A stretch of 64,000 nt of DNA from Paracoccus sediminicola. GTDB lineage: Bacteria > Pseudomonadota > Alphaproteobacteria > Rhodobacterales > Rhodobacteraceae. Shown here in pieces: positions 1-64,000 of this stretch (within the stretch, counting starts at the first letter, position 1; every line of letters begins with the position of its first letter). The notes under the pieces were generated by a model. It was given only the letters and a program-made list of their open reading frames with translations, did not search any database and was not told the origin of the DNA. The position numbers and the translations under genes were made by a program. Where the stretch lies: the NCBI RefSeq assembly GCF_027912835.1, contig NZ_CP115768.1, forward strand, positions 682,001-746,000, in the 5' to 3' direction.

Positions 1-624
1 GGCCCCGGTCACGGCGCAATCGATCACGCTGCGTTCCAGAGCGCCCGGCACCTCGGAAAAGGCGACATTGATGCCCTCGGCGCCAAGCGCCTCAAGAAAC
101 TTGGTGGTCATCCGGCCAGAGCCGCGCACCTTCTTGCCTTCCAGATCTGCCAGGCCGGAGATCTCGCCCTTGCAGAACACCACCTGCGGCGGATAGGGCG
201 CGATGCCCAGCATCTGCGCGTTGAAACGTTCCTGCATGATGTCCGCGACCATCGGCTTGGCCGCATCGACCATGCGCCTTGCATCCTCGGCGGTCTCGGC
301 CAGAAGCGGAACGTCCAGCCCCTCCAGCTCGGGCGCATCGCCGACGGTATAATCGGCCACGGTCGCGCCCACATCGAACACCCCGTCGCCGAGCATGCGA
401 TACACGTCCGCGCCGGCGATACCCATCTGGTCGAAGCTGGTCAGCTGGGCGGTGAATTCATCGCCGGTCATTCCGGCGATCTCGTCATTCCAGAACCCGG
501 TCTCGAAATCCTGATAGAGCGGCAGGTTCGACCAGGTGCCGACCACGGCGAGTTCTTCCTGGGCGAGGGCCGGGCTGGCCAGCGCCGAGGCGCAGAGCAG
601 GGCGGCGGTGAGTTGGCGTGTCAT
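1..624 (-). CDS. TRAP transporter substrate-binding protein, DctP family (partial, runs off window start)
   Basis: Periplasmic solute-binding component of a tripartite ATP-independent (TRAP) transporter, which delivers a small carboxylate-type substrate to the membrane subunits. Only the first 208 codons are present; the rest lies beyond position 1. The start is chosen because the ATG at 624 follows an AGGAGG-type ribosome site and opens a clear signal peptide (MTRQLTAALLCASALASPALA, cut before QE). The stretch with GKKVRGSGRMTTKFLEALGA is typical of the family region carrying the substrate-carboxylate arginine. It lies 49 bp downstream of the DUF1445 hydro-lyase on the same strand, so the two are probably co-transcribed and share a substrate. 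The substrate itself cannot be read from the sequence. Confidence 0.8.
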   Translation of the reverse strand, partial: MTRQLTAALLCASALASPALAQEELAVVGTWSNLPLYQDFETGFWNDEIAGMTGDEFTAQLTSFDQMGIAGADVYRMLGDGVFDVGATVADYTVGDAPELEGLDVPLLAETAEDARRMVDAAKPMVADIMQERFNAQMLGIAPYPPQVVFCKGEISGLADLEGKKVRGSGRMTTKFLEALGAEGINVAFSEVPGALERSVIDCAVTGA

Positions 625-673
625 GATGTTTCCTCCTTGTCGGGTTGCGGGGCGGTTGGTCCGGCCCCTTCAT

Positions 674-1501
674 TCAGTCATTTGCGGCTTGCAGGTCGGT
701 GACGAGCATATGGCCGGGGCTGTGGGTCATCGCGAAGGGCAGGCGGGCATGACGCAGCGCCTGCTGGCCGGTGACGCCGCAGGCCCAGAACACCGGCACG
801 TCGCCTGGTGCCAGAACCGGCGCGTCGCCCCAGTCCGGCGCGTCGAGATCGGGAATGCCGATGGCGCCGGGGTCTCCCAGATGAAGCGGCGCGCCATGGG
901 CCAGCGGGAAGCGCGCGGAAATCGCGCGCACCTCGTCCAGCCGGTCAGAGGGCATGGCCCGCATCGAGACCACCATCGGCCCGCCGAACGGCCCCGAGGG
1001 CGCGGTGTCGATATTGCTGCGATACATCGACACGTTACGCCCCGCCTGCTGGTTTCTCAGCGGCAGACCGGCGGCGAGCAGCGCCGCCTCGAAGGAAAAC
1101 GAACAGCCGAGCACGAAACTCACCAGATCGTCGCGCCAATGCGCCGAGATATCGGTCACAGTTTCGGCCAGCTCTCCGTCGCGCAGGATGCAATATCCCG
1201 GCACATCGCTGCGAATATCTATTCCTGCGCCAAGTGTCGGCAGCGCCGGATCGCCCGGCGCGCTCTGCGCCAGCAGCGGAAGCGGCCGGGGGTTCAGCTC
1301 GCAGAAACGGGCGAAATCATCGGCCTGCGCCTGCGGCAGGATCACGAGATTGCCTTGCAAGAACCCATCGCACTGCCCGGTGGTCGGGTTCGCGAAAGCA
1401 CCGCTGCGAATGGCGGCGCGCAGCGCGGCCGGACCGGGCGCTTCGGGTTTCGCAGCATCTGAGGCCGCTGCGCTGTCTGAATTTTCAACATGAGATGACA
1501 T
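674..1501 (-). CDS. Putative hydro-lyase / D-glutamate cyclase family (DUF1445, YcsI-like)
   Basis: A 275-residue cytosolic protein of the DUF1445/YcsI family. Members are annotated as hydro-lyases, and a mammalian relative is a D-glutamate cyclase. The conserved blocks are visible: a central RNVSMYRSNIDTAPSGPFGG segment, the following VVSMR, and PVFWACGVTGQQA near the C terminus. The first ~20 residues are low-complexity and may not be conserved. It lies between a LysR regulator and a TRAP binding protein on one strand, a common arrangement for this family with transporters. That supports a role in catabolism of an imported amino or hydroxy acid; the exact reaction is inferred. Confidence 0.75.
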   Translation of the reverse strand: MSSHVENSDSAAASDAAKPEAPGPAALRAAIRSGAFANPTTGQCDGFLQGNLVILPQAQADDFARFCELNPRPLPLLAQSAPGDPALPTLGAGIDIRSDVPGYCILRDGELAETVTDISAHWRDDLVSFVLGCSFSFEAALLAAGLPLRNQQAGRNVSMYRSNIDTAPSGPFGGPMVVSMRAMPSDRLDEVRAISARFPLAHGAPLHLGDPGAIGIPDLDAPDWGDAPVLAPGDVPVFWACGVTGQQALRHARLPFAMTHSPGHMLVTDLQAAND

Positions 1502-1573
1502 ATGCCCATGGTTTCACCGCGCAGCCGCCGAGGTCAATCATCGGTCGGAAGGTAAATTGATCTTCTGATGAGA

Positions 1574-2449
1574 TCAGTCGCGCGCCGCCCGCGCCACGAG
1601 CTGTCCGATGCGACGATTGCGCTCGGGCATATAGGCGACGACGAATTCCAGATCCGGCAGTTCCAGCTCGGCGGAAACCTTCAGCCGGTGGATGGCCTTG
1701 CGCGCCGGGTCAAGCATCGCCACCAGCGAATCCGGGATCGTCCCGACGCCGAAGCCGCGCGCGGTCAGGTGATAGGTCATCGACAGCGAGGCCGAGGAAT
1801 GGATCGCAGGCGCGGGCCCCTCGCGAGAGATCAGCCGCTCGGCCACGTCCTGATGCGGCGGGGCGATGCGCGGGAAGGTGACGATCGGCAGCGCCGCAAG
1901 CTCGGCTGCGGCGACCTCTCGGCCGGGTGCGACAAGCTCGGGCGCGCTCCACCAGCCGATGGGGACCGAGGGCAGCGCGTGACCGACCGCGCGCGGCGGC
2001 AGACAGGCGCGCATCATGATCGCCACGTCTAGCTGATCCTCACGCAGCGCCTGCGCCATATCGCGCGACAGCGCCACCGAAAGCTCGAATCGAAGCTGCG
2101 GAAAGCTCTCATGCAGCCGGGTCAACATGCCGGGCAGCATGGTGTGGGTCATCGTCTCGGCGACGCCCAGGCGAACCGTGCCTGCGGGTCCGGCGCCGGA
2201 CATGTCCGAGGCGATGCGGTCGCGCTGCGTCAGCAGGGCCTCGGCCTGTTCCAGAAAGCGCCGCCCGGCAGGGGTCAGCCTCACCCCGCGCCCCTCGCGG
2301 GCGAAAAGGCTCAGCCCCATGCGCTGTTCCAGATCGCGGATGCGGCGCGAGATCGCCGATTGCGCCAGCCCCAGCTCATCGGCGGCGGCGCGGAAACCGC
2401 CTGCGCGCACCACGCTGCGCATGATGTCGATATCGCGAAAGCCGAACAT
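1574..2449 (-). CDS. LysR family transcriptional regulator
   Basis: A 291-residue LysR-type regulator. Residues 1-60 form the winged helix-turn-helix (AADELGLAQSAISRRIRDLE is the recognition region). The rest is the periplasmic-binding-like effector domain starting near GTVRLGVAETMTH. It is first in a same-strand series with the hydro-lyase (72 bp on) and the TRAP binding protein, so it most likely controls those genes. It also lies downstream of cysA, but a 91-bp gap with a strong GC hairpin separates them, so I do not call it a sulfur regulator. The effector is unknown. Confidence 0.85.
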   Translation of the reverse strand: MFGFRDIDIMRSVVRAGGFRAAADELGLAQSAISRRIRDLEQRMGLSLFAREGRGVRLTPAGRRFLEQAEALLTQRDRIASDMSGAGPAGTVRLGVAETMTHTMLPGMLTRLHESFPQLRFELSVALSRDMAQALREDQLDVAIMMRACLPPRAVGHALPSVPIGWWSAPELVAPGREVAAAELAALPIVTFPRIAPPHQDVAERLISREGPAPAIHSSASLSMTYHLTARGFGVGTIPDSLVAMLDPARKAIHRLKVSAELELPDLEFVVAYMPERNRRIGQLVARAARD

Positions 2450-2506
2450 GCGAGGCTCCGGAAACTGTCACCTGGGCCAGCATAGCCCGGACGCACCGGG
2501 CGGCAA

Positions 2507-2540
2507 GCCCGTCGGGGCCGCGGCGGGGCCGCGACCGGGC
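2507..2540 (-). other. GC-rich inverted repeat after cysA
   Basis: Immediately after the cysA stop, a 34-nt stretch can fold on itself (GCCCG...CGGGC arms with internal GCGG/CCGC pairing). It has no run of T residues, so it is not a standard intrinsic terminator. It may slow polymerase or mark the end of the sulfate transport operon. Confidence 0.35.
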
Positions 2541-3266
2541 CTATTCCACCGGCGCGAACATCGCCCGCACCGCATCATTCGCCGGATTGTCGCGGATGAC
2601 CTCGGGCGCGTCATATTGCACGATACGGCCGCGATCCATCACCGCGATGCGGTCGGCAAGGGCGCAGGCCTCGGCCCGGTCATGCGTGACCATGATTGCA
2701 CCCACCCCGGCCTTGCGCTGGAGATCGCGCACCTCGCCGCGCAGCGATTGCCGCACCTGCGCATCGAGCGCGCTGAACGGCTCGTCCATCAGCAGCAATT
2801 GCGGATCGATGGCCAGCGCGCGGGCCATGGCGACGCGCTGCCGCTGCCCGCCCGAAAGCTGCGCCGGATAGCGGTCGGCAAGGTCCGGCAACTCGACCAT
2901 CTCCAGCAATTCGCGCACGCGACGGTCGATCCGATCCCGCCCGGGTCGGCGCTTGCCATCCATTACCCGCAGCCCAAAGGCGATATTCTGCGCCACCGTC
3001 ATGTGACGGAACAGCGCATAGCTCTGGAACACCATGCCGAAATGCCGCTTGCCGGCGGGCAGGCGGGTGATGTCCTGCCCGTCAAGCAGCAGCCGCCCCC
3101 GATCGGGATGGGCCAGCCCGGCGATGATGTTCAGAAGCGTCGTCTTGCCCGAGCCGGAAGGGCCCAGCAGAGCCACGAATTCGCCCGCCTCGACATTCAG
3201 CGAGACGCCTTTGAGGACATCGGTGTTCTCAAAGGATTTGTGGATGTCGATTGCCTGAAAGGTCAT
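2541..3266 (-). CDS. cysA: Sulfate/thiosulfate ABC transporter ATP-binding protein CysA (short form)
   Basis: ATPase that powers sulfate/thiosulfate import. Walker A is GPSGSGKTT (about residues 35-43), the signature [15 protein letters not shown] lies near 137, and Walker [13 protein letters not shown] near 157, followed by the switch histidine in VTHDRAEA. At 241 residues it ends right after the nucleotide-binding domain. Many CysA proteins are about 350 residues and carry a C-terminal regulatory (TOBE-like) domain, which is absent here. Its ATG overlaps the cysW stop by 4 bp. The cognate permeases and binding protein are encoded just upstream, which is the main reason for assigning sulfate rather than another anion. 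Confidence 0.88.
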
Positions 3267-4066
3267 GAATGGGCCTCTTTTCTCGGGCCGAAACGGGTCA
3301 GCACGCCGCGCAGCACCAGCGTCACGAAGGCGAGCGCGGCGAGAACCGTGGCGGCGGCGAATGCGCCGGTGGCGTTGTAATCGTTATACATCAGCTCGAT
3401 TTGCAGGGGCAGCGTCATGGTGCGGCCCCGGATCGCGCCGGAGACCACGCTGACCGCGCCGAACTCGCCCATCGCGCGGGCCATGGTCAGCACCGTCCCG
3501 TAAGCCAGCCCCCATGAGATATTCGGCAGGACGACATGGCGAAACACCTGCCAGCCATTCGCGCCGAGGGTGAGGGCGGCTTTCTCTTCCTCCTCGCCGG
3601 TGACTTGAAGCACGGGCAGGATCTCCCGCATCACGAAGGGGCAGGTGACAAAGAGCGAGACCAGCACGATGCCGATCAGGTTGAACATAAGCTGGATGCC
3701 GAACGGCTCCAACGCCGCGCCGACGGGGCCATATGCGCCATAGATCAGCAGGAAGGCGAGGCCCGCCACGATGGGCGACATGGCGAAGGGCAGCTCGATC
3801 AGGATCAGCAGCACGCGGCGGCCCCAGAAGCGGTAGCGGGCGATGAGCCACGCGGCGGCCACGCCGAAGATGATGTTGACCGGCACGACGATCAGCGCGG
3901 CGATGACCGTCAGCTTGATCGCGGAGAGGGTTTCGGGGTCGGTGATGGCGGTGAGATAGGCACCGGCGCCCTCGGCAAAGGCGCGGTCGAAAATCGCGAT
4001 GACGGGCATGAGGACCATGACCGCGAGAAAGAGGATCGCCAGCGTGATGAGGATGGGTTTGGCCAT
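3263..4066 (-). CDS. cysW: Sulfate ABC transporter permease CysW
   Basis: Inner-membrane permease of the sulfate/thiosulfate transporter, 267 residues with about six hydrophobic helices. The first is a clear N-terminal membrane segment ([20 protein letters not shown]). The cytoplasmic loop contacting CysA is visible at [17 protein letters not shown] (EAA motif). It starts 1 bp after the cysT stop and its stop overlaps cysA, so it is translationally coupled in the operon. The C-terminal segment ending in LTRFGPRKE is typical of CysW. Confidence 0.9.
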
Positions 4067-4067
4067 G

Positions 4068-4913
4068 TTACGCCCCCACCCGCAGATAGGATTGCAGGCG
4101 GTTCTGCATCACGTTGATCGCTACGAGCAACACGAGCGAGAGCGCCAGCAATGTGCCCGCAACGGCGGCGGCGGCGGGATAGTCGAATTCGTCGAGGCGG
4201 ATCAGGATCAGGAGCGAGGCGATCTCAGTCTCATAAGGCAGGTTGCCCGCGATGAAGATGACCGCGCCGAACTCGCCGAGCGAGCGCACGAAGGAGAGGC
4301 CGATGCCCGTGAGAATTGACGGCATAAGCGGGCGGAGCAGGACGCGAAAAAACATCTGAGGGCCGGTCGCGCCGAGGGTGAGCGCGGCGGCTTCCTCCGC
4401 CGGGTCCAGTTCCTCGATGGCGGGCTGGATGGCGCGCACCGCGAAGGGGATCGAGGTGAACGCCATGGCGATGACGATACCCCACCATGTATAGGCGATC
4501 TGGATGCCGAGCGGATCGAGGAGTTGCCCGACCCAGCCAGAGCGGTCGTAAAGCGCGACGAGGGCGATCCCGGCGACGGCCGTGGGAAGCGCGAAGGGCA
4601 GATCGACCAAGGCGTCCATGATGCCGCGTCCGGGGAAGCGGTAGCGGGTCAGCACCCAGGCGAGGATGAGGCCGAACACACCGTTCAGCACCGTCGCGGC
4701 CAGCGCGGCGGTGATGGTGATCCGCAGTGCGGCCAGCACCCGGTCCGATGACATGATGCGCAGATAATCGCCCGGCCCAAGCTGCGCCAGTTGCCACAAA
4801 AGGCCGCTCAGCGGGAGCAGCACGATCAGGCACAAAAACAGCACCGTGATCCCCAGAGACAGGGAAAATCCCGGCAGAGTGCGAGGGCTGCGGCGCGTGA
4901 GGGCGGCGGTCAT
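4068..4913 (-). CDS. cysT: Sulfate ABC transporter permease CysT (CysU)
   Basis: First permease of the sulfate/thiosulfate importer, 281 residues. It has a short cytoplasmic N terminus containing RTLPGFSLSLGITVLFLCL, about six transmembrane helices, and an EAA loop at LGATGPQMFFRVLLRPLMP. It pairs with CysW to form the channel. It lies 70 bp after the binding-protein gene and directly before cysW on the same strand. The order sbp-cysT-cysW-cysA matches the usual sulfate operon. Confidence 0.9.
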   Translation of the reverse strand: MTAALTRRSPRTLPGFSLSLGITVLFLCLIVLLPLSGLLWQLAQLGPGDYLRIMSSDRVLAALRITITAALAATVLNGVFGLILAWVLTRYRFPGRGIMDALVDLPFALPTAVAGIALVALYDRSGWVGQLLDPLGIQIAYTWWGIVIAMAFTSIPFAVRAIQPAIEELDPAEEAAALTLGATGPQMFFRVLLRPLMPSILTGIGLSFVRSLGEFGAVIFIAGNLPYETEIASLLILIRLDEFDYPAAAAVAGTLLALSLVLLVAINVMQNRLQSYLRVGA

Positions 4914-4983
4914 GCGGATCGGTCCATCAAAGATGCCCCCGGCGCAAGGGCGCGCAAGGGGCGGGGTTCAGTCGTGCGAAAGA

Positions 4984-6006
4984 TCAGTTCCGCTGGATCT
5001 GGTCAAGCGTGCCGCCGTCGCTGAAATGCGTTTCCTGCGCCTCTTGCCAGCTTCCGAACACATCTTCGACCGTCAGCAGCTCCACTTCGGGGAACTGGTC
5101 CGCGGTGGCCTCCACCACCGTTTCGTCATGAACGCGGTTGTTGAAAGACGCGATAATCTCCTGCGCTTCGGTGCTATAGAGGAAGTTCAGATAAGCCTCG
5201 GCCACATCCGTCGTGCCGCGCTCTTCTGCGACCTTGCGGACCACGGCGACCGGGAATTCGGCCAGCAGCGACACTTCCGGCACCACGCGCTCATATTCGC
5301 CTTCCGGCTCGGCGGCCCGGATATTTTCCACCTCGGCCTCGAAGGTGATCAGCACATCGCCGATGCCGCGCTCGACAAAGCTGGTGGTCGCGCCGCGCCC
5401 GCCGGTGTCGAAGACTGCGACGTTGTCGAGAACCTTGCCGACGAATTCCTGCGCGGCGGCATCGTCGCCCTCGAATTTATCGAGCGCATAAGCATAGGCG
5501 GCGAGATAGGTATAGCGGGCGTTGCCGCTGGTTTTCGGGTTCGGGAACACGATGGACACGTCCTCACGCGCCAGATCGTCCCAATCCTCAATGCCCTTGG
5601 GGTTGCCGCCCCGCACGAGGAAGGCGGGGAGCGAGTAATAGGGCGAGGCGTTGTTCGGCAGGTCCTGCTGCCAGTCCTCATCGACAAAGCCGTTTTCGGC
5701 CAGGATCTGCACATCGAGCACCTGATTGAAGGTCACCAGATCGGCCTGAAGCCCCTGAAGGATCGCGCGCGCCTGCTTGGAGGAACCGGCATGGCTCTGC
5801 TCGATGGTCAGCGTCTCGTCGTTTTCCTCGGCCCAGTTTTCGATGAAGACGGGGTTCAGCGCAGCGTAAAGCTCGCGCGCGATGTCATAGGACACGTTCA
5901 GCATCTCGCGGTCCTGCGCCTGAGCGGGCGCGCCGAGACCGGCCAGAGCGATGGCAGCGGCGCCGAGGCTGCGCGCGATGAAAAGGGGGGTGGTGCGTTT
6001 CGGCAT
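4984..6006 (-). CDS. sbp: Sulfate-binding periplasmic protein
   Basis: Periplasmic receptor of the sulfate importer, 340 residues. The ATG at 6006 is preferred to an upstream in-frame ATG at 6195 because it follows an AGGAAG ribosome site and opens a signal peptide ending APAQAQ. The mature protein begins with the family block LNVSYDIARELYAALNPVF. It carries other Sbp/CysP marks (EQSHAGSSKQARA, TSGNARYTYLAAYAYA, DTGGRGATTSFVERGIGDVL). As first gene of the operon it is probably controlled from the AT-rich stretch at 6030-6110. I see no recognisable CysB site there. Confidence 0.9.
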   Translation of the reverse strand: MPKRTTPLFIARSLGAAAIALAGLGAPAQAQDREMLNVSYDIARELYAALNPVFIENWAEENDETLTIEQSHAGSSKQARAILQGLQADLVTFNQVLDVQILAENGFVDEDWQQDLPNNASPYYSLPAFLVRGGNPKGIEDWDDLAREDVSIVFPNPKTSGNARYTYLAAYAYALDKFEGDDAAAQEFVGKVLDNVAVFDTGGRGATTSFVERGIGDVLITFEAEVENIRAAEPEGEYERVVPEVSLLAEFPVAVVRKVAEERGTTDVAEAYLNFLYSTEAQEIIASFNNRVHDETVVEATADQFPEVELLTVEDVFGSWQEAQETHFSDGGTLDQIQRN

Positions 6007-6234
6007 GGTAATCTTCCTGTGTTCAGGCGTCGTTCCCGCTGCAAATGGTATATTTGTTCGCCATATTGCAATCGCCTTGGAATATTTAAGGCAGATTTTG
6101 CGCACAGAGGTAAATGGGAGGAACGATATTCTATCGCCCTCGCGCAAGCCGGACTGGCTGCCACCCCGGACCGAACGCAGCACGACGCGGCGCATCGCAA
6201 CGCACGCCCGTTCCAGCCTGACACTTTAGGAAAC

Positions 6235-6309
6235 TGGCTGGGGCGGTAGGATTCGAACCTACGGTACACGGTACCAAAAACCGCTGCCTTACCACTTGGC
6301 TACGCCCCA
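6235..6309 (-). tRNA. tRNA-Gln (anticodon TTG), CCA encoded
   Basis: The minus strand folds as a full tRNA. The 7-bp acceptor TGGGGCG/CGCCCCA is followed by discriminator G and an encoded CCA (6235-6237). The D arm is GCC...GGC, the anticodon stem is GCGGT/ACCGT around loop TTTTGGT, giving anticodon TTG, and the T arm has GGTTCGAATCC. The gene is 75 nt long. No integrase or duplicated tRNA end is visible, so nothing suggests it serves as an integration site. Confidence 0.95.
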
Positions 6310-6403
6310 ACGGTGCGGGCGTATCTAGCGCCCGTTTCGGGGCGGTGCAAGGGGGATGCGCGAAAAACTTGCGGGCGGATTTCGCCGCGCGTATGGCGGC
6401 GGG

Positions 6404-7591
6404 ATGGAGTGCGATATTCTCATCATCGGCGGCGGCGCGGCGGGGCTGTTCTGCGCGGGCAGTGCGCAGGCGCAGGGCGCGCGGGTCGTGGTGCTGGACC
6501 ATGCAAAGCGCCCGGCTGAAAAGATCCGCATCTCGGGCGGCGGTCGCTGCAACTTCACCAATTTGGCGACGACGCGAGAGCGGTTCCTGTCCGCCAATCC
6601 CCGCTTCTGCGCTTCGGCTCTTGCCGGATACCGCCCGCAGGACTTCGTGGCGCTCGTGGATCGGGCCGGCATTGCCTGGCATGAAAAGACGCTGGGCCAG
6701 CTGTTCTGTGACGGCAAGGCGACGCAGATCACCGAGATGCTGATCCGCCGGATGAACGGGGCCGAGCTGTGGCTCGACACCGCGCTGAACGGCCTGACAC
6801 GCGGTCCTGACGGGTTCTCGGCGCAGAGCTCGCGCGGGGTCGTGCGGGCCGGGCGGGTGGTCGTCGCCTCGGGCGCGAAGTCGATCCCGAAGATGGGGGC
6901 GACCGGGCTGGGCTATGATCTTGCGCGGCAATTCGGGCTGGGAATTGTCGAGACCCGCCCCGGCCTCGTGCCGCTGACCTTTGCCGAACAGGATCTGGCA
7001 CTGTGCAAGCCTCTGGCGGGCGTCTCGGTCGAGGCCGAGATCCGGCACGGCAAGACCCGCTTCCGCGACGCGCTGCTGTTCACCCATCGCGGGCTGTCGG
7101 GGCCGGCGGTGTTGCAGATTTCCAGCTTCTGGCAACCGGGCGACATGATCGAGATCGACCTCTGCCCGCAAGCCGATCTGGCCGCCGCTCTGCGTGACCG
7201 GCGCGGGCAGGGCGGGCGCGTGGGTATCGCCACGGTGCTGGGCGCGCATCTGCCCGCCCGGCTGGCCGAGGCGATCGCCGCCGATCTGGGCCTCGCCGGC
7301 GCAAGGCTGGCCGATCAGAACAACAAGACGTTGGACCGGATCGCGCAGCGCATCCATCGCTGGCAGGTCCGACCCGTGGGATCAGAAGGTTACCGCACCG
7401 CCGAGGTCACGGTGGGCGGGGTCGATACGACATATCTCGACGCCAGGACCATGCAGGCGCGCGACGTGCCGGGTCTGTATTTCATCGGCGAATGCGTCGA
7501 TGTGACGGGCTGGCTTGGCGGGTATAATTTCCAATGGGCCTGGGCCTCGGCCCATGCGGCGGGGGTTTCGCTGGCAGGCGGCGGGCGCTAG
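6404..7591 (+). CDS. NAD(P)/FAD-dependent oxidoreductase, BaiN/HI0933 (YhiN) family
   Basis: A 395-residue flavoprotein. The start is placed at 6404 because the Rossmann strand begins at once ([19 protein letters not shown]), with the dinucleotide-binding GGGAAG near residue 10. Other family blocks are [14 protein letters not shown] and the C-terminal [20 protein letters not shown]. The family is named after HI0933 and includes BaiN, but most members have no proven substrate, so the function is unassigned. It is followed 28 bp later by tgt on the same strand. Confidence 0.85.
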
Positions 7592-7619
7592 AAGGCGGGC
7601 CTGCAAGAAAGGGCCGGGC

Positions 7620-8747
7620 ATGAGCAAGTTTTCCTTCACCCTGAACGCCACGGATGGGCGCGCCCGGACCGGCGTGATCGAAACCCCTCGCGGCGAGATC
7701 CGCACGCCCGCCTTCATGCCGGTCGGCACGGCGGCGACGGTCAAGGCGATGCTGCCTGACTCGGTCCGCGCGACCGGGGCCGATATCCTGCTGGGCAACA
7801 CCTATCACCTGATGCTGCGCCCCGGTGCCGAGCGGATCGAGCGGCTTGGCGGTTTGCATCGATTCATGAACTGGGACCGCCCGATCCTGACCGATTCCGG
7901 CGGCTTCCAGGTGATGAGCCTTGCCGATCTGCGCAAGCTGACCGAGGACGGGGTGACCTTCGCCAGCCATGTGGACGGCTCGCGCTATGTCCTGTCCCCC
8001 GAAACCAGCATGGAGATCCAACGTCAGCTTGGCTCGGACATCGTCATGGCCTTCGACGAATGCCCGGCCCTGCCCGCGACCGAGGCGCGTCAGGCCGAGG
8101 CGATGCGGCTGTCGATGCGGTGGGCGCAGCGTTCGCGCGATGCCTTCGGCGAGCGGCCCGGCCATGCGCTGTTCGGCATCATGCAGGGCGGTGTTCTGCG
8201 CCATCTGCGAGAGGAAAGCGCCGAGGCGCTGAAAGCAATCGGCTTCGACGGCTATGCGATTGGCGGGCTGGCCGTAGGCGAGGGGCAAGAGGCGATGTTC
8301 GGCGTGCTGGACTATGCCACCGATCTGCTGCCGCAGGCGCAGCCGCGTTATCTGATGGGCGTCGGCAAGCCCGACGATGTGGTCGGTGCTGTGCAGCGCG
8401 GGGTGGACATGATGGATTGCGTGCTGCCTTCACGCTCGGGGCGGACCGGGCAGGCCTGGACCCGGCGCGGGCAGATCAACATCAAGAACGCGCGCCATGC
8501 CGACGATCCCCGCCCGCTCGATGAAGATTGCACATGCCCGGCCTGCACCGGCTATAGCCGTGCCTATCTGCACCATGTCTTTCGCGCCAAAGAGATGATC
8601 TCGGGGATGCTGCTGACCTGGCATAACCTGCATTATTACCAGGACCTCATGGAGGGGCTGCGCGCGGCCATCGCGGCCGGCACACTGGATGACTTCGTGG
8701 CCGGTTTCCACGCGGCGCGGGCGCAGGGCGACATTGCGCCGCTTTGA
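7620..8747 (+). CDS. tgt: Queuine tRNA-ribosyltransferase (tRNA-guanine transglycosylase)
   Basis: Exchanges guanine-34 of tRNAs with GUN anticodons for the queuosine precursor. 375 residues with a TIM-barrel fold. Active-site blocks are visible: [22 protein letters not shown], the nucleophile region [14 protein letters not shown], and the zinc site [16 protein letters not shown]. The start at 7620 ([16 protein letters not shown]) matches the usual Tgt N terminus; an upstream in-frame ATG adds a non-conserved 35-residue tail. It is convergent with the RTX gene, whose stop is only 15 bp away. Confidence 0.95.
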
Positions 8748-8762
8748 TATATCGCCGCGCGG

Positions 8763-11027
8763 CTAGAGCGACGCCGCGTCAAAAAGCGGCTTGCCGTTCT
8801 TCACATGGCGCGCGACGGCCTGAGCCACGCGCCGCCCGCCGGGGCAGCTCCGCGCGAGCTGGGCGCGATAATCGAGATCGCTCAGCTCGGGGAAAATCGT
8901 CAGGATTTCGTCGCGTGCCTCGGGAGACAGGTTCTTCAGCGCCTCGGGTCCGGTAAACAGCGACTCCGCCTCGGCGCCATTGGCAAAGACGATCTCGTGG
9001 CGGTCGAAGAGCATGTGATAATATTCAACCGCGCCGGCATGTTCCGCAGGCTGTATACCGGCAACGCCAAGCAGCTTCTTCGCGGCGATGAGAACCTCTT
9101 CCTCTCCGAACATCCGGATCGCAATGCGCGATTTCACCAGGATGCGATGCTGCGGAGACACGCAAAGATCGCGGGCAGGATATCCCGGCCCCAGCGCACC
9201 CGCCGTGATCCGGATCGGCCGCATCTCGGGATGCTGTTCTAGCGTCTGCGGCGACATCTCGCGGCAGCCGATCCACAGGACCGGTTTCAGCCCGTGATCC
9301 TTGGTGCGCACCATGTCGCCCACGCGGATCTCCTCGATCGGGGCGAGGCCGGTCTCGGTCTCGATCATCGTGCCGCGGGTGAAGCAGACCGGATGCTCGA
9401 TCTCGCGAAACACGATACGATAATTATTGGTGCCATCGGTGACCAGATAGCTGCCGGAATAGGAATCGCCATCCGCATCCAGCGTCGCATCGACACTGCC
9501 CGACACGCTTTCCAGCCCCGGCCCGAGCACGATCTTGTCGAAATCGACCCCGGTCGTCTGCCCGCTGCCGCCATCGATGGTGATCGTCTCGCCCGGGGTC
9601 AGGCGGCTCAGATCGACATCGAAACTGTCGCTGTCATTGCCGCCCGAGGCGTTGTCGCCCGAACCGACATAAAGAACGTCATCCCCATCGCCGCCCGACA
9701 GGGTATCCGAGCCGGTATCACCGTAGATCTGGTCGTTGCCTGCACCGCCCTCGACGACATCGTTGCCGCTGTCTCCATGCAGCAGATCGTCGCCATCGCC
9801 GCCTTCGATCCGGTCGTTGCTCGAACCGCCGGACAGCTCGTCATTGCCGTCGCCGCCCTTGATCGTGTCATTGCCCGAGCCACCGATGGCGCGATCATCC
9901 CCGGTGCCGCCGTCAATCGAATCGTTTCCGGAATCGCCATCGACAAAGTCATTCCCGGAGCCGCCATAGACCGTGTCGTCGCCGGTATTGCCGCTGATGC
10001 TGTCGTCATCGGCGCCGCCGAACACCTCGTCATTGCCGGCGCCCGCGATTATGGTGTCATTGCCGTCTCCGCCCTGAATCAGGTCGCTGCCACCATCGGT
10101 GGCGGTGCCAGCCGTATCGTCGCCGAAGATCCGGTCATTGCCGTCGCCGCCGAAGATCTGGTCGTCATAGTCATACTGCGTGCTGTTGAACGTGCCGCCG
10201 ATAATGCTGTCATCGCCCGCGCCGCCAAACAGCAGGTCGCCGCCGCTATTGCCGTCGATCGTGTCATTGCCCGCGCCGCCGTCGAAATAATTCGTCCAGA
10301 CGCTGTCGTCGCGGTCGACACCGGTTCCGGCATAGCCCCGCATGTAGTCGTCGAATCGCGATCCGATGAGGCCGTCATTTCCGTTGAAATAATCGCTCCC
10401 GGATCCTCCGGTCTGCGCATTGGTGACCGTCTTGCCGTTGATCTGGGTCAGGTCCAGGTTAATGCCAGAGGTGGCGCTGCTGTAATCGACGATATCCGCC
10501 CCGTTGCCACCGTTGAAAGAATCGTTGCCGGCGCCTCCGATCAGCCTGTCCCAGCCTGACCTGCCATACAGGGTGTCATTCCCGTCCCCGCCGTTCAGGA
10601 CGTCGCGGTCATCGGGATTGATATCGTCTCTTGGACCGCCAGTGATCTGGTTGGAGCCGTTATTGCCGTCATAGGTATCGGGCGATGAACTGAGCCGGGT
10701 AGAGCCCCCGGACGAGAATGTCTCGGGTCCGTTATAGACCGGCGAGGTTTCGACCTCTGCGGATGAAATACTGTCGATCTCGTCATCGGGCACGAAGTAG
10801 AGCTTGCCTGCCGCGTCGGTCATGAATACGCCGCCCATGGTCTGGTCGGTCACCTCGGTGCCGTCGGCAAGCGTCCCGGTGATCTTCCAGCTCGCCCCGC
10901 CGATGGTCGCGGTTTCGCTGCCCGCTGCGGCAGCGGCCGGGTCGAAATTGGTCGGTGTGGTGGCGATGCTGTCGCCGTCCCAAGCCGAATTGTCTGCACC
11001 AAGATTTACAAGATAACCCGTCGCCAT
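8763..11027 (-). CDS. RTX (hemolysin-type Ca2+-binding repeat) protein with C-terminal Hint domain
   Basis: A 754-residue, very acidic, probably secreted protein without an N-terminal signal peptide. Residues 1-100 are non-repetitive. About 140-460 are tandem GGxGxDx(L/I)x nonapeptides (for example GGDGNDTLYG, GGAGNDSFNG) that bind calcium outside the cell. About 546-700 are a Hint (hedgehog/intein) module starting CFTRGTMIETETG, with LCVSPQHRIL and FDRHEIVFANGAEAESL. Hint domains can cleave their own backbone at the first cysteine (Cys548). RTX proteins are usually exported by type I secretion, but no exporter genes lie nearby. The cargo or target is unknown. Confidence 0.85.
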   Translation of the reverse strand: MATGYLVNLGADNSAWDGDSIATTPTNFDPAAAAAGSETATIGGASWKITGTLADGTEVTDQTMGGVFMTDAAGKLYFVPDDEIDSISSAEVETSPVYNGPETFSSGGSTRLSSSPDTYDGNNGSNQITGGPRDDINPDDRDVLNGGDGNDTLYGRSGWDRLIGGAGNDSFNGGNGADIVDYSSATSGINLDLTQINGKTVTNAQTGGSGSDYFNGNDGLIGSRFDDYMRGYAGTGVDRDDSVWTNYFDGGAGNDTIDGNSGGDLLFGGAGDDSIIGGTFNSTQYDYDDQIFGGDGNDRIFGDDTAGTATDGGSDLIQGGDGNDTIIAGAGNDEVFGGADDDSISGNTGDDTVYGGSGNDFVDGDSGNDSIDGGTGDDRAIGGSGNDTIKGGDGNDELSGGSSNDRIEGGDGDDLLHGDSGNDVVEGGAGNDQIYGDTGSDTLSGGDGDDVLYVGSGDNASGGNDSDSFDVDLSRLTPGETITIDGGSGQTTGVDFDKIVLGPGLESVSGSVDATLDADGDSYSGSYLVTDGTNNYRIVFREIEHPVCFTRGTMIETETGLAPIEEIRVGDMVRTKDHGLKPVLWIGCREMSPQTLEQHPEMRPIRITAGALGPGYPARDLCVSPQHRILVKSRIAIRMFGEEEVLIAAKKLLGVAGIQPAEHAGAVEYYHMLFDRHEIVFANGAEAESLFTGPEALKNLSPEARDEILTIFPELSDLDYRAQLARSCPGGRRVAQAVARHVKNGKPLFDAASL
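9635..10640 (-). repeat. Tandem 27-nt-period coding repeats (RTX nonapeptides)
   Basis: Within the RTX gene, roughly 30 degenerate nine-codon units read GG-x-G-N-D-x-(I/L/V)-x on the minus strand. The DNA looks repetitive (recurring gccgccxxxgtcattgcc patterns on the plus strand) but is explained by the protein's calcium-binding beta-roll. Confidence 0.85.
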
Positions 11028-11129
11028 CGCCTGTCTTCCCCGTCTTCATCCCCGACCCGTGAGCGGCCGGCACCCCTGTTACGCCTCGACAGCGGGCTAT
11101 TCGCCGCCGATTCTCACCCGTTCCGGACA

Positions 11130-11144
11130 TTAATAAGTCTTAAC
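11130..11144. promoter_or_regulatory. Possible CtrA-like site (TTAA-N6-TTAAC), spacing off by one
   Basis: In the AT-rich part of the 376-bp divergent region between the RTX gene (start 11027) and rnd (start 11404) there is TTAATAAGTCTTAAC: two TTAA half-sites six bases apart. The usual CtrA box has seven. TTAA is rare in this GC-rich sequence, so the pair is notable, but the spacing weakens the call. It lies about 100 bp upstream of the RTX start. The rest of 11028-11403 holds no convincing gene. Confidence 0.3.
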
Positions 11145-11403
11145 AAACCGAAATTGGCAAATATGTTGTAAAGTAACGTGCCGTAACATTGCGCTGTGGC
11201 TTCGCGACGACAGCACCCGGCGGATCGGGCAACGGAACGGGCTTTTTCGCATGTCTCGCGCGTCGGCTGCGCCGGGCGGGCAACATCCCGCCTGTCACCG
11301 GCTAATTTCGCCCGATCCGCGAAATATCTTTCCATATCATGGCAAAGCGCCTATGCGGGACGACGCTGGCGGATGAGCCGCCCATGCCCGCTGAAAGGCC
11401 CAC

Positions 11404-12582
11404 ATGACCGAATTTACAACTCTCACCACGACCGAGGCGCTCGCCCAGTTCTGCGAGCAGGCAAAGACCCAGCCCTATGTCACCATCGACACCGAGTTTC
11501 TCCGCGAACGGACCTTCTATTCCCGGCTCTGCCTGATCCAGATGGCGCTGCCGCCGGCCTCTGACGGCAAATCCGCGGACGGCCCGGCCGTTCTGGTCGA
11601 TCCGCTGTCCTACGGCCTCTCGCTGGCGCCGCTCTATGATCTGTTCCGCCACGAGGCGACGGTAAAGGTATTCCACGCCGCGCGGCAGGATCTGGAGATC
11701 TTCTTTCACGATGCCGGGATCTTCCCGACCCCGCTTTTCGACACCCAGGTCGCAGCAATGGTCTGCGGCTTCGGCGAGCAGGTCGGCTACGAGACGCTGG
11801 TGCGCAAGATCGCCAAGGATAATCTGGACAAATCCTCGCGCTTCACCGACTGGTCGCAACGCCCTCTTTCGAAGGCGCAGCAGAGCTATGCCATCGCCGA
11901 TGTCACGCATCTTCGCGCCATCTATGAATCGCTGAAGTCGCAGATCGAGAAATCCGGACGGGAAAGCTGGGTCGCGGAAGAGGTCGCGGTGCTGGTCGAT
12001 CCCGAAACCTATATCACCCGGCCCGAGGACGCCTGGAAGCGGGTGCGCACGCGTTCGAACTCTCCGCGCTTCATGGCCATTATCCGCAAGCTGGCCGAGT
12101 TCCGCGAGGAATATGCGCAAAGCCGCAACGTGCCGCGCTCGCGGGTGTTCAAGGATGATGCTCTGGTCGAGCTGGCCTCGACCAAACCCAAGACCGAAGC
12201 CGAGCTGGGCAAGTCCCGGCTGCTGCTGCGCGAGGGGCGCAAGCCCGAGATTGCGCAGGGAATCCTGGCCGCGGTGAAGGCCGGGCTGGAAGATCCGGAC
12301 CCGCCCCGCGTGCCCAAGGAACAGCCCGGCCCGCCCGGCAATGGCGCGCTGGGAGAGCTTTTGCGCGTGCTGCTGAAGGCCAAGGCCGAAGCCGCGCGCG
12401 TGGCGCCGAAGCTGATCGCGACCACGTCCGACCTCGATGCGATTGCACAGGGCGCGCGCGACGTCCCGGCGCTTCAGGGCTGGCGGGCCGAGGTGTTCGG
12501 CCGCGATGCGCTGCGGCTGGCCGAGGGGCAGATCGCGCTTTCCGCGGCGGGCGGCGCGGTGCAGGTGGTCGAGCTGCCGTGA
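11404..12582 (+). CDS. rnd: Ribonuclease D
   Basis: 3'-5' exoribonuclease in tRNA and structured RNA maturation, 392 residues. The DEDDy exonuclease domain comes first, with motif I TIDTEFLRERTFYSRLCLIQ, motif II VFHAARQDLEIFF and motif III QSYAIADVTHLRAIYE (tyrosine type). An HRDC-like region follows around residues 200-270 (RFMAIIRKLAEFREEYAQ). Length and order match alphaproteobacterial RNase D. The downstream acetyltransferase start overlaps its stop, suggesting coupling. Confidence 0.92.
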   Translation: MTEFTTLTTTEALAQFCEQAKTQPYVTIDTEFLRERTFYSRLCLIQMALPPASDGKSADGPAVLVDPLSYGLSLAPLYDLFRHEATVKVFHAARQDLEIFFHDAGIFPTPLFDTQVAAMVCGFGEQVGYETLVRKIAKDNLDKSSRFTDWSQRPLSKAQQSYAIADVTHLRAIYESLKSQIEKSGRESWVAEEVAVLVDPETYITRPEDAWKRVRTRSNSPRFMAIIRKLAEFREEYAQSRNVPRSRVFKDDALVELASTKPKTEAELGKSRLLLREGRKPEIAQGILAAVKAGLEDPDPPRVPKEQPGPPGNGALGELLRVLLKAKAEAARVAPKLIATTSDLDAIAQGARDVPALQGWRAEVFGRDALRLAEGQIALSAAGGAVQVVELP

Positions 12583-13550
12583 TGCTGGCGCTGCGTCCGC
12601 CAATGCTGGAGGATGTCGACGCCATCACCGCAGCCTTGCAGGATCCGGACGCGGCGCGCTGGCTGAGCTCGCTGCCGCAGCCCTATCGCCGTGAGGATGC
12701 GGTGGAATTCGTCCTTCATCTGGCCGGGCCGGAGGATCGGGCGATTACCGTCAACGGGCGCTTCGTCGGAATGATCCGGGTCGGGGGCGATCTGGGCTAT
12801 TGGATCGCGCCCGGATATCGCCGCCGCGGCATCGCCAGCCGCGCCGTCTGCATGGCGCTGCATCAGGGATTCGCCGCCGGAGCCCAAACCGTCACGGCTT
12901 GCTATTTCAACGACAATCACGCCTCGGCCGCGGTGCTGCGGCGGGCGGGGTTCCGCCCCGACGGGACACGGATGGAAACGCGGCGGGCCGACGGTGCCCG
13001 GCTGGAACAGCAGGTGATGCGCATCACCCGCGAGGCCTTTCTTCTGGCGCTCGAAATCCGCACCCCGCGCTGCCGGATCGGGATGATGCGCGACGCGGAT
13101 CTGGGCGCTCTGCACGACATCGTCACACGGCCAGAGATCGCGCGGATGCTGATGCGGTTTCATCCCGGCCAGAGCCTGTCGGATCTGCGATGCCTGCTGC
13201 GCCCGGAAACCGACCCGTTGCGCCGCCCGATGCGGCTGGCGGTCCGCTTCGAGGGACGCTGCATCGGCTCGATCGGGCTCGACAAGGGCGCGGTGCCGCC
13301 GATCTTCTATTTCCTGTCGCCCGAGATGGCCGGGCAGGGGATCGCCACCGAAATCGTCCCGGCCTTCTGCGACGCGGTGCAGGAATGGTTCGGCCTGGCC
13401 CGGCTCGGGGCAGAGGTATTCGCTGATAATCCCGCCTCGCGCCGGGTGTTGGAAAAATCGGGCTTCCAAGTCACCCGCGACGATCTGTTCCTGTCGGCGG
13501 GGCGGCGCGCGCCGGGTGCGGGCTGGGTGATGGAGCGCGGCGGCGTCTGA
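12582..13550 (+). CDS. Tandem GNAT acetyltransferase (two domains)
   Basis: A 322-residue protein with two GNAT (acetyl-CoA N-acyltransferase) domains in one chain. Residues 1-150 contain YWIAPGYRRRGIASRAV and the following NDNHASAAVLRRAGF. Residues 160-320 contain YFLSPEMAGQGIATEIV and NPASRRVLEKSGF. Both domains keep the R/Q-x-x-G-x-A acetyl-CoA loop, so both may be active. The RimJ-like pattern suggests N-terminal or side-chain acetylation, but the substrate is unknown. The ATG at 12582 overlaps the rnd stop by one base (TGATG); a GTG one codon earlier is also possible. It is convergent with fabH. Confidence 0.8.
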   Translation: MLALRPPMLEDVDAITAALQDPDAARWLSSLPQPYRREDAVEFVLHLAGPEDRAITVNGRFVGMIRVGGDLGYWIAPGYRRRGIASRAVCMALHQGFAAGAQTVTACYFNDNHASAAVLRRAGFRPDGTRMETRRADGARLEQQVMRITREAFLLALEIRTPRCRIGMMRDADLGALHDIVTRPEIARMLMRFHPGQSLSDLRCLLRPETDPLRRPMRLAVRFEGRCIGSIGLDKGAVPPIFYFLSPEMAGQGIATEIVPAFCDAVQEWFGLARLGAEVFADNPASRRVLEKSGFQVTRDDLFLSAGRRAPGAGWVMERGGV

Positions 13551-13557
13551 TCCGGCG

Positions 13558-14517
13558 CTACCAGCGGAGCACGACGCTGCCCCAGCTTAGCCCGCCGCCA
13601 ATCGCTTCGGTCACGATCACATCGCCCTTGGAAAAGCGGCCGGCAGCATCTGCCACGGCGAGCGCCAGCGGGATCGAGGCGGCAGAGGTGTTGCCATGAT
13701 CGGCGACGGTCAGGATCACCTTTTCCATCGGCAGATGCATGCGCTGCGCGGTCGCGGCGATGATCCGGGCGTTGGCCTGATGGGGCACCAGCCAATCGAC
13801 ATCCTGTGGCGTCAGCCCGGCCTTGTCGATCGCCGCATGGGCGGTCTCGGCCAGCTTCTCGACGGCGTGGCGGAACAGCACATTGCCCTGCATCCGCAGC
13901 TTGCCGGCATTGCCGGTGGTCGAGACGCCGCCATCCACGTAAAGGATCTCGCGGTAAGAGCCGTCGCTGTTCAGATCGCTGGCGAGAATGCCGCGCTCGC
14001 CCTCGGCGGCTTCCAGCACCACCGCCCCGGCACCGTCGCCGAACAGCACGCAGGTGCCGCGATCCTCCCAGTCGAGAATGCGGCTGAACGTCTCGGCCCC
14101 GATGACCAGAACCCGTTGCGCCTGACCGGAACGGATCATCCCGTCCGCATTGGCCAGCGCAAAGACGAACCCGGCGCAGACCGCCTGAACGTCGAAGGCA
14201 AAGCCGGTTTTCAGCGACAGCCCGGCCTGCACCATCGTTGCGACCGAGGGAAAGGTCAGATCGGGTGTCGAGGTGGCCACGATCAGCGCGTCGATCTGGT
14301 CGGCGCTCATCCCGGCCCGGTTCAGCGCATCCTCGGCGGCGCGGATGGCCATTTGCGAGGTGGTCTCCCCCTCGGCGGCGAAATGGCGGCGCTCGATCCC
14401 GGTGCGGCTGCGGATCCATTCGTCGCTGGTATCGACCTTGTCCTCGAACCAGCTGTTTTCGACGATGCGTTCCGGAAGATATTGCCCGGTGGCCCGAATC
14501 ACAGAGCGGATGGTCAC
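13558..14517 (-). CDS. fabH: 3-oxoacyl-[acyl-carrier-protein] synthase III
   Basis: Starts type II fatty acid synthesis by condensing acetyl-CoA with malonyl-ACP. 319 residues, thiolase fold. The catalytic triad is visible: Cys in VQAVCAGFVFAL, His in WLVPHQANARI and Asn in DHGNTSAASIPLAL. Its ATG overlaps the plsX stop by 4 bp, giving the classic rpmF-plsX-fabH operon linking ribosome, phospholipid and fatty acid genes. Confidence 0.96.
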   Translation of the reverse strand: MTIRSVIRATGQYLPERIVENSWFEDKVDTSDEWIRSRTGIERRHFAAEGETTSQMAIRAAEDALNRAGMSADQIDALIVATSTPDLTFPSVATMVQAGLSLKTGFAFDVQAVCAGFVFALANADGMIRSGQAQRVLVIGAETFSRILDWEDRGTCVLFGDGAGAVVLEAAEGERGILASDLNSDGSYREILYVDGGVSTTGNAGKLRMQGNVLFRHAVEKLAETAHAAIDKAGLTPQDVDWLVPHQANARIIAATAQRMHLPMEKVILTVADHGNTSAASIPLALAVADAAGRFSKGDVIVTEAIGGGLSWGSVVLRW

Positions 14518-15641
14518 GAAATCTGGTCCTCTCGGCGGGGATCGGTTCGGGGCGTGGCGGCCTCTTCGACTTCGGCGGCGGCGCGGGCGACGCGCTCTGC
14601 CAGACGGTCCTGAAAGCCCGATTGCGCAAGCCGGAAGGCCAGCTTGATCGCCGCCGACACGCCGGTCGCATCGGCCGATCCATGAGATTTCACCACCATA
14701 CCGTTCAACCCGAGGAACACGCCTCCGTTGACCCTGCGCGGGTCTATTCTCTTTTGCAACCGTTTCAGCGAACTCAGCGCCAGAAGCGCGGCGAATTTCG
14801 ACATGATGGAGTTGGCGAAGGCTTCTTTCAGGAAATCGCCGACCAGCTTTGCCGTGCCCTCGCCGGTCTTCAGCGCGACATTGCCGGTGAAGCCGTCGGT
14901 CACGATCACATCGGTGCGATCCGAGGGCAGGTCGCCCCCCTCGACAAAACCGACATAGTCGAAATTGCCATCTTCCTGAGCGCCGAGGATCAGTTCATGA
15001 GCCTCTTTCATCTCGGCCCGGCCCTTATGTTCCTCGGTGCCGACATTCAGCAGCCCGACACGCGGACGCTCGACCCCGAGCCCGTTGCGGGCATAGGCCG
15101 AACCCATCAGCGCATATTGCAGCAGGTCGGGCGCATCGGCGCGAATATCGGCGCCGACATCCAGCATGACATTGAAGCCCTGCGGATTGCGCGAGGGCCA
15201 GAGACAGGCAATCGCCGGGCGGTTGACGCCGGGCAGCTTGCGCAGGCGGATCGTGGACAGCGCCATCAGCGCGCCGGTGTTGCCGCAGGAAACGGCGACC
15301 GTCGCCTCGCCCGCGCGCACCGATTCGATGGCGGACCACATCGATGTGCCCCTGGCGTTGCGGATCACCTGGCCGGGCTTGTCATCCATGGTCACGACGC
15401 CTTCGGCATCGCGGATCTCGCATCGCCCGGTCAGATCGCTGCGCTTGGCGAGCAGGCGTTCCAGCTCGGCCCTGGGGCCGTGCACGATGAAACTGATATC
15501 AGGGTTCTTGTCGGCGCTTTTGGCGATCCCGTCGAGGATCACCGCCGGGCCCTGGTCGCCACCCATTGCGTCAACGGAAATGACCACGCTGCCCCCGGTC
15601 GAGGGGCGGCGTGGTGCATCATGTTCCGCGGACTGGGCCAT
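14514..15641 (-). CDS. plsX: Phosphate acyltransferase PlsX
   Basis: Makes acyl-phosphate from acyl-ACP for phosphatidic acid synthesis. 375 residues, with the N-terminal block SVDAMGGDQGPAVILDG and further PlsX marks SCGNTGALMAL, RLRKLPGVNRPAIA and VTDGFTGNVALKTGEG. The first ~15 residues are a non-conserved tail; an internal start nearer VVISVDAMGG is possible. It follows rpmF by 18 bp and overlaps fabH. Confidence 0.95.
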   Translation of the reverse strand: MAQSAEHDAPRRPSTGGSVVISVDAMGGDQGPAVILDGIAKSADKNPDISFIVHGPRAELERLLAKRSDLTGRCEIRDAEGVVTMDDKPGQVIRNARGTSMWSAIESVRAGEATVAVSCGNTGALMALSTIRLRKLPGVNRPAIACLWPSRNPQGFNVMLDVGADIRADAPDLLQYALMGSAYARNGLGVERPRVGLLNVGTEEHKGRAEMKEAHELILGAQEDGNFDYVGFVEGGDLPSDRTDVIVTDGFTGNVALKTGEGTAKLVGDFLKEAFANSIMSKFAALLALSSLKRLQKRIDPRRVNGGVFLGLNGMVVKSHGSADATGVSAAIKLAFRLAQSGFQDRLAERVARAAAEVEEAATPRTDPRREDQIS

Positions 15642-15659
15642 GGTTCAGCTAAACGCCGA

Positions 15660-15866
15660 TCAGGCCGCGTCGTCGTCCAGGTCGATCTCGGTCGTCTGGG
15701 CCACGACTTCGCGGTCGGCATAATGGCCGCAGGACGGGCAGACGTGATGCGGGCGCTTCAGCTCGCCGCAGGACGGGCATTCATTGGGGTTCGCCGCCGA
15801 CAGGGCGTCATGCGCGCGGCGCATGTTACGCTTGGAACGGGTCACTCGGTTCTGAGGGACAGCCAT
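15660..15866 (-). CDS. rpmF: 50S ribosomal protein L32
   Basis: A 68-residue ribosomal protein with the basic N terminus [20 protein letters not shown] and a zinc ribbon of two Cys pairs (CPSCGE and CPSCGH). It heads the plsX-fabH operon. A GAGGTTGAG ribosome site precedes the ATG. The 206 bp between it and mobA hold no gene that I can see and should contain the operon promoter. Confidence 0.97.
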
Positions 15867-16072
15867 GTCTCAACCTCGGGTCAGGGGCCGCGCATTCCAT
15901 GCGGGGCCGGTGTCAGAAAAACGATCAGAGCCGCGGCAATAGGTCACAACCGGACCGGAGGCAAGTCAAAACCTGTCGGTTGGCTGGGCCCGAGCGCGCG
16001 GCTCGTGAAGGCCGGAACATAGCGATTCTGCGCCATTGTGCAAGGCCGCATCGCCAAGATGCGCCCGTGGTG

Positions 16073-16693
16073 TCACTTGCGCAACGCCGGGGCGCGTGCA
16101 CGCGCGGCTGCGAGATCCTCGGGCGTGTTGATGTTGAAAAACGATGCCTCCGGCGCGGCCTCGAACAGCGCCGTCCCGAAACCCTGCGGCACTGCGAATT
16201 GACGGATGCGTCTCACCCCATCCGCAAGCGCGGCTTTCAGCGCCCCGCGCAGCGCCACCGGCCACAGCCCGAAGGTCGGATGCAACCGCAATGCGCCGCC
16301 CGCATCGTGATCGGCGGCCAGCGCGATGCCCGAATCCGCGGCGCTGTCATTCAACCCCGCGACCAGCCCCTCCGGCAGGAACGGCGTGTCCCCCGCGACC
16401 GAGACCACCGCATCGGCGCCCAGCCCCTCGGCCCAGATCATCGCGGCAAGAATACCCGCCAGCGGGCCGGGGAAATCGGGCAGGGGATCGGGCAGCACCG
16501 GCAGGCCGAAGCGCGCGAAACGCGCCGGATCGCCATTGGCGCTGATCGCGATGGGGCCGGCCTGCGGACGCAGCCGGGCGAGGATATGGTCCAGAATCGG
16601 CGCCCCGCCCATCTCGAGCAGCAGTTTGTCGCCGCCCCCCATGCGCCGCGCCCGCCCGCCGGCAAGGATCACCGCGGGCGGCGGCGCGATCAC
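16073..16693 (-). CDS. mobA: Molybdenum cofactor guanylyltransferase
   Basis: Adds GMP to molybdopterin to make the bis-MGD form of the molybdenum cofactor. 206 residues. The nucleotide-binding loop is VILAGGRARRMGGGDKLLLEMGG (residues 8-30), then SVAGDTPFLPEGLVAGL and, near the C terminus, FFNINTPEDLAAA. Its start overlaps the mrp stop by 4 bp. No other molybdenum genes are in the window. Confidence 0.92.
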   Translation of the reverse strand: MIAPPPAVILAGGRARRMGGGDKLLLEMGGAPILDHILARLRPQAGPIAISANGDPARFARFGLPVLPDPLPDFPGPLAGILAAMIWAEGLGADAVVSVAGDTPFLPEGLVAGLNDSAADSGIALAADHDAGGALRLHPTFGLWPVALRGALKAALADGVRRIRQFAVPQGFGTALFEAAPEASFFNINTPEDLAAARARAPALRK

Positions 16694-17757
16694 GCCACCC
16701 CGGCCGTCACCAGCCCGCGCGCCAGCTTGGTGAAGGCGCGGCCCGCCGCGCTGTCCGGCTGGGAAACGACTGCCGGTGTTCCCGCATCGCCCGCCACCCG
16801 CACGCCCAGTTCCAGCGGCAGCTCGCCCAGAAGAGGCACGCCCATCTTCGCGGCCTCGGCGGCGACACCGCCATGTCCGAAGATATGTTCTTCATGACCG
16901 CAATTCGTGCAGATATGCACCGCCATATTCTCGATCAGCCCGAGAATCGGCACGTTCAGCCGGTTGAACATGTTGATCCCCTTGCGCGCATCCAGCAAGG
17001 CCACGTCCTGCGGGGTCGAGACCACGATCGCCCCGTCCACCGCCGCGCGCTGCGACAGCGAAAGCTGCACATCGCCCGTGCCCGGCGGCAGATCGACCAG
17101 AAGAATGTCCAGCTCGCCCCATTGCACCTGAAACAGCATCTGCTGCAACGCGCCCATCAGCATCGGGCCGCGCCAGATCACCGCTTCGTCCTCCTTGGTC
17201 AGCAGGCCGAGCGACATGAGCTTCACGCCATGCCCTTCCATTGGGATGATGGTCTTGCCGTCGGGGCTGGCGGGCCGTCCGGTGACGCCCATCATGCGCG
17301 GCTGGCTCGGGCCATAGACATCCGCATCCAGCAACCCGACGCGCCGCCCCTCGGCGGCCAGCGCGGCGGCGAGATTGGCGGCGACAGTGGACTTGCCGAC
17401 CCCGCCTTTGCCCGAGGCGATGGCGATGACATGTTTCACCCCCGGCACCCGGTCGGGCGCGGCGGTGGCGCTTTTCGCCTTGGGCTTCAGATCGGGCGGG
17501 GCGGCGTCGCTATGCGCGGTCAGCACGCCGCTGACCTTGCTGACGCCGGGCAGCGCCTTCACCGCCGCTTCGGCCTGCGCAAGGGCCGTCTCCATCTGTT
17601 CGGCATGGGCGGGGTCGATCTCCATCACGAAGCGCACCTCGCCACCGGGGTCCAGCGTGATCGCCCGCGCGATGCCGCTGTCGATCAGATTGCCGCCCGA
17701 AACCGGGTCGGCAACGCCACGCAGCGCCTCGGTCACGCTTTCCTTGCTGAGGGTCAT
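16690..17757 (-). CDS. Mrp/ApbC-family iron-sulfur carrier P-loop ATPase
   Basis: A 355-residue iron-sulfur cluster carrier. Residues 1-80 form a DUF59/MIP18-like domain (SVTEALRGVADPVSGGNLI). Residues ~110-350 form the ParA-like ATPase with deviant Walker A IASGKGGVGKSTVAANLA, and near the C terminus CTNCGHEEHIFG supplies the Cys pair that holds a bridging cluster. The start is set at 17757 (MTLSKES), since the nine extra upstream residues overlap the tpiA end and are not conserved. It lies among tpiA, mobA and an A-type iron-sulfur carrier, consistent with cofactor assembly. Confidence 0.92.
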   Translation of the reverse strand: MTLSKESVTEALRGVADPVSGGNLIDSGIARAITLDPGGEVRFVMEIDPAHAEQMETALAQAEAAVKALPGVSKVSGVLTAHSDAAPPDLKPKAKSATAAPDRVPGVKHVIAIASGKGGVGKSTVAANLAAALAAEGRRVGLLDADVYGPSQPRMMGVTGRPASPDGKTIIPMEGHGVKLMSLGLLTKEDEAVIWRGPMLMGALQQMLFQVQWGELDILLVDLPPGTGDVQLSLSQRAAVDGAIVVSTPQDVALLDARKGINMFNRLNVPILGLIENMAVHICTNCGHEEHIFGHGGVAAEAAKMGVPLLGELPLELGVRVAGDAGTPAVVSQPDSAAGRAFTKLARGLVTAGVA

Positions 17758-17764
17758 GGCCGGC

Positions 17765-18499
17765 TTACGCTTTCGCCAGAGCATCGATGATCGCCCCGAA
17801 ATCGCTGGCCTTCAGGCTCGCCCCGCCAACAAGCGCGCCGTTCACATGGGCGATGTCGAAGATCTCGGCCGCGTTGCCCGGCTTGACCGAGCCGCCATAG
17901 AGCAGGCCAACATCCGCCCCGTCACCGAACCGCGCCGAGAGCGTATCGCGCATCAGCGCATGCGCCTCGGCGATCTGGTCATTGGTCGGGGTCCGGCCCG
18001 TGCCGATGGCCCAGACGGGTTCATAGGCGATCACCGTATTGGCGGCGGTGGCGCAATCGGGCACCGATCCGGCAAGCTGACTGGCGATCACATCCAGCGT
18101 CTCGCCCGCATCGCGCTGCGCCTCGGTCTCGCCGACGCAGATCACCGTGACCAGCCCGGCCTGATGCGCGGCGACGGCCTTGGCCGAGACCTGCGCATCG
18201 GTCTCGCCATGATCGGCGCGGCGCTCGGAATGGCCGAGGATCACATGGCTGGCACCTGCATCCTTGAGCATCGCGGCGGAAATATCGCCGGTATGCGCGC
18301 CGCTATCCTTCGCGTGGCAATCCTGCCCGCCAATGGCGATCTCTCCGGCATGGGCGACGGCGGGGGTGATCAGCGTGGCGGGCGGGCAGATCAGCACGTC
18401 GCAGCCATTATCACGCGCGGCGAGCGCATCCAGCTCGGCCAGCGAGGCAGTCAGCCCGTTCATCTTCCAGTTTCCGGCGGCGAGTTTCTTCGGGGCCAT
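17765..18499 (-). CDS. tpiA: Triosephosphate isomerase
   Basis: Interconverts dihydroxyacetone phosphate and glyceraldehyde 3-phosphate. 244 residues with all catalytic blocks: Asn/Lys in AGNWKMNG, His in [14 protein letters not shown], Glu in [13 protein letters not shown], and the phosphate loop [11 protein letters not shown]. Ends 7 bp before mrp on the same strand. Confidence 0.97.
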
Positions 18500-18548
18500 G
18501 TGGTCCTCCTTTGTGTCTCAGGAGGGATAGGCGCGCGCGGCGCTGGCT

Positions 18549-18929
18549 TCAAGCCTCGGGAATGGTTTCGCCGGTCTCGTGATCCAGCTTGAAGGACACC
18601 GACTCGCCGCAGCCGCAGGCATCCGTGACGTTCGGATTGCGGAACTTGAAGCCGGATTCCAGCAGGCCGGTTTCATAATGGATCTCGGTGCCGAACAGGA
18701 ACATCTGCGCCGTCGGCGCGATCAGCACGCGGGCACCGTTCTGTTCGATGATCTCATCGGTCTTATCGGCCTCGGCCACCATGTCCATCGTGTATTCCAT
18801 CCCCGCGCAGCCGCCCTTCTTCAGCCCGATCCGCAGGCCATACGCATCCTTGCCGGCCATAAGCCGGGAAATCTGGCGCTCCGCCGCCGGGGTGATGGTG
18901 ACCGGGGCCTGTCCGGGGATCGAAAACAT
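18549..18929 (-). CDS. Iron-sulfur cluster insertion protein, ErpA/IscA (HesB) family
   Basis: A 126-residue A-type carrier that delivers iron-sulfur clusters. The three ligand cysteines are present: one in KKGGCAGMEYTM and two in DACGCGESVSF. The start at 18929 (MFSIPGQAPVTITPAAERQI) is chosen because the 38 upstream codons are a GC-rich non-conserved run. Whether it is ErpA, IscA or SufA cannot be settled from sequence alone. It shares its strand with tpiA and mrp but is separated from tpiA by about 50 bp. Confidence 0.88.
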   Translation of the reverse strand: MFSIPGQAPVTITPAAERQISRLMAGKDAYGLRIGLKKGGCAGMEYTMDMVAEADKTDEIIEQNGARVLIAPTAQMFLFGTEIHYETGLLESGFKFRNPNVTDACGCGESVSFKLDHETGETIPEA

Positions 18930-19061
18930 GGTGTCAGCCTTTGGTTGCCTTATCCCAAAGGTAAGGAGGGCGCGCCGAATTCTCAAGTGCTGGCCCGCCG
19001 GGCTGACCACCACGACGAGCGGGGCGGGGAGGCGACGGGGCATCGTGATCCGTCACGGGGG

Positions 19062-21239
19062 TCACCCCAGCGCGGTCTCGCCGTGAATCGCATCCGAAAA
19101 CGCCTGACGATACAGCTGCGACAGCTCGGCCAGATCGCCCGCATCCTCGCCCATCTGTACGGCCATGCCGCCGAACTGGCCGACCTCTTCCGCCGGAATC
19201 CCGGCCGCCTCTGCCGCGCTCAGCAGGGCCTTCGCGCCTGCCGCGTCGCAGGCGACCAGATAACGGGCCTGATCCTCGCCATAAAGCCGCGCGATATCCC
19301 CGGAATGCAGCCGCACCCCGATCCCCGCCGCCTCGGCCATCTCAAAGGCTGCGAGCGCCAGCCCGCCATCCGACAGATCGGTGGCCGCGCGAATATGGCC
19401 GCGATTGTCGCGCAGGAACGCGCCATGTTTCCGTTCAGCCGCCAGATCGACCGGCGGTGCATCGCCCGCCTCGATCCCGAAAGCCTCGGCGGCAAGCGCC
19501 GACTGGCCCAGATGGCCTTCGGTCGCGCCGATCAGAATCGCCACATCGCCCTCCTGCGCCACACCGGCGATGAGATCGTCAAGCGAGGCCAGAAGCCCGA
19601 CCGCACCGATGGTCGGCGTCGGCAGGATGCCCTGACCGTCGGTTTCATTGTAAAGCGAGACATTGCCCGACACGATGGGCATATCGAGCGCCGCGACAGC
19701 CTCTCCGATGCCTTTGATCGCGCCGACGAACTGGCCCATGATCTCTGGCTTTTCGGGATTGCCGAAATTCAGGTTGTCGGTCGTCGCCAGCGGCTTCGCG
19801 CCCACCGCGCAAAGGTTGCGATAGGCTTCGGCCACGGCCTGTTTGCCACCTTCGAACGGGTTGGCCCTGACATAGCGCGGCGTCACGTCGCTGGTGAAGG
19901 CGAGCGCCTTGTCCGTGCCGTGCACCCGCACCACCCCCGCGCCCATGCCGGGGCGGCGCACCGTGTCGGCACCGACCTGGGTGTCATATTGTTCCCAGAC
20001 CCAGCCCTTATGCGCATAGTTCGGGCTGCCGATCAGCGCCCGCAGCGCCTTGAGCGGCGTGATCTCGGGCAAGGCGGGCAGGGGCTTTGCCGCCGGGGTC
20101 TCGACCCAGGGGCGGTCATATTCCGGCGCGCTCGACGACAGCTTCGACAGCGGCAGATCCGCCATCACCTCATTGCCATGCAGGATCAGGAATCGATCCT
20201 CGGCAATCGTCTCGCCCACAACGGCGAAATCCAGATCCCATTTTTCAAAGATCGCCCGTGCCTCGGCCTCTTTTTCGGGCTTGAGCACCATCAGCATGCG
20301 TTCCTGCGATTCCGACAGCATCATCTCATAGGCTGTCATATTGGTCTCGCGCTGCGGCACATGGTCGAGGTTGAGCCGGATGCCCAGCCCGCCCTTGTCA
20401 CCCATCTCGACTGCGGAACAGGTCAGGCCCGCGGCCCCCATATCCTGAATCGAGATCACGCTGCCCGAAGCCATCAACTCCAGACAGGCTTCCATCAGGC
20501 ATTTCTCGGTGAACGGATCGCCAACCTGCACGGTGGGGCGCTTTTCCTCGATCGTGTCATCGAACTCGGCCGAGGCCATCGTCGCGCCGCCAACCCCGTC
20601 GCGGCCCGTCTTGGCGCCCAGATACACCACCGGCATCCCGATCCCCGAGGCGGCGGAGTAGAAAATCCCATCCGCATCGGCCAGCCCCGCCGCAAAGGCG
20701 TTCACGAGGCAGTTGCCGTCATAGGCGCGGTGGAAACGCACCTCGCCGCCGATATTCGGCACGCCGAAGCAATTGCCGTAAGACCCGATCCCCTCGACCA
20801 CACCCTTGACCAGATGCGCGGTCTTGGGATGCTCGGGCCGCCCGAAGCTCAGCGAATCCATCGCCGCGATGGGCCGCGCCCCCATTGTGAACACGTCGCG
20901 CAGAATGCCGCCCACGCCGGTCGCGGCACCCTGATGCGGCTCGATATAGGACGGGTGGTTGTGGCTCTCCATCTTGAAAACCACCGCCTGACCGTCGCCG
21001 ATATCGACCACGCCCGCATTCTCACCGGGGCCGCAGATCACCTGCGGGCCGGTCGTGGGCAGGGTGCGCAGCCATTTCTTCGACGATTTATAGGAACAAT
21101 GCTCGTTCCACATGGCCGAGAAGATGCCCAGCTCGGTAAAGCTCGGCTCGCGCCCCATGATCTCCAGAATGCGCTGATATTCATCGGGCTTCAGCCCATG
21201 CGCCGCGATCAGGTCGTCGGTGATCTCCGGTTCGGTCAT
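19062..21239 (-). CDS. purL: Phosphoribosylformylglycinamidine synthase subunit PurL (small form)
   Basis: Fourth step of purine synthesis (FGAR to FGAM), working with separate PurQ and PurS subunits. 725 residues is the normal length for the PurS-dependent short PurL. Visible marks include [14 protein letters not shown], the ATP/metal region [24 protein letters not shown] and [12 protein letters not shown]. No purS or purQ lies nearby. A terminator-like hairpin stands 85 bp upstream of its start, in the direction of transcription. Confidence 0.96.
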
Positions 21240-21323
21240 GGCTATCCCCTGTCTGACTGGATGGCCCGCCTTTTAGGCGCAGCGCGCCGCAAGGGGAAGG
21301 GGGGCAAGTGTCCGTGATCGGGC

Positions 21324-21349
21324 AAAAAAAGACCGGGCGGAAAGCCCGG
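21324..21349 (-). terminator. Rho-independent terminator between holin and purL
   Basis: On the minus strand, GCCGGGC-TTTCC-GCCCGGT is followed by CTTTTTTT: a strong GC stem, 5-nt loop and T7. It ends transcripts coming from the endolysin-holin operon or from a small RNA starting near 21464, before reaching purL. Confidence 0.85.
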
Positions 21350-21464
21350 CCTCAGTCCAACAGGGAGGTGAAGACGATGAGAGTTGCCTCTATCATTGCC
21401 TTCACCGACCGATTTAGGCGCAGGATGCCCACGAGACAAGCTCTAAAATGCTGCCGGTGCAGCA
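21324..21464 (-). ncRNA. Candidate small RNA or 3' UTR upstream of purL
   Basis: Between the holin stop and purL (21240-21502) the minus strand shows, in order: an extended -10-like TGCTATGCT (-10 box at 21471-21476), a 40-nt imperfect hairpin with perfect GGTGAAG/CTTCACC ends (21367-21406), a 14-codon ORF (21352-21396, MIEATLIVFTSLLD) with a weak ribosome site, and the terminator. This could be a ~140-nt regulatory RNA, a leader for purL, or only the 3' end of the lysis mRNA. The promoter spacing is poor, so confidence is low. Confidence 0.25.
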
Positions 21465-21502
21465 TAGCACCCATGCGTCTGGAACATGGCAAACACGTGA
21501 CA

Positions 21503-22051
21503 TTACCCTGCGGACCCCTGTTTTTCCGCAGCCCAGGCCCGCAAAGCGGCGTTTTGCGGGAAGCGCTCCGGGTCCGGCACCGTCGCCGCAACAGCCGTCG
21601 CGTCGGCGAAATTTAGCCGATGAATCAGCGGGTTTCGCGTCGCCGGCGAGAGATTCCGGTTGCGGAAGTAATGCGCTTCCCTGGCGCCGAAATAGAACGA
21701 GACGATGGCGCCAAGCAGCCACCAGAGCGGTTCCGGCACGGTCTGAAGCCCGCTCATCCGCTGTGCAAACCCCACCGGCTCGGCCATCGCGTAAACGAAC
21801 AGACCCAGCGTTCCGAAGGTCATCAACGGGCGCGGCAGACGGTTCAGCCCATTCACGAAGCCGTCGAACCAGCCCCTGCGCGGCGTCGCGAATTCAGCGC
21901 CCAGCTGACTCATCGCGGCGCGATAGGCGGCCTCGTCAAGCTCCATCCTGCGCGTGGCGTTTTCGCGGAACACCTCTGCCACGCCGGTGGCGGCCTCCGA
22001 GATATGCTGCGCGGCCGGCCCGATGCCGATCAGCCGGTCGATCATCCCCAT
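21503..22051 (-). CDS. Holin family protein (3TM type), GTA lysis
   Basis: A 182-residue protein matching the three-transmembrane holin family found beside GH108 endolysins in Rhodobacterales. The hydrophobic core is around residues 75-120 (LMTFGTLGLFVYAMAEPVGF, then LWWLLGAIVSFYFGAREAHYF). Holins permeabilise the inner membrane so the endolysin can reach peptidoglycan. The ATG at 22051 (MGMIDRLIG) overlaps the endolysin end by 10 bp; the longer upstream frame is only the endolysin region read in another frame. In R. capsulatus a separate endolysin-holin pair releases GTA particles, and this pair has the same order. Confidence 0.78.
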   Translation of the reverse strand: MGMIDRLIGIGPAAQHISEAATGVAEVFRENATRRMELDEAAYRAAMSQLGAEFATPRRGWFDGFVNGLNRLPRPLMTFGTLGLFVYAMAEPVGFAQRMSGLQTVPEPLWWLLGAIVSFYFGAREAHYFRNRNLSPATRNPLIHRLNFADATAVAATVPDPERFPQNAALRAWAAEKQGSAG

Positions 22052-22653
22052 GACGCGGTCCTTTCCCGATGCGCGCTGTCCGAAAGATGATAGCGTGGCG
22101 CGATGAATTCCTCGGCGCGGCGGATCCATCCGCCCTTGTCACCGCTTTTCGTGCGGGCGTATTTGCGGCTGGCCCGGCGGCGATCGGCGAGCGCATAATA
22201 ATAGTTGCGCCGCTCGATCCCATAGCCATCCGCGATATGATCCGGCGCGGCTTCCGCAGCGGCGGTTACCGCGGCAAGCGTCTTTGGCCCGATCACCCCA
22301 TCATCGCGCGCCGGATATCCCATGCGAGAGACCATGCGTTGCAGGATCTTCACCGCGTTTGCCCCCGCATTCACATACATGTCGAAGACCGAGGCCTGAA
22401 GCGGCGCGGGCAGGCGCGCGATACCGGGGCGCTCGAAATAATGCCGCTTGAAGATCGCCGCCGCCTGATCCCGGCGCAGTGCCCGGACATCTGCCGTGTC
22501 GACGCTGCCGTCGCCGGTCAGATCCAGCCCGAGCCGGCGCATCGTCCCGATGGTGACGCCGTATTTCGTCGCCCCGCCCGGATCGTCGGGATCGTTCACA
22601 TAGCCCCCCTCGCGCGCAACGATATCTGCGGCGATCTCATCAACGGATTTCAT
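22042..22653 (-). CDS. GTA endolysin: GH108 family N-acetylmuramidase
   Basis: A 203-residue peptidoglycan-degrading enzyme. The N-terminal GH108 domain has its catalytic Glu in VAREGGYVNDPDDPGGATKYG, then RRDQAAAIFKRHYFERPG. The C-terminal peptidoglycan-binding region starts near QRMVSRMGYPARDDGVIGPK, and the tail is RRNYYYALADRR. The ATG at 22653 follows a GAGGGG ribosome site; an in-frame ATG seven codons earlier is less likely. There is no signal peptide, so export depends on the downstream holin. A CtrA-type box lies 49 bp upstream. The family is typical of GTA lysis in Rhodobacterales. Confidence 0.85.
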   Translation of the reverse strand: MKSVDEIAADIVAREGGYVNDPDDPGGATKYGVTIGTMRRLGLDLTGDGSVDTADVRALRRDQAAAIFKRHYFERPGIARLPAPLQASVFDMYVNAGANAVKILQRMVSRMGYPARDDGVIGPKTLAAVTAAAEAAPDHIADGYGIERRNYYYALADRRRASRKYARTKSGDKGGWIRRAEEFIAPRYHLSDSAHRERTASWG

Positions 22654-22701
22654 CACGTCCCCCTCGCTGATCACGATGCGAGAGAGACTGCGCTGCCCCG
22701 G

Positions 22702-22716
22702 TTAAGCTTCGGTTAA
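22702..22716. promoter_or_regulatory. CtrA-type binding box upstream of endolysin
   Basis: The minus strand reads GGTTAACCGAAGCTTAACC, giving TTAA-N7-TTAA, the standard CtrA consensus with additional C residues after both halves. It is 49 bp upstream of the endolysin ATG and just past the ccmE end. CtrA is known to be required for GTA lysis gene expression in R. capsulatus. Confidence 0.7.
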
Positions 22717-22732
22717 CCTCGCGCGCGTTGCC

Positions 22733-23176
22733 TTAGCTGTCCGGTGCGCGATAGACGCCGGTTTCCTTCAGCGAATCCGCGACCTCCTTGGGCATGTAAT
22801 TCTCGTCATGCTTGGCGAGGATCTCGCTGGCGACGAAGATGTCACCCTGCATTTGCCCGGTGCCGATCATGCCCTGACCTTCTTCGAACAGATCGGGCAG
22901 CACGCCGGTGAATCGGACCGGGATGGAATAGGCCCCGTCAGTGACGCTGAACCGGATCGTTTCGCCCTGACCCCGGCTGAGCGTGCCCGTCTCGACCAGA
23001 CCGCCAAGGCGGAATGTCTCGGCCTCGGAAGGCGGTTCCTCGACCACCTGGGTCGGTGCGCGATACAGGTTGATCCCATCCCGGAACCCGTATCCGATCA
23101 GCACCGCCGCCAAGAGCAGCGCCACCGATGCGGCGATCAGAACCTGAATACGACGCTGTTTTTTCAATGACTTCAT
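22733..23176 (-). CDS. ccmE: Cytochrome c maturation heme chaperone CcmE
   Basis: Membrane-anchored periplasmic protein that binds heme covalently and passes it to CcmF. 147 residues: a basic N terminus, one membrane helix (VLIAASVALLLAAVLIGYGF), and an OB-fold with the heme-binding histidine in LAKHDENYMPKEV (HxxxY motif). The ccmF and ccmH genes lie about 5 kb away on the other strand, so the maturation set is split in this genome. Confidence 0.95.
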   Translation of the reverse strand: MKSLKKQRRIQVLIAASVALLLAAVLIGYGFRDGINLYRAPTQVVEEPPSEAETFRLGGLVETGTLSRGQGETIRFSVTDGAYSIPVRFTGVLPDLFEEGQGMIGTGQMQGDIFVASEILAKHDENYMPKEVADSLKETGVYRAPDS

Positions 23177-23185
23177 GGCAATATC

Positions 23186-23998
23186 TCAGGCAGCTTCAAA
23201 GGCGATGCCACGGCGCAGGAACTGCACCGCCTTGGACGAGACGCGCTGCGGGTCGCCGGTGGTCAGAAATTTCGTCTCCGTCCCCGTGCCGCGCAGCGCG
23301 CTGTGGCGGTCGAGATAATCGGCAAGGCTGTCCGCCACCAGATGCGCCTGGCTGAAGACCTGCACATCGGGGCCGAGCGCGCGCTGGAACGCCTCTTGCA
23401 TGAATGGATAATGGGTGCAGCCAAGGATCGCAGCCTCGGGCCGGGGCATGCGCCGCTTCAGCGCCTCGACATGAGAGGCGACGAGCGCCTCGGCCAGGAT
23501 CTCGTCGCCGTCCTCGATGGCATCGACCACGCCGCCGCAGGGCTGCGCCTCGACATCGACGCCGATCGCGCGGAAGGCCAGCTCACGCTGAAAGGCGCGG
23601 CTGGCGACGGTGGCCGGGGTGGCGAACAACGCCACATGCTTGACGGCGACCTCTCGCGGGGGAGAGTTGTCGCCCCATTGCCGTTCTGTCAGCGCTTCGA
23701 TCAGCGGGACAAAAACGCCGAGCACCCGCTTGTTTTCCGGGACGAATTTTTCCTGCATCCGGCGCAGCGCCGCGGCCGAAGCGGTATTGCAGGCGAGAAT
23801 CACGAGATCGCAACCCTCCTGCCACAGACGCTCGGTCGCGGCGCAGGTCAGATCGAAGATGTCGTCCGCCGTGCGCACACCATAGGGCGCGTGGGCATTA
23901 TCGCCGAAATAAACCAGAGGCAGATCGGGCAGCCGGTCCTGAATCGCCTTGAAAACGGTCAGCCCGCCAAGCCCGGAATCGAACACCCCAACCGCCAT
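23186..23998 (-). CDS. murI: Glutamate racemase
   Basis: Supplies D-glutamate for peptidoglycan. 270 residues. N-terminal [16 protein letters not shown], then the two catalytic cysteines in [13 protein letters not shown] and [11 protein letters not shown]. The stop is 9 bp from the ccmE start, so the two are probably co-transcribed (murI then ccmE). Confidence 0.95.
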
Positions 23999-24062
23999 GT
24001 CATACCTCTGTCAGCCCAAGGCGCGACATAAGCCGCGCCTTGCTGAAAGTCCATGCGACAGA

Positions 24063-27000
24063 TCACTCCGCCGCCTGTGCCAGAGGCGTGCCGCCGTCGC
24101 GAAAGGCCTGCAACAGCTCTTCGCGGCGGGCAGCGGCCTTTTCGGCAGCAGCGTCCTTGATCAGACCGTAACCCTTCACCGAAAGCGGGAGGCGTGCCAA
24201 TTCGCGCATGATGTCTTCGGTTTCGGGCGTGGTCAGCGGCAGCAGCTCGCGCAGATCGGCTTCGTGCTGTGCCAGCATGGCGCGCTCGGCCTTGCGCTCG
24301 GGGAAATAGCCGAACGGATCGAAGGCGGTGCCGCGCAGCCCCTTCATCTTCGCCAGCAGGCGGAATCCGGGCATGATCCATGCGCCGAATTCCCGCTTTT
24401 TCGGCCGCCCCTCGCTGTCGCGGCCGGGCAGCATCGGCGGGGCGAGATGGAAGGACAGCTTCGTCTCGCCGTCGAATTCCCGCGCCACGCCGTCGGCGGT
24501 TTTCAGATGCAGCCGGGCGACCTCGTATTCGTCCTTATAGGCCATCAGCTTGAACAGCCCCGCGGCGACATCCTCGCGCAGATGATCCGGGGCGAGCGCG
24601 ACCAGATCGCGGAAATGCCGGGCATAGGCCTCGTCCTGATAATCCATCAGCCAATTGGCGCGGAAGGCGATGGGGTCCTCGCGCTCGGCGGGCTTGGCGG
24701 GCGCGGTAAAGGCGGCCACCGCCGCCGGGTCGGTCACCGCCCAACGGCCGATGCGGAAGGCGCGCTTGTTTTCCTCGACCTTCGCACCGTTCAACTCGAT
24801 CGCGGTCAGGATCGCCTTCTCGCTCAGCGGGATCAGCCCGCGCTGCCACGCCCCGCCCAGCACCAGCATGTTCGAATAGATCGAATCGCCAAGCGCCTTG
24901 CGCGCCAGCTCGTTCGCGTCGAAAAACGCCACGCTGTCGCCAAGCCGGGCCTGAAGCGACATCTTCAGACGGTCGGCGGGGATCTGGAAGTCGCGGTTCC
25001 TGGTGAATTCGCCGGTAATGATCTCGTGATCATTGACCACCGCGCCGGTCCGGTCCTTGGTCATCAGCCCGATGGTCTTGGCCCCCGCCGTCACCACCAG
25101 ATCGCCGCCGATGATGCAGTCGGCCTCGCCCACCGCGACCCGGATCGCGCTGATATCGCCGGGATCGTTGGCCAGCCGCAGATGGATATGCACCGCGCCG
25201 CCTTTCTGGGCGAGCCCGGCCATTTCCATCATGCCCGCGCCCTTGCCGTCGATATGGGCGGCCTGTGCCAGCACCGCGCCGATGGTCACGACGCCGGTCC
25301 CGCCGACGCCTGTGATCACAAGGTTATGGGTCCCGTCGATCTCGGGCAGGGTCGGGGCGGGAAGGTCCGGCAGATCCAGCGAGGTCGCCGCCGGTTTCTT
25401 CAGCTTGCCACCCCGGACCGAGACGAAGCTGGGGCAGAACCCGTTCACGCATGAGTAATCCTTGTTGCACGACGATTGTTCGATCTGCCGCTTGCGGCCC
25501 AGTTCCGTATCCAGGGGCACGACCGAGACGCAGTTCGACTGCACCCCGCAATCGCCGCAGCCCTCGCATATATCCGGGTTGATCCAGATGCGCCGGTCGG
25601 GATCGGGGAACAGCCCCTTCTTGCGGCGGCGGCGCTTTTCGGCGGCGCAGGTCTGGACATAGATGATGGCCGAGGTGCCGCCCTTCTCGGTCAGCTCGCG
25701 CTGCACCCGCATCATCTCGGAGCGTTCCTCGATCCGCAGGCCGGAGAACTGGCTGCCGTCGAATTCCTCTTTCGAATCGTGGACGACCACCACCGGATCG
25801 ACCCCCATGGCGACCAGTTCCCGCGCGATTTGCGGCGCGGTCAGGTCGCCCTCATTGGGCTGGCCGCCGGTCATGGCGACGGCGTCGTTATACAGGATCT
25901 TATAGGTGATATTGGTCTTGGTCGCGACCGCGTGGCGAATGGCGAGAATGCCGGAATGATTATAGGTTCCGTCGCCAAGGTTCTGAAAAACATGGTCTCT
26001 GTTGCTGAACGGAGCCTCGCCGACCCAGTTGGCGCCTTCGCCGCCCATCTGCGTGAAGCCGGTCGTCTCGCGGTCCATCCACTGCACCATATAGTGACAG
26101 CCGATCCCGGCATAGGCACGGCTGCCATCGGGGACGCGGGTCGAGGTATTATGCGGACAACCCGAGCAATACCAAGGGGTTCTGACGGCAATCTCGGGCG
26201 CGTTATCGGCCCGGCGCGCGGCGGTCAGCTTGTCCAGACCGGCGCGGATGCCCTCGGTGCCGCGGCCTTCCTCGATCAGGATGCCGCCCAGCTTTTCGGC
26301 GATCATCACCGGGTCGAGCGCATAGCGCGTCGGGAAGATCTCTTCCCCGGTGCGGTCGTGATGCCAGCCGATCACGCGGCGGCCGTGGCGGTTGTCGAAA
26401 ATGGCTTCCTTGACCTGCACCTCGATCAGCTTGCGCTTTTCCTCGACCACGATGACCAGATCCAGCGGTTCGGACCATTCCTGGAAGGTCTTCATGTCCA
26501 TTGGGAAAGTCTGCCCGATCTTATAGGTGGTCAGCCCCAGCCGGTCGGCCTCGGCCTCGTCGATGCCCAGCAGGGACAGGGCGTGGACCAGATCCAGCCA
26601 GTTCTTGCCTGCCGCGACAAAGCCGATCTTGGCACCGGGCTTGCCCCAGATCCTGCGGTCGATCTTGTTGGCCCGCGAAAACGCCTCGGCGGCGAAGCGC
26701 TTGAAGTCGATCATCCGGGCCTCTTGCAGCACCGGCGTGTCGCCGAGACGGATGTTCAGCCCGCCCTCGGGCATCTCGAATTTCGGGGTCGCGAAATCCA
26801 GCCGGAACGGATCGCCATTGACCACCGAGGTCGCCTCGACCGTGTCTTTCATGGTCTTGAGGCCGGTCCAGACGCCTGCAAATCGCGACAGGGCAAAGCC
26901 ATACAGCCCGTAATCCAGAATTTCCTGCACCCCGGCGGGCGACAGCACCGGGATATAGGCGTCCACCATCGCCCAATCCGACTGGTGCAGCACGGTCGAG

Positions 27001-27464
27001 CTTTCGCCGGTATGGTCGTCGCCCATCGCCATGACGACGCCGCCATGCGCTGACGACCCGGCCATATTGCCGTGGCGCATCACGTCGCCGGTTCGGTCCA
27101 CCCCGGGCCCCTTGCCGTACCACAGCGCGAAAACGCCGTCATATTTGCCTTCGCCGCGCAGCTCGGCCTGCTGGCTGCCCCAGACGGCGGTGGCGGCAAG
27201 ATCCTCGTTCAGCCCGGGCTGGAACAGCACGTTTTCGGCGGATAGCTGCTTTTCGGCTTTCATCATCTGCAAATCGACCCCGCCCAGGGGGCTGCCGCGA
27301 TAGCCGGTCACCAGCCCCGCCGTGTTCAGCCCGGCGGCGGTGTCGCGCGCGTGCTGCATCAGCATGAGCCGCACGAGCGCCTGCGTGCCGTTTAGAAGCA
27401 CCTGCGATTTCGACAGATCGAAGCGATCCGCCAGCGAGAATGACTGATCCTGTGGAACCCCCAT
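24063..27464 (-). CDS. Indolepyruvate ferredoxin oxidoreductase, fused alpha/beta chain
   Basis: A 1133-residue single-chain 2-oxoacid:ferredoxin oxidoreductase. It decarboxylates aryl-pyruvates from aromatic amino acid breakdown to acyl-CoA while reducing ferredoxin. The N-terminal half has the catalytic domain (NTAGLVTGYRGSPLGGVDLQ). The middle has the thiamine diphosphate region (WYCSGCPHNTSTRVP) and cysteine-rich CEGCGDCGVQSNC for a 4Fe-4S cluster. The last third has the gamma-type domain (VITGVGGTGVVTIGAVLAQA). Archaeal enzymes are split into IorA and IorB; the fused form is common in alphaproteobacteria. It is divergent from a LysR regulator, which probably controls it. Confidence 0.93.
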   Translation of the reverse strand: MGVPQDQSFSLADRFDLSKSQVLLNGTQALVRLMLMQHARDTAAGLNTAGLVTGYRGSPLGGVDLQMMKAEKQLSAENVLFQPGLNEDLAATAVWGSQQAELRGEGKYDGVFALWYGKGPGVDRTGDVMRHGNMAGSSAHGGVVMAMGDDHTGESSTVLHQSDWAMVDAYIPVLSPAGVQEILDYGLYGFALSRFAGVWTGLKTMKDTVEATSVVNGDPFRLDFATPKFEMPEGGLNIRLGDTPVLQEARMIDFKRFAAEAFSRANKIDRRIWGKPGAKIGFVAAGKNWLDLVHALSLLGIDEAEADRLGLTTYKIGQTFPMDMKTFQEWSEPLDLVIVVEEKRKLIEVQVKEAIFDNRHGRRVIGWHHDRTGEEIFPTRYALDPVMIAEKLGGILIEEGRGTEGIRAGLDKLTAARRADNAPEIAVRTPWYCSGCPHNTSTRVPDGSRAYAGIGCHYMVQWMDRETTGFTQMGGEGANWVGEAPFSNRDHVFQNLGDGTYNHSGILAIRHAVATKTNITYKILYNDAVAMTGGQPNEGDLTAPQIARELVAMGVDPVVVVHDSKEEFDGSQFSGLRIEERSEMMRVQRELTEKGGTSAIIYVQTCAAEKRRRRKKGLFPDPDRRIWINPDICEGCGDCGVQSNCVSVVPLDTELGRKRQIEQSSCNKDYSCVNGFCPSFVSVRGGKLKKPAATSLDLPDLPAPTLPEIDGTHNLVITGVGGTGVVTIGAVLAQAAHIDGKGAGMMEMAGLAQKGGAVHIHLRLANDPGDISAIRVAVGEADCIIGGDLVVTAGAKTIGLMTKDRTGAVVNDHEIITGEFTRNRDFQIPADRLKMSLQARLGDSVAFFDANELARKALGDSIYSNMLVLGGAWQRGLIPLSEKAILTAIELNGAKVEENKRAFRIGRWAVTDPAAVAAFTAPAKPAEREDPIAFRANWLMDYQDEAYARHFRDLVALAPDHLREDVAAGLFKLMAYKDEYEVARLHLKTADGVAREFDGETKLSFHLAPPMLPGRDSEGRPKKREFGAWIMPGFRLLAKMKGLRGTAFDPFGYFPERKAERAMLAQHEADLRELLPLTTPETEDIMRELARLPLSVKGYGLIKDAAAEKAAARREELLQAFRDGGTPLAQAAE

Positions 27465-27503
27465 CTGGCCCTCCCTGCTCGAGTGGTGGTGCGGCGATTA
27501 TAC

Positions 27504-27518
27504 GTCAGCAAAGCTGAC
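27504..27518. promoter_or_regulatory. Palindromic operator candidate between IOR and LysR genes
   Basis: GTCAGCAAAGCTGAC is a perfect 6-3-6 inverted repeat in the 154-bp divergent region, 40 bp from the oxidoreductase start. LysR regulators often bind such dyads between themselves and their target. Inferred, not proven. Confidence 0.5.
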
Positions 27519-27618
27519 CCACAAAGTAAAAACTGTCGTTTCACATATGTTGCTGAAATCGTCGCGGACGCGTAAGAGTTGCAACGCTTGCATAGCTATT
27601 ACGACAGAAAGTCATATC

Positions 27619-28518
27619 ATGGATTGGGACAAGCTGCGCATATTTCATGCAGTGGCCGACGCAGGCAGTCTGACACATGCCGGTGATTCGCTGCGCCTCT
27701 CGCAATCCGCGGTCTCCCGGCAAATTCGCGGGCTGGAGGATCAGCTTGGCGTCACCCTGTTTCACCGCCATGCGCGGGGGCTGATCCTGACCGAGCAGGG
27801 CGAGCTTCTGTTCGCCGCAACCGCCGAGATGGCGCGCAAGCTCGACATGGCCGAGGCCCGCATCCGCGACACCGAGGACGAGGTGATGGGCGAGCTGAAG
27901 GTCACCACCGCGACCGGCTTCGGCACGCTGTGGCTGGTGCCGCGGCTGAACAAGCTTTATTCGCTCTATCCCGATCTCAAGATCAACCTGATCCTCGAAG
28001 AGCGGGTGATGGATCTGCCCATGCGCGAAGCCGATGTCGCGATCCGCATGAAGGAACCGAGCCAGTCCGATCTGATCCGGCGCCGGCTGCTGAATATCCG
28101 GATGCGGCTTTATGCCACGCGCAATTACCTGACCCAGGCCGGGCGTCCACTGACCGTGCCGGATCTGGCGCGGCACCGGGTGATCTGCCAGGACCCGAAC
28201 GTGCCGCAGGTCTCTGCCGGCAAGTCGCTGGTGCAGCAGCTTCTGGAAACCCATCCGCGCTCATTGCTGATGGTGAATAATTATTTCGGCGTGTTGCAGG
28301 CCGTGCTGAACGAGGTCGGCATCGGCGTTCTGCCGGATTACCTCACCGCCGATTTTCCGGAACTGGTGCGTGTGTTCGACGATGTGGAATCCGCCGAGGT
28401 GCCGGTGTTCCTTGCCTTCCCCGAAGAGCTGCGCGGCTCGCGCCGGGTGGTGGCGTTCCGCGATTTCGTCGTTGACGAGATCCAGACCTACCGCAAATCG
28501 CAAAGCAGCGCCGCCTGA
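27619..28518 (+). CDS. LysR family transcriptional regulator
   Basis: A 299-residue LysR-type regulator. The start at 27619 (MDWDKLRIFHAVADAGSLTHAG) fits the family; the upstream in-frame extension is the promoter region. The HTH is at residues 1-60 (RLSQSAVSRQIRGLEDQLG) and the effector domain from about 90 (GELKVTTATGFGTLWLVPRL). It is divergent from the indolepyruvate oxidoreductase with a palindrome between them, so that gene is the likely target, along with itself. Confidence 0.88.
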   Translation: MDWDKLRIFHAVADAGSLTHAGDSLRLSQSAVSRQIRGLEDQLGVTLFHRHARGLILTEQGELLFAATAEMARKLDMAEARIRDTEDEVMGELKVTTATGFGTLWLVPRLNKLYSLYPDLKINLILEERVMDLPMREADVAIRMKEPSQSDLIRRRLLNIRMRLYATRNYLTQAGRPLTVPDLARHRVICQDPNVPQVSAGKSLVQQLLETHPRSLLMVNNYFGVLQAVLNEVGIGVLPDYLTADFPELVRVFDDVESAEVPVFLAFPEELRGSRRVVAFRDFVVDEIQTYRKSQSSAA

Positions 28519-28602
28519 CAGGCGCTGCGGCACCGCGTCGCGCGTGCCACGCTGGCCAGAGCGACCGGGCGGCGTTAGATTGCCCGGGCAAGGGAGCCTT
28601 CC

Positions 28603-30564
28603 ATGATCGCCGAGCTCGGACATTTCGCCCTGATCCTCGCCTTCGCGGTGTCGCTGTTCCAGACGGCGGTGCCGCTGATCGGCGCGGCGAAGGGCTGGCC
28701 GGCCTGGATGGAGGCCGCGCGCCCCGCCGCCATCGCACAGCTCGGGCTTGTGGGACTGTCCTTTGCGGCGCTGACCGTGGCCTTCGTGACCTCTGATTTC
28801 TCGCTGGTGCTGGTTTATGAAAATTCGCATTCCGCCAAGCCGCTGATCTATAAATTCTCGGGCACCTGGGGCAATCACGAAGGCTCGATGCTGCTCTGGG
28901 TGCTCATCCTGGCGTTGTTCGGGGCCTGCGCGGCGCTGTTCGGCGCGCAATTGCCGCCCAGCCTGCGGGCGCGGGTGCTGGCGGTGCAGGGCTCGATCGG
29001 GGCGGCGTTCTATGCGTTCATCATCTTCACCTCGAACCCGTTCCTGCGTTTCGAGATCCCGCCCTTCGACGGGCGCGACCTGAACCCGCTGCTTCAGGAT
29101 CCCGGTCTCGCCTTCCATCCGCCCTTTCTCTATCTCGGCTATGTCGGGCTGAGCATGGCGTTTTCTTTCGCCGTTGCCGCGCTGATCGAAGGTCGCGTGG
29201 ATGCCGCCTGGGCGCGCTGGGTGCGGCCCTGGACGCTGGCCGCCTGGATGTTCCTGACCGTCGGCATCGCGCTCGGGTCGTGGTGGGCCTATTACGAGCT
29301 TGGCTGGGGCGGGTTCTGGTTCTGGGACCCGGTCGAGAATGCCAGCTTCATGCCGTGGCTGCTGGCGGCGGCGCTGCTGCATTCGGCGGTCGTGGTCGAA
29401 AAGCGCGAGGTGCTGAAAAGCTGGACCATCCTGCTGGCGATCATGGGGTTCGGCTTTTCGCTGATGGGCACCTTCATCGTGCGCTCGGGCGTGCTGACCT
29501 CGGTGCACAGCTTTGCCTCGGACCCGACACGGGGTGTGTTCATCCTCGCCATTCTCGCGCTTTATACCGGCGGGGCGCTGACGCTGTTTGCCGCGCGCTC
29601 GGGTGTGATGCAGGCGAAGGGCGTCTTCTCGCCGCTCTCGCGCGAGGGGGCGCTGGTGCTGAACAACATCCTGCTCGCCGTGGCTGCCTTTGTCGTCTTT
29701 ATCGGCACGGTCTGGCCTCTGCTGGCCGAGATGTTCTTCGACCGCAAGCTGTCGGTCGGCCCGCCCTTCTTCGAAAAGGCCTTCACCCCGTTCATGATCG
29801 GGCTGGCTCTGGTCCTGCCCATCGGCGCGCTGATCCCGTGGAAACGCGGTCAGTTGAAGCGTGGGCTGAAACCGCTGCGCGGCGCGGCGGCGCTGACGGT
29901 TGCGGTGATGGTGCTGGTCTTTGCCGTCTCGACCGGGCGTTCGGCGCTGGCGGTGATCGGGGCCGGGCTGGGGTCATGGCTGGTCTTCGGCGCCGCCGCA
30001 GAGCTGTGGTTCCGCACCGGCAAATCCGGTCTCTCGCGGCTGGCGCGTCTGCCGCGCGCCGATTGGGGCAAGGCGCTCGCCCATGCCGGTCTGGGCGTGA
30101 CCTTCATCGGGATCAGCCTGTTGCTGGCCTGGCAGGTCGAGGATATCCGCACCGCACAGATCGGAGAAAGCTTCGAGCTCGGCGGTTACGACATCACCCT
30201 TGCCGCCGTCGACGAGGTTCAGGGGCCGAATTACGTCTCGACCACGGCAACGATGCCGGTGGCGAAAGACGGGCGGATGGTGGCGACGCTCTATCCGGAA
30301 AAGCGGATCTATCCGGTGCAGGCCATGCCGACCACCGAGGCGGCGATCGATAACGGCTTCCTGCGCGACATCTATCTGGTGATCGGCGATCCGCAACAGG
30401 GCGGAGGCTGGGCGGTGCGCAGCTATATCAAGCCCTTCGCCAACTGGATCTGGCTCGGCTGCATCGTCATGGCGCTTGGCGGCCTGGTGAGTCTCAGCGA
30501 CCGCCGCTATCGCGTGGCCGCCGGGGCCGCGAAGCGCAGCCGGGCGCAGGTGCCCGCAGAATGA
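28603..30564 (+). CDS. ccmF: Heme lyase subunit CcmF
   Basis: Large integral membrane protein that attaches heme from CcmE to apocytochrome c. 653 residues with many membrane helices. The tryptophan-rich WWD segment is GWGGFWFWDPVENASFMPW, with conserved HEGSMLLWVL upstream (heme-ligating histidine region). Its stop overlaps the ccmH start by 4 bp, so the two are translated together. Confidence 0.96.
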   Translation: MIAELGHFALILAFAVSLFQTAVPLIGAAKGWPAWMEAARPAAIAQLGLVGLSFAALTVAFVTSDFSLVLVYENSHSAKPLIYKFSGTWGNHEGSMLLWVLILALFGACAALFGAQLPPSLRARVLAVQGSIGAAFYAFIIFTSNPFLRFEIPPFDGRDLNPLLQDPGLAFHPPFLYLGYVGLSMAFSFAVAALIEGRVDAAWARWVRPWTLAAWMFLTVGIALGSWWAYYELGWGGFWFWDPVENASFMPWLLAAALLHSAVVVEKREVLKSWTILLAIMGFGFSLMGTFIVRSGVLTSVHSFASDPTRGVFILAILALYTGGALTLFAARSGVMQAKGVFSPLSREGALVLNNILLAVAAFVVFIGTVWPLLAEMFFDRKLSVGPPFFEKAFTPFMIGLALVLPIGALIPWKRGQLKRGLKPLRGAAALTVAVMVLVFAVSTGRSALAVIGAGLGSWLVFGAAAELWFRTGKSGLSRLARLPRADWGKALAHAGLGVTFIGISLLLAWQVEDIRTAQIGESFELGGYDITLAAVDEVQGPNYVSTTATMPVAKDGRMVATLYPEKRIYPVQAMPTTEAAIDNGFLRDIYLVIGDPQQGGGWAVRSYIKPFANWIWLGCIVMALGGLVSLSDRRYRVAAGAAKRSRAQVPAE

Positions 30565-31016
30565 CCCGGCTGGTCCTGATCCTGCTGCTGCTCGCCCCGG
30601 CCGCCTTCGCGGTGCAGCCCGACGAGGTGCTCGACGATCCCGCGCTGGAGACACGCGCCCGCGAGATTTCGCAGGATCTGCGCTGCCCGGTCTGTCAGGG
30701 CGAGAATATCGACGAATCCAACGCCGCGATCAGCCGCGACCTGCGGCTCTATGTGCGCGAACGTCTGGTCGAGGGCGACAGCGACGCCGAGGTGATCGAC
30801 GCCGTCACCGACCGTTTCGGTGAATTCGTGCTGTTCTCGCCCCGGGCGACAGGGGGCAATCTGATCCTCTATCTGGCCGGGCCGCTCATGGCGCTGATCG
30901 GGGTAATCATGGGCTGGCGCTTCATCGCCAGCCGCCGGGCCAGCGCGCGGCAGGACGCTGAGCCGCCGCTCAGCGAAGCCGAACAGGCGCGGCTCGACGA
31001 GATCATGCGGCGGTGA
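30561..31016 (+). CDS. ccmH: Cytochrome c-type biogenesis protein CcmH
   Basis: Thiol-disulfide reductant for the apocytochrome CxxCH motif. 151 residues with an N-terminal signal/anchor (LVLILLLLAPAAFAVQ), the redox pair in DLRCPVCQGENIDESNA, and a membrane helix near 100-120 (LILYLAGPLMALIGVIMGW). Overlaps ccmF by 4 bp. The usual ccmI partner is not next; an enoyl-CoA hydratase follows. Confidence 0.94.
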   Translation: MTRLVLILLLLAPAAFAVQPDEVLDDPALETRAREISQDLRCPVCQGENIDESNAAISRDLRLYVRERLVEGDSDAEVIDAVTDRFGEFVLFSPRATGGNLILYLAGPLMALIGVIMGWRFIASRRASARQDAEPPLSEAEQARLDEIMRR

Positions 31017-31087
31017 CGCCACGGCGGGGCTTTCAGCCGCCGCCCGCCCGCGCCATGCTGCACGTCAAGCAGGAGGGAGCGCATATC

Positions 31088-31858
31088 ATGGCATATGAAA
31101 CGATCAGCTTTTCGACGAATAACGGCATCGCCACGCTGATGCTGAACCGGCCCGACCGCATGAACGCGTTGAATTCGCAGATGCGGGCCGAGATCACCGA
31201 GGCGCTCGGCAGCATCGGCGACGACGTGCGATGCGTGGTGATGACCGGCGCGGGCGCCGGCTTCTGCTCGGGTCAGGATCTGCGCGACGCCGCCGCCGGG
31301 GCCGATATCGAAGGCACGCTGCGCCGCGAATACGAGCCAATGCTGAAAGCGGTGACGGAATGCCGAGCGCCGGTGATCGCGGCGGTGAACGGTGTTGCCG
31401 CCGGGGCCGGGGCCAATCTCGCCCTCGCCGCCGATGTGGTGATCGCCGTGGAAAGCGCCTATTTCACCCAGGCCTTTACGAAGATCGGGCTGATCCCGGA
31501 TGCGGGCGGCACTTGGATCCTGCCGCGCCTCGTCGGTCATGCCCGCGCGGCGGGGATGATGCTTTTTGCGGAAGATATCAGCGCGCGCCAGGCCGCCGAT
31601 TGGGGGATGATCTGGGAAGCCATCCCCGAGGCCGAGTTCGTCGAGACGGTGCAAGCCCGCGCCGGACATCTGGCGAAGGGCCCCAGTGCGACCTATGTGG
31701 CGGTGCGCCGCGCGCTGCGCGAATCGGGCGGCAACGACTTCGCGACACAGCTTGAAGTTGAAGCTCGGTTGCAGGGCGAAGCCGGGCGCAGCGCCGATTT
31801 CCGCGAGGGCGTGGCCTCGTTCATCGAAAAGCGTCCGCCGAACTTCACCGGCCGCTAA
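31088..31858 (+). CDS. Enoyl-CoA hydratase/isomerase family protein (PaaG-like)
   Basis: A 256-residue crotonase-fold enzyme. The start at 31088 (MAYETISFSTNNGIATLMLN) follows AGGAGGGAG; 25 upstream in-frame codons are not conserved. The oxyanion-hole blocks are GAGAGFCSGQDLRDAA and AAVNGVAAGAGANLALAADVV, and the active-site stretch is KIGLIPDAGGTWILPRLVG, an Asp-containing form like PaaG isomerases of phenylacetate catabolism. No other paa genes are seen, so the exact substrate is uncertain. Confidence 0.8.
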   Translation: MAYETISFSTNNGIATLMLNRPDRMNALNSQMRAEITEALGSIGDDVRCVVMTGAGAGFCSGQDLRDAAAGADIEGTLRREYEPMLKAVTECRAPVIAAVNGVAAGAGANLALAADVVIAVESAYFTQAFTKIGLIPDAGGTWILPRLVGHARAAGMMLFAEDISARQAADWGMIWEAIPEAEFVETVQARAGHLAKGPSATYVAVRRALRESGGNDFATQLEVEARLQGEAGRSADFREGVASFIEKRPPNFTGR

Positions 31859-31888
31859 GGGCGGCGCAGCGCGGGGGCGGCGCGCGTC

Positions 31889-32497
31889 TCACCCCTGACG
31901 CCGCGAGAGGCGCGCGGCGCGGATCGCGGTCGATGACGCGTTCGACATCGGCATATTGACCATGACCCAGGCCGGCGGCGCGCTGTTGCCAAGCCGGCTG
32001 CTTTCCGTTTCGGGCAGGCGATGCGGCGCCATGATCCGCGCCGCTTTCGACAGCCGGGCCTTCAGCCGGGTGCCGGGACGGGCGAGCACCCCGATCGGCA
32101 CCCGCGCCGCAATCTCCTGCCAGCGATCCCACTGGCTAAACTGAACCAGGTTGTCCGAGCCCATCAGCCAGGTGAAGCGAACCAGCGGATAGCGGTCCTG
32201 CAATGCGGCGATGCTGTCCACCGTCATCTGCGTGCCGAGCCGCGCCTCGATGCCGCTGACGACGACGCGCGGGTCGTCCATGATCCGTCTCGCATAACTG
32301 ATACGCTCGGCCAGCGGCGCGGGCTGGCGCGATTTCAGCGGATTGCCCGGCGTCACCAGCCACCAGACCCGGTCCAGCCCGAAACGCTTCAACGCTTCTT
32401 CGGTCAGCCGGACATGGCCCTCATGCGCGGGGTCGAAGGACCCGCCCAGAAGCCCGATTCGCTGTCCCGGCGCGGCGATGGGAGTATCATGTCTCAT
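31889..32497 (-). CDS. nadD: Nicotinate-nucleotide adenylyltransferase
   Basis: Makes deamido-NAD from nicotinate mononucleotide and ATP. 202 residues. Nucleotidyltransferase motifs are GLLGGSFDPAHEGHVRL (GxFxPxHxGH) and the C-terminal SNASSTAIRAARLSRR (ISSTxIR-like). It stands alone, convergent with the enoyl-CoA hydratase. Confidence 0.94.
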   Translation of the reverse strand: MRHDTPIAAPGQRIGLLGGSFDPAHEGHVRLTEEALKRFGLDRVWWLVTPGNPLKSRQPAPLAERISYARRIMDDPRVVVSGIEARLGTQMTVDSIAALQDRYPLVRFTWLMGSDNLVQFSQWDRWQEIAARVPIGVLARPGTRLKARLSKAARIMAPHRLPETESSRLGNSAPPAWVMVNMPMSNASSTAIRAARLSRRQG

Positions 32498-32855
32498 ATC
32501 GCGGGCTTATGACGCCGGGGCGGGGTTCTCAAGAGCCGGAGGGTGAGCGCGGCGATGCCGGGCCGGATCGTGTGGCGGGGCGAAGACTGCCGATGCGATG
32601 ACCGGGAGGTGTGACGGCCATTCATACCGTGCTGCCGGGTTTGGCGTCGCAGCCTGGCCCCGCCGGGCTGGTGAAAATCAGGGGCGGCAGGTGCTGTCGA
32701 GGGGTTTCCTGGCCAAATTGCCGATGAACCCCATCGTTGACGGGTTCGCTGCCCCGCGTCGGCTTCCGGCACCGCGCCCCAGTTCGCATGATGCCGCAAG
32801 CGGCCGGCGCGCCTCTTGCCACCGCAGCGCGCACCAAAGTTCATCCGGGCCTTCT
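32498..32855. other. 358-bp region with no convincing gene
   Basis: Upstream of nadD and downstream of the HNOBA-GGDEF gene. Open frames cross it on both strands, but none shows a ribosome site, a recognisable domain or conserved-looking composition. It may be a decayed gene. I found no terminal inverted repeats that would mark an insertion sequence. Confidence 0.4.
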
Positions 32856-33851
32856 CTACCCATGCTGCCCGAACAGCTTCAGACAACCCCGCCCGGCGCG
32901 CTTGGCGGCATAAAGCGCCTCATCCGCATCCGAGAGGATCCTTTCGCTGCTGATCTGGTCATATTGCTCGGACAGCGCGCCGCCGATACTGGCCGAGACG
33001 CGGCAATAATGATCCTCGTGGCGCACCGGCTGCTGGATCGCGGCGATGATGCGGCGGCCGATCAGATGCAACGCGGTCTCCGAGGACATATCGGGCAGCA
33101 GCACCAGAAACTCGTCGCCGCCGATCCGTGCGACGCTGTCTTCGGCCCGGGTCTCCTGCTGCAACATCTGGGCGACATGGCGCAGCACCGCGTCGCCCGC
33201 GGCGTGGCCGTGGCGGTCATTCACCTCCTTGAACCAGTCCAGATCGACCTGGAGCACGGCGAATTCCTGGCGCCGGTCGCGGCTCTGCCGGGCCTCGATG
33301 GCGAGGCTGAAGGCCAGCTCGATCCCGCGCCGGTTCAGCAACCCGGTGAGCGGGTCGGAAAACGCCTGCATCTCGGCCGCTTCGCGCGCCTGTTCCAGCT
33401 GCTGGCTGTGGCGGGCCAACTCCGCCCGGATGGCCTGGTTCGACTTGTGTAGATACATCATCTCGATGGCGAGCTCGTTGGCGGCGAAATCGGCATCGGT
33501 CAGGGCAAAGGCGCTCACCGCCTCGATCACGCCGATCCCGAAGCCGAGATTGATCAGCACGGTGTCATGCGGCAGCAAGGTCGCCTCGCCCCGCAGCGGC
33601 GGCAGGCCGCTGTCGCGAAGTCCCAGAAACAGGCGCTGCCCGCTACGCGCCGCCTCGGCCAGTGTCGGCATCAGCCGTGAGGCGGTGGGCGCGCGGCGCA
33701 GTTCAAGCGCCGCGTCGATCGTCCGCACCCGCCCGATCAGCTTTCGCAGCGTCGGCCCGCTGGACAGGATCAACCCGTCGGCATCGACCAGAAGATGCAT
33801 CGGCATCAGCATTGCCAGCCGGTCCACCGGGATCGAGAGCGGGCCGTTCAC
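32856..33851 (-). CDS. Diguanylate cyclase with N-terminal HNOBA-like domain
   Basis: A 331-residue c-di-GMP synthase. Residues ~10-130 resemble the heme-NO-binding-associated (HNOBA) domain: MPMHLLVDADGLILSSGPTL then LELRRAP. Residues 130-165 form a coiled-coil linker, and ~170-330 the GGDEF domain. The active site is RIGGDEF and an intact RxxD inhibition site (RAED) sits just before it, so feedback control by c-di-GMP is expected. Its ATG overlaps the H-NOX stop by 4 bp. H-NOX partners often control such cyclases in response to NO or O2, so this is probably the output half of a gas-sensing pair. Confidence 0.86.
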   Translation of the reverse strand: MNGPLSIPVDRLAMLMPMHLLVDADGLILSSGPTLRKLIGRVRTIDAALELRRAPTASRLMPTLAEAARSGQRLFLGLRDSGLPPLRGEATLLPHDTVLINLGFGIGVIEAVSAFALTDADFAANELAIEMMYLHKSNQAIRAELARHSQQLEQAREAAEMQAFSDPLTGLLNRRGIELAFSLAIEARQSRDRRQEFAVLQVDLDWFKEVNDRHGHAAGDAVLRHVAQMLQQETRAEDSVARIGGDEFLVLLPDMSSETALHLIGRRIIAAIQQPVRHEDHYCRVSASIGGALSEQYDQISSERILSDADEALYAAKRAGRGCLKLFGQHG

Positions 33852-34420
33852 CGCGCCGCCCCGGCAATCTCGTTCAATGAAAAATGCGAGGCTTCGGCAA
33901 AGGCGTCATCGGCGATTCGCACATCCAGCCACCCGGCCTCGCGCTCGACGATGGCGAGCACGCCATAGTCATCGGCCATGCCGCGGAGGAACCCGGCAAG
34001 CACCGGATACCAGTCCGCCTCCTCGGTGGTGAGGCTGAGATGATAGGATTTCGGCCCGACCACCCGCGTGTCGATCCGCGGCAGATGCAACCCGGGCAGC
34101 ACCACCCGGCCGCGATCATGCAGGTCGTCGAGCGAGAGCACGAAGTCGTCGAAGGACGAGCCGCTGAACCGCATCACGTGACGGATGCTGTCGAAGCGCG
34201 GGATCCAGCCGCCGATATCCTCTAGCAGCTCGTCGCGGTCCATGCGCAGCGTGACGCTTGCCGACTGGATCATGCGCAGCGCGATATCCGGCTGGTAGCT
34301 GCGCATCATCTGCGCCCCGCGGCGGTCCAGGCCAGAGGCTGCGCAGACGGTCTGCCAGACCGCGTCGCCATGACGGGCGCGCAGGAACGATTCGATTCCG
34401 CGAATGACAAATCCGTGCAT
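33848..34420 (-). CDS. Heme NO-binding (H-NOX) domain protein
   Basis: A 190-residue protein with the H-NOX fold pattern. The N-terminal MHGFVIRGIESFLRARHGDAVW aligns with classic H-NOX starts. The proximal heme histidine is probably His101 in LSLDDLHDRGRVVLPGLHLP. The canonical YxSxR motif that clamps the heme propionates is not seen at the expected place (SYHLSLTTEEADWYP), so heme affinity may be altered or lost. It is translated just ahead of the HNOBA-GGDEF cyclase with a 4-bp overlap, its likely partner. Confidence 0.78.
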   Translation of the reverse strand: MHGFVIRGIESFLRARHGDAVWQTVCAASGLDRRGAQMMRSYQPDIALRMIQSASVTLRMDRDELLEDIGGWIPRFDSIRHVMRFSGSSFDDFVLSLDDLHDRGRVVLPGLHLPRIDTRVVGPKSYHLSLTTEEADWYPVLAGFLRGMADDYGVLAIVEREAGWLDVRIADDAFAEASHFSLNEIAGAAR

Positions 34421-34466
34421 CTCGCCTCCTTCAGCGGAGGGCTAGCACGCAATGATTAAGACATCG

Positions 34467-34736
34467 TCAATCGCGCCGGGCGAGCAGCCGCGCCGCCATT
34501 CCGATCTCGGAGGCGCTCACACCAAGCGCATCGGCGCAGCTCATCACCCGCTCGTCATTCTCGGCGATGAAATCGAGGATGAATTCATGTACCCCCGGTC
34601 CGTTGACCACGGCACTCAGATGCGATGGCTCCATGCCGCTGCGGCCCAGCAGACTGCTGAGCAGTTCGGGGTCTTCAAGCACATGCAGAAGCAGCCTATC
34701 GGCAAGATCCCGCGCATGGGAAATCGAGTTCGTCAC
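34467..34736 (-). CDS. DUF3572 family protein
   Basis: An 89-residue protein of the alphaproteobacterial DUF3572 family, mostly helical. Conserved-looking blocks are ADRLLLHVLEDPELLSSLLG and GVHEFILDFIAENDERVMSCADALG. The function is unknown. It is divergent from the PleD-like gene (76 bp between starts), an arrangement that suggests shared regulation. Confidence 0.75.
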   Translation of the reverse strand: MTNSISHARDLADRLLLHVLEDPELLSSLLGRSGMEPSHLSAVVNGPGVHEFILDFIAENDERVMSCADALGVSASEIGMAARLLARRD

Positions 34737-34812
34737 TTTGGCCGGCCCGGAAATTCTTTGTTAAAGATTTGATGAAACTTTGGCCGCGAACGAAATTCGG
34801 GGCAAGACATAG

Positions 34813-36144
34813 ATGCTAGGCAGGCTTCTCATTGTCGATAACGATTTGACCTCGCGTTTTCTGATGAAAGCGCGACTGGGTGCGGCCAATCACCAGGTCC
34901 GCACCGCCGCCAATGTTACCGAGGCGGTGAAAAGCGGCGCAGGCATCAATGCGGTGCTGCTGCGCAACCCCGATTCGGCGGCGCTGACGCGGGATATATC
35001 GGCGCTGCGGCGGCGCATGGCGGTGCCGGTCATCGCGATCTGCGACGCGGCGCAGCGCCAGGCGGCGTTCCGGGCCGGGGCGCAGCATGTGCTGGAAAGC
35101 GACTGTCACGATTCGGTGCTGCGCGCGCGTCTGCGCCGTTGGATGACGCGCCGCGCCCCGACTGAACCCGGCTTTGCAGAGCCCATGGCCGATTTCCAGC
35201 CGCCCCAGCAGATCGCGCTGATCAGCTCTGATGCGGGGCTGTCGTCGGAATGGCGCTGCGCGGTCTCGCGCGCGACCGGTCGCGGCCTTCTTCTGTTGCC
35301 GCCGCGCGCGCTTAACGGGGCGCTTCCCGACGATCTTGCTGCGGTGCTGATCGATGCGGGTCCGGACGGGTCGGGATTGCAGCACCTGGCGGATCTGCGC
35401 GCGCGGTTGAACGCCGAGGGGCGGGGTTCGGCGCTGGCATTGTTGCAACGCCGCCCTCTGGCCGAGCAGGAGGCGCAGGCTCTCGACATGGGCGCTGCGG
35501 ATGTGATGTGCGGCGGTCTCAGCCGTGTTGAGCTTCGCGAAGAGCTGGAGGCCCGGCTGACGCAGTTGCTGCGCACCGGGATGGAGGGCGAAAGGCGGTT
35601 CTCGGATGCGCGAATGGCGCGGCACCTGGCCTGCGTCGATCCTTTGACCGGGCTGGATAATCGCCGCCGGATGAATGCCGAGATCGCCGCCGCCGACGCC
35701 AGCGGCGACCGCTTCGCGCTGCTGATGATCGATATAGACCGCTTCAAGGCGATCAATGACACTCATGGCCACGCTGCGGGCGACATGGTGCTGAGCCATG
35801 TCGGCACCGAGCTGCGCGAGGCCGTCGGCTCGGTGGGGCGCGTGGCGCGCTATGGGGGCGAGGAATTCGTCGTGCTGCTCTCGGGTGCCGACGAAACGGT
35901 GGCGGTGTCGCTGGCCGAACGGATCCGGCACCGGATTTCGGCCCGGCAGGTGCCGGTCAGCGGGCTGAGCGGCGAGATGGGCGTTGCCGTGTCGGTCTCG
36001 ATCGGCGTGGCCGCATCGGGTGAGCAGGACGAGCCGGCGGGCACGCCGTCCGAATTGATGCGTATGGCGGATGCGGCGCTGATCTCGGCCAAGCAGGCCG
36101 GGCGAAACCTGGTGATGCTGTGGCGCACTCGGGATGCGGCGTAG
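34813..36144 (+). CDS. PleD-like diguanylate cyclase with degenerate receiver domain(s)
   Basis: A 443-residue protein in the PleD arrangement: receiver-like residues 1-115, a second receiver-like domain ~130-265, and a GGDEF domain ~285-440 with active site ARYGGEEFVVLL. The N terminus LGRLLIVDNDLTSRFLMK keeps the first acidic residues. The phosphoacceptor position, after NAVLL, is Arg-Asn instead of Asp, so normal phospho-activation seems impossible. The RxxD inhibitory site before GGEEF is also absent (GSVG). It may be constitutively active or controlled by protein contacts. Confidence 0.85.
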   Translation: MLGRLLIVDNDLTSRFLMKARLGAANHQVRTAANVTEAVKSGAGINAVLLRNPDSAALTRDISALRRRMAVPVIAICDAAQRQAAFRAGAQHVLESDCHDSVLRARLRRWMTRRAPTEPGFAEPMADFQPPQQIALISSDAGLSSEWRCAVSRATGRGLLLLPPRALNGALPDDLAAVLIDAGPDGSGLQHLADLRARLNAEGRGSALALLQRRPLAEQEAQALDMGAADVMCGGLSRVELREELEARLTQLLRTGMEGERRFSDARMARHLACVDPLTGLDNRRRMNAEIAAADASGDRFALLMIDIDRFKAINDTHGHAAGDMVLSHVGTELREAVGSVGRVARYGGEEFVVLLSGADETVAVSLAERIRHRISARQVPVSGLSGEMGVAVSVSIGVAASGEQDEPAGTPSELMRMADAALISAKQAGRNLVMLWRTRDAA

Positions 36145-36372
36145 CTCCGGAAACAGGCACGGCAGGGGCAGAGGCACATTGCGAAGAAGCAGGGCGCAAA
36201 TGCGCTGCTGCCTCTGCCGGCGCAACGGATCGGGCCACGCGCAGCGCGCTGCCCCGGCTTTCGCCGTGAAGGGGGGCGGCGGGCCGCTGCGCTGCGACAT
36301 AATCGGCTCTGGCCGGGGCCGGGCCGAGCCATTATGCTGATCCCGATCCTTTCCGTGGCAGGAGCAGACAGC

Positions 36373-36777
36373 ATGACCGACGATTCAGCCGATGCCGACC
36401 GACCGACCGGGCTTGCCATGCGGCGCGGCGCGATCCGACGCTGCCCGGCCTGCGGTGAAGGTCATATGTTCACGGGCTATCTGAAGATCCGCGACCATTG
36501 CGATCATTGCAACGAGGCGCTGTATCATCAGCGCGCCGATGACGGCCCGGCCTATCTGACGATCCTGATCGTCTCGCATCTCGGGGCGCCTCTGCTGCTC
36601 TGGGTGTTTCTGACCTATCAGCCCTCTCCGGTGTCGATGCTGATCTGGTTCTCGGTTGGCGCGGTTACCTTGTCGCTGGCCTTCCTTCCGCTCATCAAGG
36701 GGGCCTTTGTCGGTGCGCAATGGGCGCGGCGCATGCATGGATTTGGCGGCCCCGAGGCAGAGCCGTCCTCGACATGA
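36373..36777 (+). CDS. DUF983 family membrane protein
   Basis: A 134-residue protein of the DUF983 family. Two Cys pairs (RRCPACGEG and RDHCDHCNEAL) probably bind zinc, followed by two membrane helices (LTILIVSHLGAPLLLWVFL and MLIWFSVGAVTLSLAFLPL). The function is unknown. The start at 36373 (MTDDSADAD) is preferred over one 13 codons earlier. Its stop overlaps the NUDIX start (ATGA), so they form an operon with dacB. The 228 bp upstream (36145-36372) hold no clear gene. Confidence 0.82.
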   Translation: MTDDSADADRPTGLAMRRGAIRRCPACGEGHMFTGYLKIRDHCDHCNEALYHQRADDGPAYLTILIVSHLGAPLLLWVFLTYQPSPVSMLIWFSVGAVTLSLAFLPLIKGAFVGAQWARRMHGFGGPEAEPSST

Positions 36778-37487
36778 GCCATGCCGACCCCAGCGCCGTC
36801 CCGCGCGACAAATCCGCGCTGCGCGACGCGGCGACCATCATTCTGGTGCGGCGCGATGGCGATCAGCCTGCGGTGCTGATGGGGATGCGCGGCGCCAAGG
36901 CGGTGTTCATGCCGTCGAAATTCGTCTTTCCGGGTGGTGCGGTCGATCCCGAGGATGCCCGGATGGAACTGGCCGCCCCGGCCGGTCCCGAGACCATGAC
37001 GCGGCTCGGGTTCCAGCCGCGCGAAGAAAGCACGGCCGAACCGGCGCAGATCCTCGCCGCGGCGCTGCGCGAGCTTGCCGAGGAAACCGGTCTGCTCATC
37101 GGCCGTCCCGGCGACAGCAGCATGATCGGCTATGCCGATGCCGGGTTGCGTCCCGATGCCTCGGCGCTGCATTTCATCTTTCGCGCCATCACGCCGCCGG
37201 GCCGTCCGCGCCGTTTCGACGCGCGGTTTTTCATGGCCGACGCGGCCCGGCTGAGTGTCGACCCGGATGATTTCTCACGCGCCTGCGACGAGCTTTCGCA
37301 TCTGCACTGGGTGCCCATGGCCGAGGCGCGCGCGCTGCATCTGCCCTTCATCACCGAGGTCGTGCTGGCCGAATGTGCGGCGATTGTCGCGGCATCCGGC
37401 GACGGGCCTCTTGTCGCGCCGCAGAGCGTGCCCTTCTTCGACAATCGCGACGCAAGGTCGCGCTTCATCCAGCTCGGTGCCGCGTGA
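36774..37487 (+). CDS. NUDIX hydrolase
   Basis: A 237-residue nucleoside-diphosphate-X hydrolase. The NUDIX box is AALRELAEETGLLIG around residues 95-110, and the N-terminal strands are TIILVRRDGDQPAVLMG and FMPSKFVFPGGAVDP. The variant resembles mammalian NUDT19/RP2p-type proteins (large, acting on CoA-like compounds), but the substrate is not proven. The start overlaps the DUF983 stop and the stop overlaps the dacB GTG start. Confidence 0.85.
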   Translation: MSHADPSAVPRDKSALRDAATIILVRRDGDQPAVLMGMRGAKAVFMPSKFVFPGGAVDPEDARMELAAPAGPETMTRLGFQPREESTAEPAQILAAALRELAEETGLLIGRPGDSSMIGYADAGLRPDASALHFIFRAITPPGRPRRFDARFFMADAARLSVDPDDFSRACDELSHLHWVPMAEARALHLPFITEVVLAECAAIVAASGDGPLVAPQSVPFFDNRDARSRFIQLGAA

Positions 37488-38896
37488 AGGCAGCGACGCG
37501 GCGGCAGGTTCTGGCGGGGCTTTTGGGCACGGCGCTGTCCGGCGCGGCCATGGCCGAGACCGCGCCGCCGCCCGACTTGTCCACGCCGCCGCCACGCAAG
37601 CCGCCGCCGCGTCCCGGCCGGCTGATCGCCGAGGCCGGGCTGGGCGCTCGGATCAGCTATGCGGTGCTGGACCCGGCAGGCGGGCTGCGCGAGGGGCGCG
37701 GGGCGGATCGTCCGGTCGCACCGGCCAGCACGCTGAAGATCCTCACCGCGCTTTATGCGCGCGACCGGTTGGGTAAGGCGCATCGTTTCGTCACGCGGGT
37801 CCTTCAAAGCGGCGATATGCTGATCCTCGCCGGGGGCGGAGATCCGACGCTGGACAGCGATGCGCTTGCCATGCTGGCCGAGCAGGTCGCGGCAAACAGC
37901 GCGGGCAAGATCGCGCGGCTTGCGGTCTGGGGCGGGGCGCTGCCCGAAATCGAGGAAATCTCGCCCGCGCAGGCCGATCACCTGTCCTATAACCCCGCCG
38001 TTTCGGGGCTGATGCTGAACTTCAACCGCGTGCATCTCGGCTGGCAGGCGGGCGGGTCCGGAATGTCGCTTCAGGCCCGCGCGCGCGCACACAGCCCGGC
38101 CGCATATACGGTGCGTGCCGCGCCGGTGGGGCAGGGGCCGCTATTTGCCTGGCGCGAAGAGGCCGGGCGCGAGATCTGGGAGGTCAACCGCGCCGCGCTG
38201 CGCCGCGCGGGCAGCCGCTGGCTGCCGGTGCGTCGCCCGCTGCGCTATGCAGGCGACGTGTTCCAGACGCTGTGCCGCGCCGAGGGGCTGGCCCTGCCGA
38301 CGCCCGAAATCATCGGGGATCTGCCCGGCAATGCCGTCGAGATCGCGCGTATCGAAAGCCCGCCGCTCGACGAGATCCTTGGCGGGATGATGGAATATTC
38401 CACCAATCTCACCGCCGAGGTGGTCGGTCTTCATGCGAGCGGCGCGCCGGATCTCATCGCCTCGGCCCGCGACATGCAGCAATGGGCCGAGGCGCGCGGC
38501 ATTGCGGGACTGGAGCTTTACGACCATTCCGGCATCTCGCCGCGCTCGCGCGTGACCGCGCGGGCGATGGCCGAGCTTGTATCCGGTCTCGGTCAAGGCG
38601 GCGCACTGCGCGGGCTGATGACCCAGGTCGGGTTGCAGGATACGCGCGGACGCGCCGCGCCCGGCGATCTGCTGCTGACGGCCAAGACCGGGACGCTGAA
38701 TTTCGTGTCGAATCTGGCCGGATATGGCCGGTTGCCGGGGCATGAAGAGGTTGTCTTTGCGATCTATGTCAACGACATGGCGCGGCGCGCCGAGAGCGAG
38801 GGCCAGGAGCTGCCCTCGGGCGTGGTGACCTGGACCTATCGCGCAAAGCATCTTCAGCAGCGCCTGGTTGATAGCTGGGTGCGCCGCTACGGCTGA
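37484..38896 (+). CDS. dacB: D-alanyl-D-alanine carboxypeptidase/endopeptidase (PBP4, DacB family)
   Basis: Low-molecular-weight penicillin-binding protein that trims peptidoglycan cross-links in the periplasm. About 470 residues. The start is GTG at 37484, overlapping the NUDIX TGA. It opens a twin-arginine-like signal (ATRRQVLAGLLGTALSGAAMA). The serine-hydrolase motifs are SxxK in VAPASTLKILTALYA, SxN in EYSTNLTAEVVG and KTG in LTAKTGTLNFVS. Third gene of the DUF983-NUDIX-dacB operon. Confidence 0.92.
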   Translation: MKAATRRQVLAGLLGTALSGAAMAETAPPPDLSTPPPRKPPPRPGRLIAEAGLGARISYAVLDPAGGLREGRGADRPVAPASTLKILTALYARDRLGKAHRFVTRVLQSGDMLILAGGGDPTLDSDALAMLAEQVAANSAGKIARLAVWGGALPEIEEISPAQADHLSYNPAVSGLMLNFNRVHLGWQAGGSGMSLQARARAHSPAAYTVRAAPVGQGPLFAWREEAGREIWEVNRAALRRAGSRWLPVRRPLRYAGDVFQTLCRAEGLALPTPEIIGDLPGNAVEIARIESPPLDEILGGMMEYSTNLTAEVVGLHASGAPDLIASARDMQQWAEARGIAGLELYDHSGISPRSRVTARAMAELVSGLGQGGALRGLMTQVGLQDTRGRAAPGDLLLTAKTGTLNFVSNLAGYGRLPGHEEVVFAIYVNDMARRAESEGQELPSGVVTWTYRAKHLQQRLVDSWVRRYG

Positions 38897-38935
38897 GCCA
38901 TGGGCGCTGTGCCGCGCGGCGCGGCACGACGGCGC

Positions 38936-39607
38936 CTACCATTCGACAGGCTGGCCCTTCCAGTCCCAGAACGTGCCGTTATCTTTGTGGGTGAGCCCCG
39001 CAATCACCCCAAGAAGCGCCTCGGCGGATCTGGCAGGGGTGATGGTCGGATGGCGGTCGGCATAGTCGCGGGTCAGCGGCGTCTCGACGGTGCCGGGATG
39101 AAGTGCCACGACGATGCGCTGTTTGTTCTTGCGGGCGATCTCGATCGCGGCGGTGCGGATGATCTGGTTCTGCGCCGCCTTGGCCGCGCGATAGCTGATC
39201 CATCCGCCAAAGCCGTTATCCCCGATCGAACCGACCCGCGCCGAGAGCGAGGCAAAGACGGCGCGCCCTTCCTCCGCCAGGAGCGGCGAGAAATAGCGCA
39301 GCAGCAGCGCCACCCCGATGGCGTTCAACCGGAACTGCGCCGCCATTGCCTCGGCGTCGATGGCGCGGATGGTCTTTTCCGGCTGGTGGCCGTCGATCAC
39401 CAGCGCCCCGGTGGCGTTGAAGATCAGGTCGAACCGTGAATCGCCAAGCTTTTCGGCGGCCCGCGCGACGCTGTCCTGATCGGTCAGCTCCAGCCCGTCG
39501 CGGCGCGACAGCCCGGTCACATCGGCGCCCTCGGCGCGCAGCGTTTCGGCGATGGCCGTGCCGATCCCGCCGGTGTCTCCGATGAGCAGCGCCTTCACGT
39601 GAACCAC
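38936..39607 (-). CDS. Short-chain dehydrogenase/reductase (SDR) family protein
   Basis: A 223-residue NAD(P)-dependent oxidoreductase. The N-terminal cofactor loop is LIGDTGGIGTAIAETLRAEG and the catalytic YxxxK is in WISYRAAKAAQNQ. The proximal Ser region is FASLSARVGSIGDNG. It resembles CsgA/C-signal-type small SDRs. Its start overlaps the end of the DUF2177 gene by 13 bp, so they are co-transcribed. Confidence 0.87.
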   Translation of the reverse strand: MVHVKALLIGDTGGIGTAIAETLRAEGADVTGLSRRDGLELTDQDSVARAAEKLGDSRFDLIFNATGALVIDGHQPEKTIRAIDAEAMAAQFRLNAIGVALLLRYFSPLLAEEGRAVFASLSARVGSIGDNGFGGWISYRAAKAAQNQIIRTAAIEIARKNKQRIVVALHPGTVETPLTRDYADRHPTITPARSAEALLGVIAGLTHKDNGTFWDWKGQPVEW

Positions 39608-39993
39608 CGCGTCACCATCACCCCCGCCCAGGCCGAAAGCCCGGTCAGGAACCCGCCCCAGAGCGTGTCGGTGACGACCTGTTGCATCGACCAGTCGCGC
39701 AGCGTGGCATAGTTGGTGAATTCATAGGTGCCATAGCACATCAGCCCGATCAGCGCCCCCGCCAGCAACGCCTTGCCGGGCCGATCCTCGGCCAGCGCCG
39801 GGACCGAGACGAAATACAGCACGCCGACGATATAGGCGGCATAGAACGCCGCCGCCGGCACCATGCGGAACGGATCGGCCAGCAGATCTCCGACATGGCG
39901 CTCGAAGACCGGGCGGATGATGTTGCTGATCCCGACCACGTCGATGGCGAGAAAGATGACCAGGGTCGAGATATAGAGGATGACGATCTGCAT
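39595..39993 (-). CDS. DUF2177 family membrane protein
   Basis: A 132-residue inner-membrane protein with about four helices (IVILYISTLVIFLAIDVVGI, AAFYAAYIVGVLYFVSVPAL, LLAGALIGLMCYGTYEFTNY, LWGGFLTGLSAWAGVMVTRW). It matches the DUF2177 family, which has no known function. Operon with the SDR gene downstream. Confidence 0.82.
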   Translation of the reverse strand: MQIVILYISTLVIFLAIDVVGISNIIRPVFERHVGDLLADPFRMVPAAAFYAAYIVGVLYFVSVPALAEDRPGKALLAGALIGLMCYGTYEFTNYATLRDWSMQQVVTDTLWGGFLTGLSAWAGVMVTRWFT

Positions 39994-40091
39994 GGCGTGC
40001 TCCTGAATGGGATGTCAGGAATGTTACGCCCGGCCTGCGGGTTTAGTTTCACCTGCGGCGACGTGCTGTGCCGCGTGTTGCGGGGACGGCG

Positions 40092-41294
40092 CTAGGCGGC
40101 GCCGCCCATGTCGCGAAGCTCTTCCAGCGCGTTGATCCCCAGCAGCGCCATGTCCCGATCGACCTCTTCGGCCAGAAGCCGGATCGCGTGGCGCACGCCG
40201 GCCTCGCCATCCGTGGCGGCGGCATAGAGGAAGGGCCGTCCGACAAGAGTAAAATCGGCGCCGCGCATGAACGCCTTCAGCACATCGGTGCCGCGCCTGA
40301 TGCCGCTGTCGAGGATCACGGTCAGGTCAGGCACTGCCGCGCGTATCTCGGGCAGTGCCGTGATCGGCGCGACCGAGCCGTCAAGCTGGCGGCCGCCGTG
40401 ATTGGACAGGATGATCGCCTCGCAGCCGCAGTCGCGGGCCTGCCGCGCATCGTCGGGATGCAGCACGCCCTTGAGGATCAGCCGCCCCGTCCAGTTGCGC
40501 CGGATAAAGCGCAGATGATCCCAGCTGAGCCGGTCTCGGGCGATGGTCGAGCGGGTCAGATCGCGCGAGAACAGGGGCGGTCCCTGAACCGATTCCATGT
40601 TCTCGAAATGCGGCATGCCGCGCGCCATCATCTCGCGGCCGAGCGTGCCGAGCGTCCAGCGCGGATGGGTCGCGCCCTGCCAGATCAGTTGCGGCGTCAG
40701 GCGGAACGGTGCGTCGAACCCGTTGCGGGCGTTATGTTCGCGGTTGCTGGCCACGGGAACGTCGCCGGTGACGACCAGATGATAGAAACCCGCCGCCGCG
40801 ACCCGTTCCAGAAGCGCCCCGATCCGGTGCTCGTCGCCGGGGACATAAGCCTGGAACCAGCGGCTGCCGCCTTCCTGCGCGACCCGTTCGAGGGGGGTGA
40901 GCGAGGCGGCTGAGCAGATCGCGAAGCCGTCCGATTCGCGCGCTGCGCGGGCCAGAGCCACGTCGCCGTCATAGGCCACCACGGCGCTGAACCCCATCGG
41001 CGCGATGGCGAAGGGCAGGGCCTGATCCTCACCGAACAGCCGCGTCGCGATGCTGCGGCCCGAGACATCCCGCATGATCCGGGGTTGAAACCCGATCTCC
41101 TGGAAGGCGGCGCGGTTGTTGCGCAGGCTGGCATCGGTTTCCGATCCGCCGCTGACATAGCCGAACATCGCGCGCGGCAGATGCCGCCGCGCCCGTGTCT
41201 CGAAATCGTCGAGCGCCAGCACGCTACGCAAGCGCCGCGGCACATCGGATGTCTTGCGCCGTACGATGGCGACCGACTCGGCGGGCTTCTTCAC
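40092..41294 (-). CDS. lldD: FMN-dependent L-lactate dehydrogenase / alpha-hydroxy-acid oxidase
   Basis: Oxidises L-lactate (or a related 2-hydroxy acid) to the keto acid, passing electrons to quinone. The GTG at 41294 gives 400 residues, the normal size; the frame stays open for 60 codons upstream without a good start. Conserved FMN blocks are FGYVSGGSETDASLRNN, FAIAPMGFSAVV, and the catalytic His/Arg pair in IILSNHGGRQLDGSVAP. GMN-type DSGIRRGTDVLKA follows. It is divergent from the GTA cluster, with a 445-bp intergenic region between them. Confidence 0.88.
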   Translation of the reverse strand: MKKPAESVAIVRRKTSDVPRRLRSVLALDDFETRARRHLPRAMFGYVSGGSETDASLRNNRAAFQEIGFQPRIMRDVSGRSIATRLFGEDQALPFAIAPMGFSAVVAYDGDVALARAARESDGFAICSAASLTPLERVAQEGGSRWFQAYVPGDEHRIGALLERVAAAGFYHLVVTGDVPVASNREHNARNGFDAPFRLTPQLIWQGATHPRWTLGTLGREMMARGMPHFENMESVQGPPLFSRDLTRSTIARDRLSWDHLRFIRRNWTGRLILKGVLHPDDARQARDCGCEAIILSNHGGRQLDGSVAPITALPEIRAAVPDLTVILDSGIRRGTDVLKAFMRGADFTLVGRPFLYAAATDGEAGVRHAIRLLAEEVDRDMALLGINALEELRDMGGAA

Positions 41295-41413
41295 TTGGAT
41301 GCCCCGGATAAACCGATCCTGCGCGGCGAAACCATGCCCGGCATTAAACTCTCCTGCGATGCGATCATTCTCGTTCCGGGCATGGTTAACGCAAGCTCTG
41401 ATCTGAGGGAACC

Positions 41414-41545
41414 GTGTTGCGGAGGCGGGATCGGAGACGATGTCGCGCCGGCTGGGACTGGGGGGCGGTCGCAACGGCGATTCGCGCCGATATTGCGCGC
41501 AATTCCGGGGGGTGTTGCGCGGCTCCGGGCGTGGGGTGTTGCGCG
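41414..41545. repeat. Clustered TTGCG motifs upstream of the GTA operon (candidate activator sites)
   Basis: Five related elements: GTGTTGCG at 41414, CGCAAC at 41470 (opposite strand), the 12-bp palindrome ATTGCGCGCAAT at 41492-41503, and GTGTTGCGCG at 41512 and 41536. The last two lie in a 13-bp direct repeat (GGGGTGTTGCGCG) spaced 24 bp. They sit 60-230 bp upstream of the predicted promoter. They may bind the GTA activator GafA or another regulator; this is inference. Confidence 0.45.
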
Positions 41546-41607
41546 CGTTTACGGCCTTTTATCGTTGATTGAAAACGGGTTAACGCTCGCATCCGCTGAT
41601 TGCGAAA

Positions 41608-41636
41608 TTGACTTGGCGAACGCTCTGGGGTAGAAA
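41608..41636 (+). promoter_or_regulatory. Predicted GTA operon promoter (TTGACT-17-TAGAAA)
   Basis: TTGACT at 41608-41613 and TAGAAA at 41631-41636 are separated by 17 bp, close to the sigma-70 ideal. A TTAACG half-site for CtrA lies 25 bp upstream (41580). The expected start point, seven bases after the -10 box, is the A of an ATG at 41643. Confidence 0.6.
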
Positions 41637-41642
41637 TTTCAC

Positions 41643-41678
41643 ATGCTGGGAGAAATGGGCAAGCCGCCGGGTCGCTGA
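41643..41678 (+). CDS. Candidate 11-residue leader peptide (MLGEMGKPPGR) before GTA g1
   Basis: ATG at 41643 coincides with the predicted transcription start, so it would be translated as a leaderless message. It reads MLGEMGKPPGR then TGA at 41676-41678. The ORF crosses the first arm of the terminator hairpin and stops in its loop, the layout expected if ribosome movement controls termination. No Shine-Dalgarno sequence is present. The Pro-Pro-Gly stretch could slow ribosomes. Confidence 0.35.
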   Translation: MLGEMGKPPGR

Positions 41679-41694
41679 CCTTTGGCGGTTTTTT
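41661..41694 (+). terminator. Intrinsic terminator/attenuator in the GTA 5' leader
   Basis: AAGCCGCC (41661-41668) pairs with GGCGGTTT (41684-41691), with a 15-nt loop and six T residues (41689-41694). It lies between the predicted promoter and g1. No upstream plus-strand gene needs terminating here, so an attenuator role is likely. Confidence 0.6.
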
Positions 41695-41739
41695 CGTTTC
41701 TTGGCTCGTGCGGACAGATCACGAGGCGGGGCATGTTGG

Positions 41740-42090
41740 ATGACAGTGAATTTCGATCCGGGGACGGAACAGCCAGAGGGGCCGTTCCGGCCCCAATCGG
41801 CCATGGAGGACATCGAGATCGCGGGGCAGTTGTTTCGCGGTTGCGCGGAGGATCTGACCCGGTTGCAGCAGCGTCTGCGGGACGGGGAGACCGGCGAGGT
41901 GAAGGACGCGGTGAAACTCGCCCGCGAGCTTCGCTCGGCCACGCAGCTGATGCTCGAGGAAAGGAACAAGGTTGAAAAACTACGCAAGGAAGCTGCCGGA
42001 GCCGTCGGGGACGGTGTGTTCGACCTCGACGCGGCACGGGATGAAATCGGGCGCCGCCTGGCTTGCCTCCGCCGCGCCGGAGGAGGTTGA
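41740..42090 (+). CDS. GTA g1-like small terminase subunit
   Basis: A 116-residue protein at the head of the gene transfer agent operon, in the position of RcGTA g1 (small terminase, TerS). Predicted mostly helical (AMEDIEIAGQLFRGCAEDLTRLQQRL and ELRSATQLMLEERNKVEKLRKEAA). In GTAs TerS works with TerL to package random host DNA. The ATG at 41740 follows GAGGCGGGG. Its end overlaps the terL start by 50 bp. Confidence 0.78.
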   Translation: MTVNFDPGTEQPEGPFRPQSAMEDIEIAGQLFRGCAEDLTRLQQRLRDGETGEVKDAVKLARELRSATQLMLEERNKVEKLRKEAAGAVGDGVFDLDAARDEIGRRLACLRRAGGG

Positions 42091-43387
42091 TGCGTTTCTG
42101 GGCGGCCTCAGCGACAATGCGCTGGCCAGCCTGCCCTGGCTGTTCGAGTTCTGGGCCCTGCCGCATCAGCTGCCGCCCGAGGGCGACTGGAAAAGCTGGG
42201 TGATCATGGGCGGGCGCGGTGCGGGCAAGACCCGCGCCGGGGCCGAATGGGTGCGCCGCAAGGTCGAGGGCGCGGTGCCCGAGGCGCCCGGCGAGTGCGC
42301 CCGGGTCGCGCTGGTCGGCGAGACGTTCGATCAGGTCCGCGAGGTGATGGTGTTCGGCGACAGCGGCATCCTTGCCTGCTCGCCGCCCGACCGGCGGCCG
42401 GTCTGGGAGGCGTCGCGGCGGCGGCTGGTCTGGCCGAACGGGGCGGTGGCGACGGCGTTCTCGGCCCATGAACCCGAGGCGCTGCGGGGTCCGCAATTCG
42501 ACGCGGCCTGGGTCGATGAGCTGGCCAAGTGGAAGAAGGCCGAGGACAGCTGGGACATGCTGCAATTCGCGCTGCGGCTCGGCGCGCATCCGCAGCAGGT
42601 GGTGACGACGACGCCGAAGAATGTCGAGGTGCTGAAGCGGATCCTGCGCAGCGCCTCGACGGTGACGACCCATGCGCCGACCGATGCAAACCGGGCCTAT
42701 CTGGCCGAGAGCTTTCTGGCCGAGGTCGAGGCGCGCTATGGCGGCACGCGGATGGGTCGGCAGGAGCTGGAGGGCGTGCTGCTGGAGGATGTCGAGGGGG
42801 CGCTGTGGACGACGGCAATGGTCGAGGCGTGCCGGGTGGACCGGCTGCCGAAGCTGGACCGGGTGGTGGTGGCACTGGATCCGGCGGTGTCCTCGGGGGC
42901 GGCCTCGGATGAATGCGGGATCGTGGTCGCCGGGGTGGCGGCGCAGGGTGCGCCGGAGACCTGGCGGGCCTATGTGATCGAGGATGGCTCGGTCCGGGGC
43001 AGCCCGCTGGACTGGGCGCGGGCGGCGATCGCGGCGATGGACCGGCACAAGGCCGAGCGGCTGGTGGCCGAGGTCAATCAGGGCGGCGATCTGATCGAGA
43101 GCGTGCTGCGCCAGGTCGATCCGCTGGTGCCGTTCCGGGGTTTGCGGGCCGGGCGCGGCAAGGCGCTGCGGGCCGAGCCGGTGGCGGCTTTGTATGAGCA
43201 GGGCCGGGTGAAGCATCTGCGCGGGCCGTCGCTGGGGGCGCTGGAGGATCAGATGTGCCGGATGAGCCTGCGCGGCTATGAGGGGAAGGGCTCGCCCGAC
43301 CGGCTGGATGCGATGGTCTGGGCGGTGCACGCGCTGATGATCGAGCCGGCGGCGGGGTATCGGCGGCCGATGATGCGGAGCCTGTGA
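42041..43387 (+). CDS. terL: GTA large terminase (g2)
   Basis: DNA-packaging motor and headful nuclease of the GTA, 448 residues. The start at 42041 (MKSGAAWLASAAPEEV) overlaps g1. The ATPase domain has Walker A VIMGGRGAGKTRAGAEWVRR near residue 57 and Walker B FDAAWVDELAKWKK. The nuclease domain begins near VALDPAVSSGAASDECGIVVAG and includes VAEVNQGGDLIESVLRQVDP. It packages host chromosomal DNA into small heads in the known system. Confidence 0.94.
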   Translation: MKSGAAWLASAAPEEVDAFLGGLSDNALASLPWLFEFWALPHQLPPEGDWKSWVIMGGRGAGKTRAGAEWVRRKVEGAVPEAPGECARVALVGETFDQVREVMVFGDSGILACSPPDRRPVWEASRRRLVWPNGAVATAFSAHEPEALRGPQFDAAWVDELAKWKKAEDSWDMLQFALRLGAHPQQVVTTTPKNVEVLKRILRSASTVTTHAPTDANRAYLAESFLAEVEARYGGTRMGRQELEGVLLEDVEGALWTTAMVEACRVDRLPKLDRVVVALDPAVSSGAASDECGIVVAGVAAQGAPETWRAYVIEDGSVRGSPLDWARAAIAAMDRHKAERLVAEVNQGGDLIESVLRQVDPLVPFRGLRAGRGKALRAEPVAALYEQGRVKHLRGPSLGALEDQMCRMSLRGYEGKGSPDRLDAMVWAVHALMIEPAAGYRRPMMRSL

Positions 43388-43501
43388 GCGTGGCAGAGGG
43401 TCGGCGGAAGACCGCGGGGGGACGCTGCTGGCGGTGATTCAGGGCGCTTTATCGGGCATCCCCACTGAACGGGTGTTCGGCACGGACCGGAGAAGAAGCG
43501 T

Positions 43502-43541
43502 CCGCCCATCATGCTTTGCATGTCAATGACATGACGGGCGG
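43502..43541. repeat. Inverted repeat in the terL-portal gap
   Basis: CCGCCCATCATG (43502-43513) and CATGACGGGCGG (43530-43541) are inverted with one mismatch around a 16-nt loop that itself contains CATGTCA/TGACATG. It lies in a 334-bp gap (43388-43721) that holds no convincing gene. Confidence 0.55.
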
Positions 43542-43669
43542 TCGGTCGCTGGCACGGCGGGCTGTGCCCTTGATTCCGGGCTGGGTTCGTCGGGGCTGGG
43601 TTTGGAGTTTGGGTATTTGCGTGAAGAAGAAAGACGGCCGGTCGCTTTGATCGGGCGATGAGGAGTGAG

Positions 43670-43697
43670 GGGCCGTCCGGTTGGGGCGGCCCTTTTT
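43670..43697 (+). terminator. Terminator-like hairpin before GTA portal gene
   Basis: GGGCCG (43670-43675) pairs with CGGCCC (43687-43692), with an 11-nt loop and five T residues (43693-43697). It ends 24 bp before the portal ATG, inside the operon, so it would reduce transcription from terminase genes into head and tail genes. Confidence 0.65.
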
Positions 43698-43721
43698 CAT
43701 GGAGCGACACGGAGGCGAGGC

Positions 43722-44897
43722 ATGGCGTTTCGTTTGTTTTCCCGGCAGGCAGAGGCCGCGCCGGTGATCGAGAAAAAGGCGAGTGCGGCGGGGCGGGTGG
43801 CCTCGGTGGCGGCGGCGGGGCGCGTGGTCTGGTCGGCGCGCGATACCGGCACGCTGACCCGGGGCGGGTTCATCGGCAATCCGGTCGGGTTCCGTGCGGT
43901 GCGGCTGATCGCCGAGGCCGCCGCTGCCGTGCCGCTGATCTGCCAGGATGCCGAGCGGCGCTATGACACCCATCCGGTGCTGGAGCTGCTGCGGCGGCCC
44001 AATCCGGCGCAGGGAAGGGCCGAGCTGTTCGAGGCGCTGTTCGGGCAGATCCTGCTGAGCGGCAACGGCTATCTGGAGGCTGTCGGCACGGGCGAGGGGC
44101 TTCCGGCAGAGCTGCATGTACTGCGATCCGACCGGATGAGCGTGGTGCCCGGGGCGGATGGCTGGCCGGTGGCGTTCGACTATGCGGTGGGCGGTCGCAA
44201 GCATCGCTTCGACATGACCGGCAGCCCCGATCCGGTCTGCCATATCCGCAGTTTCCACCCCTGCGACGACCATTACGGGCTGTCTCCGTTACAGGCGGCG
44301 GCGGTGGCCGTGGATGTGCATAACAGCGCCTCGGCCTGGTCGAAGGCGCTGCTGGACAATGCGGCAAGGCCCTCGGGCGCGATCGTCTATAAGGGGCCGG
44401 ACGGGCAGGGGAACCTGTCGGCAGAACAATATGAGCGGCTGACCGTCGAGATGGAGACCCATCATCAGGGCGCGCGCAATGCCGGCCGGCCGATGCTGCT
44501 GGAGGGCGGGCTGGACTGGAAGCCGATGGGGTTCTCGCCCTCGGATATGGAGTTTCACCAGACCAAGCAGGCGGCGGCGCGCGAGATCGCGCAGGCCTTT
44601 GGGGTGCCGCCGATGCTGATCGGGATACCGGGGGATGCGACCTATGCCAATTACGCCGAGGCGCATCGGGCGTTTTACCGGCTGACGGTGCTGCCGCTGG
44701 TCAGCCGCGTGGCGGCCTCGGTCGCGTGGTTCCTGTCCGAGCATCTGGGGGCCGAGGTCGATCTACGGCCCGATCCGGATCAGATCCCGGCGCTGGCCGA
44801 AGAGCGCGACCAGCAATGGCGGCGGATCGGCGAGGTGTCTTTCCTGAGCGATCCGGAAAAGCGGGCCTTGTTGGGTCTGCCGCCGGTGGAGGGCTGA
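43722..44897 (+). CDS. GTA portal protein (g3), HK97 family
   Basis: Forms the ring at the head vertex through which DNA enters and leaves. 391 residues. The ATG at 43722 follows GGAGGCGAGG. HK97-portal blocks are NPVGFRAVRLIAEAAAAVPL, HPVLELLRRPNPAQGRAELFE, ILLSGNGYLEAV and AFGVPPMLIGIPGDATYANY. It starts the head and tail part of the operon after a 334-bp gap with a terminator-like hairpin. Confidence 0.93.
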   Translation: MAFRLFSRQAEAAPVIEKKASAAGRVASVAAAGRVVWSARDTGTLTRGGFIGNPVGFRAVRLIAEAAAAVPLICQDAERRYDTHPVLELLRRPNPAQGRAELFEALFGQILLSGNGYLEAVGTGEGLPAELHVLRSDRMSVVPGADGWPVAFDYAVGGRKHRFDMTGSPDPVCHIRSFHPCDDHYGLSPLQAAAVAVDVHNSASAWSKALLDNAARPSGAIVYKGPDGQGNLSAEQYERLTVEMETHHQGARNAGRPMLLEGGLDWKPMGFSPSDMEFHQTKQAAAREIAQAFGVPPMLIGIPGDATYANYAEAHRAFYRLTVLPLVSRVAASVAWFLSEHLGAEVDLRPDPDQIPALAEERDQQWRRIGEVSFLSDPEKRALLGLPPVEG

Positions 44898-44898
44898 G

Positions 44899-45129
44899 AT
44901 GGAGGGATCGCGCTTTGTCGAAAGTCTCGATCCGCATCATCTGCGCTTCGAGGCGCAGGAGCGGGTCATGGCGCTGCAATTCGGGGCCGTGGAAAAGCGG
45001 CTGGAGCGGATCGAGGCGCTGATCTCGGGGCTGGAGAAGCGGCTGTGGATGACGGTTTACGGCGTGGTGGCCGTGATCCTGACCCAGGCCGTGCAGTCTC
45101 TGATCGAATTTGCATCGAATGGAGGGTGA
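44899..45129 (+). CDS. GTA g3.5-like small membrane protein
   Basis: A 76-residue protein between portal and protease, the position of RcGTA g3.5. The N-terminal half is amphipathic (LQFGAVEKRLERIEALISGL) and the C-terminal half is one membrane helix (WMTVYGVVAVILTQAVQSLI). The function is unknown. It starts 1 bp after the portal stop. Confidence 0.75.
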   Translation: MEGSRFVESLDPHHLRFEAQERVMALQFGAVEKRLERIEALISGLEKRLWMTVYGVVAVILTQAVQSLIEFASNGG

Positions 45130-45130
45130 T

Positions 45131-45655
45131 TTGGAGAGCTGTCTGGAACTGAAATTCGCCGGTGGGCGGCCCGCGCTGCGCGATGGCGCGGTGATCGAGG
45201 GCTATGCCAGCCGGTTCGGCCTGCCTGATCAGGGCGGGGATATCGTCGCGCCCGGCGCCTTTGCTGCCTCGCTGGCGAAGCTGGCGGCACGGGGCGACAA
45301 GGTGCGGATGCTGTGGCAGCACGATCCGGCCCGGCCCATCGGCGTCTGGGAAGAGGTCCGCGAGGATGCGACGGGGCTGTTCGTGCGCGGCCGCCTGCTG
45401 GAGGGCGTGACGCTGGCGCAGGAGGCCGCGACGCTGATCGGGGCGGGTGCCATCGACGGGCTGTCGATTGGCTACCGCACCATCCGTGCCGAGAAGGACG
45501 GGCGCGGCCGCCGGGTGCTGCGCGAGGTCGAGCTGTGGGAGGTCTCGCTGGTGACCTTCCCGATGCTGCCCGAAGCCAAGCTGGGCGCGAAGGGCGAGCG
45601 GACCGAGGATATCGCCGCGGCGCTGATTGCCGCGACGGAGGCGCTGCGCGGCTGA
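45131..45655 (+). CDS. GTA prohead protease (g4), HK97 family (peptidase U35)
   Basis: Cleaves the capsid N-terminal scaffold during head maturation. About 174 residues from a TTG at 45131, which has a GGAGGG ribosome site five bases before it. An in-frame ATG at 45119 lacks one, so the true start is uncertain by four codons. Family marks are VIEGYASRFGLPDQGGDIVAPGAF, the catalytic His in VRMLWQHDPARPIG, and Ser in IDGLSIGYRTIRA. Just upstream of the capsid gene. Confidence 0.9.
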   Translation: MESCLELKFAGGRPALRDGAVIEGYASRFGLPDQGGDIVAPGAFAASLAKLAARGDKVRMLWQHDPARPIGVWEEVREDATGLFVRGRLLEGVTLAQEAATLIGAGAIDGLSIGYRTIRAEKDGRGRRVLREVELWEVSLVTFPMLPEAKLGAKGERTEDIAAALIAATEALRG

Positions 45656-45746
45656 GGCAGGCGCGGCGCGACAGGGGTTCGGGCGGTGCCGCGCGCATTG
45701 CCCGCACAAACGGGCCACGGGCCCGATCATCATCAAGGAGAGGCTG

Positions 45747-46910
45747 ATGACAGAGGTCACGACCGGGGCGCAAGGCGCGCCCGGCGAGATGAAGGATGCG
45801 CTTTTGGGTTTCGTCGAGGAACTCAAGGGCTTTCGCCAAAATATCGAGAAGAAACTGGACGCACAGGATCACCGCATGAGCATGTTAGACCGCAAGACCG
45901 CCTTCCGCGCGCGCAGCCCGCTTTCGACTGAGGTCGCTCCGGAGGTTCCGCATCAGAAGGCGTTCAACGCCTATCTGCGCCGTGGCGACGATGCCGGGCT
46001 GCGCGGGCTGGCGGTCGAGGAAAAAGCGATGAACACGACCAGCGATGGCGGCTTCCTCGCTGCGCCTCAGATGGCAGAGACCGTGCAGGCTGCGCTGTCC
46101 GGATCGGTCTCGCTGCGCGGCCTTTGCAATGTGGTGAGCATCGAGGCGGCGAGCTATGACGTGCTGGTCGATCGTGACGATCTGGCGACGGGCTGGGCGA
46201 GCGAGTCCGACACGATCGAAAGCTCGGCGTCGGGCGTCGAGCGGGTTTCGATCTCGCTGCATGAACTTTCGGCCATGCCGAAGGCAAGCCAGCGTCTTCT
46301 GGATGATGCCGCCTTTGATATCGAGGCCTGGCTTGCCGGGCGCATCGCCGAGAAATTCGCGCGCGCCGAGACCCATGCCTTCCTTCATGGCGACGGTCTG
46401 GACAAGCCTACGGGGCTGCTGAGCGGCGCCTTCGATGAGACGGGCGTTGGCGCGATCGACACGATCGGCGCGATGAAGACCGGCGTGTCGGGCGGGTTCG
46501 CGGAAGGCAAGGGTGCCGAGACGCTGATCGACCTGGTCTATGCGCTGCCCGCCGCGCATCGCGCCAATTCGAGCTTCGTCATGAGCTCGAAAACCGCGGC
46601 CGCGCTGCGCAAGCTGAGGGATGGGGACGGCCGCTTCATCTGGGCCGACAGCCTGGCGGCGGGCGAGCCGGCGCGGCTGCTGGGCTATCCGGTGATGACC
46701 TGCGAGGAGATGCCCGAGATCGCCGCCGATGCGCCTGCGCTGCTGTTCGGCGACTTCCGGGCCGCTTATACCATCGCCGAGCGTCCCGAGCTGCGGGTGC
46801 TGCGCGATCCGTTCTCGGCCAAGCCGCATGTGCTGTTCTACGCCACCAAGCGTGTCGGCGGCGGGCTGGTCGATGGCCGCGCCCTGAAGGTCCTGAAGTT
46901 CGGCGCCTGA
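45747..46910 (+). CDS. GTA major capsid protein (g5), HK97 fold
   Basis: Forms the GTA head. 387 residues. Residues 1-95 are a helical scaffold region (GFVEELKGFRQNIEKKLDAQ) expected to be removed by the protease. The rest is the HK97 core with KAMNTTSDGGFLAAPQMAET and the C-terminal PHVLFYATKRVGGGLVDGRA. The start at 45747 follows AAGGAGAGGCTG. The 146 bp before the next gene contain a GC hairpin (CCGGCC/GGCCGG) without a T run. Confidence 0.94.
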   Translation: MTEVTTGAQGAPGEMKDALLGFVEELKGFRQNIEKKLDAQDHRMSMLDRKTAFRARSPLSTEVAPEVPHQKAFNAYLRRGDDAGLRGLAVEEKAMNTTSDGGFLAAPQMAETVQAALSGSVSLRGLCNVVSIEAASYDVLVDRDDLATGWASESDTIESSASGVERVSISLHELSAMPKASQRLLDDAAFDIEAWLAGRIAEKFARAETHAFLHGDGLDKPTGLLSGAFDETGVGAIDTIGAMKTGVSGGFAEGKGAETLIDLVYALPAAHRANSSFVMSSKTAAALRKLRDGDGRFIWADSLAAGEPARLLGYPVMTCEEMPEIAADAPALLFGDFRAAYTIAERPELRVLRDPFSAKPHVLFYATKRVGGGLVDGRALKVLKFGA

Positions 46911-47056
46911 TCCCGATCGGGTTGCCGAGGGCCGCGCCGGGCGCCGGTCGAGCCGGCACAGCAACTGTCCGCGCACGCCCTCGGGCGGCGTGCCGGCGCG
47001 GCTTCTTTCCCTTGGAACAACCGGCCTTTCGGGCCGGCTCGGACGGGAGGTTCGGG

Positions 47057-47662
47057 ATGATACTTGTCGAAGAGACAACACCGGCGGATGCGGCGCTGCC
47101 GGTGGCCGGATTGCGGGCGCATCTGCGGCTCGGATCCGGTTTCGAGCTGCCGGAGACATCAGAGGAAGACCGGGCACTGGCCGGGTTTCTGCGCGCGGCG
47201 ATGCGTGCCGTCGAGGGCCGCACCGGCAAGGTGCTGCTGCGCCGCGATTACCGGATGGTGCTGGAAGACTGGCGAGACGCGTCCGGGCAGGCGCTTCCGC
47301 TGGCGCCGGTCAGCGCGGTGACGGGGCTTTCTATCGAGACGGCGGACGGTCAGGCGCGGGATCTGCCGGTGCAGGGCTGGCGGCTGGTCGAGGACATGAT
47401 GCGCCCGCTGATCCGCCCGCGTGGCGCGGCTCTGCCCGCGGTGCCGCGTGGCGGGCGCGTGGTGATCCGCTTCAGCGCCGGCTTCGCGGATCTATGGGAC
47501 GGCGTTCCGGCGGATCTGGCGCAGGCGGTGATGATGCTTGCGGCGCGCTATTACGAGGATCGCAGCGATGAGAGCGCGCGGCAGGCTTTGCCGCTGGGAG
47601 TCGCGGCTTTGATCGAGCGCTGGCGGGCGGTGCGTGTTCTGGCCGGACGGGGCGCGCGATGA
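47057..47662 (+). CDS. GTA head-tail adaptor (g6)
   Basis: Connects the portal to the stopper. 201 residues, with phage gp6-like connector pattern (AALPVAGLRAHLRLG, EDRALAGFLRAAMRAVEGRTG, DLAQAVMMLAARYYEDRSDES). The ATG at 47057 follows GGGAGG; upstream in-frame codons are intergenic-like. Its stop overlaps the next gene by 4 bp. Confidence 0.87.
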   Translation: MILVEETTPADAALPVAGLRAHLRLGSGFELPETSEEDRALAGFLRAAMRAVEGRTGKVLLRRDYRMVLEDWRDASGQALPLAPVSAVTGLSIETADGQARDLPVQGWRLVEDMMRPLIRPRGAALPAVPRGGRVVIRFSAGFADLWDGVPADLAQAVMMLAARYYEDRSDESARQALPLGVAALIERWRAVRVLAGRGAR

Positions 47663-47988
47663 GCGCCGCGCGGCTGAACGTGCCGCTGGTGCTGGAGGAA
47701 AAGCAGCGTCAGCCGGACGGAATGGGCGGGTATCGCGTCGCCTGGCGGGCTCTGGGCGTGGTTCATGCGGCGATGAAAAGCGGTGCCGGGCGATTGCGCG
47801 CAGCCGAGGCTGGCGCGGAAAGCGTGCTGCGCTGGGCGATCACGCTGCGCGCGCATCCCGCAGGCGATCCGCGCCGCCCGCTGCCCGGCCAGCGTCTGCG
47901 CATGGGCAGGCGGCTGTTTCACATCGAGGCAGTGGCCGAGGCGGACGAAGCCGGCCGCCATCTGCGAATCACGGCACAGGAGGAGTGA
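47659..47988 (+). CDS. GTA head-closure/stopper protein (g7)
   Basis: A 109-residue phage head-tail joining protein (SPP1 gp16-like family). The pattern LVLEEKQRQPDGMGGYRVAW followed by LRWAITLRAHPAGDPRRP and RLFHIEAVAEADEAGRHLRI is typical. It closes the head after DNA packaging. Overlaps g6 by 4 bp and ends 2 bp before g8. Confidence 0.85.
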   Translation: MSAARLNVPLVLEEKQRQPDGMGGYRVAWRALGVVHAAMKSGAGRLRAAEAGAESVLRWAITLRAHPAGDPRRPLPGQRLRMGRRLFHIEAVAEADEAGRHLRITAQEE

Positions 47989-47990
47989 GC

Positions 47991-48410
47991 ATGAGCTATC
48001 GCGCTTCGGCGGCGTTGCAGGGCGCCGTCTATGACTGCCTGCGCCGCGATCCGGGCGTTGCCGCGCATGTCGGCGATGCGGTCTTCGATGCGCTGCCCAT
48101 CGCGGCGCCGGGCGGGGTCTACGTCTCGCTCGGGCCCGAGGAGGTGACCGATCTTTCGGATAGCGGCGGGGCGGTGTCGCGACATGATTTCGTGGTCTCG
48201 GTGCTGGCCGGGAGCGATGAGGGCGCAGGGTTCCGCGCCGTGAAAGAGGCCGCCGTGGCGGTCAGCGCGGCGCTGGAAGGTGCCGCGCTTGCAACCGCGA
48301 CCGGCCATCTCGCCGGTCTGTGGTTTCTGCGTGCCCGCGCCAAGCGGGTGGAAAACGGCGCCGAACGGCGGGTCGATCTGACCTTCCGGTCGCTGATGGA
48401 TCTGGCCTGA
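47991..48410 (+). CDS. GTA tail terminator (g8), DUF3168 family
   Basis: Caps the tail tube at the head end. 139 residues. DUF3168-type pattern: LQGAVYDCLRRDPGVAAHV, YVSLGPEEVTDLSD and RVENGAERRVDLTFRSL. The ATG at 47991 follows ACAGGAGGAG; a longer frame upstream is only g7 in another frame. Confidence 0.86.
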   Translation: MSYRASAALQGAVYDCLRRDPGVAAHVGDAVFDALPIAAPGGVYVSLGPEEVTDLSDSGGAVSRHDFVVSVLAGSDEGAGFRAVKEAAVAVSAALEGAALATATGHLAGLWFLRARAKRVENGAERRVDLTFRSLMDLA

Positions 48411-48420
48411 GGAGAAGGAC

Positions 48421-48834
48421 ATGGCGGTTCAAAACGGACGCGATCTGCTGATCAAGATGGATATGACCGGGGCGGGCGAATTCGAGACCGTCGCCGGTCT
48501 GCGCGCCACCCGCATCGGCTTCAACGCCGAGACGGTGGATGTCACCAGCCTGGAAAGCGAGGGGCGCTGGCGCGAATTGCTGGGCGGGGCCGGGGTGCGC
48601 TCGGCCTCGGTCTCGGGCTCGGGCGTGTTCCGCGATGCGGCGAGCGACGGGCGCGCGCGGCAGGTGTTCTTCGACGCAGAGGTGACGCGCTGTCAGGTCA
48701 TCATCCCCGATTTCGGTATCGTGGAAGGCCCGTTCCAGATCACCGCGCTGGAATATGCCGGAAGCCATAACGGCGAGGCGAGCTATGAGATCGCGCTGGC
48801 CAGTGCCGGGGCGCTGAGCTTCGTGGCGCTGTGA
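48421..48834 (+). CDS. GTA tail tube / major tail protein (g9)
   Basis: Forms the tube of the tail. 137 residues with the TP901-1/GTA major tail pattern: MAVQNGRDLLIKMDMTGAGEF, RIGFNAETVDVTSLESEGRW and the C-terminal GEASYEIALASAGALSFVAL. The upstream ribosome site is GAGGAGAAGG. Its stop overlaps the next start by one base. Confidence 0.9.
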   Translation: MAVQNGRDLLIKMDMTGAGEFETVAGLRATRIGFNAETVDVTSLESEGRWRELLGGAGVRSASVSGSGVFRDAASDGRARQVFFDAEVTRCQVIIPDFGIVEGPFQITALEYAGSHNGEASYEIALASAGALSFVAL

Positions 48835-49148
48835 TGGCGAATCCCTGGCGCGGAGAGGTTGAGATCACGCTGGACGGCGTGGCTCATCGGGCGCGGCTCA
48901 CGCTGGGCGCGCTGGCCGAGCTGGAGGCCGAGCTGGACACTGGCGCGATGGTCGATCTGGCGGCGCGGTTCGAGGCGGGCCGGTTCTCGGCTGCCGATGT
49001 GATCGCGGTGGTCGTGGCCGGTCTGCGCGGCGGTGGCTGGACCGGGGACCGCGCGGCGTTGCTGGCCGCCGATGTGGCGGGCGGGCCGATCGGTGCGGCG
49101 CAGGCGGCCGCGCAGCTTTTGGCGCGGGCCTTTGCGGTGCCCGGATGA
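48834..49148 (+). CDS. GTA g10-like tail assembly chaperone
   Basis: A 104-residue protein of the GTA-gp10 tail assembly chaperone family. Patterns are RGEVEITLDGVAHRARLTLG and LAELEAELDTGAMVDLAARF. Such chaperones coat the tape measure during tail building and are absent from the final particle in phages. A GTG one codon earlier is a possible start. Overlaps g10.1 by 4 bp. Confidence 0.82.
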   Translation: MANPWRGEVEITLDGVAHRARLTLGALAELEAELDTGAMVDLAARFEAGRFSAADVIAVVVAGLRGGGWTGDRAALLAADVAGGPIGAAQAAAQLLARAFAVPG

Positions 49149-49480
49149 GCGGCATGGACTGGCCCGGGCTGATGCGGGCCGGGCTGGCCGGTCTGCGGCT
49201 GACGCCGGAGCAGTTCTGGGCGCTGACCCCGGCCGAGCTGGCGCTGATGCTGGGTGTCGATCCCGGCACGGCTCCGATGAGCCGCACCCGGCTGGAGGCG
49301 CTGGCGCGGCTCTGGCCGGATGGCAATCCGATCAAGGAGAACGACGATGACGGACAGGAACGGGCTGGAGCCGGGCGGGGCGACGCTGGGCCAGCAGATG
49401 GAGAAATCGGCGGATATGGCCTCGGGCCTCACGGCAGAGCTTGGCCGGATGCAGAAGACGATGTGGCTGACCGGGCGTGA
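49145..49480 (+). CDS. GTA g10.1-like tail assembly chaperone (read-through extended)
   Basis: The first ~65 residues match the small GTA chaperone family (MDWPGLMRAGLAGLRLTPEQ, then FWALTPAELALMLGVDPG and RTRLEALARLWPDG). In relatives the protein ends about there. Here the frame continues 46 more codons, overlapping the tape measure gene by 134 bp, in residues that look like out-of-frame tape measure coding. A lost stop codon is likely. The extension is probably translated but non-functional. Confidence 0.75.
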   Translation: MSGMDWPGLMRAGLAGLRLTPEQFWALTPAELALMLGVDPGTAPMSRTRLEALARLWPDGNPIKENDDDGQERAGAGRGDAGPADGEIGGYGLGPHGRAWPDAEDDVADRA

Positions 49481-50003
49481 GGTGGACAGCTTTGCCAGCG
49501 GCATCGGCTCGGGGCTGCGGCGCAGTTTCGATGGGCTGGTGCTGGACGGCATGAAGCTGAGCGATGCGCTGAAGGGCATCGCGCGCAGCATGGCCGACAC
49601 GGCCTATTCCATTGCCACGCGCCCGGTGCGCGATGCGGTGGCAGGGGCGCTGGCGAGCGGTGTGAACAACGTCGTTTCCGAAGTGGTGCCCTTCGCCGAT
49701 GGCGCCGCGTTTGCGCAGGGCCGGGTGACGGCCTTTGCCAAGGGGGGCGTCGTTTCGGCGCCGACCCGGTTCCCGATGCGCGGCGGCACCGGGCTGATGG
49801 GCGAGGCCGGGCCCGAGGCGATCATGCCTCTAAGCCGCGGTGCGGATGGGCGGCTTGGGGTTGCGGCCTCAGGCGGACAGGGCCGGCCGGTCAATGTCAG
49901 CATCACCGTCAACACGCCGGATGTTGCGGGTTTCGCCCGCAGCCAGGGCCAGATCGCCGCCCAGATGGGCCGGCTGCTGGCGCGCGGCCAACGCAATCTG
50001 TGA
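49347..50003 (+). CDS. GTA tape measure protein (g11), short
   Basis: Sets tail length. Only 218 residues, as in RcGTA, consistent with a short tail. The ATG at 49347 follows AAGGAG. The N-terminal half is helical (EVDSFASGIGSGLRRSFDGL). The middle has the glycine-rich stretch FAKGGVVSAPTRFPMRGG and GEAGPEAIMPLSRG, common in tape measure C termini. The first 134 bases overlap the extended g10.1 frame. Confidence 0.9.
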   Translation: MTDRNGLEPGGATLGQQMEKSADMASGLTAELGRMQKTMWLTGREVDSFASGIGSGLRRSFDGLVLDGMKLSDALKGIARSMADTAYSIATRPVRDAVAGALASGVNNVVSEVVPFADGAAFAQGRVTAFAKGGVVSAPTRFPMRGGTGLMGEAGPEAIMPLSRGADGRLGVAASGGQGRPVNVSITVNTPDVAGFARSQGQIAAQMGRLLARGQRNL

Positions 50004-50011
50004 GGCAAGCC

Positions 50012-50641
50012 ATGTTCCATGAGATCCGATTTCCGGCCAATCTTTCCTTTGGCTCGGTTGGCGGGCCCGAGCGGCGCACCGATATCGTTGCGCTCAGCAA
50101 CGGCCATGAAGAGCGCAACAGCCCCTGGGCGCATTCGCGGCGGCATTACGATGCCGGGCTGGGGCTGCGTTCGCTGGACGATATCGAGGCGCTGATCGCG
50201 TTTTTCGAGGCGCGCGGCGGGCAGATGCACGGGTTCCGCTGGAAGGACTGGGCGGATTACAAGAGCTGCGCGCCGAGCGCCGTGCCGGGTTTCCGCGACC
50301 AGTCGCTGGGGCACGGCGATGGCAGCGAGACGAGGTTTCAGCTGGTCAAGCGCTATGCCTCGGGCCCGGCGGCCTATCTGCGTCCGGTGCTGAAGCCGGT
50401 CGAAGGCTCGGTGCGCCTGGGGATCGGGGGCGAGAGGCAGCGGGAAGGGGTCGACTACACGGTCGATACGGCGACGGGACAGGTGCGCTTTGCGCTGCCG
50501 CCCCCGCCCGGTGCCGAGGTCACGGCAGGATTCGAGTTCGACGTGCCGGTGCGGTTCGATACGGACCGGATCGCGGTGTCGGTTGCCTCGTTTCAGGCCG
50601 GAGACATGCCTCAGGTTCCGGTGATCGAGGTGCGGCTATGA
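50012..50641 (+). CDS. GTA distal tail protein (g12), DUF2460 family
   Basis: A 209-residue baseplate protein joining the tube to the hub. DUF2460 marks: MFHEIRFPANLSFGSVGGPE, RRTDIVALSNGHEERNSPWA, FFEARGGQMHGFRWKDWADY and the C-terminal SVASFQAGDMPQVPVIEVRL. The ATG at 50012 is used rather than a GTG four codons earlier that overlaps g11. Overlaps g13 by 4 bp. Confidence 0.92.
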   Translation: MFHEIRFPANLSFGSVGGPERRTDIVALSNGHEERNSPWAHSRRHYDAGLGLRSLDDIEALIAFFEARGGQMHGFRWKDWADYKSCAPSAVPGFRDQSLGHGDGSETRFQLVKRYASGPAAYLRPVLKPVEGSVRLGIGGERQREGVDYTVDTATGQVRFALPPPPGAEVTAGFEFDVPVRFDTDRIAVSVASFQAGDMPQVPVIEVRL

Positions 50642-51528
50642 GCGCCGACAGCCGGACGACGACCATCGCGCGGGCCTGGGCGATCTCTCGCGCGGATGGG
50701 CTGGTGCTGGGGTTCACCGATCACGACCGGGCGTTGCACTTTGCCGGGATAGGCTTTCGCCCCGAGGCCGGGCTGACCGCGCAGGCCGTGGTCCAGGGTG
50801 CCGGTCTGTCGGTGGATAACAGCGAGGCAATCGGCGCGTTGAGCGATGCGGCCATATCCGAGGCGGATCTGATGGCCGGGCGCTGGGACGGGGCCGAGCT
50901 TCGGCAATGGGAGGTGGACTGGACCGATCCGGCGCAGCACAGGCTGGTGTTTCGCGGCCATCTGGGCGAGGTGAGCCGCGCGGGCGGCGCGTTCCGGGCC
51001 GAGCTGCGCGGGCTGTCCGAGGCGTTGAATCAGCCGGTGGGGCGGGTGTTTCATCCGCGGTGCAGTGCGGCATTGGGGGATGCGTGCTGCAAGGTCGATC
51101 TGACCCGCCCCGGGCTGAGCGCCGAGGCGCGGGTCGCAGAGGTGGCTGCTGCACGGCTGGTGGTCGAGGGGCTTGGCCTGCATCTCGACCGCTGGTTCGA
51201 ACGCGGCGCAGCGGTGATGCTGGATGGCGCCGCGAAAGGGCTGCGGGGGCAGGTCAAGAATGACCGCGCCCTGCCGGGCGGGCGGCGCGAGATCGAGCTG
51301 TGGGCCGCACCGGGCATCCAGCCCGAGCCGGGCGACCGGGTGAGGCTGATTGCGGGCTGCGACAAATCCGCCGGGACCTGCCGGGCGAAATTCGGCAATC
51401 TGCTGAATTTCCGCGGCTTTCCGCATCTGCCGCGCGAGGATTGGCTGATGGCGCCCGACGCTCCGCAACCGCGCCGCAAGCGCGGTTTCGACGATCTCGA
51501 CACGGCGCCGATCCATGCCGGGTCGTGA
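50638..51528 (+). CDS. GTA hub protein (g13), DUF2163 family
   Basis: A 296-residue baseplate hub protein. The N-terminal DUF2163 part contains RADGLVLGFTDHDRALHFAG. The C-terminal part has cysteines at about 142, 150, 151, 241 and 248 (HPRCSAALGDACC and GCDKSAGTCRAKFG), the layout that holds an iron-sulfur cluster in phage lambda gpL-type tail tip proteins. A similar cluster here is inferred. Its end overlaps g14 by 14 bp. Confidence 0.9.
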   Translation: MSADSRTTTIARAWAISRADGLVLGFTDHDRALHFAGIGFRPEAGLTAQAVVQGAGLSVDNSEAIGALSDAAISEADLMAGRWDGAELRQWEVDWTDPAQHRLVFRGHLGEVSRAGGAFRAELRGLSEALNQPVGRVFHPRCSAALGDACCKVDLTRPGLSAEARVAEVAAARLVVEGLGLHLDRWFERGAAVMLDGAAKGLRGQVKNDRALPGGRREIELWAAPGIQPEPGDRVRLIAGCDKSAGTCRAKFGNLLNFRGFPHLPREDWLMAPDAPQPRRKRGFDDLDTAPIHAGS

Positions 51529-51952
51529 GGCCGAGATCCTGCGCATCGCGCGCGCGTGGCTTGGCACGCCCTATCGCCACGGCGCGGCGATGCGCGGGGC
51601 GGGGACGGATTGTCTTGGGCTGATCCGCGGGGTCTGGCGAGAGCTATACGGGATCGAGGCCGAGATCCCGCCCGCCTACACGCCGGATTGGGGCGAATAC
51701 GATCCCGGCGAGCCGCTGCACGAGGCGGCGGCGCGGCATTTTCTCGCCGAGCCGGAGCCGCGTGACCGGATCGGGCAAGTGATTCTGTTCCGTATGCGGC
51801 GCGATGCGGCGGCGAAACATCTGGGGCTGGTATCCGCCATCGGGGCGGCCCCGGCCTTCATCCATGCCTATGAGCGTCACGGCGTTGTCGAAAGCCCGCT
51901 TTCGGCGCCGTGGCGGCAGCGGATCGCGGCGCGATTCCGCTTTCCCGACTGA
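51515..51952 (+). CDS. GTA cell-wall peptidase (g14), NlpC/P60 family
   Basis: A 145-residue NlpC/P60-type cysteine peptidase at the tail tip, expected to open the recipient's peptidoglycan. The catalytic Cys is in GAGTDCLGLIRGVWREL, and the His is probably in KHLGLVSAIG or FIHAYERHG. Overlaps the end of g13 and is followed after 12 bp by the megatron gene. Confidence 0.91.
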   Translation: MPGREAEILRIARAWLGTPYRHGAAMRGAGTDCLGLIRGVWRELYGIEAEIPPAYTPDWGEYDPGEPLHEAAARHFLAEPEPRDRIGQVILFRMRRDAAAKHLGLVSAIGAAPAFIHAYERHGVVESPLSAPWRQRIAARFRFPD

Positions 51953-51964
51953 GAGGAGAAACCT

Positions 51965-54900
51965 ATGGCGACCATCCTGCTATCCGCCGCCGGCGCGGCG
52001 ATCGGCTCGGGCTTCGGCGGCAGTGTTCTGGGGCTTGGCGGCGCGGTGATCGGCCGGGCGGCCGGCGCAACGCTGGGCCGCGTGATCGATCAGCGCCTGC
52101 TGGGCGCGGGCGCGCAGGCCGTCGAGACCGGGCGCATCGACCGGCTGCGGCTTCAGACCACCGGCGAAGGCGTCGCCGTGCCGCGCATCTGGGGGCAGAT
52201 GCGGATGCCGGGCCATGTCATCTGGGCCGCGCCGCTGAGCGAGGTTTCGTCACGCGAGGGCGGCGGCAAGGGCAACGGTCCCGAGATGCGCCGGATCGGC
52301 TATCGGCTGAGCCTTGCGCTGGCGCTGTGCGAAGGGCCGATCCTCGGCGTCGGGCGCGTCTGGGCCGATGGGCGCGAGATCGCCCCCGGCGATCTGAACC
52401 TACGGGTCTATACCGGCGGCGACGACCAGCTTCCCGATCCGGTCATCGCCGCGCATGAGGGCGCGGACGCCCCGGCCTATCGTGGCACCGCCTATGTGGT
52501 GATCGAGGAGATGGAGCTGGAACCCTGGGGGAACCGGCTGCCGCAGCTGAGTTTCGAGGTGACCTGCCCGGCGCGCTCTGGCGGCGGGCTGTCCGACCGG
52601 GTGCAGGCGGTGGCGTTGATACCGGGGACGGGCGAGTATGCGCTGGCGACCACTCCGGTGCGCTATGATCTGGGCCTCGGCGAGGCGCGGGCGGCCAACA
52701 GCGCGACGCCCCTGGCAGCGACGGATTTCACCGCGTCGATGGATATTCTCGGACGTGAACTGCCGAATGTCGGGTCGGTCTCGGTGGTGGTATCGTGGTT
52801 CGGGGATGATCTGCGCGTCGGTTCCTGTGCGCTGCGTCCCAAGGTCGAGAGCACCGCGCATGACGGGGCCGAGATGGCATGGCGCGCGGGCGGGATCGGC
52901 CGGGATCGGGCCGAGACGGTGGCGCGCCGCGACGGGCGACCGATCTATGGCGGCACGCCTGCCGATGCATCGGTGATCGAGGCATTGCGCGCGATTTCGG
53001 TCAGCGGGCGCAAGGCGGTGTTCTATCCCTTCATCCTGATGGAGCAGATGGAGGGGAATGGCCGCCCCGATCCGTGGACGGGGGCCGGGGATCAGCCGGT
53101 CATGCCGTGGCGGGGCCGGATCACCGCCGAGATCGCGCCGGGGCGCGCGGGCTCGCCCGATGGCAGCGCCGAGAACAGCGCGGCGGTGCGGCGGTTCTTC
53201 GGCGCGGCAAAGCCGGGGGATTTCCGCATCGAGGGGGACGCGATCCATTATGACGGGCCGGAGGAATGGTCATATCGCCGCTTCATCCTTCATTACGCTC
53301 ATCTCTGCGCGATGGCTGGCGGCGTGGATGCGTTCCTGATCGGCTCGGAGATGCGCGGGCTGACGCAGCTGCGCGGGCCGGGAGATCACTTCGTTGCCGT
53401 CGAGGAGCTGCGGCGGCTGGCGGCGGATGTGCGGGCGATCCTCGGGGCCGGGGTCAAGCTGAGCTACGCCGCCGACTGGTCGGAATATTTCGGCTATCAC
53501 CCCGGCGGCGGTGAGGCCTATTACCACCTGGACCCGCTCTGGGCTGACGAAAACATCGATTTCATCGGCATCGACAATTACATGCCGCTGTCGGACTGGC
53601 GCGAGGGCGAGGATCACGCCGACGCGCATTGGGGCCGGATCGACGCGCCCGGCTATCTTGAATCGCAGGTGGCAGGTGGCGAGGGCTATGATTGGTATTA
53701 CGCCGATCCCGCCCATCGCGACGCGCAGATCCGCACGCCGATCACCGATGGCGCGCATGATGAGCCCTGGGTCTGGCGCTACAAGGATCTGGCAAACTGG
53801 TGGAGCCGTCCGCATCACGAGCGGATCGGCGGCGCGCGGATGGAGGTCCCGACCGCCTGGGTGCCGCGCTCGAAGCCGATCTGGTTCACCGAGATGGGCT
53901 GCGCAGCGCTGGACAAGGGCGCCAACCAGCCGAACAAGTTTCTTGACGCGCATAGCTCGGAATCGCGGCTGCCGCATTATTCGACCGGGCGGCGCGACGA
54001 TGTGGTGCAGGCGGCCTATATCGGCGCGATGACGCGGTATTGGGGCGATCCGGCGAATAATCCGAAGGGCGCCTATGGCGGGCCGATGGTGGACATGTCG
54101 CGGGCGCATCTGTGGTGCTGGGATGCGCGGCCCTATCCGGCCTTTCCGGGGCGCACCGATCTGTGGTCCGACGGGCCGGCATGGGATCGCGGGCACTGGC
54201 TGAACGGGCGGGCAGGCGCGGTGCCTCTGCGCTCGGTCGTGGCCGATCTGTGCCATGCGGGCGGGCTGGACGATATCGACGTGAGCGGGCTGTCCGGGCT
54301 GGTGCGCGGCTATGTGGCGCAGTCGGTCGAAACGCCCCGCGCGAGCCTTCAGCCGCTGATGCTGGCCTACGGGTTCGATGCGGTGGAACGCGACGGGGTG
54401 CTGCGCTTCGTGATGCGCGATGGGCGCGTCACCGTGGCGCTGCAGGAAGATGGGCTGGCCGCGATGGCCGGGGGGGTGCATGACACGACGCGCGCCGCAG
54501 AGGCCGAGCTGGCGGGCCGGGTGCGGTTGACCCATCTGGCGGTGGGCGAGGGCTATGCGGCCTCGGTCGTCGAGGCGGGGCTGCCCGAAGAGGCCGCGCC
54601 AAGCGTTTCGGACAGCGAGCTGCCTCTGCTGCTGACCGTTTCCGAGGCGCGCGGCATGGCCGAACGCTGGCTGGCGGAATCGCGGCTGGCGCGGGACCGT
54701 ATCCGCTTTGCGCTGCCGCCCTCACGCGGGGATCTCGGGCCGGGCGATGTGGTGGCGCTGACCCGCAAGGGCGATGCCGCGCCGCGACGCTGGCGCATCG
54801 ACCGTGTCGAGCGGGCCGGGGCGATCACTGTCGATGCGGTGCTGACAGAGCCGGGGGTCTATCGCCCGGCCGATCATCACGAAGGCGGGCTGGAGGTGGC

Positions 54901-55837
54901 GCGCTATGACCCGCCGATGCCGGTCTGGCCGGTCATCATGGATCTGCCGATGACGCGCGGAAGCGACGCGCCGCATGCGCCGCGCATCGCCGTCGCCGCG
55001 CGGCCCTGGCCGGGGTCGGTGTCGGTTTTCGGCTCGGACCGTGCCGATGGCGGCTTCAGCCTGAACACCGCGCTGAGCGAGGGCGCGATGATCGGGCGGA
55101 CCGAGACGGCGCTGCGCCGCGCTGCGCCCGGTCTTCTGGATCGCGGGCCGGAGCTGCTTGTGCGGTTCGCATCGGGAGGGCTTGCGCCGGTGCCGATGCA
55201 CGCTCTGCTCGGCGGGGCCAATCTGGCCGCGATCGGGGATGGCAGCGCGGATCGATGGGAGATCTTCCAGTTCGCGCGCGGCGCGCCGGTCGAGGGCGCG
55301 AGCGGTCGGCTCTGGTCCCTGCAAGAGCGGCTGCGCGGACAGTTCGGCAGCGAGGCTATGATGCCCGATGCCTGGCTTGCCGGATCTCTTGTGGTGCTGC
55401 TGGATGAGGCGGTGCGGCCGCTGCGGCTGGACCCTTCGGCACTGGGACAGACGCGTTATTGGCGCATCGGTCCGGCGGTGCGGCCGGTCAACGATCCGAG
55501 CTATCGGGAGCGCCGGACCCGCACCGGGGGGGCGGGGCTGCGGCCTTATGCGCCCTGCCATCTTCGGCTGGACGGCAACCGGCTGAGCTGGATCCGGCGG
55601 ACGCGCGATCTGGCCGATCGCTGGGATCTGCGCGAGGTGCCGCTTGCCGAGACGCGGGAGCACTATCTGCTGCGCGTCGAAGCGGGCGGAACGCGTCACG
55701 AATTCGAATGCAGCGCGCCGCGTTTCGATCTGGCCGGCGCGCTGGCGGCAGCGGCGGGACAGGGCGGGCTGACCGTCCATGTCGCGCAGATTTCCGATCA
55801 ATACGGGCCCGGCCCATTCCTCAGCAGGAGCTTCTGA
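51965..55837 (+). CDS. GTA megatron / host-interaction tail protein (g15)
   Basis: A 1290-residue tail-tip protein. The N terminus is a glycine-rich hydrophobic segment (GAAIGSGFGGSVLGLGGAVIG). Residues ~420-700 resemble the GTA TIM-barrel domain (glycoside hydrolase-like; LSYAADWSEYFGYHPGGGEA, DFIGIDNYMPLSDWREGEDH, KPIWFTEMGCAALDKGANQP). The C-terminal third matches the phage tail protein domain seen in GTA g15 proteins. In RcGTA this protein forms the spike that contacts the recipient and channels DNA. The stop overlaps the next start by one base (TGATG). Confidence 0.92.
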   Translation: MATILLSAAGAAIGSGFGGSVLGLGGAVIGRAAGATLGRVIDQRLLGAGAQAVETGRIDRLRLQTTGEGVAVPRIWGQMRMPGHVIWAAPLSEVSSREGGGKGNGPEMRRIGYRLSLALALCEGPILGVGRVWADGREIAPGDLNLRVYTGGDDQLPDPVIAAHEGADAPAYRGTAYVVIEEMELEPWGNRLPQLSFEVTCPARSGGGLSDRVQAVALIPGTGEYALATTPVRYDLGLGEARAANSATPLAATDFTASMDILGRELPNVGSVSVVVSWFGDDLRVGSCALRPKVESTAHDGAEMAWRAGGIGRDRAETVARRDGRPIYGGTPADASVIEALRAISVSGRKAVFYPFILMEQMEGNGRPDPWTGAGDQPVMPWRGRITAEIAPGRAGSPDGSAENSAAVRRFFGAAKPGDFRIEGDAIHYDGPEEWSYRRFILHYAHLCAMAGGVDAFLIGSEMRGLTQLRGPGDHFVAVEELRRLAADVRAILGAGVKLSYAADWSEYFGYHPGGGEAYYHLDPLWADENIDFIGIDNYMPLSDWREGEDHADAHWGRIDAPGYLESQVAGGEGYDWYYADPAHRDAQIRTPITDGAHDEPWVWRYKDLANWWSRPHHERIGGARMEVPTAWVPRSKPIWFTEMGCAALDKGANQPNKFLDAHSSESRLPHYSTGRRDDVVQAAYIGAMTRYWGDPANNPKGAYGGPMVDMSRAHLWCWDARPYPAFPGRTDLWSDGPAWDRGHWLNGRAGAVPLRSVVADLCHAGGLDDIDVSGLSGLVRGYVAQSVETPRASLQPLMLAYGFDAVERDGVLRFVMRDGRVTVALQEDGLAAMAGGVHDTTRAAEAELAGRVRLTHLAVGEGYAASVVEAGLPEEAAPSVSDSELPLLLTVSEARGMAERWLAESRLARDRIRFALPPSRGDLGPGDVVALTRKGDAAPRRWRIDRVERAGAITVDAVLTEPGVYRPADHHEGGLEVARYDPPMPVWPVIMDLPMTRGSDAPHAPRIAVAARPWPGSVSVFGSDRADGGFSLNTALSEGAMIGRTETALRRAAPGLLDRGPELLVRFASGGLAPVPMHALLGGANLAAIGDGSADRWEIFQFARGAPVEGASGRLWSLQERLRGQFGSEAMMPDAWLAGSLVVLLDEAVRPLRLDPSALGQTRYWRIGPAVRPVNDPSYRERRTRTGGAGLRPYAPCHLRLDGNRLSWIRRTRDLADRWDLREVPLAETREHYLLRVEAGGTRHEFECSAPRFDLAGALAAAAGQGGLTVHVAQISDQYGPGPFLSRSF

Positions 55838-56550
55838 TGACCGAACAAACCACCTCGCGCCTCGCTCTGCCGCTGTTGCAGCAAGGGCAGGCACAGAAAC
55901 ATGTGACCGTGAACGAGTCGCTGGCGCGGCTGGACGGGATGGTGAATCTGGTGCTGCAGAGCCTGTCGCGCCCGCAGCCGCCCGCAGCCGTGGCCGAGGC
56001 CGCCTGTTTTGGCGTGCCCGAGGCTGCCGACGGGGATTGGGCGGGCCAGTCGGGTCGGATCGCGATCGCGGTGAATGGCGGCTGGGTCTTTGTCACGCCA
56101 CAGCCGGGAATGCGCGCCTTCATTGCCGATCAGGGCGCTCTTGCGATCCATGACGGCAGGGGCTGGGTCGTCGGGGCCATGACACTGGGCGGGTTCGGCT
56201 CGGCCCTTGTTGCGCGCTGCGCCGAAACCGAATGCGAGATCACCGCCGGGGCGGAGGTCACGACCGATCTGATCCTGCCGCATGCAGCGATGGTGATCGG
56301 GGTGACGGCGCGGGTGACCGAGGCGATCAGCGGCACGCTGACAAGCTGGAAGATGGGCAGCGACGGTTCGCTGGATCGCTTCGGCTCGGGGCTGGGCACA
56401 GCCGAGGGAAGCTGGGCGCGCGGGATGCTGTCGCAGCCGGTGACCTATTGGCAGCCCCGCCCGGTTCTGCTGACCGCCGTCGGTGGCGCGTTTGCCGGCG
56501 GCAGGTTGCGGATCGCCGCGCATTGGCTGGAGCTGACGCTGCCGCGATGA
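55837..56550 (+). CDS. DUF2793 family tail-associated protein at the end of the GTA operon
   Basis: A 237-residue DUF2793 protein. Family marks are RLALPLLQQGQAQKHVTVNE, LVLQSLSRPQPPAAVAEA, GWVFVTPQPGMRAFIADQGA and the C-terminal LLTAVGGAFAGGRLRIAAHW. These are found with phage or GTA tail genes and may be fibre-like. It is coupled to g15 by overlap. Its position resembles the last gene of RcGTA; a role in surface attachment is inferred. Confidence 0.8.
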   Translation: MTEQTTSRLALPLLQQGQAQKHVTVNESLARLDGMVNLVLQSLSRPQPPAAVAEAACFGVPEAADGDWAGQSGRIAIAVNGGWVFVTPQPGMRAFIADQGALAIHDGRGWVVGAMTLGGFGSALVARCAETECEITAGAEVTTDLILPHAAMVIGVTARVTEAISGTLTSWKMGSDGSLDRFGSGLGTAEGSWARGMLSQPVTYWQPRPVLLTAVGGAFAGGRLRIAAHWLELTLPR

Positions 56551-56614
56551 CAGCGCCGGACGGGTTTCGCCCGGCCTCGCTTTAGGCTAGTTTCTCCGTC
56601 AAAAGGAGACCGCC

Positions 56615-57466
56615 ATGAACCGTGCCGCAACGCCGCAGCCGAACCCCGCCCAGGCCACGCCGCTTTCCGGCGTGGCGATGTGGGCGCAGATCTGTGCCGA
56701 GGCGCGGGACGCCATCGCCGGTGAGCCACTGCTGGGTGCTCTGGTTCATGGCGGGCTGCTGCATCACGACAATCTGCAATCCGCGCTGGCCTATCGCTTC
56801 GCGCTGAAGCTGAACTCGGGCGAGATGTCCGAGCAGCTTCTGCGCGAGATCGCCGATGCCGCCTATGCACAGCGGCCCGAGCTGGTCTCGGCCGCCGAGG
56901 CGGATCTGCGCGCGGTCTATGAGCGCGACCCGGCGACACATCGGATGATCCAGCCCTTGCTCTTTTTCAAGGGATTTCAGGCGTTGCAGGCTTACCGGAT
57001 CGGGCATTGGCTCTGGACCGAGGGCCGGCGCGACATGGCCTATTTCGTCCAGATGCGCTGTTCCGAGGCATTCGGCGTCGATATTCATCCGGCGGCGCGG
57101 GTCGGGCAGGGGGTGATGATGGATCATGCCCATTCCATCGTCATCGGCGAGACCGCCGTGGTCGGGGATAATGTCTCGATGCTGCATTCGGTCACCCTCG
57201 GCGGGACCGGCAAGGCCGATGGCGACCGGCATCCCAAGATCGGCAATGGTGTGCTGATCGGGGCGGGCGCGAAAGTGCTGGGCAATATCAGCGTGGGCCG
57301 GTGCAGCCGGATCGCGGCGGGTTCGGTCGTGTTGTCGGACGTGCCGCCCTGCAAGACCGTCGCCGGGGTGCCGGCGCAGATGGTCGGCGATGCGGGCTGC
57401 ACCGATCCGGCCTTCGCGATGGATCACCTGATCGAGGTGACGGGGATCGACGGCGACAACGCCTAG
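56615..57466 (+). CDS. cysE: Serine O-acetyltransferase
   Basis: First step of cysteine synthesis. 283 residues. The N-terminal helical domain contains ILxH-like HGGLLHHDNLQSALAYRFAL. The left-handed beta-helix hexapeptide repeats are DHAHSIVIGETAVVGDNVS and KIGNGVLIGAGAKVLGNISV, with catalytic His in MLHSVTLGGTGKADGDRHPK. A strong AAAAGGAGA ribosome site is present. It directly follows the GTA operon, a neighbourhood also reported in other Rhodobacterales. It is convergent with the sirtuin, sharing the CTAG at their ends. Confidence 0.94.
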   Translation: MNRAATPQPNPAQATPLSGVAMWAQICAEARDAIAGEPLLGALVHGGLLHHDNLQSALAYRFALKLNSGEMSEQLLREIADAAYAQRPELVSAAEADLRAVYERDPATHRMIQPLLFFKGFQALQAYRIGHWLWTEGRRDMAYFVQMRCSEAFGVDIHPAARVGQGVMMDHAHSIVIGETAVVGDNVSMLHSVTLGGTGKADGDRHPKIGNGVLIGAGAKVLGNISVGRCSRIAAGSVVLSDVPPCKTVAGVPAQMVGDAGCTDPAFAMDHLIEVTGIDGDNA

Positions 57467-58137
57467 AGCCCGGCCGCCCAGTCCGGCACGATCCGGGTTG
57501 CCGGGCCGATGAGATGTTCGTGGAATTCGCGGCTGACCGCCGAGCGGTCGAGGTTCAGCTCGACGCAATGCGCGCCGCTGCGCCGCGCATGCTGCACGAA
57601 TCCGGCAGCGGGATAGACCTGACCGGATGTGCCGATCGCGGCAAAGAGATCGGCGCGTTCCAATGCTGCCCAGATCTCGTCCATGTGGTAGGGCATCTCG
57701 CCGAACCAGACGATGTCGGGACGTGCGGCGGCGCTGCCGCAGGCGGGGCATTCGGTGGCGCTGTCCATCTCGGCCGGGGCATCCCAGCGATGGCCGCAGG
57801 CGGCGCAGAGCGCGCGGTTCACCTGGCCGTGCATGTGGATGACGTGCCGCGCGCCGCCGCGTTCGTGCAGATCGTCGACATTCTGGGTGACGAGTGTGAG
57901 ATCGTGCCGTTCCGCCAGCGCGGCAAGCGCTTCATGCGCGGCATTGGGTTGCGCATGCGCCGCCGCCGCGCGGCGGGCGTTGTAGAAGCGATGGACGAGG
58001 GCGGGATCGCGGGCGTAGGCCTCGGGCGTGGCCACATCTTCGAGCCGGTGCTCCTCCCACAGCCCGTCTTCGGCGCGAAAGGTGCGCAGCCCGCTTTCCG
58101 CCGAGATCCCCGCGCCCGTCAGGACGACGATGCGCAT
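57463..58137 (-). CDS. cobB: NAD-dependent protein deacylase (sirtuin)
   Basis: Removes acyl groups from lysines using NAD. 224 residues; the start at 58137 (MRIVVLTGAGISAESGLRTF) fits better than one 11 codons upstream. The NAD loop GAGISAESG is present. The catalytic His is in HVIHMHGQVNRALC. Zinc is held by two Cys pairs (CAACGHRW and CPACGSAA). YxxR occurs in HRFYNARRAAAA, the pair that favours succinyl-lysine in Sirt5-like enzymes. Confidence 0.92.
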   Translation of the reverse strand: MRIVVLTGAGISAESGLRTFRAEDGLWEEHRLEDVATPEAYARDPALVHRFYNARRAAAAHAQPNAAHEALAALAERHDLTLVTQNVDDLHERGGARHVIHMHGQVNRALCAACGHRWDAPAEMDSATECPACGSAAARPDIVWFGEMPYHMDEIWAALERADLFAAIGTSGQVYPAAGFVQHARRSGAHCVELNLDRSAVSREFHEHLIGPATRIVPDWAAGL

Positions 58138-58138
58138 C

Positions 58139-58438
58139 TCAGCGGCAATAGGCCTCGGCGGCACCGGCAAAGCGCTTGTAGCGGGCCCAGAAGGCGTTGT
58201 CGCGGTCGCTTTTCGACATGCGCACCACCTGCGCCTGATGCGGGTCGCGGAAGAAGCGCGCGGCGCGACGCTGGTCCGAGCGCGACAGGGTCTGGTCGGC
58301 CACCTGCTGCACGCAGCCGCACAGCGCCGCCTGTCGTGCGCCGCGTTCCGAGCGCACGCAGGCGCTGTCGATGGGGCCGGCCATGGCCATGGGCGTGGTC
58401 AACACGACCGCCGCGGCGGCGATAAGAATGCGGTTCAT
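58139..58438 (-). CDS. Small secreted protein, function unknown
   Basis: A 99-residue protein with a clear signal peptide (MNRILIAAAAVVLTTPMAMA). The mature part contains four cysteines (SACVRSERG, LCGCVQQVAD and the terminal YCR) and many arginines. I do not recognise a named domain, though similar short secreted proteins occur in Rhodobacteraceae. It starts just upstream of the sirtuin on the same strand. Confidence 0.65.
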   Translation of the reverse strand: MNRILIAAAAVVLTTPMAMAGPIDSACVRSERGARQAALCGCVQQVADQTLSRSDQRRAARFFRDPHQAQVVRMSKSDRDNAFWARYKRFAGAAEAYCR

Positions 58439-58601
58439 CTCTGTCTCCTCGGGTCTGCCTGAATGCCTTGTCGGCTTGTTTGGTGCAGCGATCTCCGCCG
58501 CGTTCCCATGAAGAAAAGGTTAACAAGAACCGCGCACACGCTCAATCCAAGCTTGCGTGAAGGGGTCGGGTCCGCGGCGGCACCTGCCGCAAGATCTTGT
58601 G

Positions 58602-58787
58602 TCAGCCGGCCTGCGGAGAGAACCCGGCCTCGCGAATCACCTCGGCGGCGCGGGGTGTGTCGAGCCCGGCGATGGTGACGGACCTGGCGTCGAGATCGAC
58701 ATCCGCCGTGCCGCCTGCCGCGCGCACGGCTTCTTCGATGGTGGCCTTGCAATGGCCGCAGCTCATATCCGGGACGATCAGCCTCAT
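58602..58787 (-). CDS. Heavy-metal-associated domain protein (CopZ-like copper chaperone)
   Basis: A 61-residue HMA domain. The metal-binding pair is in VPDMSCGHCKATIEEAV, followed by ADVDLDARSVTIAG and REAGFSP. It probably carries copper(I) to a P-type ATPase; none is nearby. An AGGAACC sequence precedes the ATG. The 160 bp between it and the secreted protein hold no clear gene. Confidence 0.85.
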   Translation of the reverse strand: MRLIVPDMSCGHCKATIEEAVRAAGGTADVDLDARSVTIAGLDTPRAAEVIREAGFSPQAG

Positions 58788-58850
58788 GACGGTTCCTTTC
58801 TGCCTGTTCGTCCGGCCAGCGTGGCTGAGAGCGCTGCGCGCCGCAAGCTG

Positions 58851-60554
58851 TCAGATCAGGCAGAAGCGATCCACGTCGACCATGCCGCGATCGGTGATCT
58901 TGAGATGCGGGATCACGGGCAGGGCGAGAAAGGCGAGTTGCAGGAACGGCTCGGGCAGGGTGATGCCGAGCGACGAGGCCGCGGCGCGCAGATCGCTGAG
59001 AGCGGCATGGACCTGTTCGAAGCTGGCGCGGCTCATCAGCCCGGCGATTTCCAGCGGAAGCTCCGCCAGCACCGCGCCGTCGCGGGTCACGACGAAGCCG
59101 CCACCCATCCGCCCGAGCCGTTCGGCCGCGCAGACCATGTCGGCATAATCCATCCCGACAAGCGCGACGTTATGGTGGTCATGACAGATGGTCGAGCCGA
59201 TGGCGCCGTGTTTCATCCCGAAGCCGCGCACCAGGCCGTTGGCGATATTGCCGTTGCGGCCATGGCGTTCGACGATGCTGATCCGCGCGAGATCTCGCGC
59301 CGGGTCGGGGCGCAGATCGCCGTTTTCGGGCGTGATGTCCTCTCGCAGATGGTCGGTGATGATGCGGCCCGGTTGTATGCCGATGACCGGGGTTTCTTCC
59401 TGTCCATGAAGGCGGAAACTCTCTGGCGACAATGCCGGCAGATGGACCGACCCCAGCCCGGCAGGGGGCGGCGAGGCGCGGTCGCGGAACGCCGCAGGCA
59501 AGGCCTCGATCCCGTTGCAGATGACCTTGCGTATGGCGCAGTTTTCCATGTCGTCCAGCACGACGATATCGGCCCGCTTGCCCGGAGCGATCTGGCCGCG
59601 ATCCTTCAGGCCGAAGGCTTCCGCCGCCGAAAGGGACGCCGCGCGATATACCGCCAGCTTATCGCAGCCATGCGCAATCAGGCGGCGGATCATGTCGTCG
59701 ATATGGCCTTCCTCGGCAATGTCGAGCGGGTTCCGGTCATCGGTGCAGAGGCAGATATAGGGCGCGGTCAGCGGCGTCAGAACCGGGGCAAGCGCGTCGA
59801 GATCCTTGGAGACCGAGCCCTCGCGAATGAGCACCCGCATGCCCTTTTGCAGTTTCTCCATCGCTTCTTCTGCTGTGGTCGCCTCGTGCTCGGTGCGGAT
59901 GCCGGCGGCGATATAGGCGTTCAGGTCTCGCCCGGACAGAAGCGGCGCGTGTCCGTCGATATGGCGGCCCTCGAAGCCGCGCAGCTTCTCCATGCAGCCG
60001 GGGTCGCGATGGATGACGCCGGGATAATTCATGAACTCGGCCAGCCCGATGCCGGATGGATGATCGGCAAGCTTGCGGAGCGCCTCGGCGTCCAGCTCGG
60101 CGCCCGAGGTCTCCATCTCGGTCGAGGGCACGCAGGAGGACAGATTCACCCGCAGATCCATCAGCGTCGTCTCGGCGGCCTTCTGGAAATAGCGGATGCC
60201 GGCGGCGCCGGTGACATTCGCGATTTCATGGGGATCGCAGATCGCGGTGGTGATGCCGCGCGGGGTGACGCAGCGGTCGAACTCGGCCGGGGTCACGCAG
60301 GAGCTTTCGATATGCAGATGCGTGTCGATGAAGCCCGGCACGAGCACCGCGCCCGAGACGTCGATCTCGCGCTGTCCCGTGTATTCCGCGCCGATCCCCA
60401 CGATCATTCCTCCGCAAATCGCCACATCGCCCGGAATGCGCGCCCCGGTGACCATGCACCAGACCTCGCCGCCTTTCAGCACCAGATCGGCGGGCGCGTC
60501 CCCGCGGCCTTGCGCGATACGGGTTTCGAGATCGGGGCGGGCGGCGTCTTGCAT
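58851..60554 (-). CDS. ade: Adenine deaminase
   Basis: Converts adenine to hypoxanthine for purine salvage. 567 residues. The start at 60554 ([20 protein letters not shown]) follows AGGAGA; the frame stays open upstream across the lepA promoter but has no site. Amidohydrolase marks are [54 protein letters not shown] and the C-terminal [15 protein letters not shown]. Divergent from lepA with about 106 bp between starts. Confidence 0.94.
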
Positions 60555-60660
60555 CTGGTTTCTCCTGCGATGGCGCGATGATCGACCGGGCGGGCGGCAG
60601 AGTAAAGTCCGCTGCACGCGGCCTCTTCCACCGCCTCTCGCGCGGCTGTATACGCGCTCC

Positions 60661-62460
60661 ATGACCGAGCTGAACCTGATCCGCAATTTCTCCATCGTGG
60701 CCCATATCGACCACGGCAAATCCACCCTGGCCGACCGGCTGATCCAGCTGACCGGCACGGTGGCCGAGCGCGATATGAAGGCGCAGTTGCTGGATGCGAT
60801 GGATATCGAGCGCGAGCGCGGTATTACCATCAAGGCCAACACGGTGCGGATCTCCTATCCGGCGAAGGACGGGCAGACCTATGTGCTGAACCTGATCGAC
60901 ACGCCCGGCCATGTCGATTTCGCCTATGAGGTCAGCCGGTCGATGCGCGCGGTCGAAGGCTCGCTGCTGGTGGTCGATGCGTCGCAGGGGGTCGAGGCGC
61001 AGACGCTGGCCAATGTCTATCAGGCGATTGACGCCGATCATGAGATCGTGCCGGTCCTTAACAAGATCGACCTGCCTGCGGCAGAGCCAGAGCGCGTCAA
61101 GGAAAACATTGAAGACGTGATCGGCATCGACGCCTCGGACGCGGTGCCGATTTCCGCGAAGACCGGCCTTGGTATTCCCGATGTGCTGGAGGCCATCGTC
61201 ACGCGTCTGCCCGCACCGAAGGGCGACCGCGACGCGGCGCTGAAGGCGATGCTGGTGGACAGCTGGTACGACCCCTATCTGGGCGTCGTCGTCATGATCC
61301 GGGTCATGGACGGGGTGATCCGCAAGGGCGATCAGGTCAAGATGATGCAGACCGGTGCCAGCTATTGCCTCGACAAGCTGGCGGTGCTGACGCCTGCGAT
61401 GAAGGATATCGCCGAGCTGGGCCCGGGCGAGATCGGCGTTTTCACCGCATCCATCAAGCAGGTCCGCGACACCCGTGTCGGCGACACGATCACGCATGAG
61501 AAAAAACCGACCGACACGCCGCTGCCAGGCTTCAAACCCGCGCAGCCGGTGGTGTTCTGCGGCCTCTTCCCCGTCGATGCCAATGATTTCGAGGCGCTGC
61601 GCGACGCCATTGAAAAGCTGGCGCTGAACGATGCGTCTTTCAGCTATGAGATGGAGACCTCGGCCGCGCTTGGTTTCGGATTCCGCTGCGGCTTCCTTGG
61701 CCTGCTGCATCTGGAGGTGATCCGCGACCGGCTGGAACGCGAGTACGATCTGGACCTGATCACCACCGCGCCCTCGGTCGTGTTCCGGCTGCATATGCGC
61801 GATGGCGAGGTGATCGAGCTGCACAACCCCGCCGACATGCCCGATCTGACGCTGGTCGACCATATCGAAGAGCCGCGGATCAAGGCGACGATCATGGTCC
61901 CGGACGAATTTCTGGGCGATGTGCTGAAGCTGTGTCAGGACCGGCGCGGCATCCAGCTGGATCTGACCTATGCCGGGGCCCGCGCGATGGTGGTTTACGA
62001 TCTGCCGCTGGCCGAGGTGGTCTTTGACTTCTATGACCGGCTGAAATCGGTGACCAAGGGCTATGCCAGCTTCGATTACCAGATCAGCGAGTATCGCGAG
62101 GATTATCTGGTGAAGATGTCGATCCTGGTGAATGACGAACCCGTGGACGCGCTGGCCATCATGGTCCATCGCGACCGCGCGGAATCGCGGGGCCGGGTGA
62201 TGGTCGAGAAGCTGAAAGAGCTGATCCCGCGCCATATGTTCAAGATCCCGATTCAGGCCGCTATCGGGTCTCGCGTCATCGCCCGCGAAACGCTGAGCGC
62301 GATGCGTAAGGACGTGACCGCGAAATGTTATGGCGGCGACGCGACGCGGAAGAAGAAGCTGCTGGAAAAGCAGAAGGCCGGCAAGAAGAAGATGCGGCAA
62401 TTCGGGAAGGTGGAAATCCCGCAGACGGCGTTTATTCAGGCCTTGAAGATGGATGGGTGA
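60661..62460 (+). CDS. lepA: Elongation factor 4
   Basis: Ribosome back-translocating GTPase. 599 residues, the normal length. G1 is [18 protein letters not shown], with G3 [12 protein letters not shown] and G4 [10 protein letters not shown]. LepA-specific C-terminal residues include [19 protein letters not shown] basic sequence and [16 protein letters not shown]. The ATG at 60661 matches the usual [20 protein letters not shown] start. Confidence 0.97.
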
Positions 62461-62905
62461 TCTGGGTCAAAGATCACGCTGAATTGCCCAAAACACGCTA
62501 ATCTTGGGTGTAAAGCGCTTGATGGTTGCAACAATCACGATCCACAGGCTGTGCTTCCAGCCCGGCATGCGGTCGATGGTCGCCACTGCATGACCGACCG
62601 CGTGAACCGCGCTTTTATCGCACTTCAGCGGACCGAATGATCGCAATCCCCCGCGGGCAGGCGCCAGATGCAGTGGGGATGATCCGGCAGCATCGCCCCG
62701 CCCGGTTCTCCCCTCCAATCAGCACGTGGCGCACGGGCAGCGGGGTCCGCGAGGGCGATGAGAGATATGGGGCATTGACGGTTGCCACGGCCAGCATTTC
62801 AACCTTGTGGCGCGGTCTGCTTGCAGCCGCGCCCGGCAGTTCGTCGAAGGCTCAACCGGTCGCGGGTGCTATCGGCCGGGCGCGAGCCGTTGCGACGCGA
62901 GGGAT
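62461..62905. other. 445-bp region with no confident gene
   Basis: Downstream of lepA. A minus-strand frame at 62467-62718 (83 codons, hydrophobic stretch KHSLWIVIVATIKRF) has weak coding character and no clear ribosome site or family. The rest shows nothing recognisable. It may contain a degraded gene. Confidence 0.35.
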
Positions 62906-63082
62906 TTATCGCTTTTTGCCGGCTGGAAACCACATGGCAAACCAGGTCTCCAGCCACAGCTTCTGCCAATCCTGCATGATCTGGCTCTGCGCCTTGCTCA
63001 TCTCGGACATCATCTGACCGCGGGCGGCGCCGGTCATGCTGTTCGCGGCAGAGAGCCACGCGCTCATCCAGGGATTTTTCAT
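62906..63082 (-). CDS. Small conserved-type protein (58 residues)
   Basis: A short ORF starting MKNPWMSAWLSAANSMTGAA and ending WFAMWFPAGKKR, with a GGAG ribosome site seven bases before the ATG. It is rich in Met, Trp and Ala and predicted helical (QMMSEMSKAQSQIMQDWQKL), a pattern like short phasin-related or membrane-associating proteins in Rhodobacteraceae. It lies 100 bp downstream of the alpha/beta hydrolase on the same strand. The function is unknown. Confidence 0.6.
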   Translation of the reverse strand: MKNPWMSAWLSAANSMTGAARGQMMSEMSKAQSQIMQDWQKLWLETWFAMWFPAGKKR

Positions 63083-63181
63083 CGGACACTCCGGGGTTTT
63101 GAGGGGACGCCGCTCAATGCCGCAGGCGGGGATTGGTTCCCACGCGAATGCTCTGTCGGCGCCGTCTTGCCCGTTTTTGTC

Positions 63182-63955
63182 TCAGGACAGGAACTCTGCC
63201 ACAGCCTCGCCGGTCTGTTTCGGGTTCTCGGCGTGAATCCAGTGCCCGCAGCCGTCGAGATAGCGCAGCTCGGCCTGCGGGAAATAGGCGCGGATCGCAT
63301 CGGCGGCGGGGCCTTCGGCTGCGTAATCCGACGCGCCGCCCGCCAGGAACAGCGCAGGTCCTTCGAACGCCGCCTTGGTCAGCCCTTCGGGCCAGCCGGT
63401 CACGATCGGCATCTGCTCGGAGAGCACGTCGAGATTGAGCTTCCAGATCGGCGGATCGGCTTTCAGGTCGAGATTTTGCAAGAGAAAGGCGCGCACGCCG
63501 GGATCGTCCAGCGTTTCGGCCAGCCGTTTGTCAGCCTCCGAGCGCCGCGTCAGGCCGTCCAGTTCCAGCCCCTGCATCGCATCCGCATATGGCTGCTGGC
63601 TGTGGGTATAGGCGATGGGCGCGATATCCAGCACCACCAGACGCCGCACCAGCTCGGGCCGGGTCAGGGCCAGCACCATGGCCGCCTTGCCGCCCATCGA
63701 ATGACCGACCAGATCCGCCGAACCGCCCTGCGCCTCGATCAGCTCCGCCAGATCTTCCGCCATCGCCGGATAGCTGTGGTCGTCACTTTGCGGAGAATCG
63801 CCGTGATTGCGCATATCGACCGAGATCACCTGCCGCGCATCGTCCAGTCTGCGCGCCAGCCCGCCCAGATTGCGCGCCTGGCCGAACAGCCCATGCGCGA
63901 GAATCACCGGCGGCAGATCGCCTCGCTCGCCCGTTATGATCGTATTCAGTTTCAT
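63182..63955 (-). CDS. Alpha/beta hydrolase (YbfF-like esterase)
   Basis: A 257-residue alpha/beta-fold hydrolase. The oxyanion region is PPVILAHGLFGQARNLGGLA, the nucleophile elbow ADLVGHSMGGKAAMVLALT (GxSxG), and the catalytic His is in LDGCGHWIHAENP. The pattern SVDMRNHGDSPQS is typical of YbfF-type thio/esterases. The substrate is unknown. The final 45 bp of the window hold only its upstream region. Confidence 0.88.
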   Translation of the reverse strand: MKLNTIITGERGDLPPVILAHGLFGQARNLGGLARRLDDARQVISVDMRNHGDSPQSDDHSYPAMAEDLAELIEAQGGSADLVGHSMGGKAAMVLALTRPELVRRLVVLDIAPIAYTHSQQPYADAMQGLELDGLTRRSEADKRLAETLDDPGVRAFLLQNLDLKADPPIWKLNLDVLSEQMPIVTGWPEGLTKAAFEGPALFLAGGASDYAAEGPAADAIRAYFPQAELRYLDGCGHWIHAENPKQTGEAVAEFLS

Positions 63956-64000
63956 GTGGCGCAGTCTAGACGCTCTGGAAGGCGCGCGCCAGCCGGGCTA

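Follow-up and report, generated by a model that had tools for sequence, protein, structure and literature searches.

A conserved promoter and leader terminator ahead of the GTA genes of Rhodobacteraceae suggest control by passage of a transcription stop

The GTA leader of Paracoccus sediminicola

The window, a stretch of 64,000 nucleotides from Paracoccus sediminicola, contains genes for a large terminase, a portal protein, a capsid protein and a GTA_TIM/Rcc01698-like protein, among others, downstream of a short leader, and therefore the cluster is, by its predicted gene content, of the RcGTA type. The original prediction described a TTGACT-17-TAGAAA promoter, an 11-codon open reading frame whose ATG lies at the predicted transcription start, and an intrinsic terminator with a run of six T. 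All of these elements can be read directly in the sequence at 41608–41694, ahead of the GTA gene g1 (41740). The prediction also held that no upstream gene needs a terminator here, which agrees with the position of the neighbouring FMN-dependent dehydrogenase gene on the other strand. The features of the locus are as follows, with the basis of each assignment in brackets.

40092–41474, minus strand: FMN-dependent dehydrogenase, the gene upstream of the leader (opposite strand)
41608–41636, plus strand: promoter, with −35 TTGACT at 41608–41613, a 17-bp spacer and −10 TAGAAA at 41631–41636 (direct reading and conservation)
41616–41622, plus strand: GCGAACG in the spacer, a candidate GafA-contact motif offered as a lead only (counts of GCGNNCG)
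41642–41663, plus strand: near-invariant start of the leader RNA, C-ATG-CTGGGAGAAATGGGCAAG (per-base counts in 60 Paracoccus leaders)
41643–41678, plus strand: 11-codon open reading frame MLGEMGKPPGR with stop TGA, judged non-functional as a coding unit (start, stop and codon tests)
41650–41702, plus strand: extended lower stem, pairing 41650–41659 with 41693–41702, past the T run (fold of 101 nt)
41661–41694, plus strand: predicted intrinsic terminator, stem 41661–41673/41677–41691 with a 2-nt bulge and T6 at 41689–41694 (folds, pair counts and shuffles)
41705–41725, plus strand: second hairpin, CTCGTG/CACGAG, with a conserved loop, adjoining the g1 ribosome site (alignment and folds)
41740–42090, plus strand: g1, small terminase by position, 116 aa (no Pfam match; 70 relatives in viral contigs)
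41972–43387, plus strand: g2, large terminase, open reading frame as listed, whose true start may be internal (Terminase_6N/6C)

The A of the ATG (41643) is the seventh base after the −10 box. The terminator is built from the arms AAGCCGCC (41661–41668) and GGCGGTTT (41684–41691) with an apical part GGGTC/GACCT, and the TGA of the open reading frame (41676–41678) begins at the last base of its 3-nt loop. The distance from the T run to g1 is 45 bp.

Taken from this single sequence alone, the promoter and terminator are not far above chance. A terminator scan of 3 kb recovers the leader terminator, but reports three such sites against 2.1 expected, and the scan does not list the leader promoter. 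The exact promoter pattern with up to two mismatches is expected 0.43 times per 64 kb; measured against TTGACA/TATAAT, the leader promoter has three mismatches, and three such sites are found where 4.9 are expected. The promoter scan of 41700–58500 finds none, and is uninformative since it misses the leader promoter as well. Inside the cluster, five plus-strand terminator sites against 6.5 expected on both strands give no evidence of further terminators.

Conservation of the leader and its link to GTA clusters

The leader is no accident because it is conserved: a 201-bp query matches it in 60 of 61 Paracoccus genomes, our own included, and a model with structure finds it in 281 of 394 genomes of the family, mostly once per genome (255 of 394 with a sequence-only model). 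The only miss in the genus (G017) is a genome of 71% completeness. Across the 60 Paracoccus leaders, strong conservation spans the stretch from the −35 box to the g1 ribosome site and drops on both sides, also within g1; 59 of the 60 are in the alignment, the remaining one (L007) ending at a contig end. For the family we assembled 108 leaders from 28 loci and 80 further listed places, with L131 (the window's own) and L132 (same genus) excluded; they come from the better-scoring part of the 255 matches, some listed ones having been skipped. A large terminase lies downstream on the same strand in 106 of these 108 leaders, and the two misses are a stretch cut by a contig end (L219) and a locus with g1 cut short (L241).

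The same association appears in wider searches. A degenerate exact pattern yields at least 120 matches in a species-level genome collection, and among these 102 have a terminase within 1.5 kb; the rest consist of ten with less than 700 b of downstream sequence, five chance-like matches and three leaders with no terminase match in reach. In viral contigs, a terminase follows 52 of 53 matches to this pattern, the one other match lying in a short stretch. The 80 named matches among the at least 120 include Paracoccus, Jannaschia, Tateyamaria, Roseovarius and Cereibacter. In phage records we find 205 relatives of the terminase, all below 60% identity. A pattern for the R. capsulatus leader, taken from a g1 primer in PMC6854486, has no match in viral contigs or in 427 loci, and a fuzzy match is likewise nil.

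Beyond the family, nothing convincing appears in the 385 and 347 class genomes sampled with the two models. The sequence-only model gives 12 matches at E ≤ 0.01 in 385 genomes (the own genome, two of the same family and nine others, none of the nine below 1e-3), and the structure model nine in 347 (the own genome, one of the same family and seven others). The best structure match outside the family, in a 1-Mb genome, spans 75 nt with an E-value of 3.8e-5 and was taken as chance. The E-values of model R2 are rough. A known RNA family was rejected as the identity of the leader: in Rfam 15 the window region has three chance-level matches, none above the gathering threshold, and 6 of the 108 family loci have no match.

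Four loci (L241, L284, L287 and L319) carry the leader before a GTA cluster with no large terminase found within reach, and in L319 the terminator stem is broken too. These loci have the apparent form of eroding GTA clusters, as judged from their sequences.

A near-constant promoter

A correctly spaced TTGAC is present in 58 of 60 Paracoccus leaders and 107 of 108 family leaders. Where TTGAC is present, a −10 box starting with TA follows after a 17-bp spacer in all 58 Paracoccus leaders and in 101 of the 107 family leaders. Because the −35 box is near consensus in 107 of 108 family leaders, and a near-consensus −35 frees the Caulobacter promoter from its need for GafYZ, control by initiation alone seems unlikely and a stop behind the promoter is sensible. 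The spacer contains GCGNNCG in 70 of 108 family leaders and 37 of 60 Paracoccus leaders, a motif picked after viewing the alignment. It resembles GCGCCCG, the left half of the Caulobacter GafZ element, and occupies the same position.

Two further observations concern the region of the −35 box. One Paracoccus leader (L019, genome G039) has lost the −35 through a 5-base gap, with the remainder of the leader intact. In several family leaders (L141, L158, L174, L178 and L192), the −35 is directly preceded by an A/T-rich block resembling TTGTTAATAATAAACTT, possibly an UP element or an activator site.

The short open reading frame

The original prediction proposed that translation of a leaderless peptide could decide over termination. 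In all 60 Paracoccus leaders an ATG coincides with the predicted start or adjoins it, as this mechanism would have it, but the start codon is absent from 52 of the 108 family leaders, where the triplet reads ATG in 56, AAG in 50, AGG in 1 and ATA in 1 with unchanged flanking bases. The at least 120 genome pattern matches include 78 with ATG and 36 with AAG, and the 53 matches in viral contigs divide into 40 ATG and 13 AAG. The stop is not conserved either: in Paracoccus, 29 of 60 leaders have a stop in frame ahead of the T run, and in the other 31 the frame continues past it.

The pattern of codon changes gives a similar picture. The synonymous share of changes in codons 2–8 is near neutral in Paracoccus (0.34, with 0.30–0.38 expected) and in slight excess in the family (0.44, with 0.27–0.38 expected), the latter being the one weak point in favour of coding. 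The four-fold degenerate positions 41648, 41651 and 41660 are changed in 0, 0 and 1 of 60 Paracoccus leaders, and position 41655, where a change replaces Met by Val, reads A in 29, G in 30 and T in 1. The family shares the near-invariant block at the leader start, position +2 being A or T. A coding role of the 11-codon frame was rejected on this start, stop and codon evidence, and translational control of termination is a very improbable explanation. The pattern of substitutions indicates that the constraint is on DNA or RNA and not on the peptide.

A leader of this kind might instead be chiefly a small-RNA gene, whose product acts in trans while read-through into g1 is incidental. Its layout of promoter, about 50 nt and terminator is that of a minimal small-RNA gene, its opening stretch of about 20 bases hardly varies yet is non-coding, and some leaders (L241 and L287) persist without a terminase in reach. 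We consider this explanation unlikely: the leader is tied to a GTA terminase in 106 of 108 cases, conservation does not end at the terminator but continues to the g1 ribosome site, and Rfam has no match above threshold for the window region or for six family loci. Furthermore, with up to three mismatches allowed over the full 21 nt, the first 21 nt have only their own leader as a complementary site in their own genome.

The terminator and its RNA structure

All 108 family leaders and 59 of 60 Paracoccus leaders contain a terminator-like hairpin followed by a T-rich tail, whereas single mononucleotide shuffles of the same sequences do so in 7 of 108 and 3 of 60 cases. The pairing itself is maintained. 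Across 101 rows aligned by sequence alone, one of them a spurious second match in L144, 97.8% of the cells of the main stem are paired, and five of its six pairs show changes on both sides. The upper stem parts are looser (84.4% and 81.6% paired), and the lower stem beyond the T run has a core of eight pairs with 95.1% of cells paired. The helices of the second hairpin are 70.6–90.4% paired with many gaps, and their pairing is less well supported.

Counted over 100 of the 108 family leaders, the whole structure, itself derived from the same family, exceeds every one of 500 shuffles in each of five measures, as well as every slid control. Pairs changed on both sides number 16 against 9.3 in shuffles, and further pair types 54 against 40.5. 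Kinship can inflate pairing counts; these two measures, which are rarely so affected, are likewise never reached by the shuffles. The compensatory changes indicate that the terminator is under selection. The original prediction proposed an alignment of the leader across related genomes as a check, and in that alignment the hairpin is kept with compensatory changes while the open reading frame is not. Its broader idea, control through termination once transcription has begun, accordingly survives without the peptide: a conserved terminator, kept with compensatory changes, separates the promoter from the first GTA gene and makes control after initiation likely.

A long stem at the 5′ end could also serve to stabilise the GTA mRNA or help in its processing, with no working terminator in it, and the structure of the stem is indeed kept, even for bases beyond the T run. 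The T run itself counts against this explanation. At least four T follow the stem in 59 of 60 Paracoccus and 102 of 108 family leaders, and a plain stem would need no T there. Two positions of the run face G in the extended stem, where they form G-U pairs in 95 and 72 of 100 leaders and the stronger G-C pairs in 1 and 19. Retention of G-U where C would pair better points to a U tract that works as a terminator tract, and a mere stabiliser is quite improbable.

The extended lower stem reaches past the T run, and can form only in read-through RNA. A further possibility is that a factor other than GafA, either an RNA-binding protein or a small molecule, reads the leader RNA and controls the terminator. 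Single-stranded stretches and the loop of the second hairpin contain invariant bases, which would suit such a factor. It is fairly improbable: only 18 nt (41643–41660) precede the stem, so that a competing antiterminator hairpin would have little space, the terminator is the main element of the 54-nt fold, and Rfam has no riboswitch or leader that matches the window region or six family loci above threshold. No alternative antiterminator hairpin is seen in the minimum-energy folds of one sequence, which include a long-range pair of 41643–41647 with 41730–41734. The 3′ arm of the second hairpin (region 41705–41726, in family leaders too) abuts or overlaps the purine-rich g1 ribosome site, and the second hairpin may also tune translation of g1.

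GTA loci without the leader

Of the 360 family genomes with a DUF6456 protein, 86 give no leader match. We inspected 18 of the 86, hand-picked and mostly well assembled, and all 18 have some large-terminase match, a very weak one in G078; in G073, G104, G135 and G182 the large terminase is split or interrupted by stops. Related GTAs, and thus GTA clusters with GafA, can therefore do without this exact leader unit. Within 300 nt scanned upstream, a terminator-like site is present in 10 of the 18 leader-negative loci, compared with 14 of 180 shuffles and 108 of 108 leader-positive loci. By their position, several of these ten sites are part of the upstream gene's own unit. By eye, a different terminator lies close before g1 in L439, L440 and L451, that of L451 being partly outside the scanned part. 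In L439 and L440 the stem layout is the same, with a lower stem past the T run, and is made of unrelated letters; no clear promoter is seen by eye upstream in L439. At one locus (L452, genome G073), only the part with the second hairpin and the ribosome site is recognisable (E = 2e-10), the terminator part being gone and the terminase in pieces.

GafA and the proposed switch

The own genome encodes a 390-aa protein with a DUF6456 domain beside lipA. The position of gafA beside lipA is a reported synteny (PMC6363796/PMC9638019, available passages). Among 14 control genomes, DUF6456 occurs in Caulobacter only. In a table compiled by hand from two family-wide searches, the leader is present in 274 of 360 DUF6456-positive and 7 of 34 DUF6456-negative family genomes (odds ratio 12.3, p = 1.7e-10), an association that co-loss of the whole GTA system would equally produce. 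A few genomes (G277, G291 and others) contain two or three matches to DUF6456, perhaps duplicates of GafA or genes that are split.

According to the available passages of PMC6363796 and PMC9638019, the C-terminal part of GafA binds the R. capsulatus promoter region including the −35, the −10 and the start site. GafA binding is placed 76–125 bp before g1, across the −10 and the start site, and RNA-seq puts the transcription start 76–125 bp before g1. If leader lengths match, on which the correspondence with the published GafA probe rests, the GafA-bound stretch would be 41615–41664 here.

The best explanation, to which we assign a probability of about 60%, is a switch like pR′/tR′ with GafA as the antiterminator. 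The unit would be an RcGTA-type promoter and leader built in the manner of lambdoid late-gene control, pR′ and then tR′. RNA polymerase would initiate at or next to 41643 and need little help in doing so. Without a helper it would halt at the T run, at about +52, with a short leader RNA as its product. GafA, bound to the promoter in GTA-producing cells, would load onto the polymerase, which could then bypass the terminator and transcribe g1 and the cluster. The GTA mRNA must cross the terminator because its promoter lies upstream of it and the 45 bp from the T run to g1 leave no room for another promoter behind it. The presence of mostly one leader unit per genome, before the GTA terminase, also counts for the switch. 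Against it count the DUF6456-positive genomes that give no leader match and two published descriptions: GafA is described as recruiting polymerase via omega, and so would act at initiation, and the proven terminator of Caulobacter sits behind the first gene and not in the leader.

By the predicted elements, many genera of one family keep a promoter and, directly behind it, a transcription stop before their genes for the GTA, a gene-transfer particle that resembles a virus and has been domesticated. This arrangement suggests that passage of RNA polymerase through the stop, and not a tiny peptide, switches the particles on. More tentatively, and with somewhat less than even confidence, we propose that hundreds of Rhodobacteraceae genera decide on GTA production only once transcription has begun, by a ready promoter, a stop at the leader terminator and a polymerase made resistant by active GafA. 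Such a switch would explain how a near-consensus promoter is silent in most cells. It predicts a short RNA that is possibly visible in existing RNA data, and if it is true, leader RNA exists even in GTA-off cells.

Comparison with known systems

None of the papers listed by the full-text searches describes this leader terminator. The available passages of PMC6363796, PMC9638019 and PMC6854486 mention neither terminator nor termination, PMC5107571 does not mention phage or GTA terms, and in its available part PMC2864571 names Rhodobacterales only for the SAM/SAH riboswitch. Promoter-proximal termination with antitermination is known; its conserved GTA form is, provisionally, undescribed in the literature searched. 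Antitermination reportedly controls the Bartonella GTA, judging by the title of a 2025 eLife article by Korotaev that PMC13236601 cites. The Bartonella GTA belongs to a different GTA lineage.

The R. capsulatus GTA promoter with GafA, as far as the available passages describe it, has the same cluster type and the same distance to g1 (Fogg 2019, PMC6363796; Sherlock and Fogg 2022, PMC9638019). There GafA is described as activating transcription through omega, whereas we propose antitermination. In Caulobacter crescentus, GafZ is a GTA antiterminator that bypasses terminators in reporters (Tran and Le 2024, PMC11150451, in the passages available to us, as for the statements on this system below). 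The system is similar to ours in having a GTA cluster, a terminator to pass and a DUF6456-type activator. The element from which GafZ works lies between −35 and −10, and the same text mentions the Q binding element; here GCGNNCG is a candidate in the same place, and no right half or palindrome as in the GafZ element is seen in the spacer. The systems differ in their terminators, which in Caulobacter form a set of three 150-bp repeats downstream of the first gene and here would be a small intrinsic one within the first 52 nt. They also differ in their promoters: that of Caulobacter is weak and needs GafY and IHF, and becomes active without GafYZ when given a near-consensus −35, while the leader promoter here is already near consensus. 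The C-terminus of GafA is homologous to GafZ, and the GafZ authors only speculated on antitermination activity of GafA and left the question open (PMC11150451). A conserved terminator between a GafA-bound promoter and the first GTA gene offers a base-resolved target for this question in many genera. Going by the passage on GafZ in PMC11150451, GafA and lambda Q are unrelated in sequence.

The layout has a phage precedent, and if the proposed switch is true, an ancestral phage late-gene switch survives as the on/off switch of a GTA. In lambda, the pR′ promoter has the tR′ terminator directly behind it and the late genes beyond, and Q serves as a dedicated antiterminator. The GTA leader has the same order, with a terminator right behind the promoter, the late genes beyond it, and an antiterminator that is here predicted.
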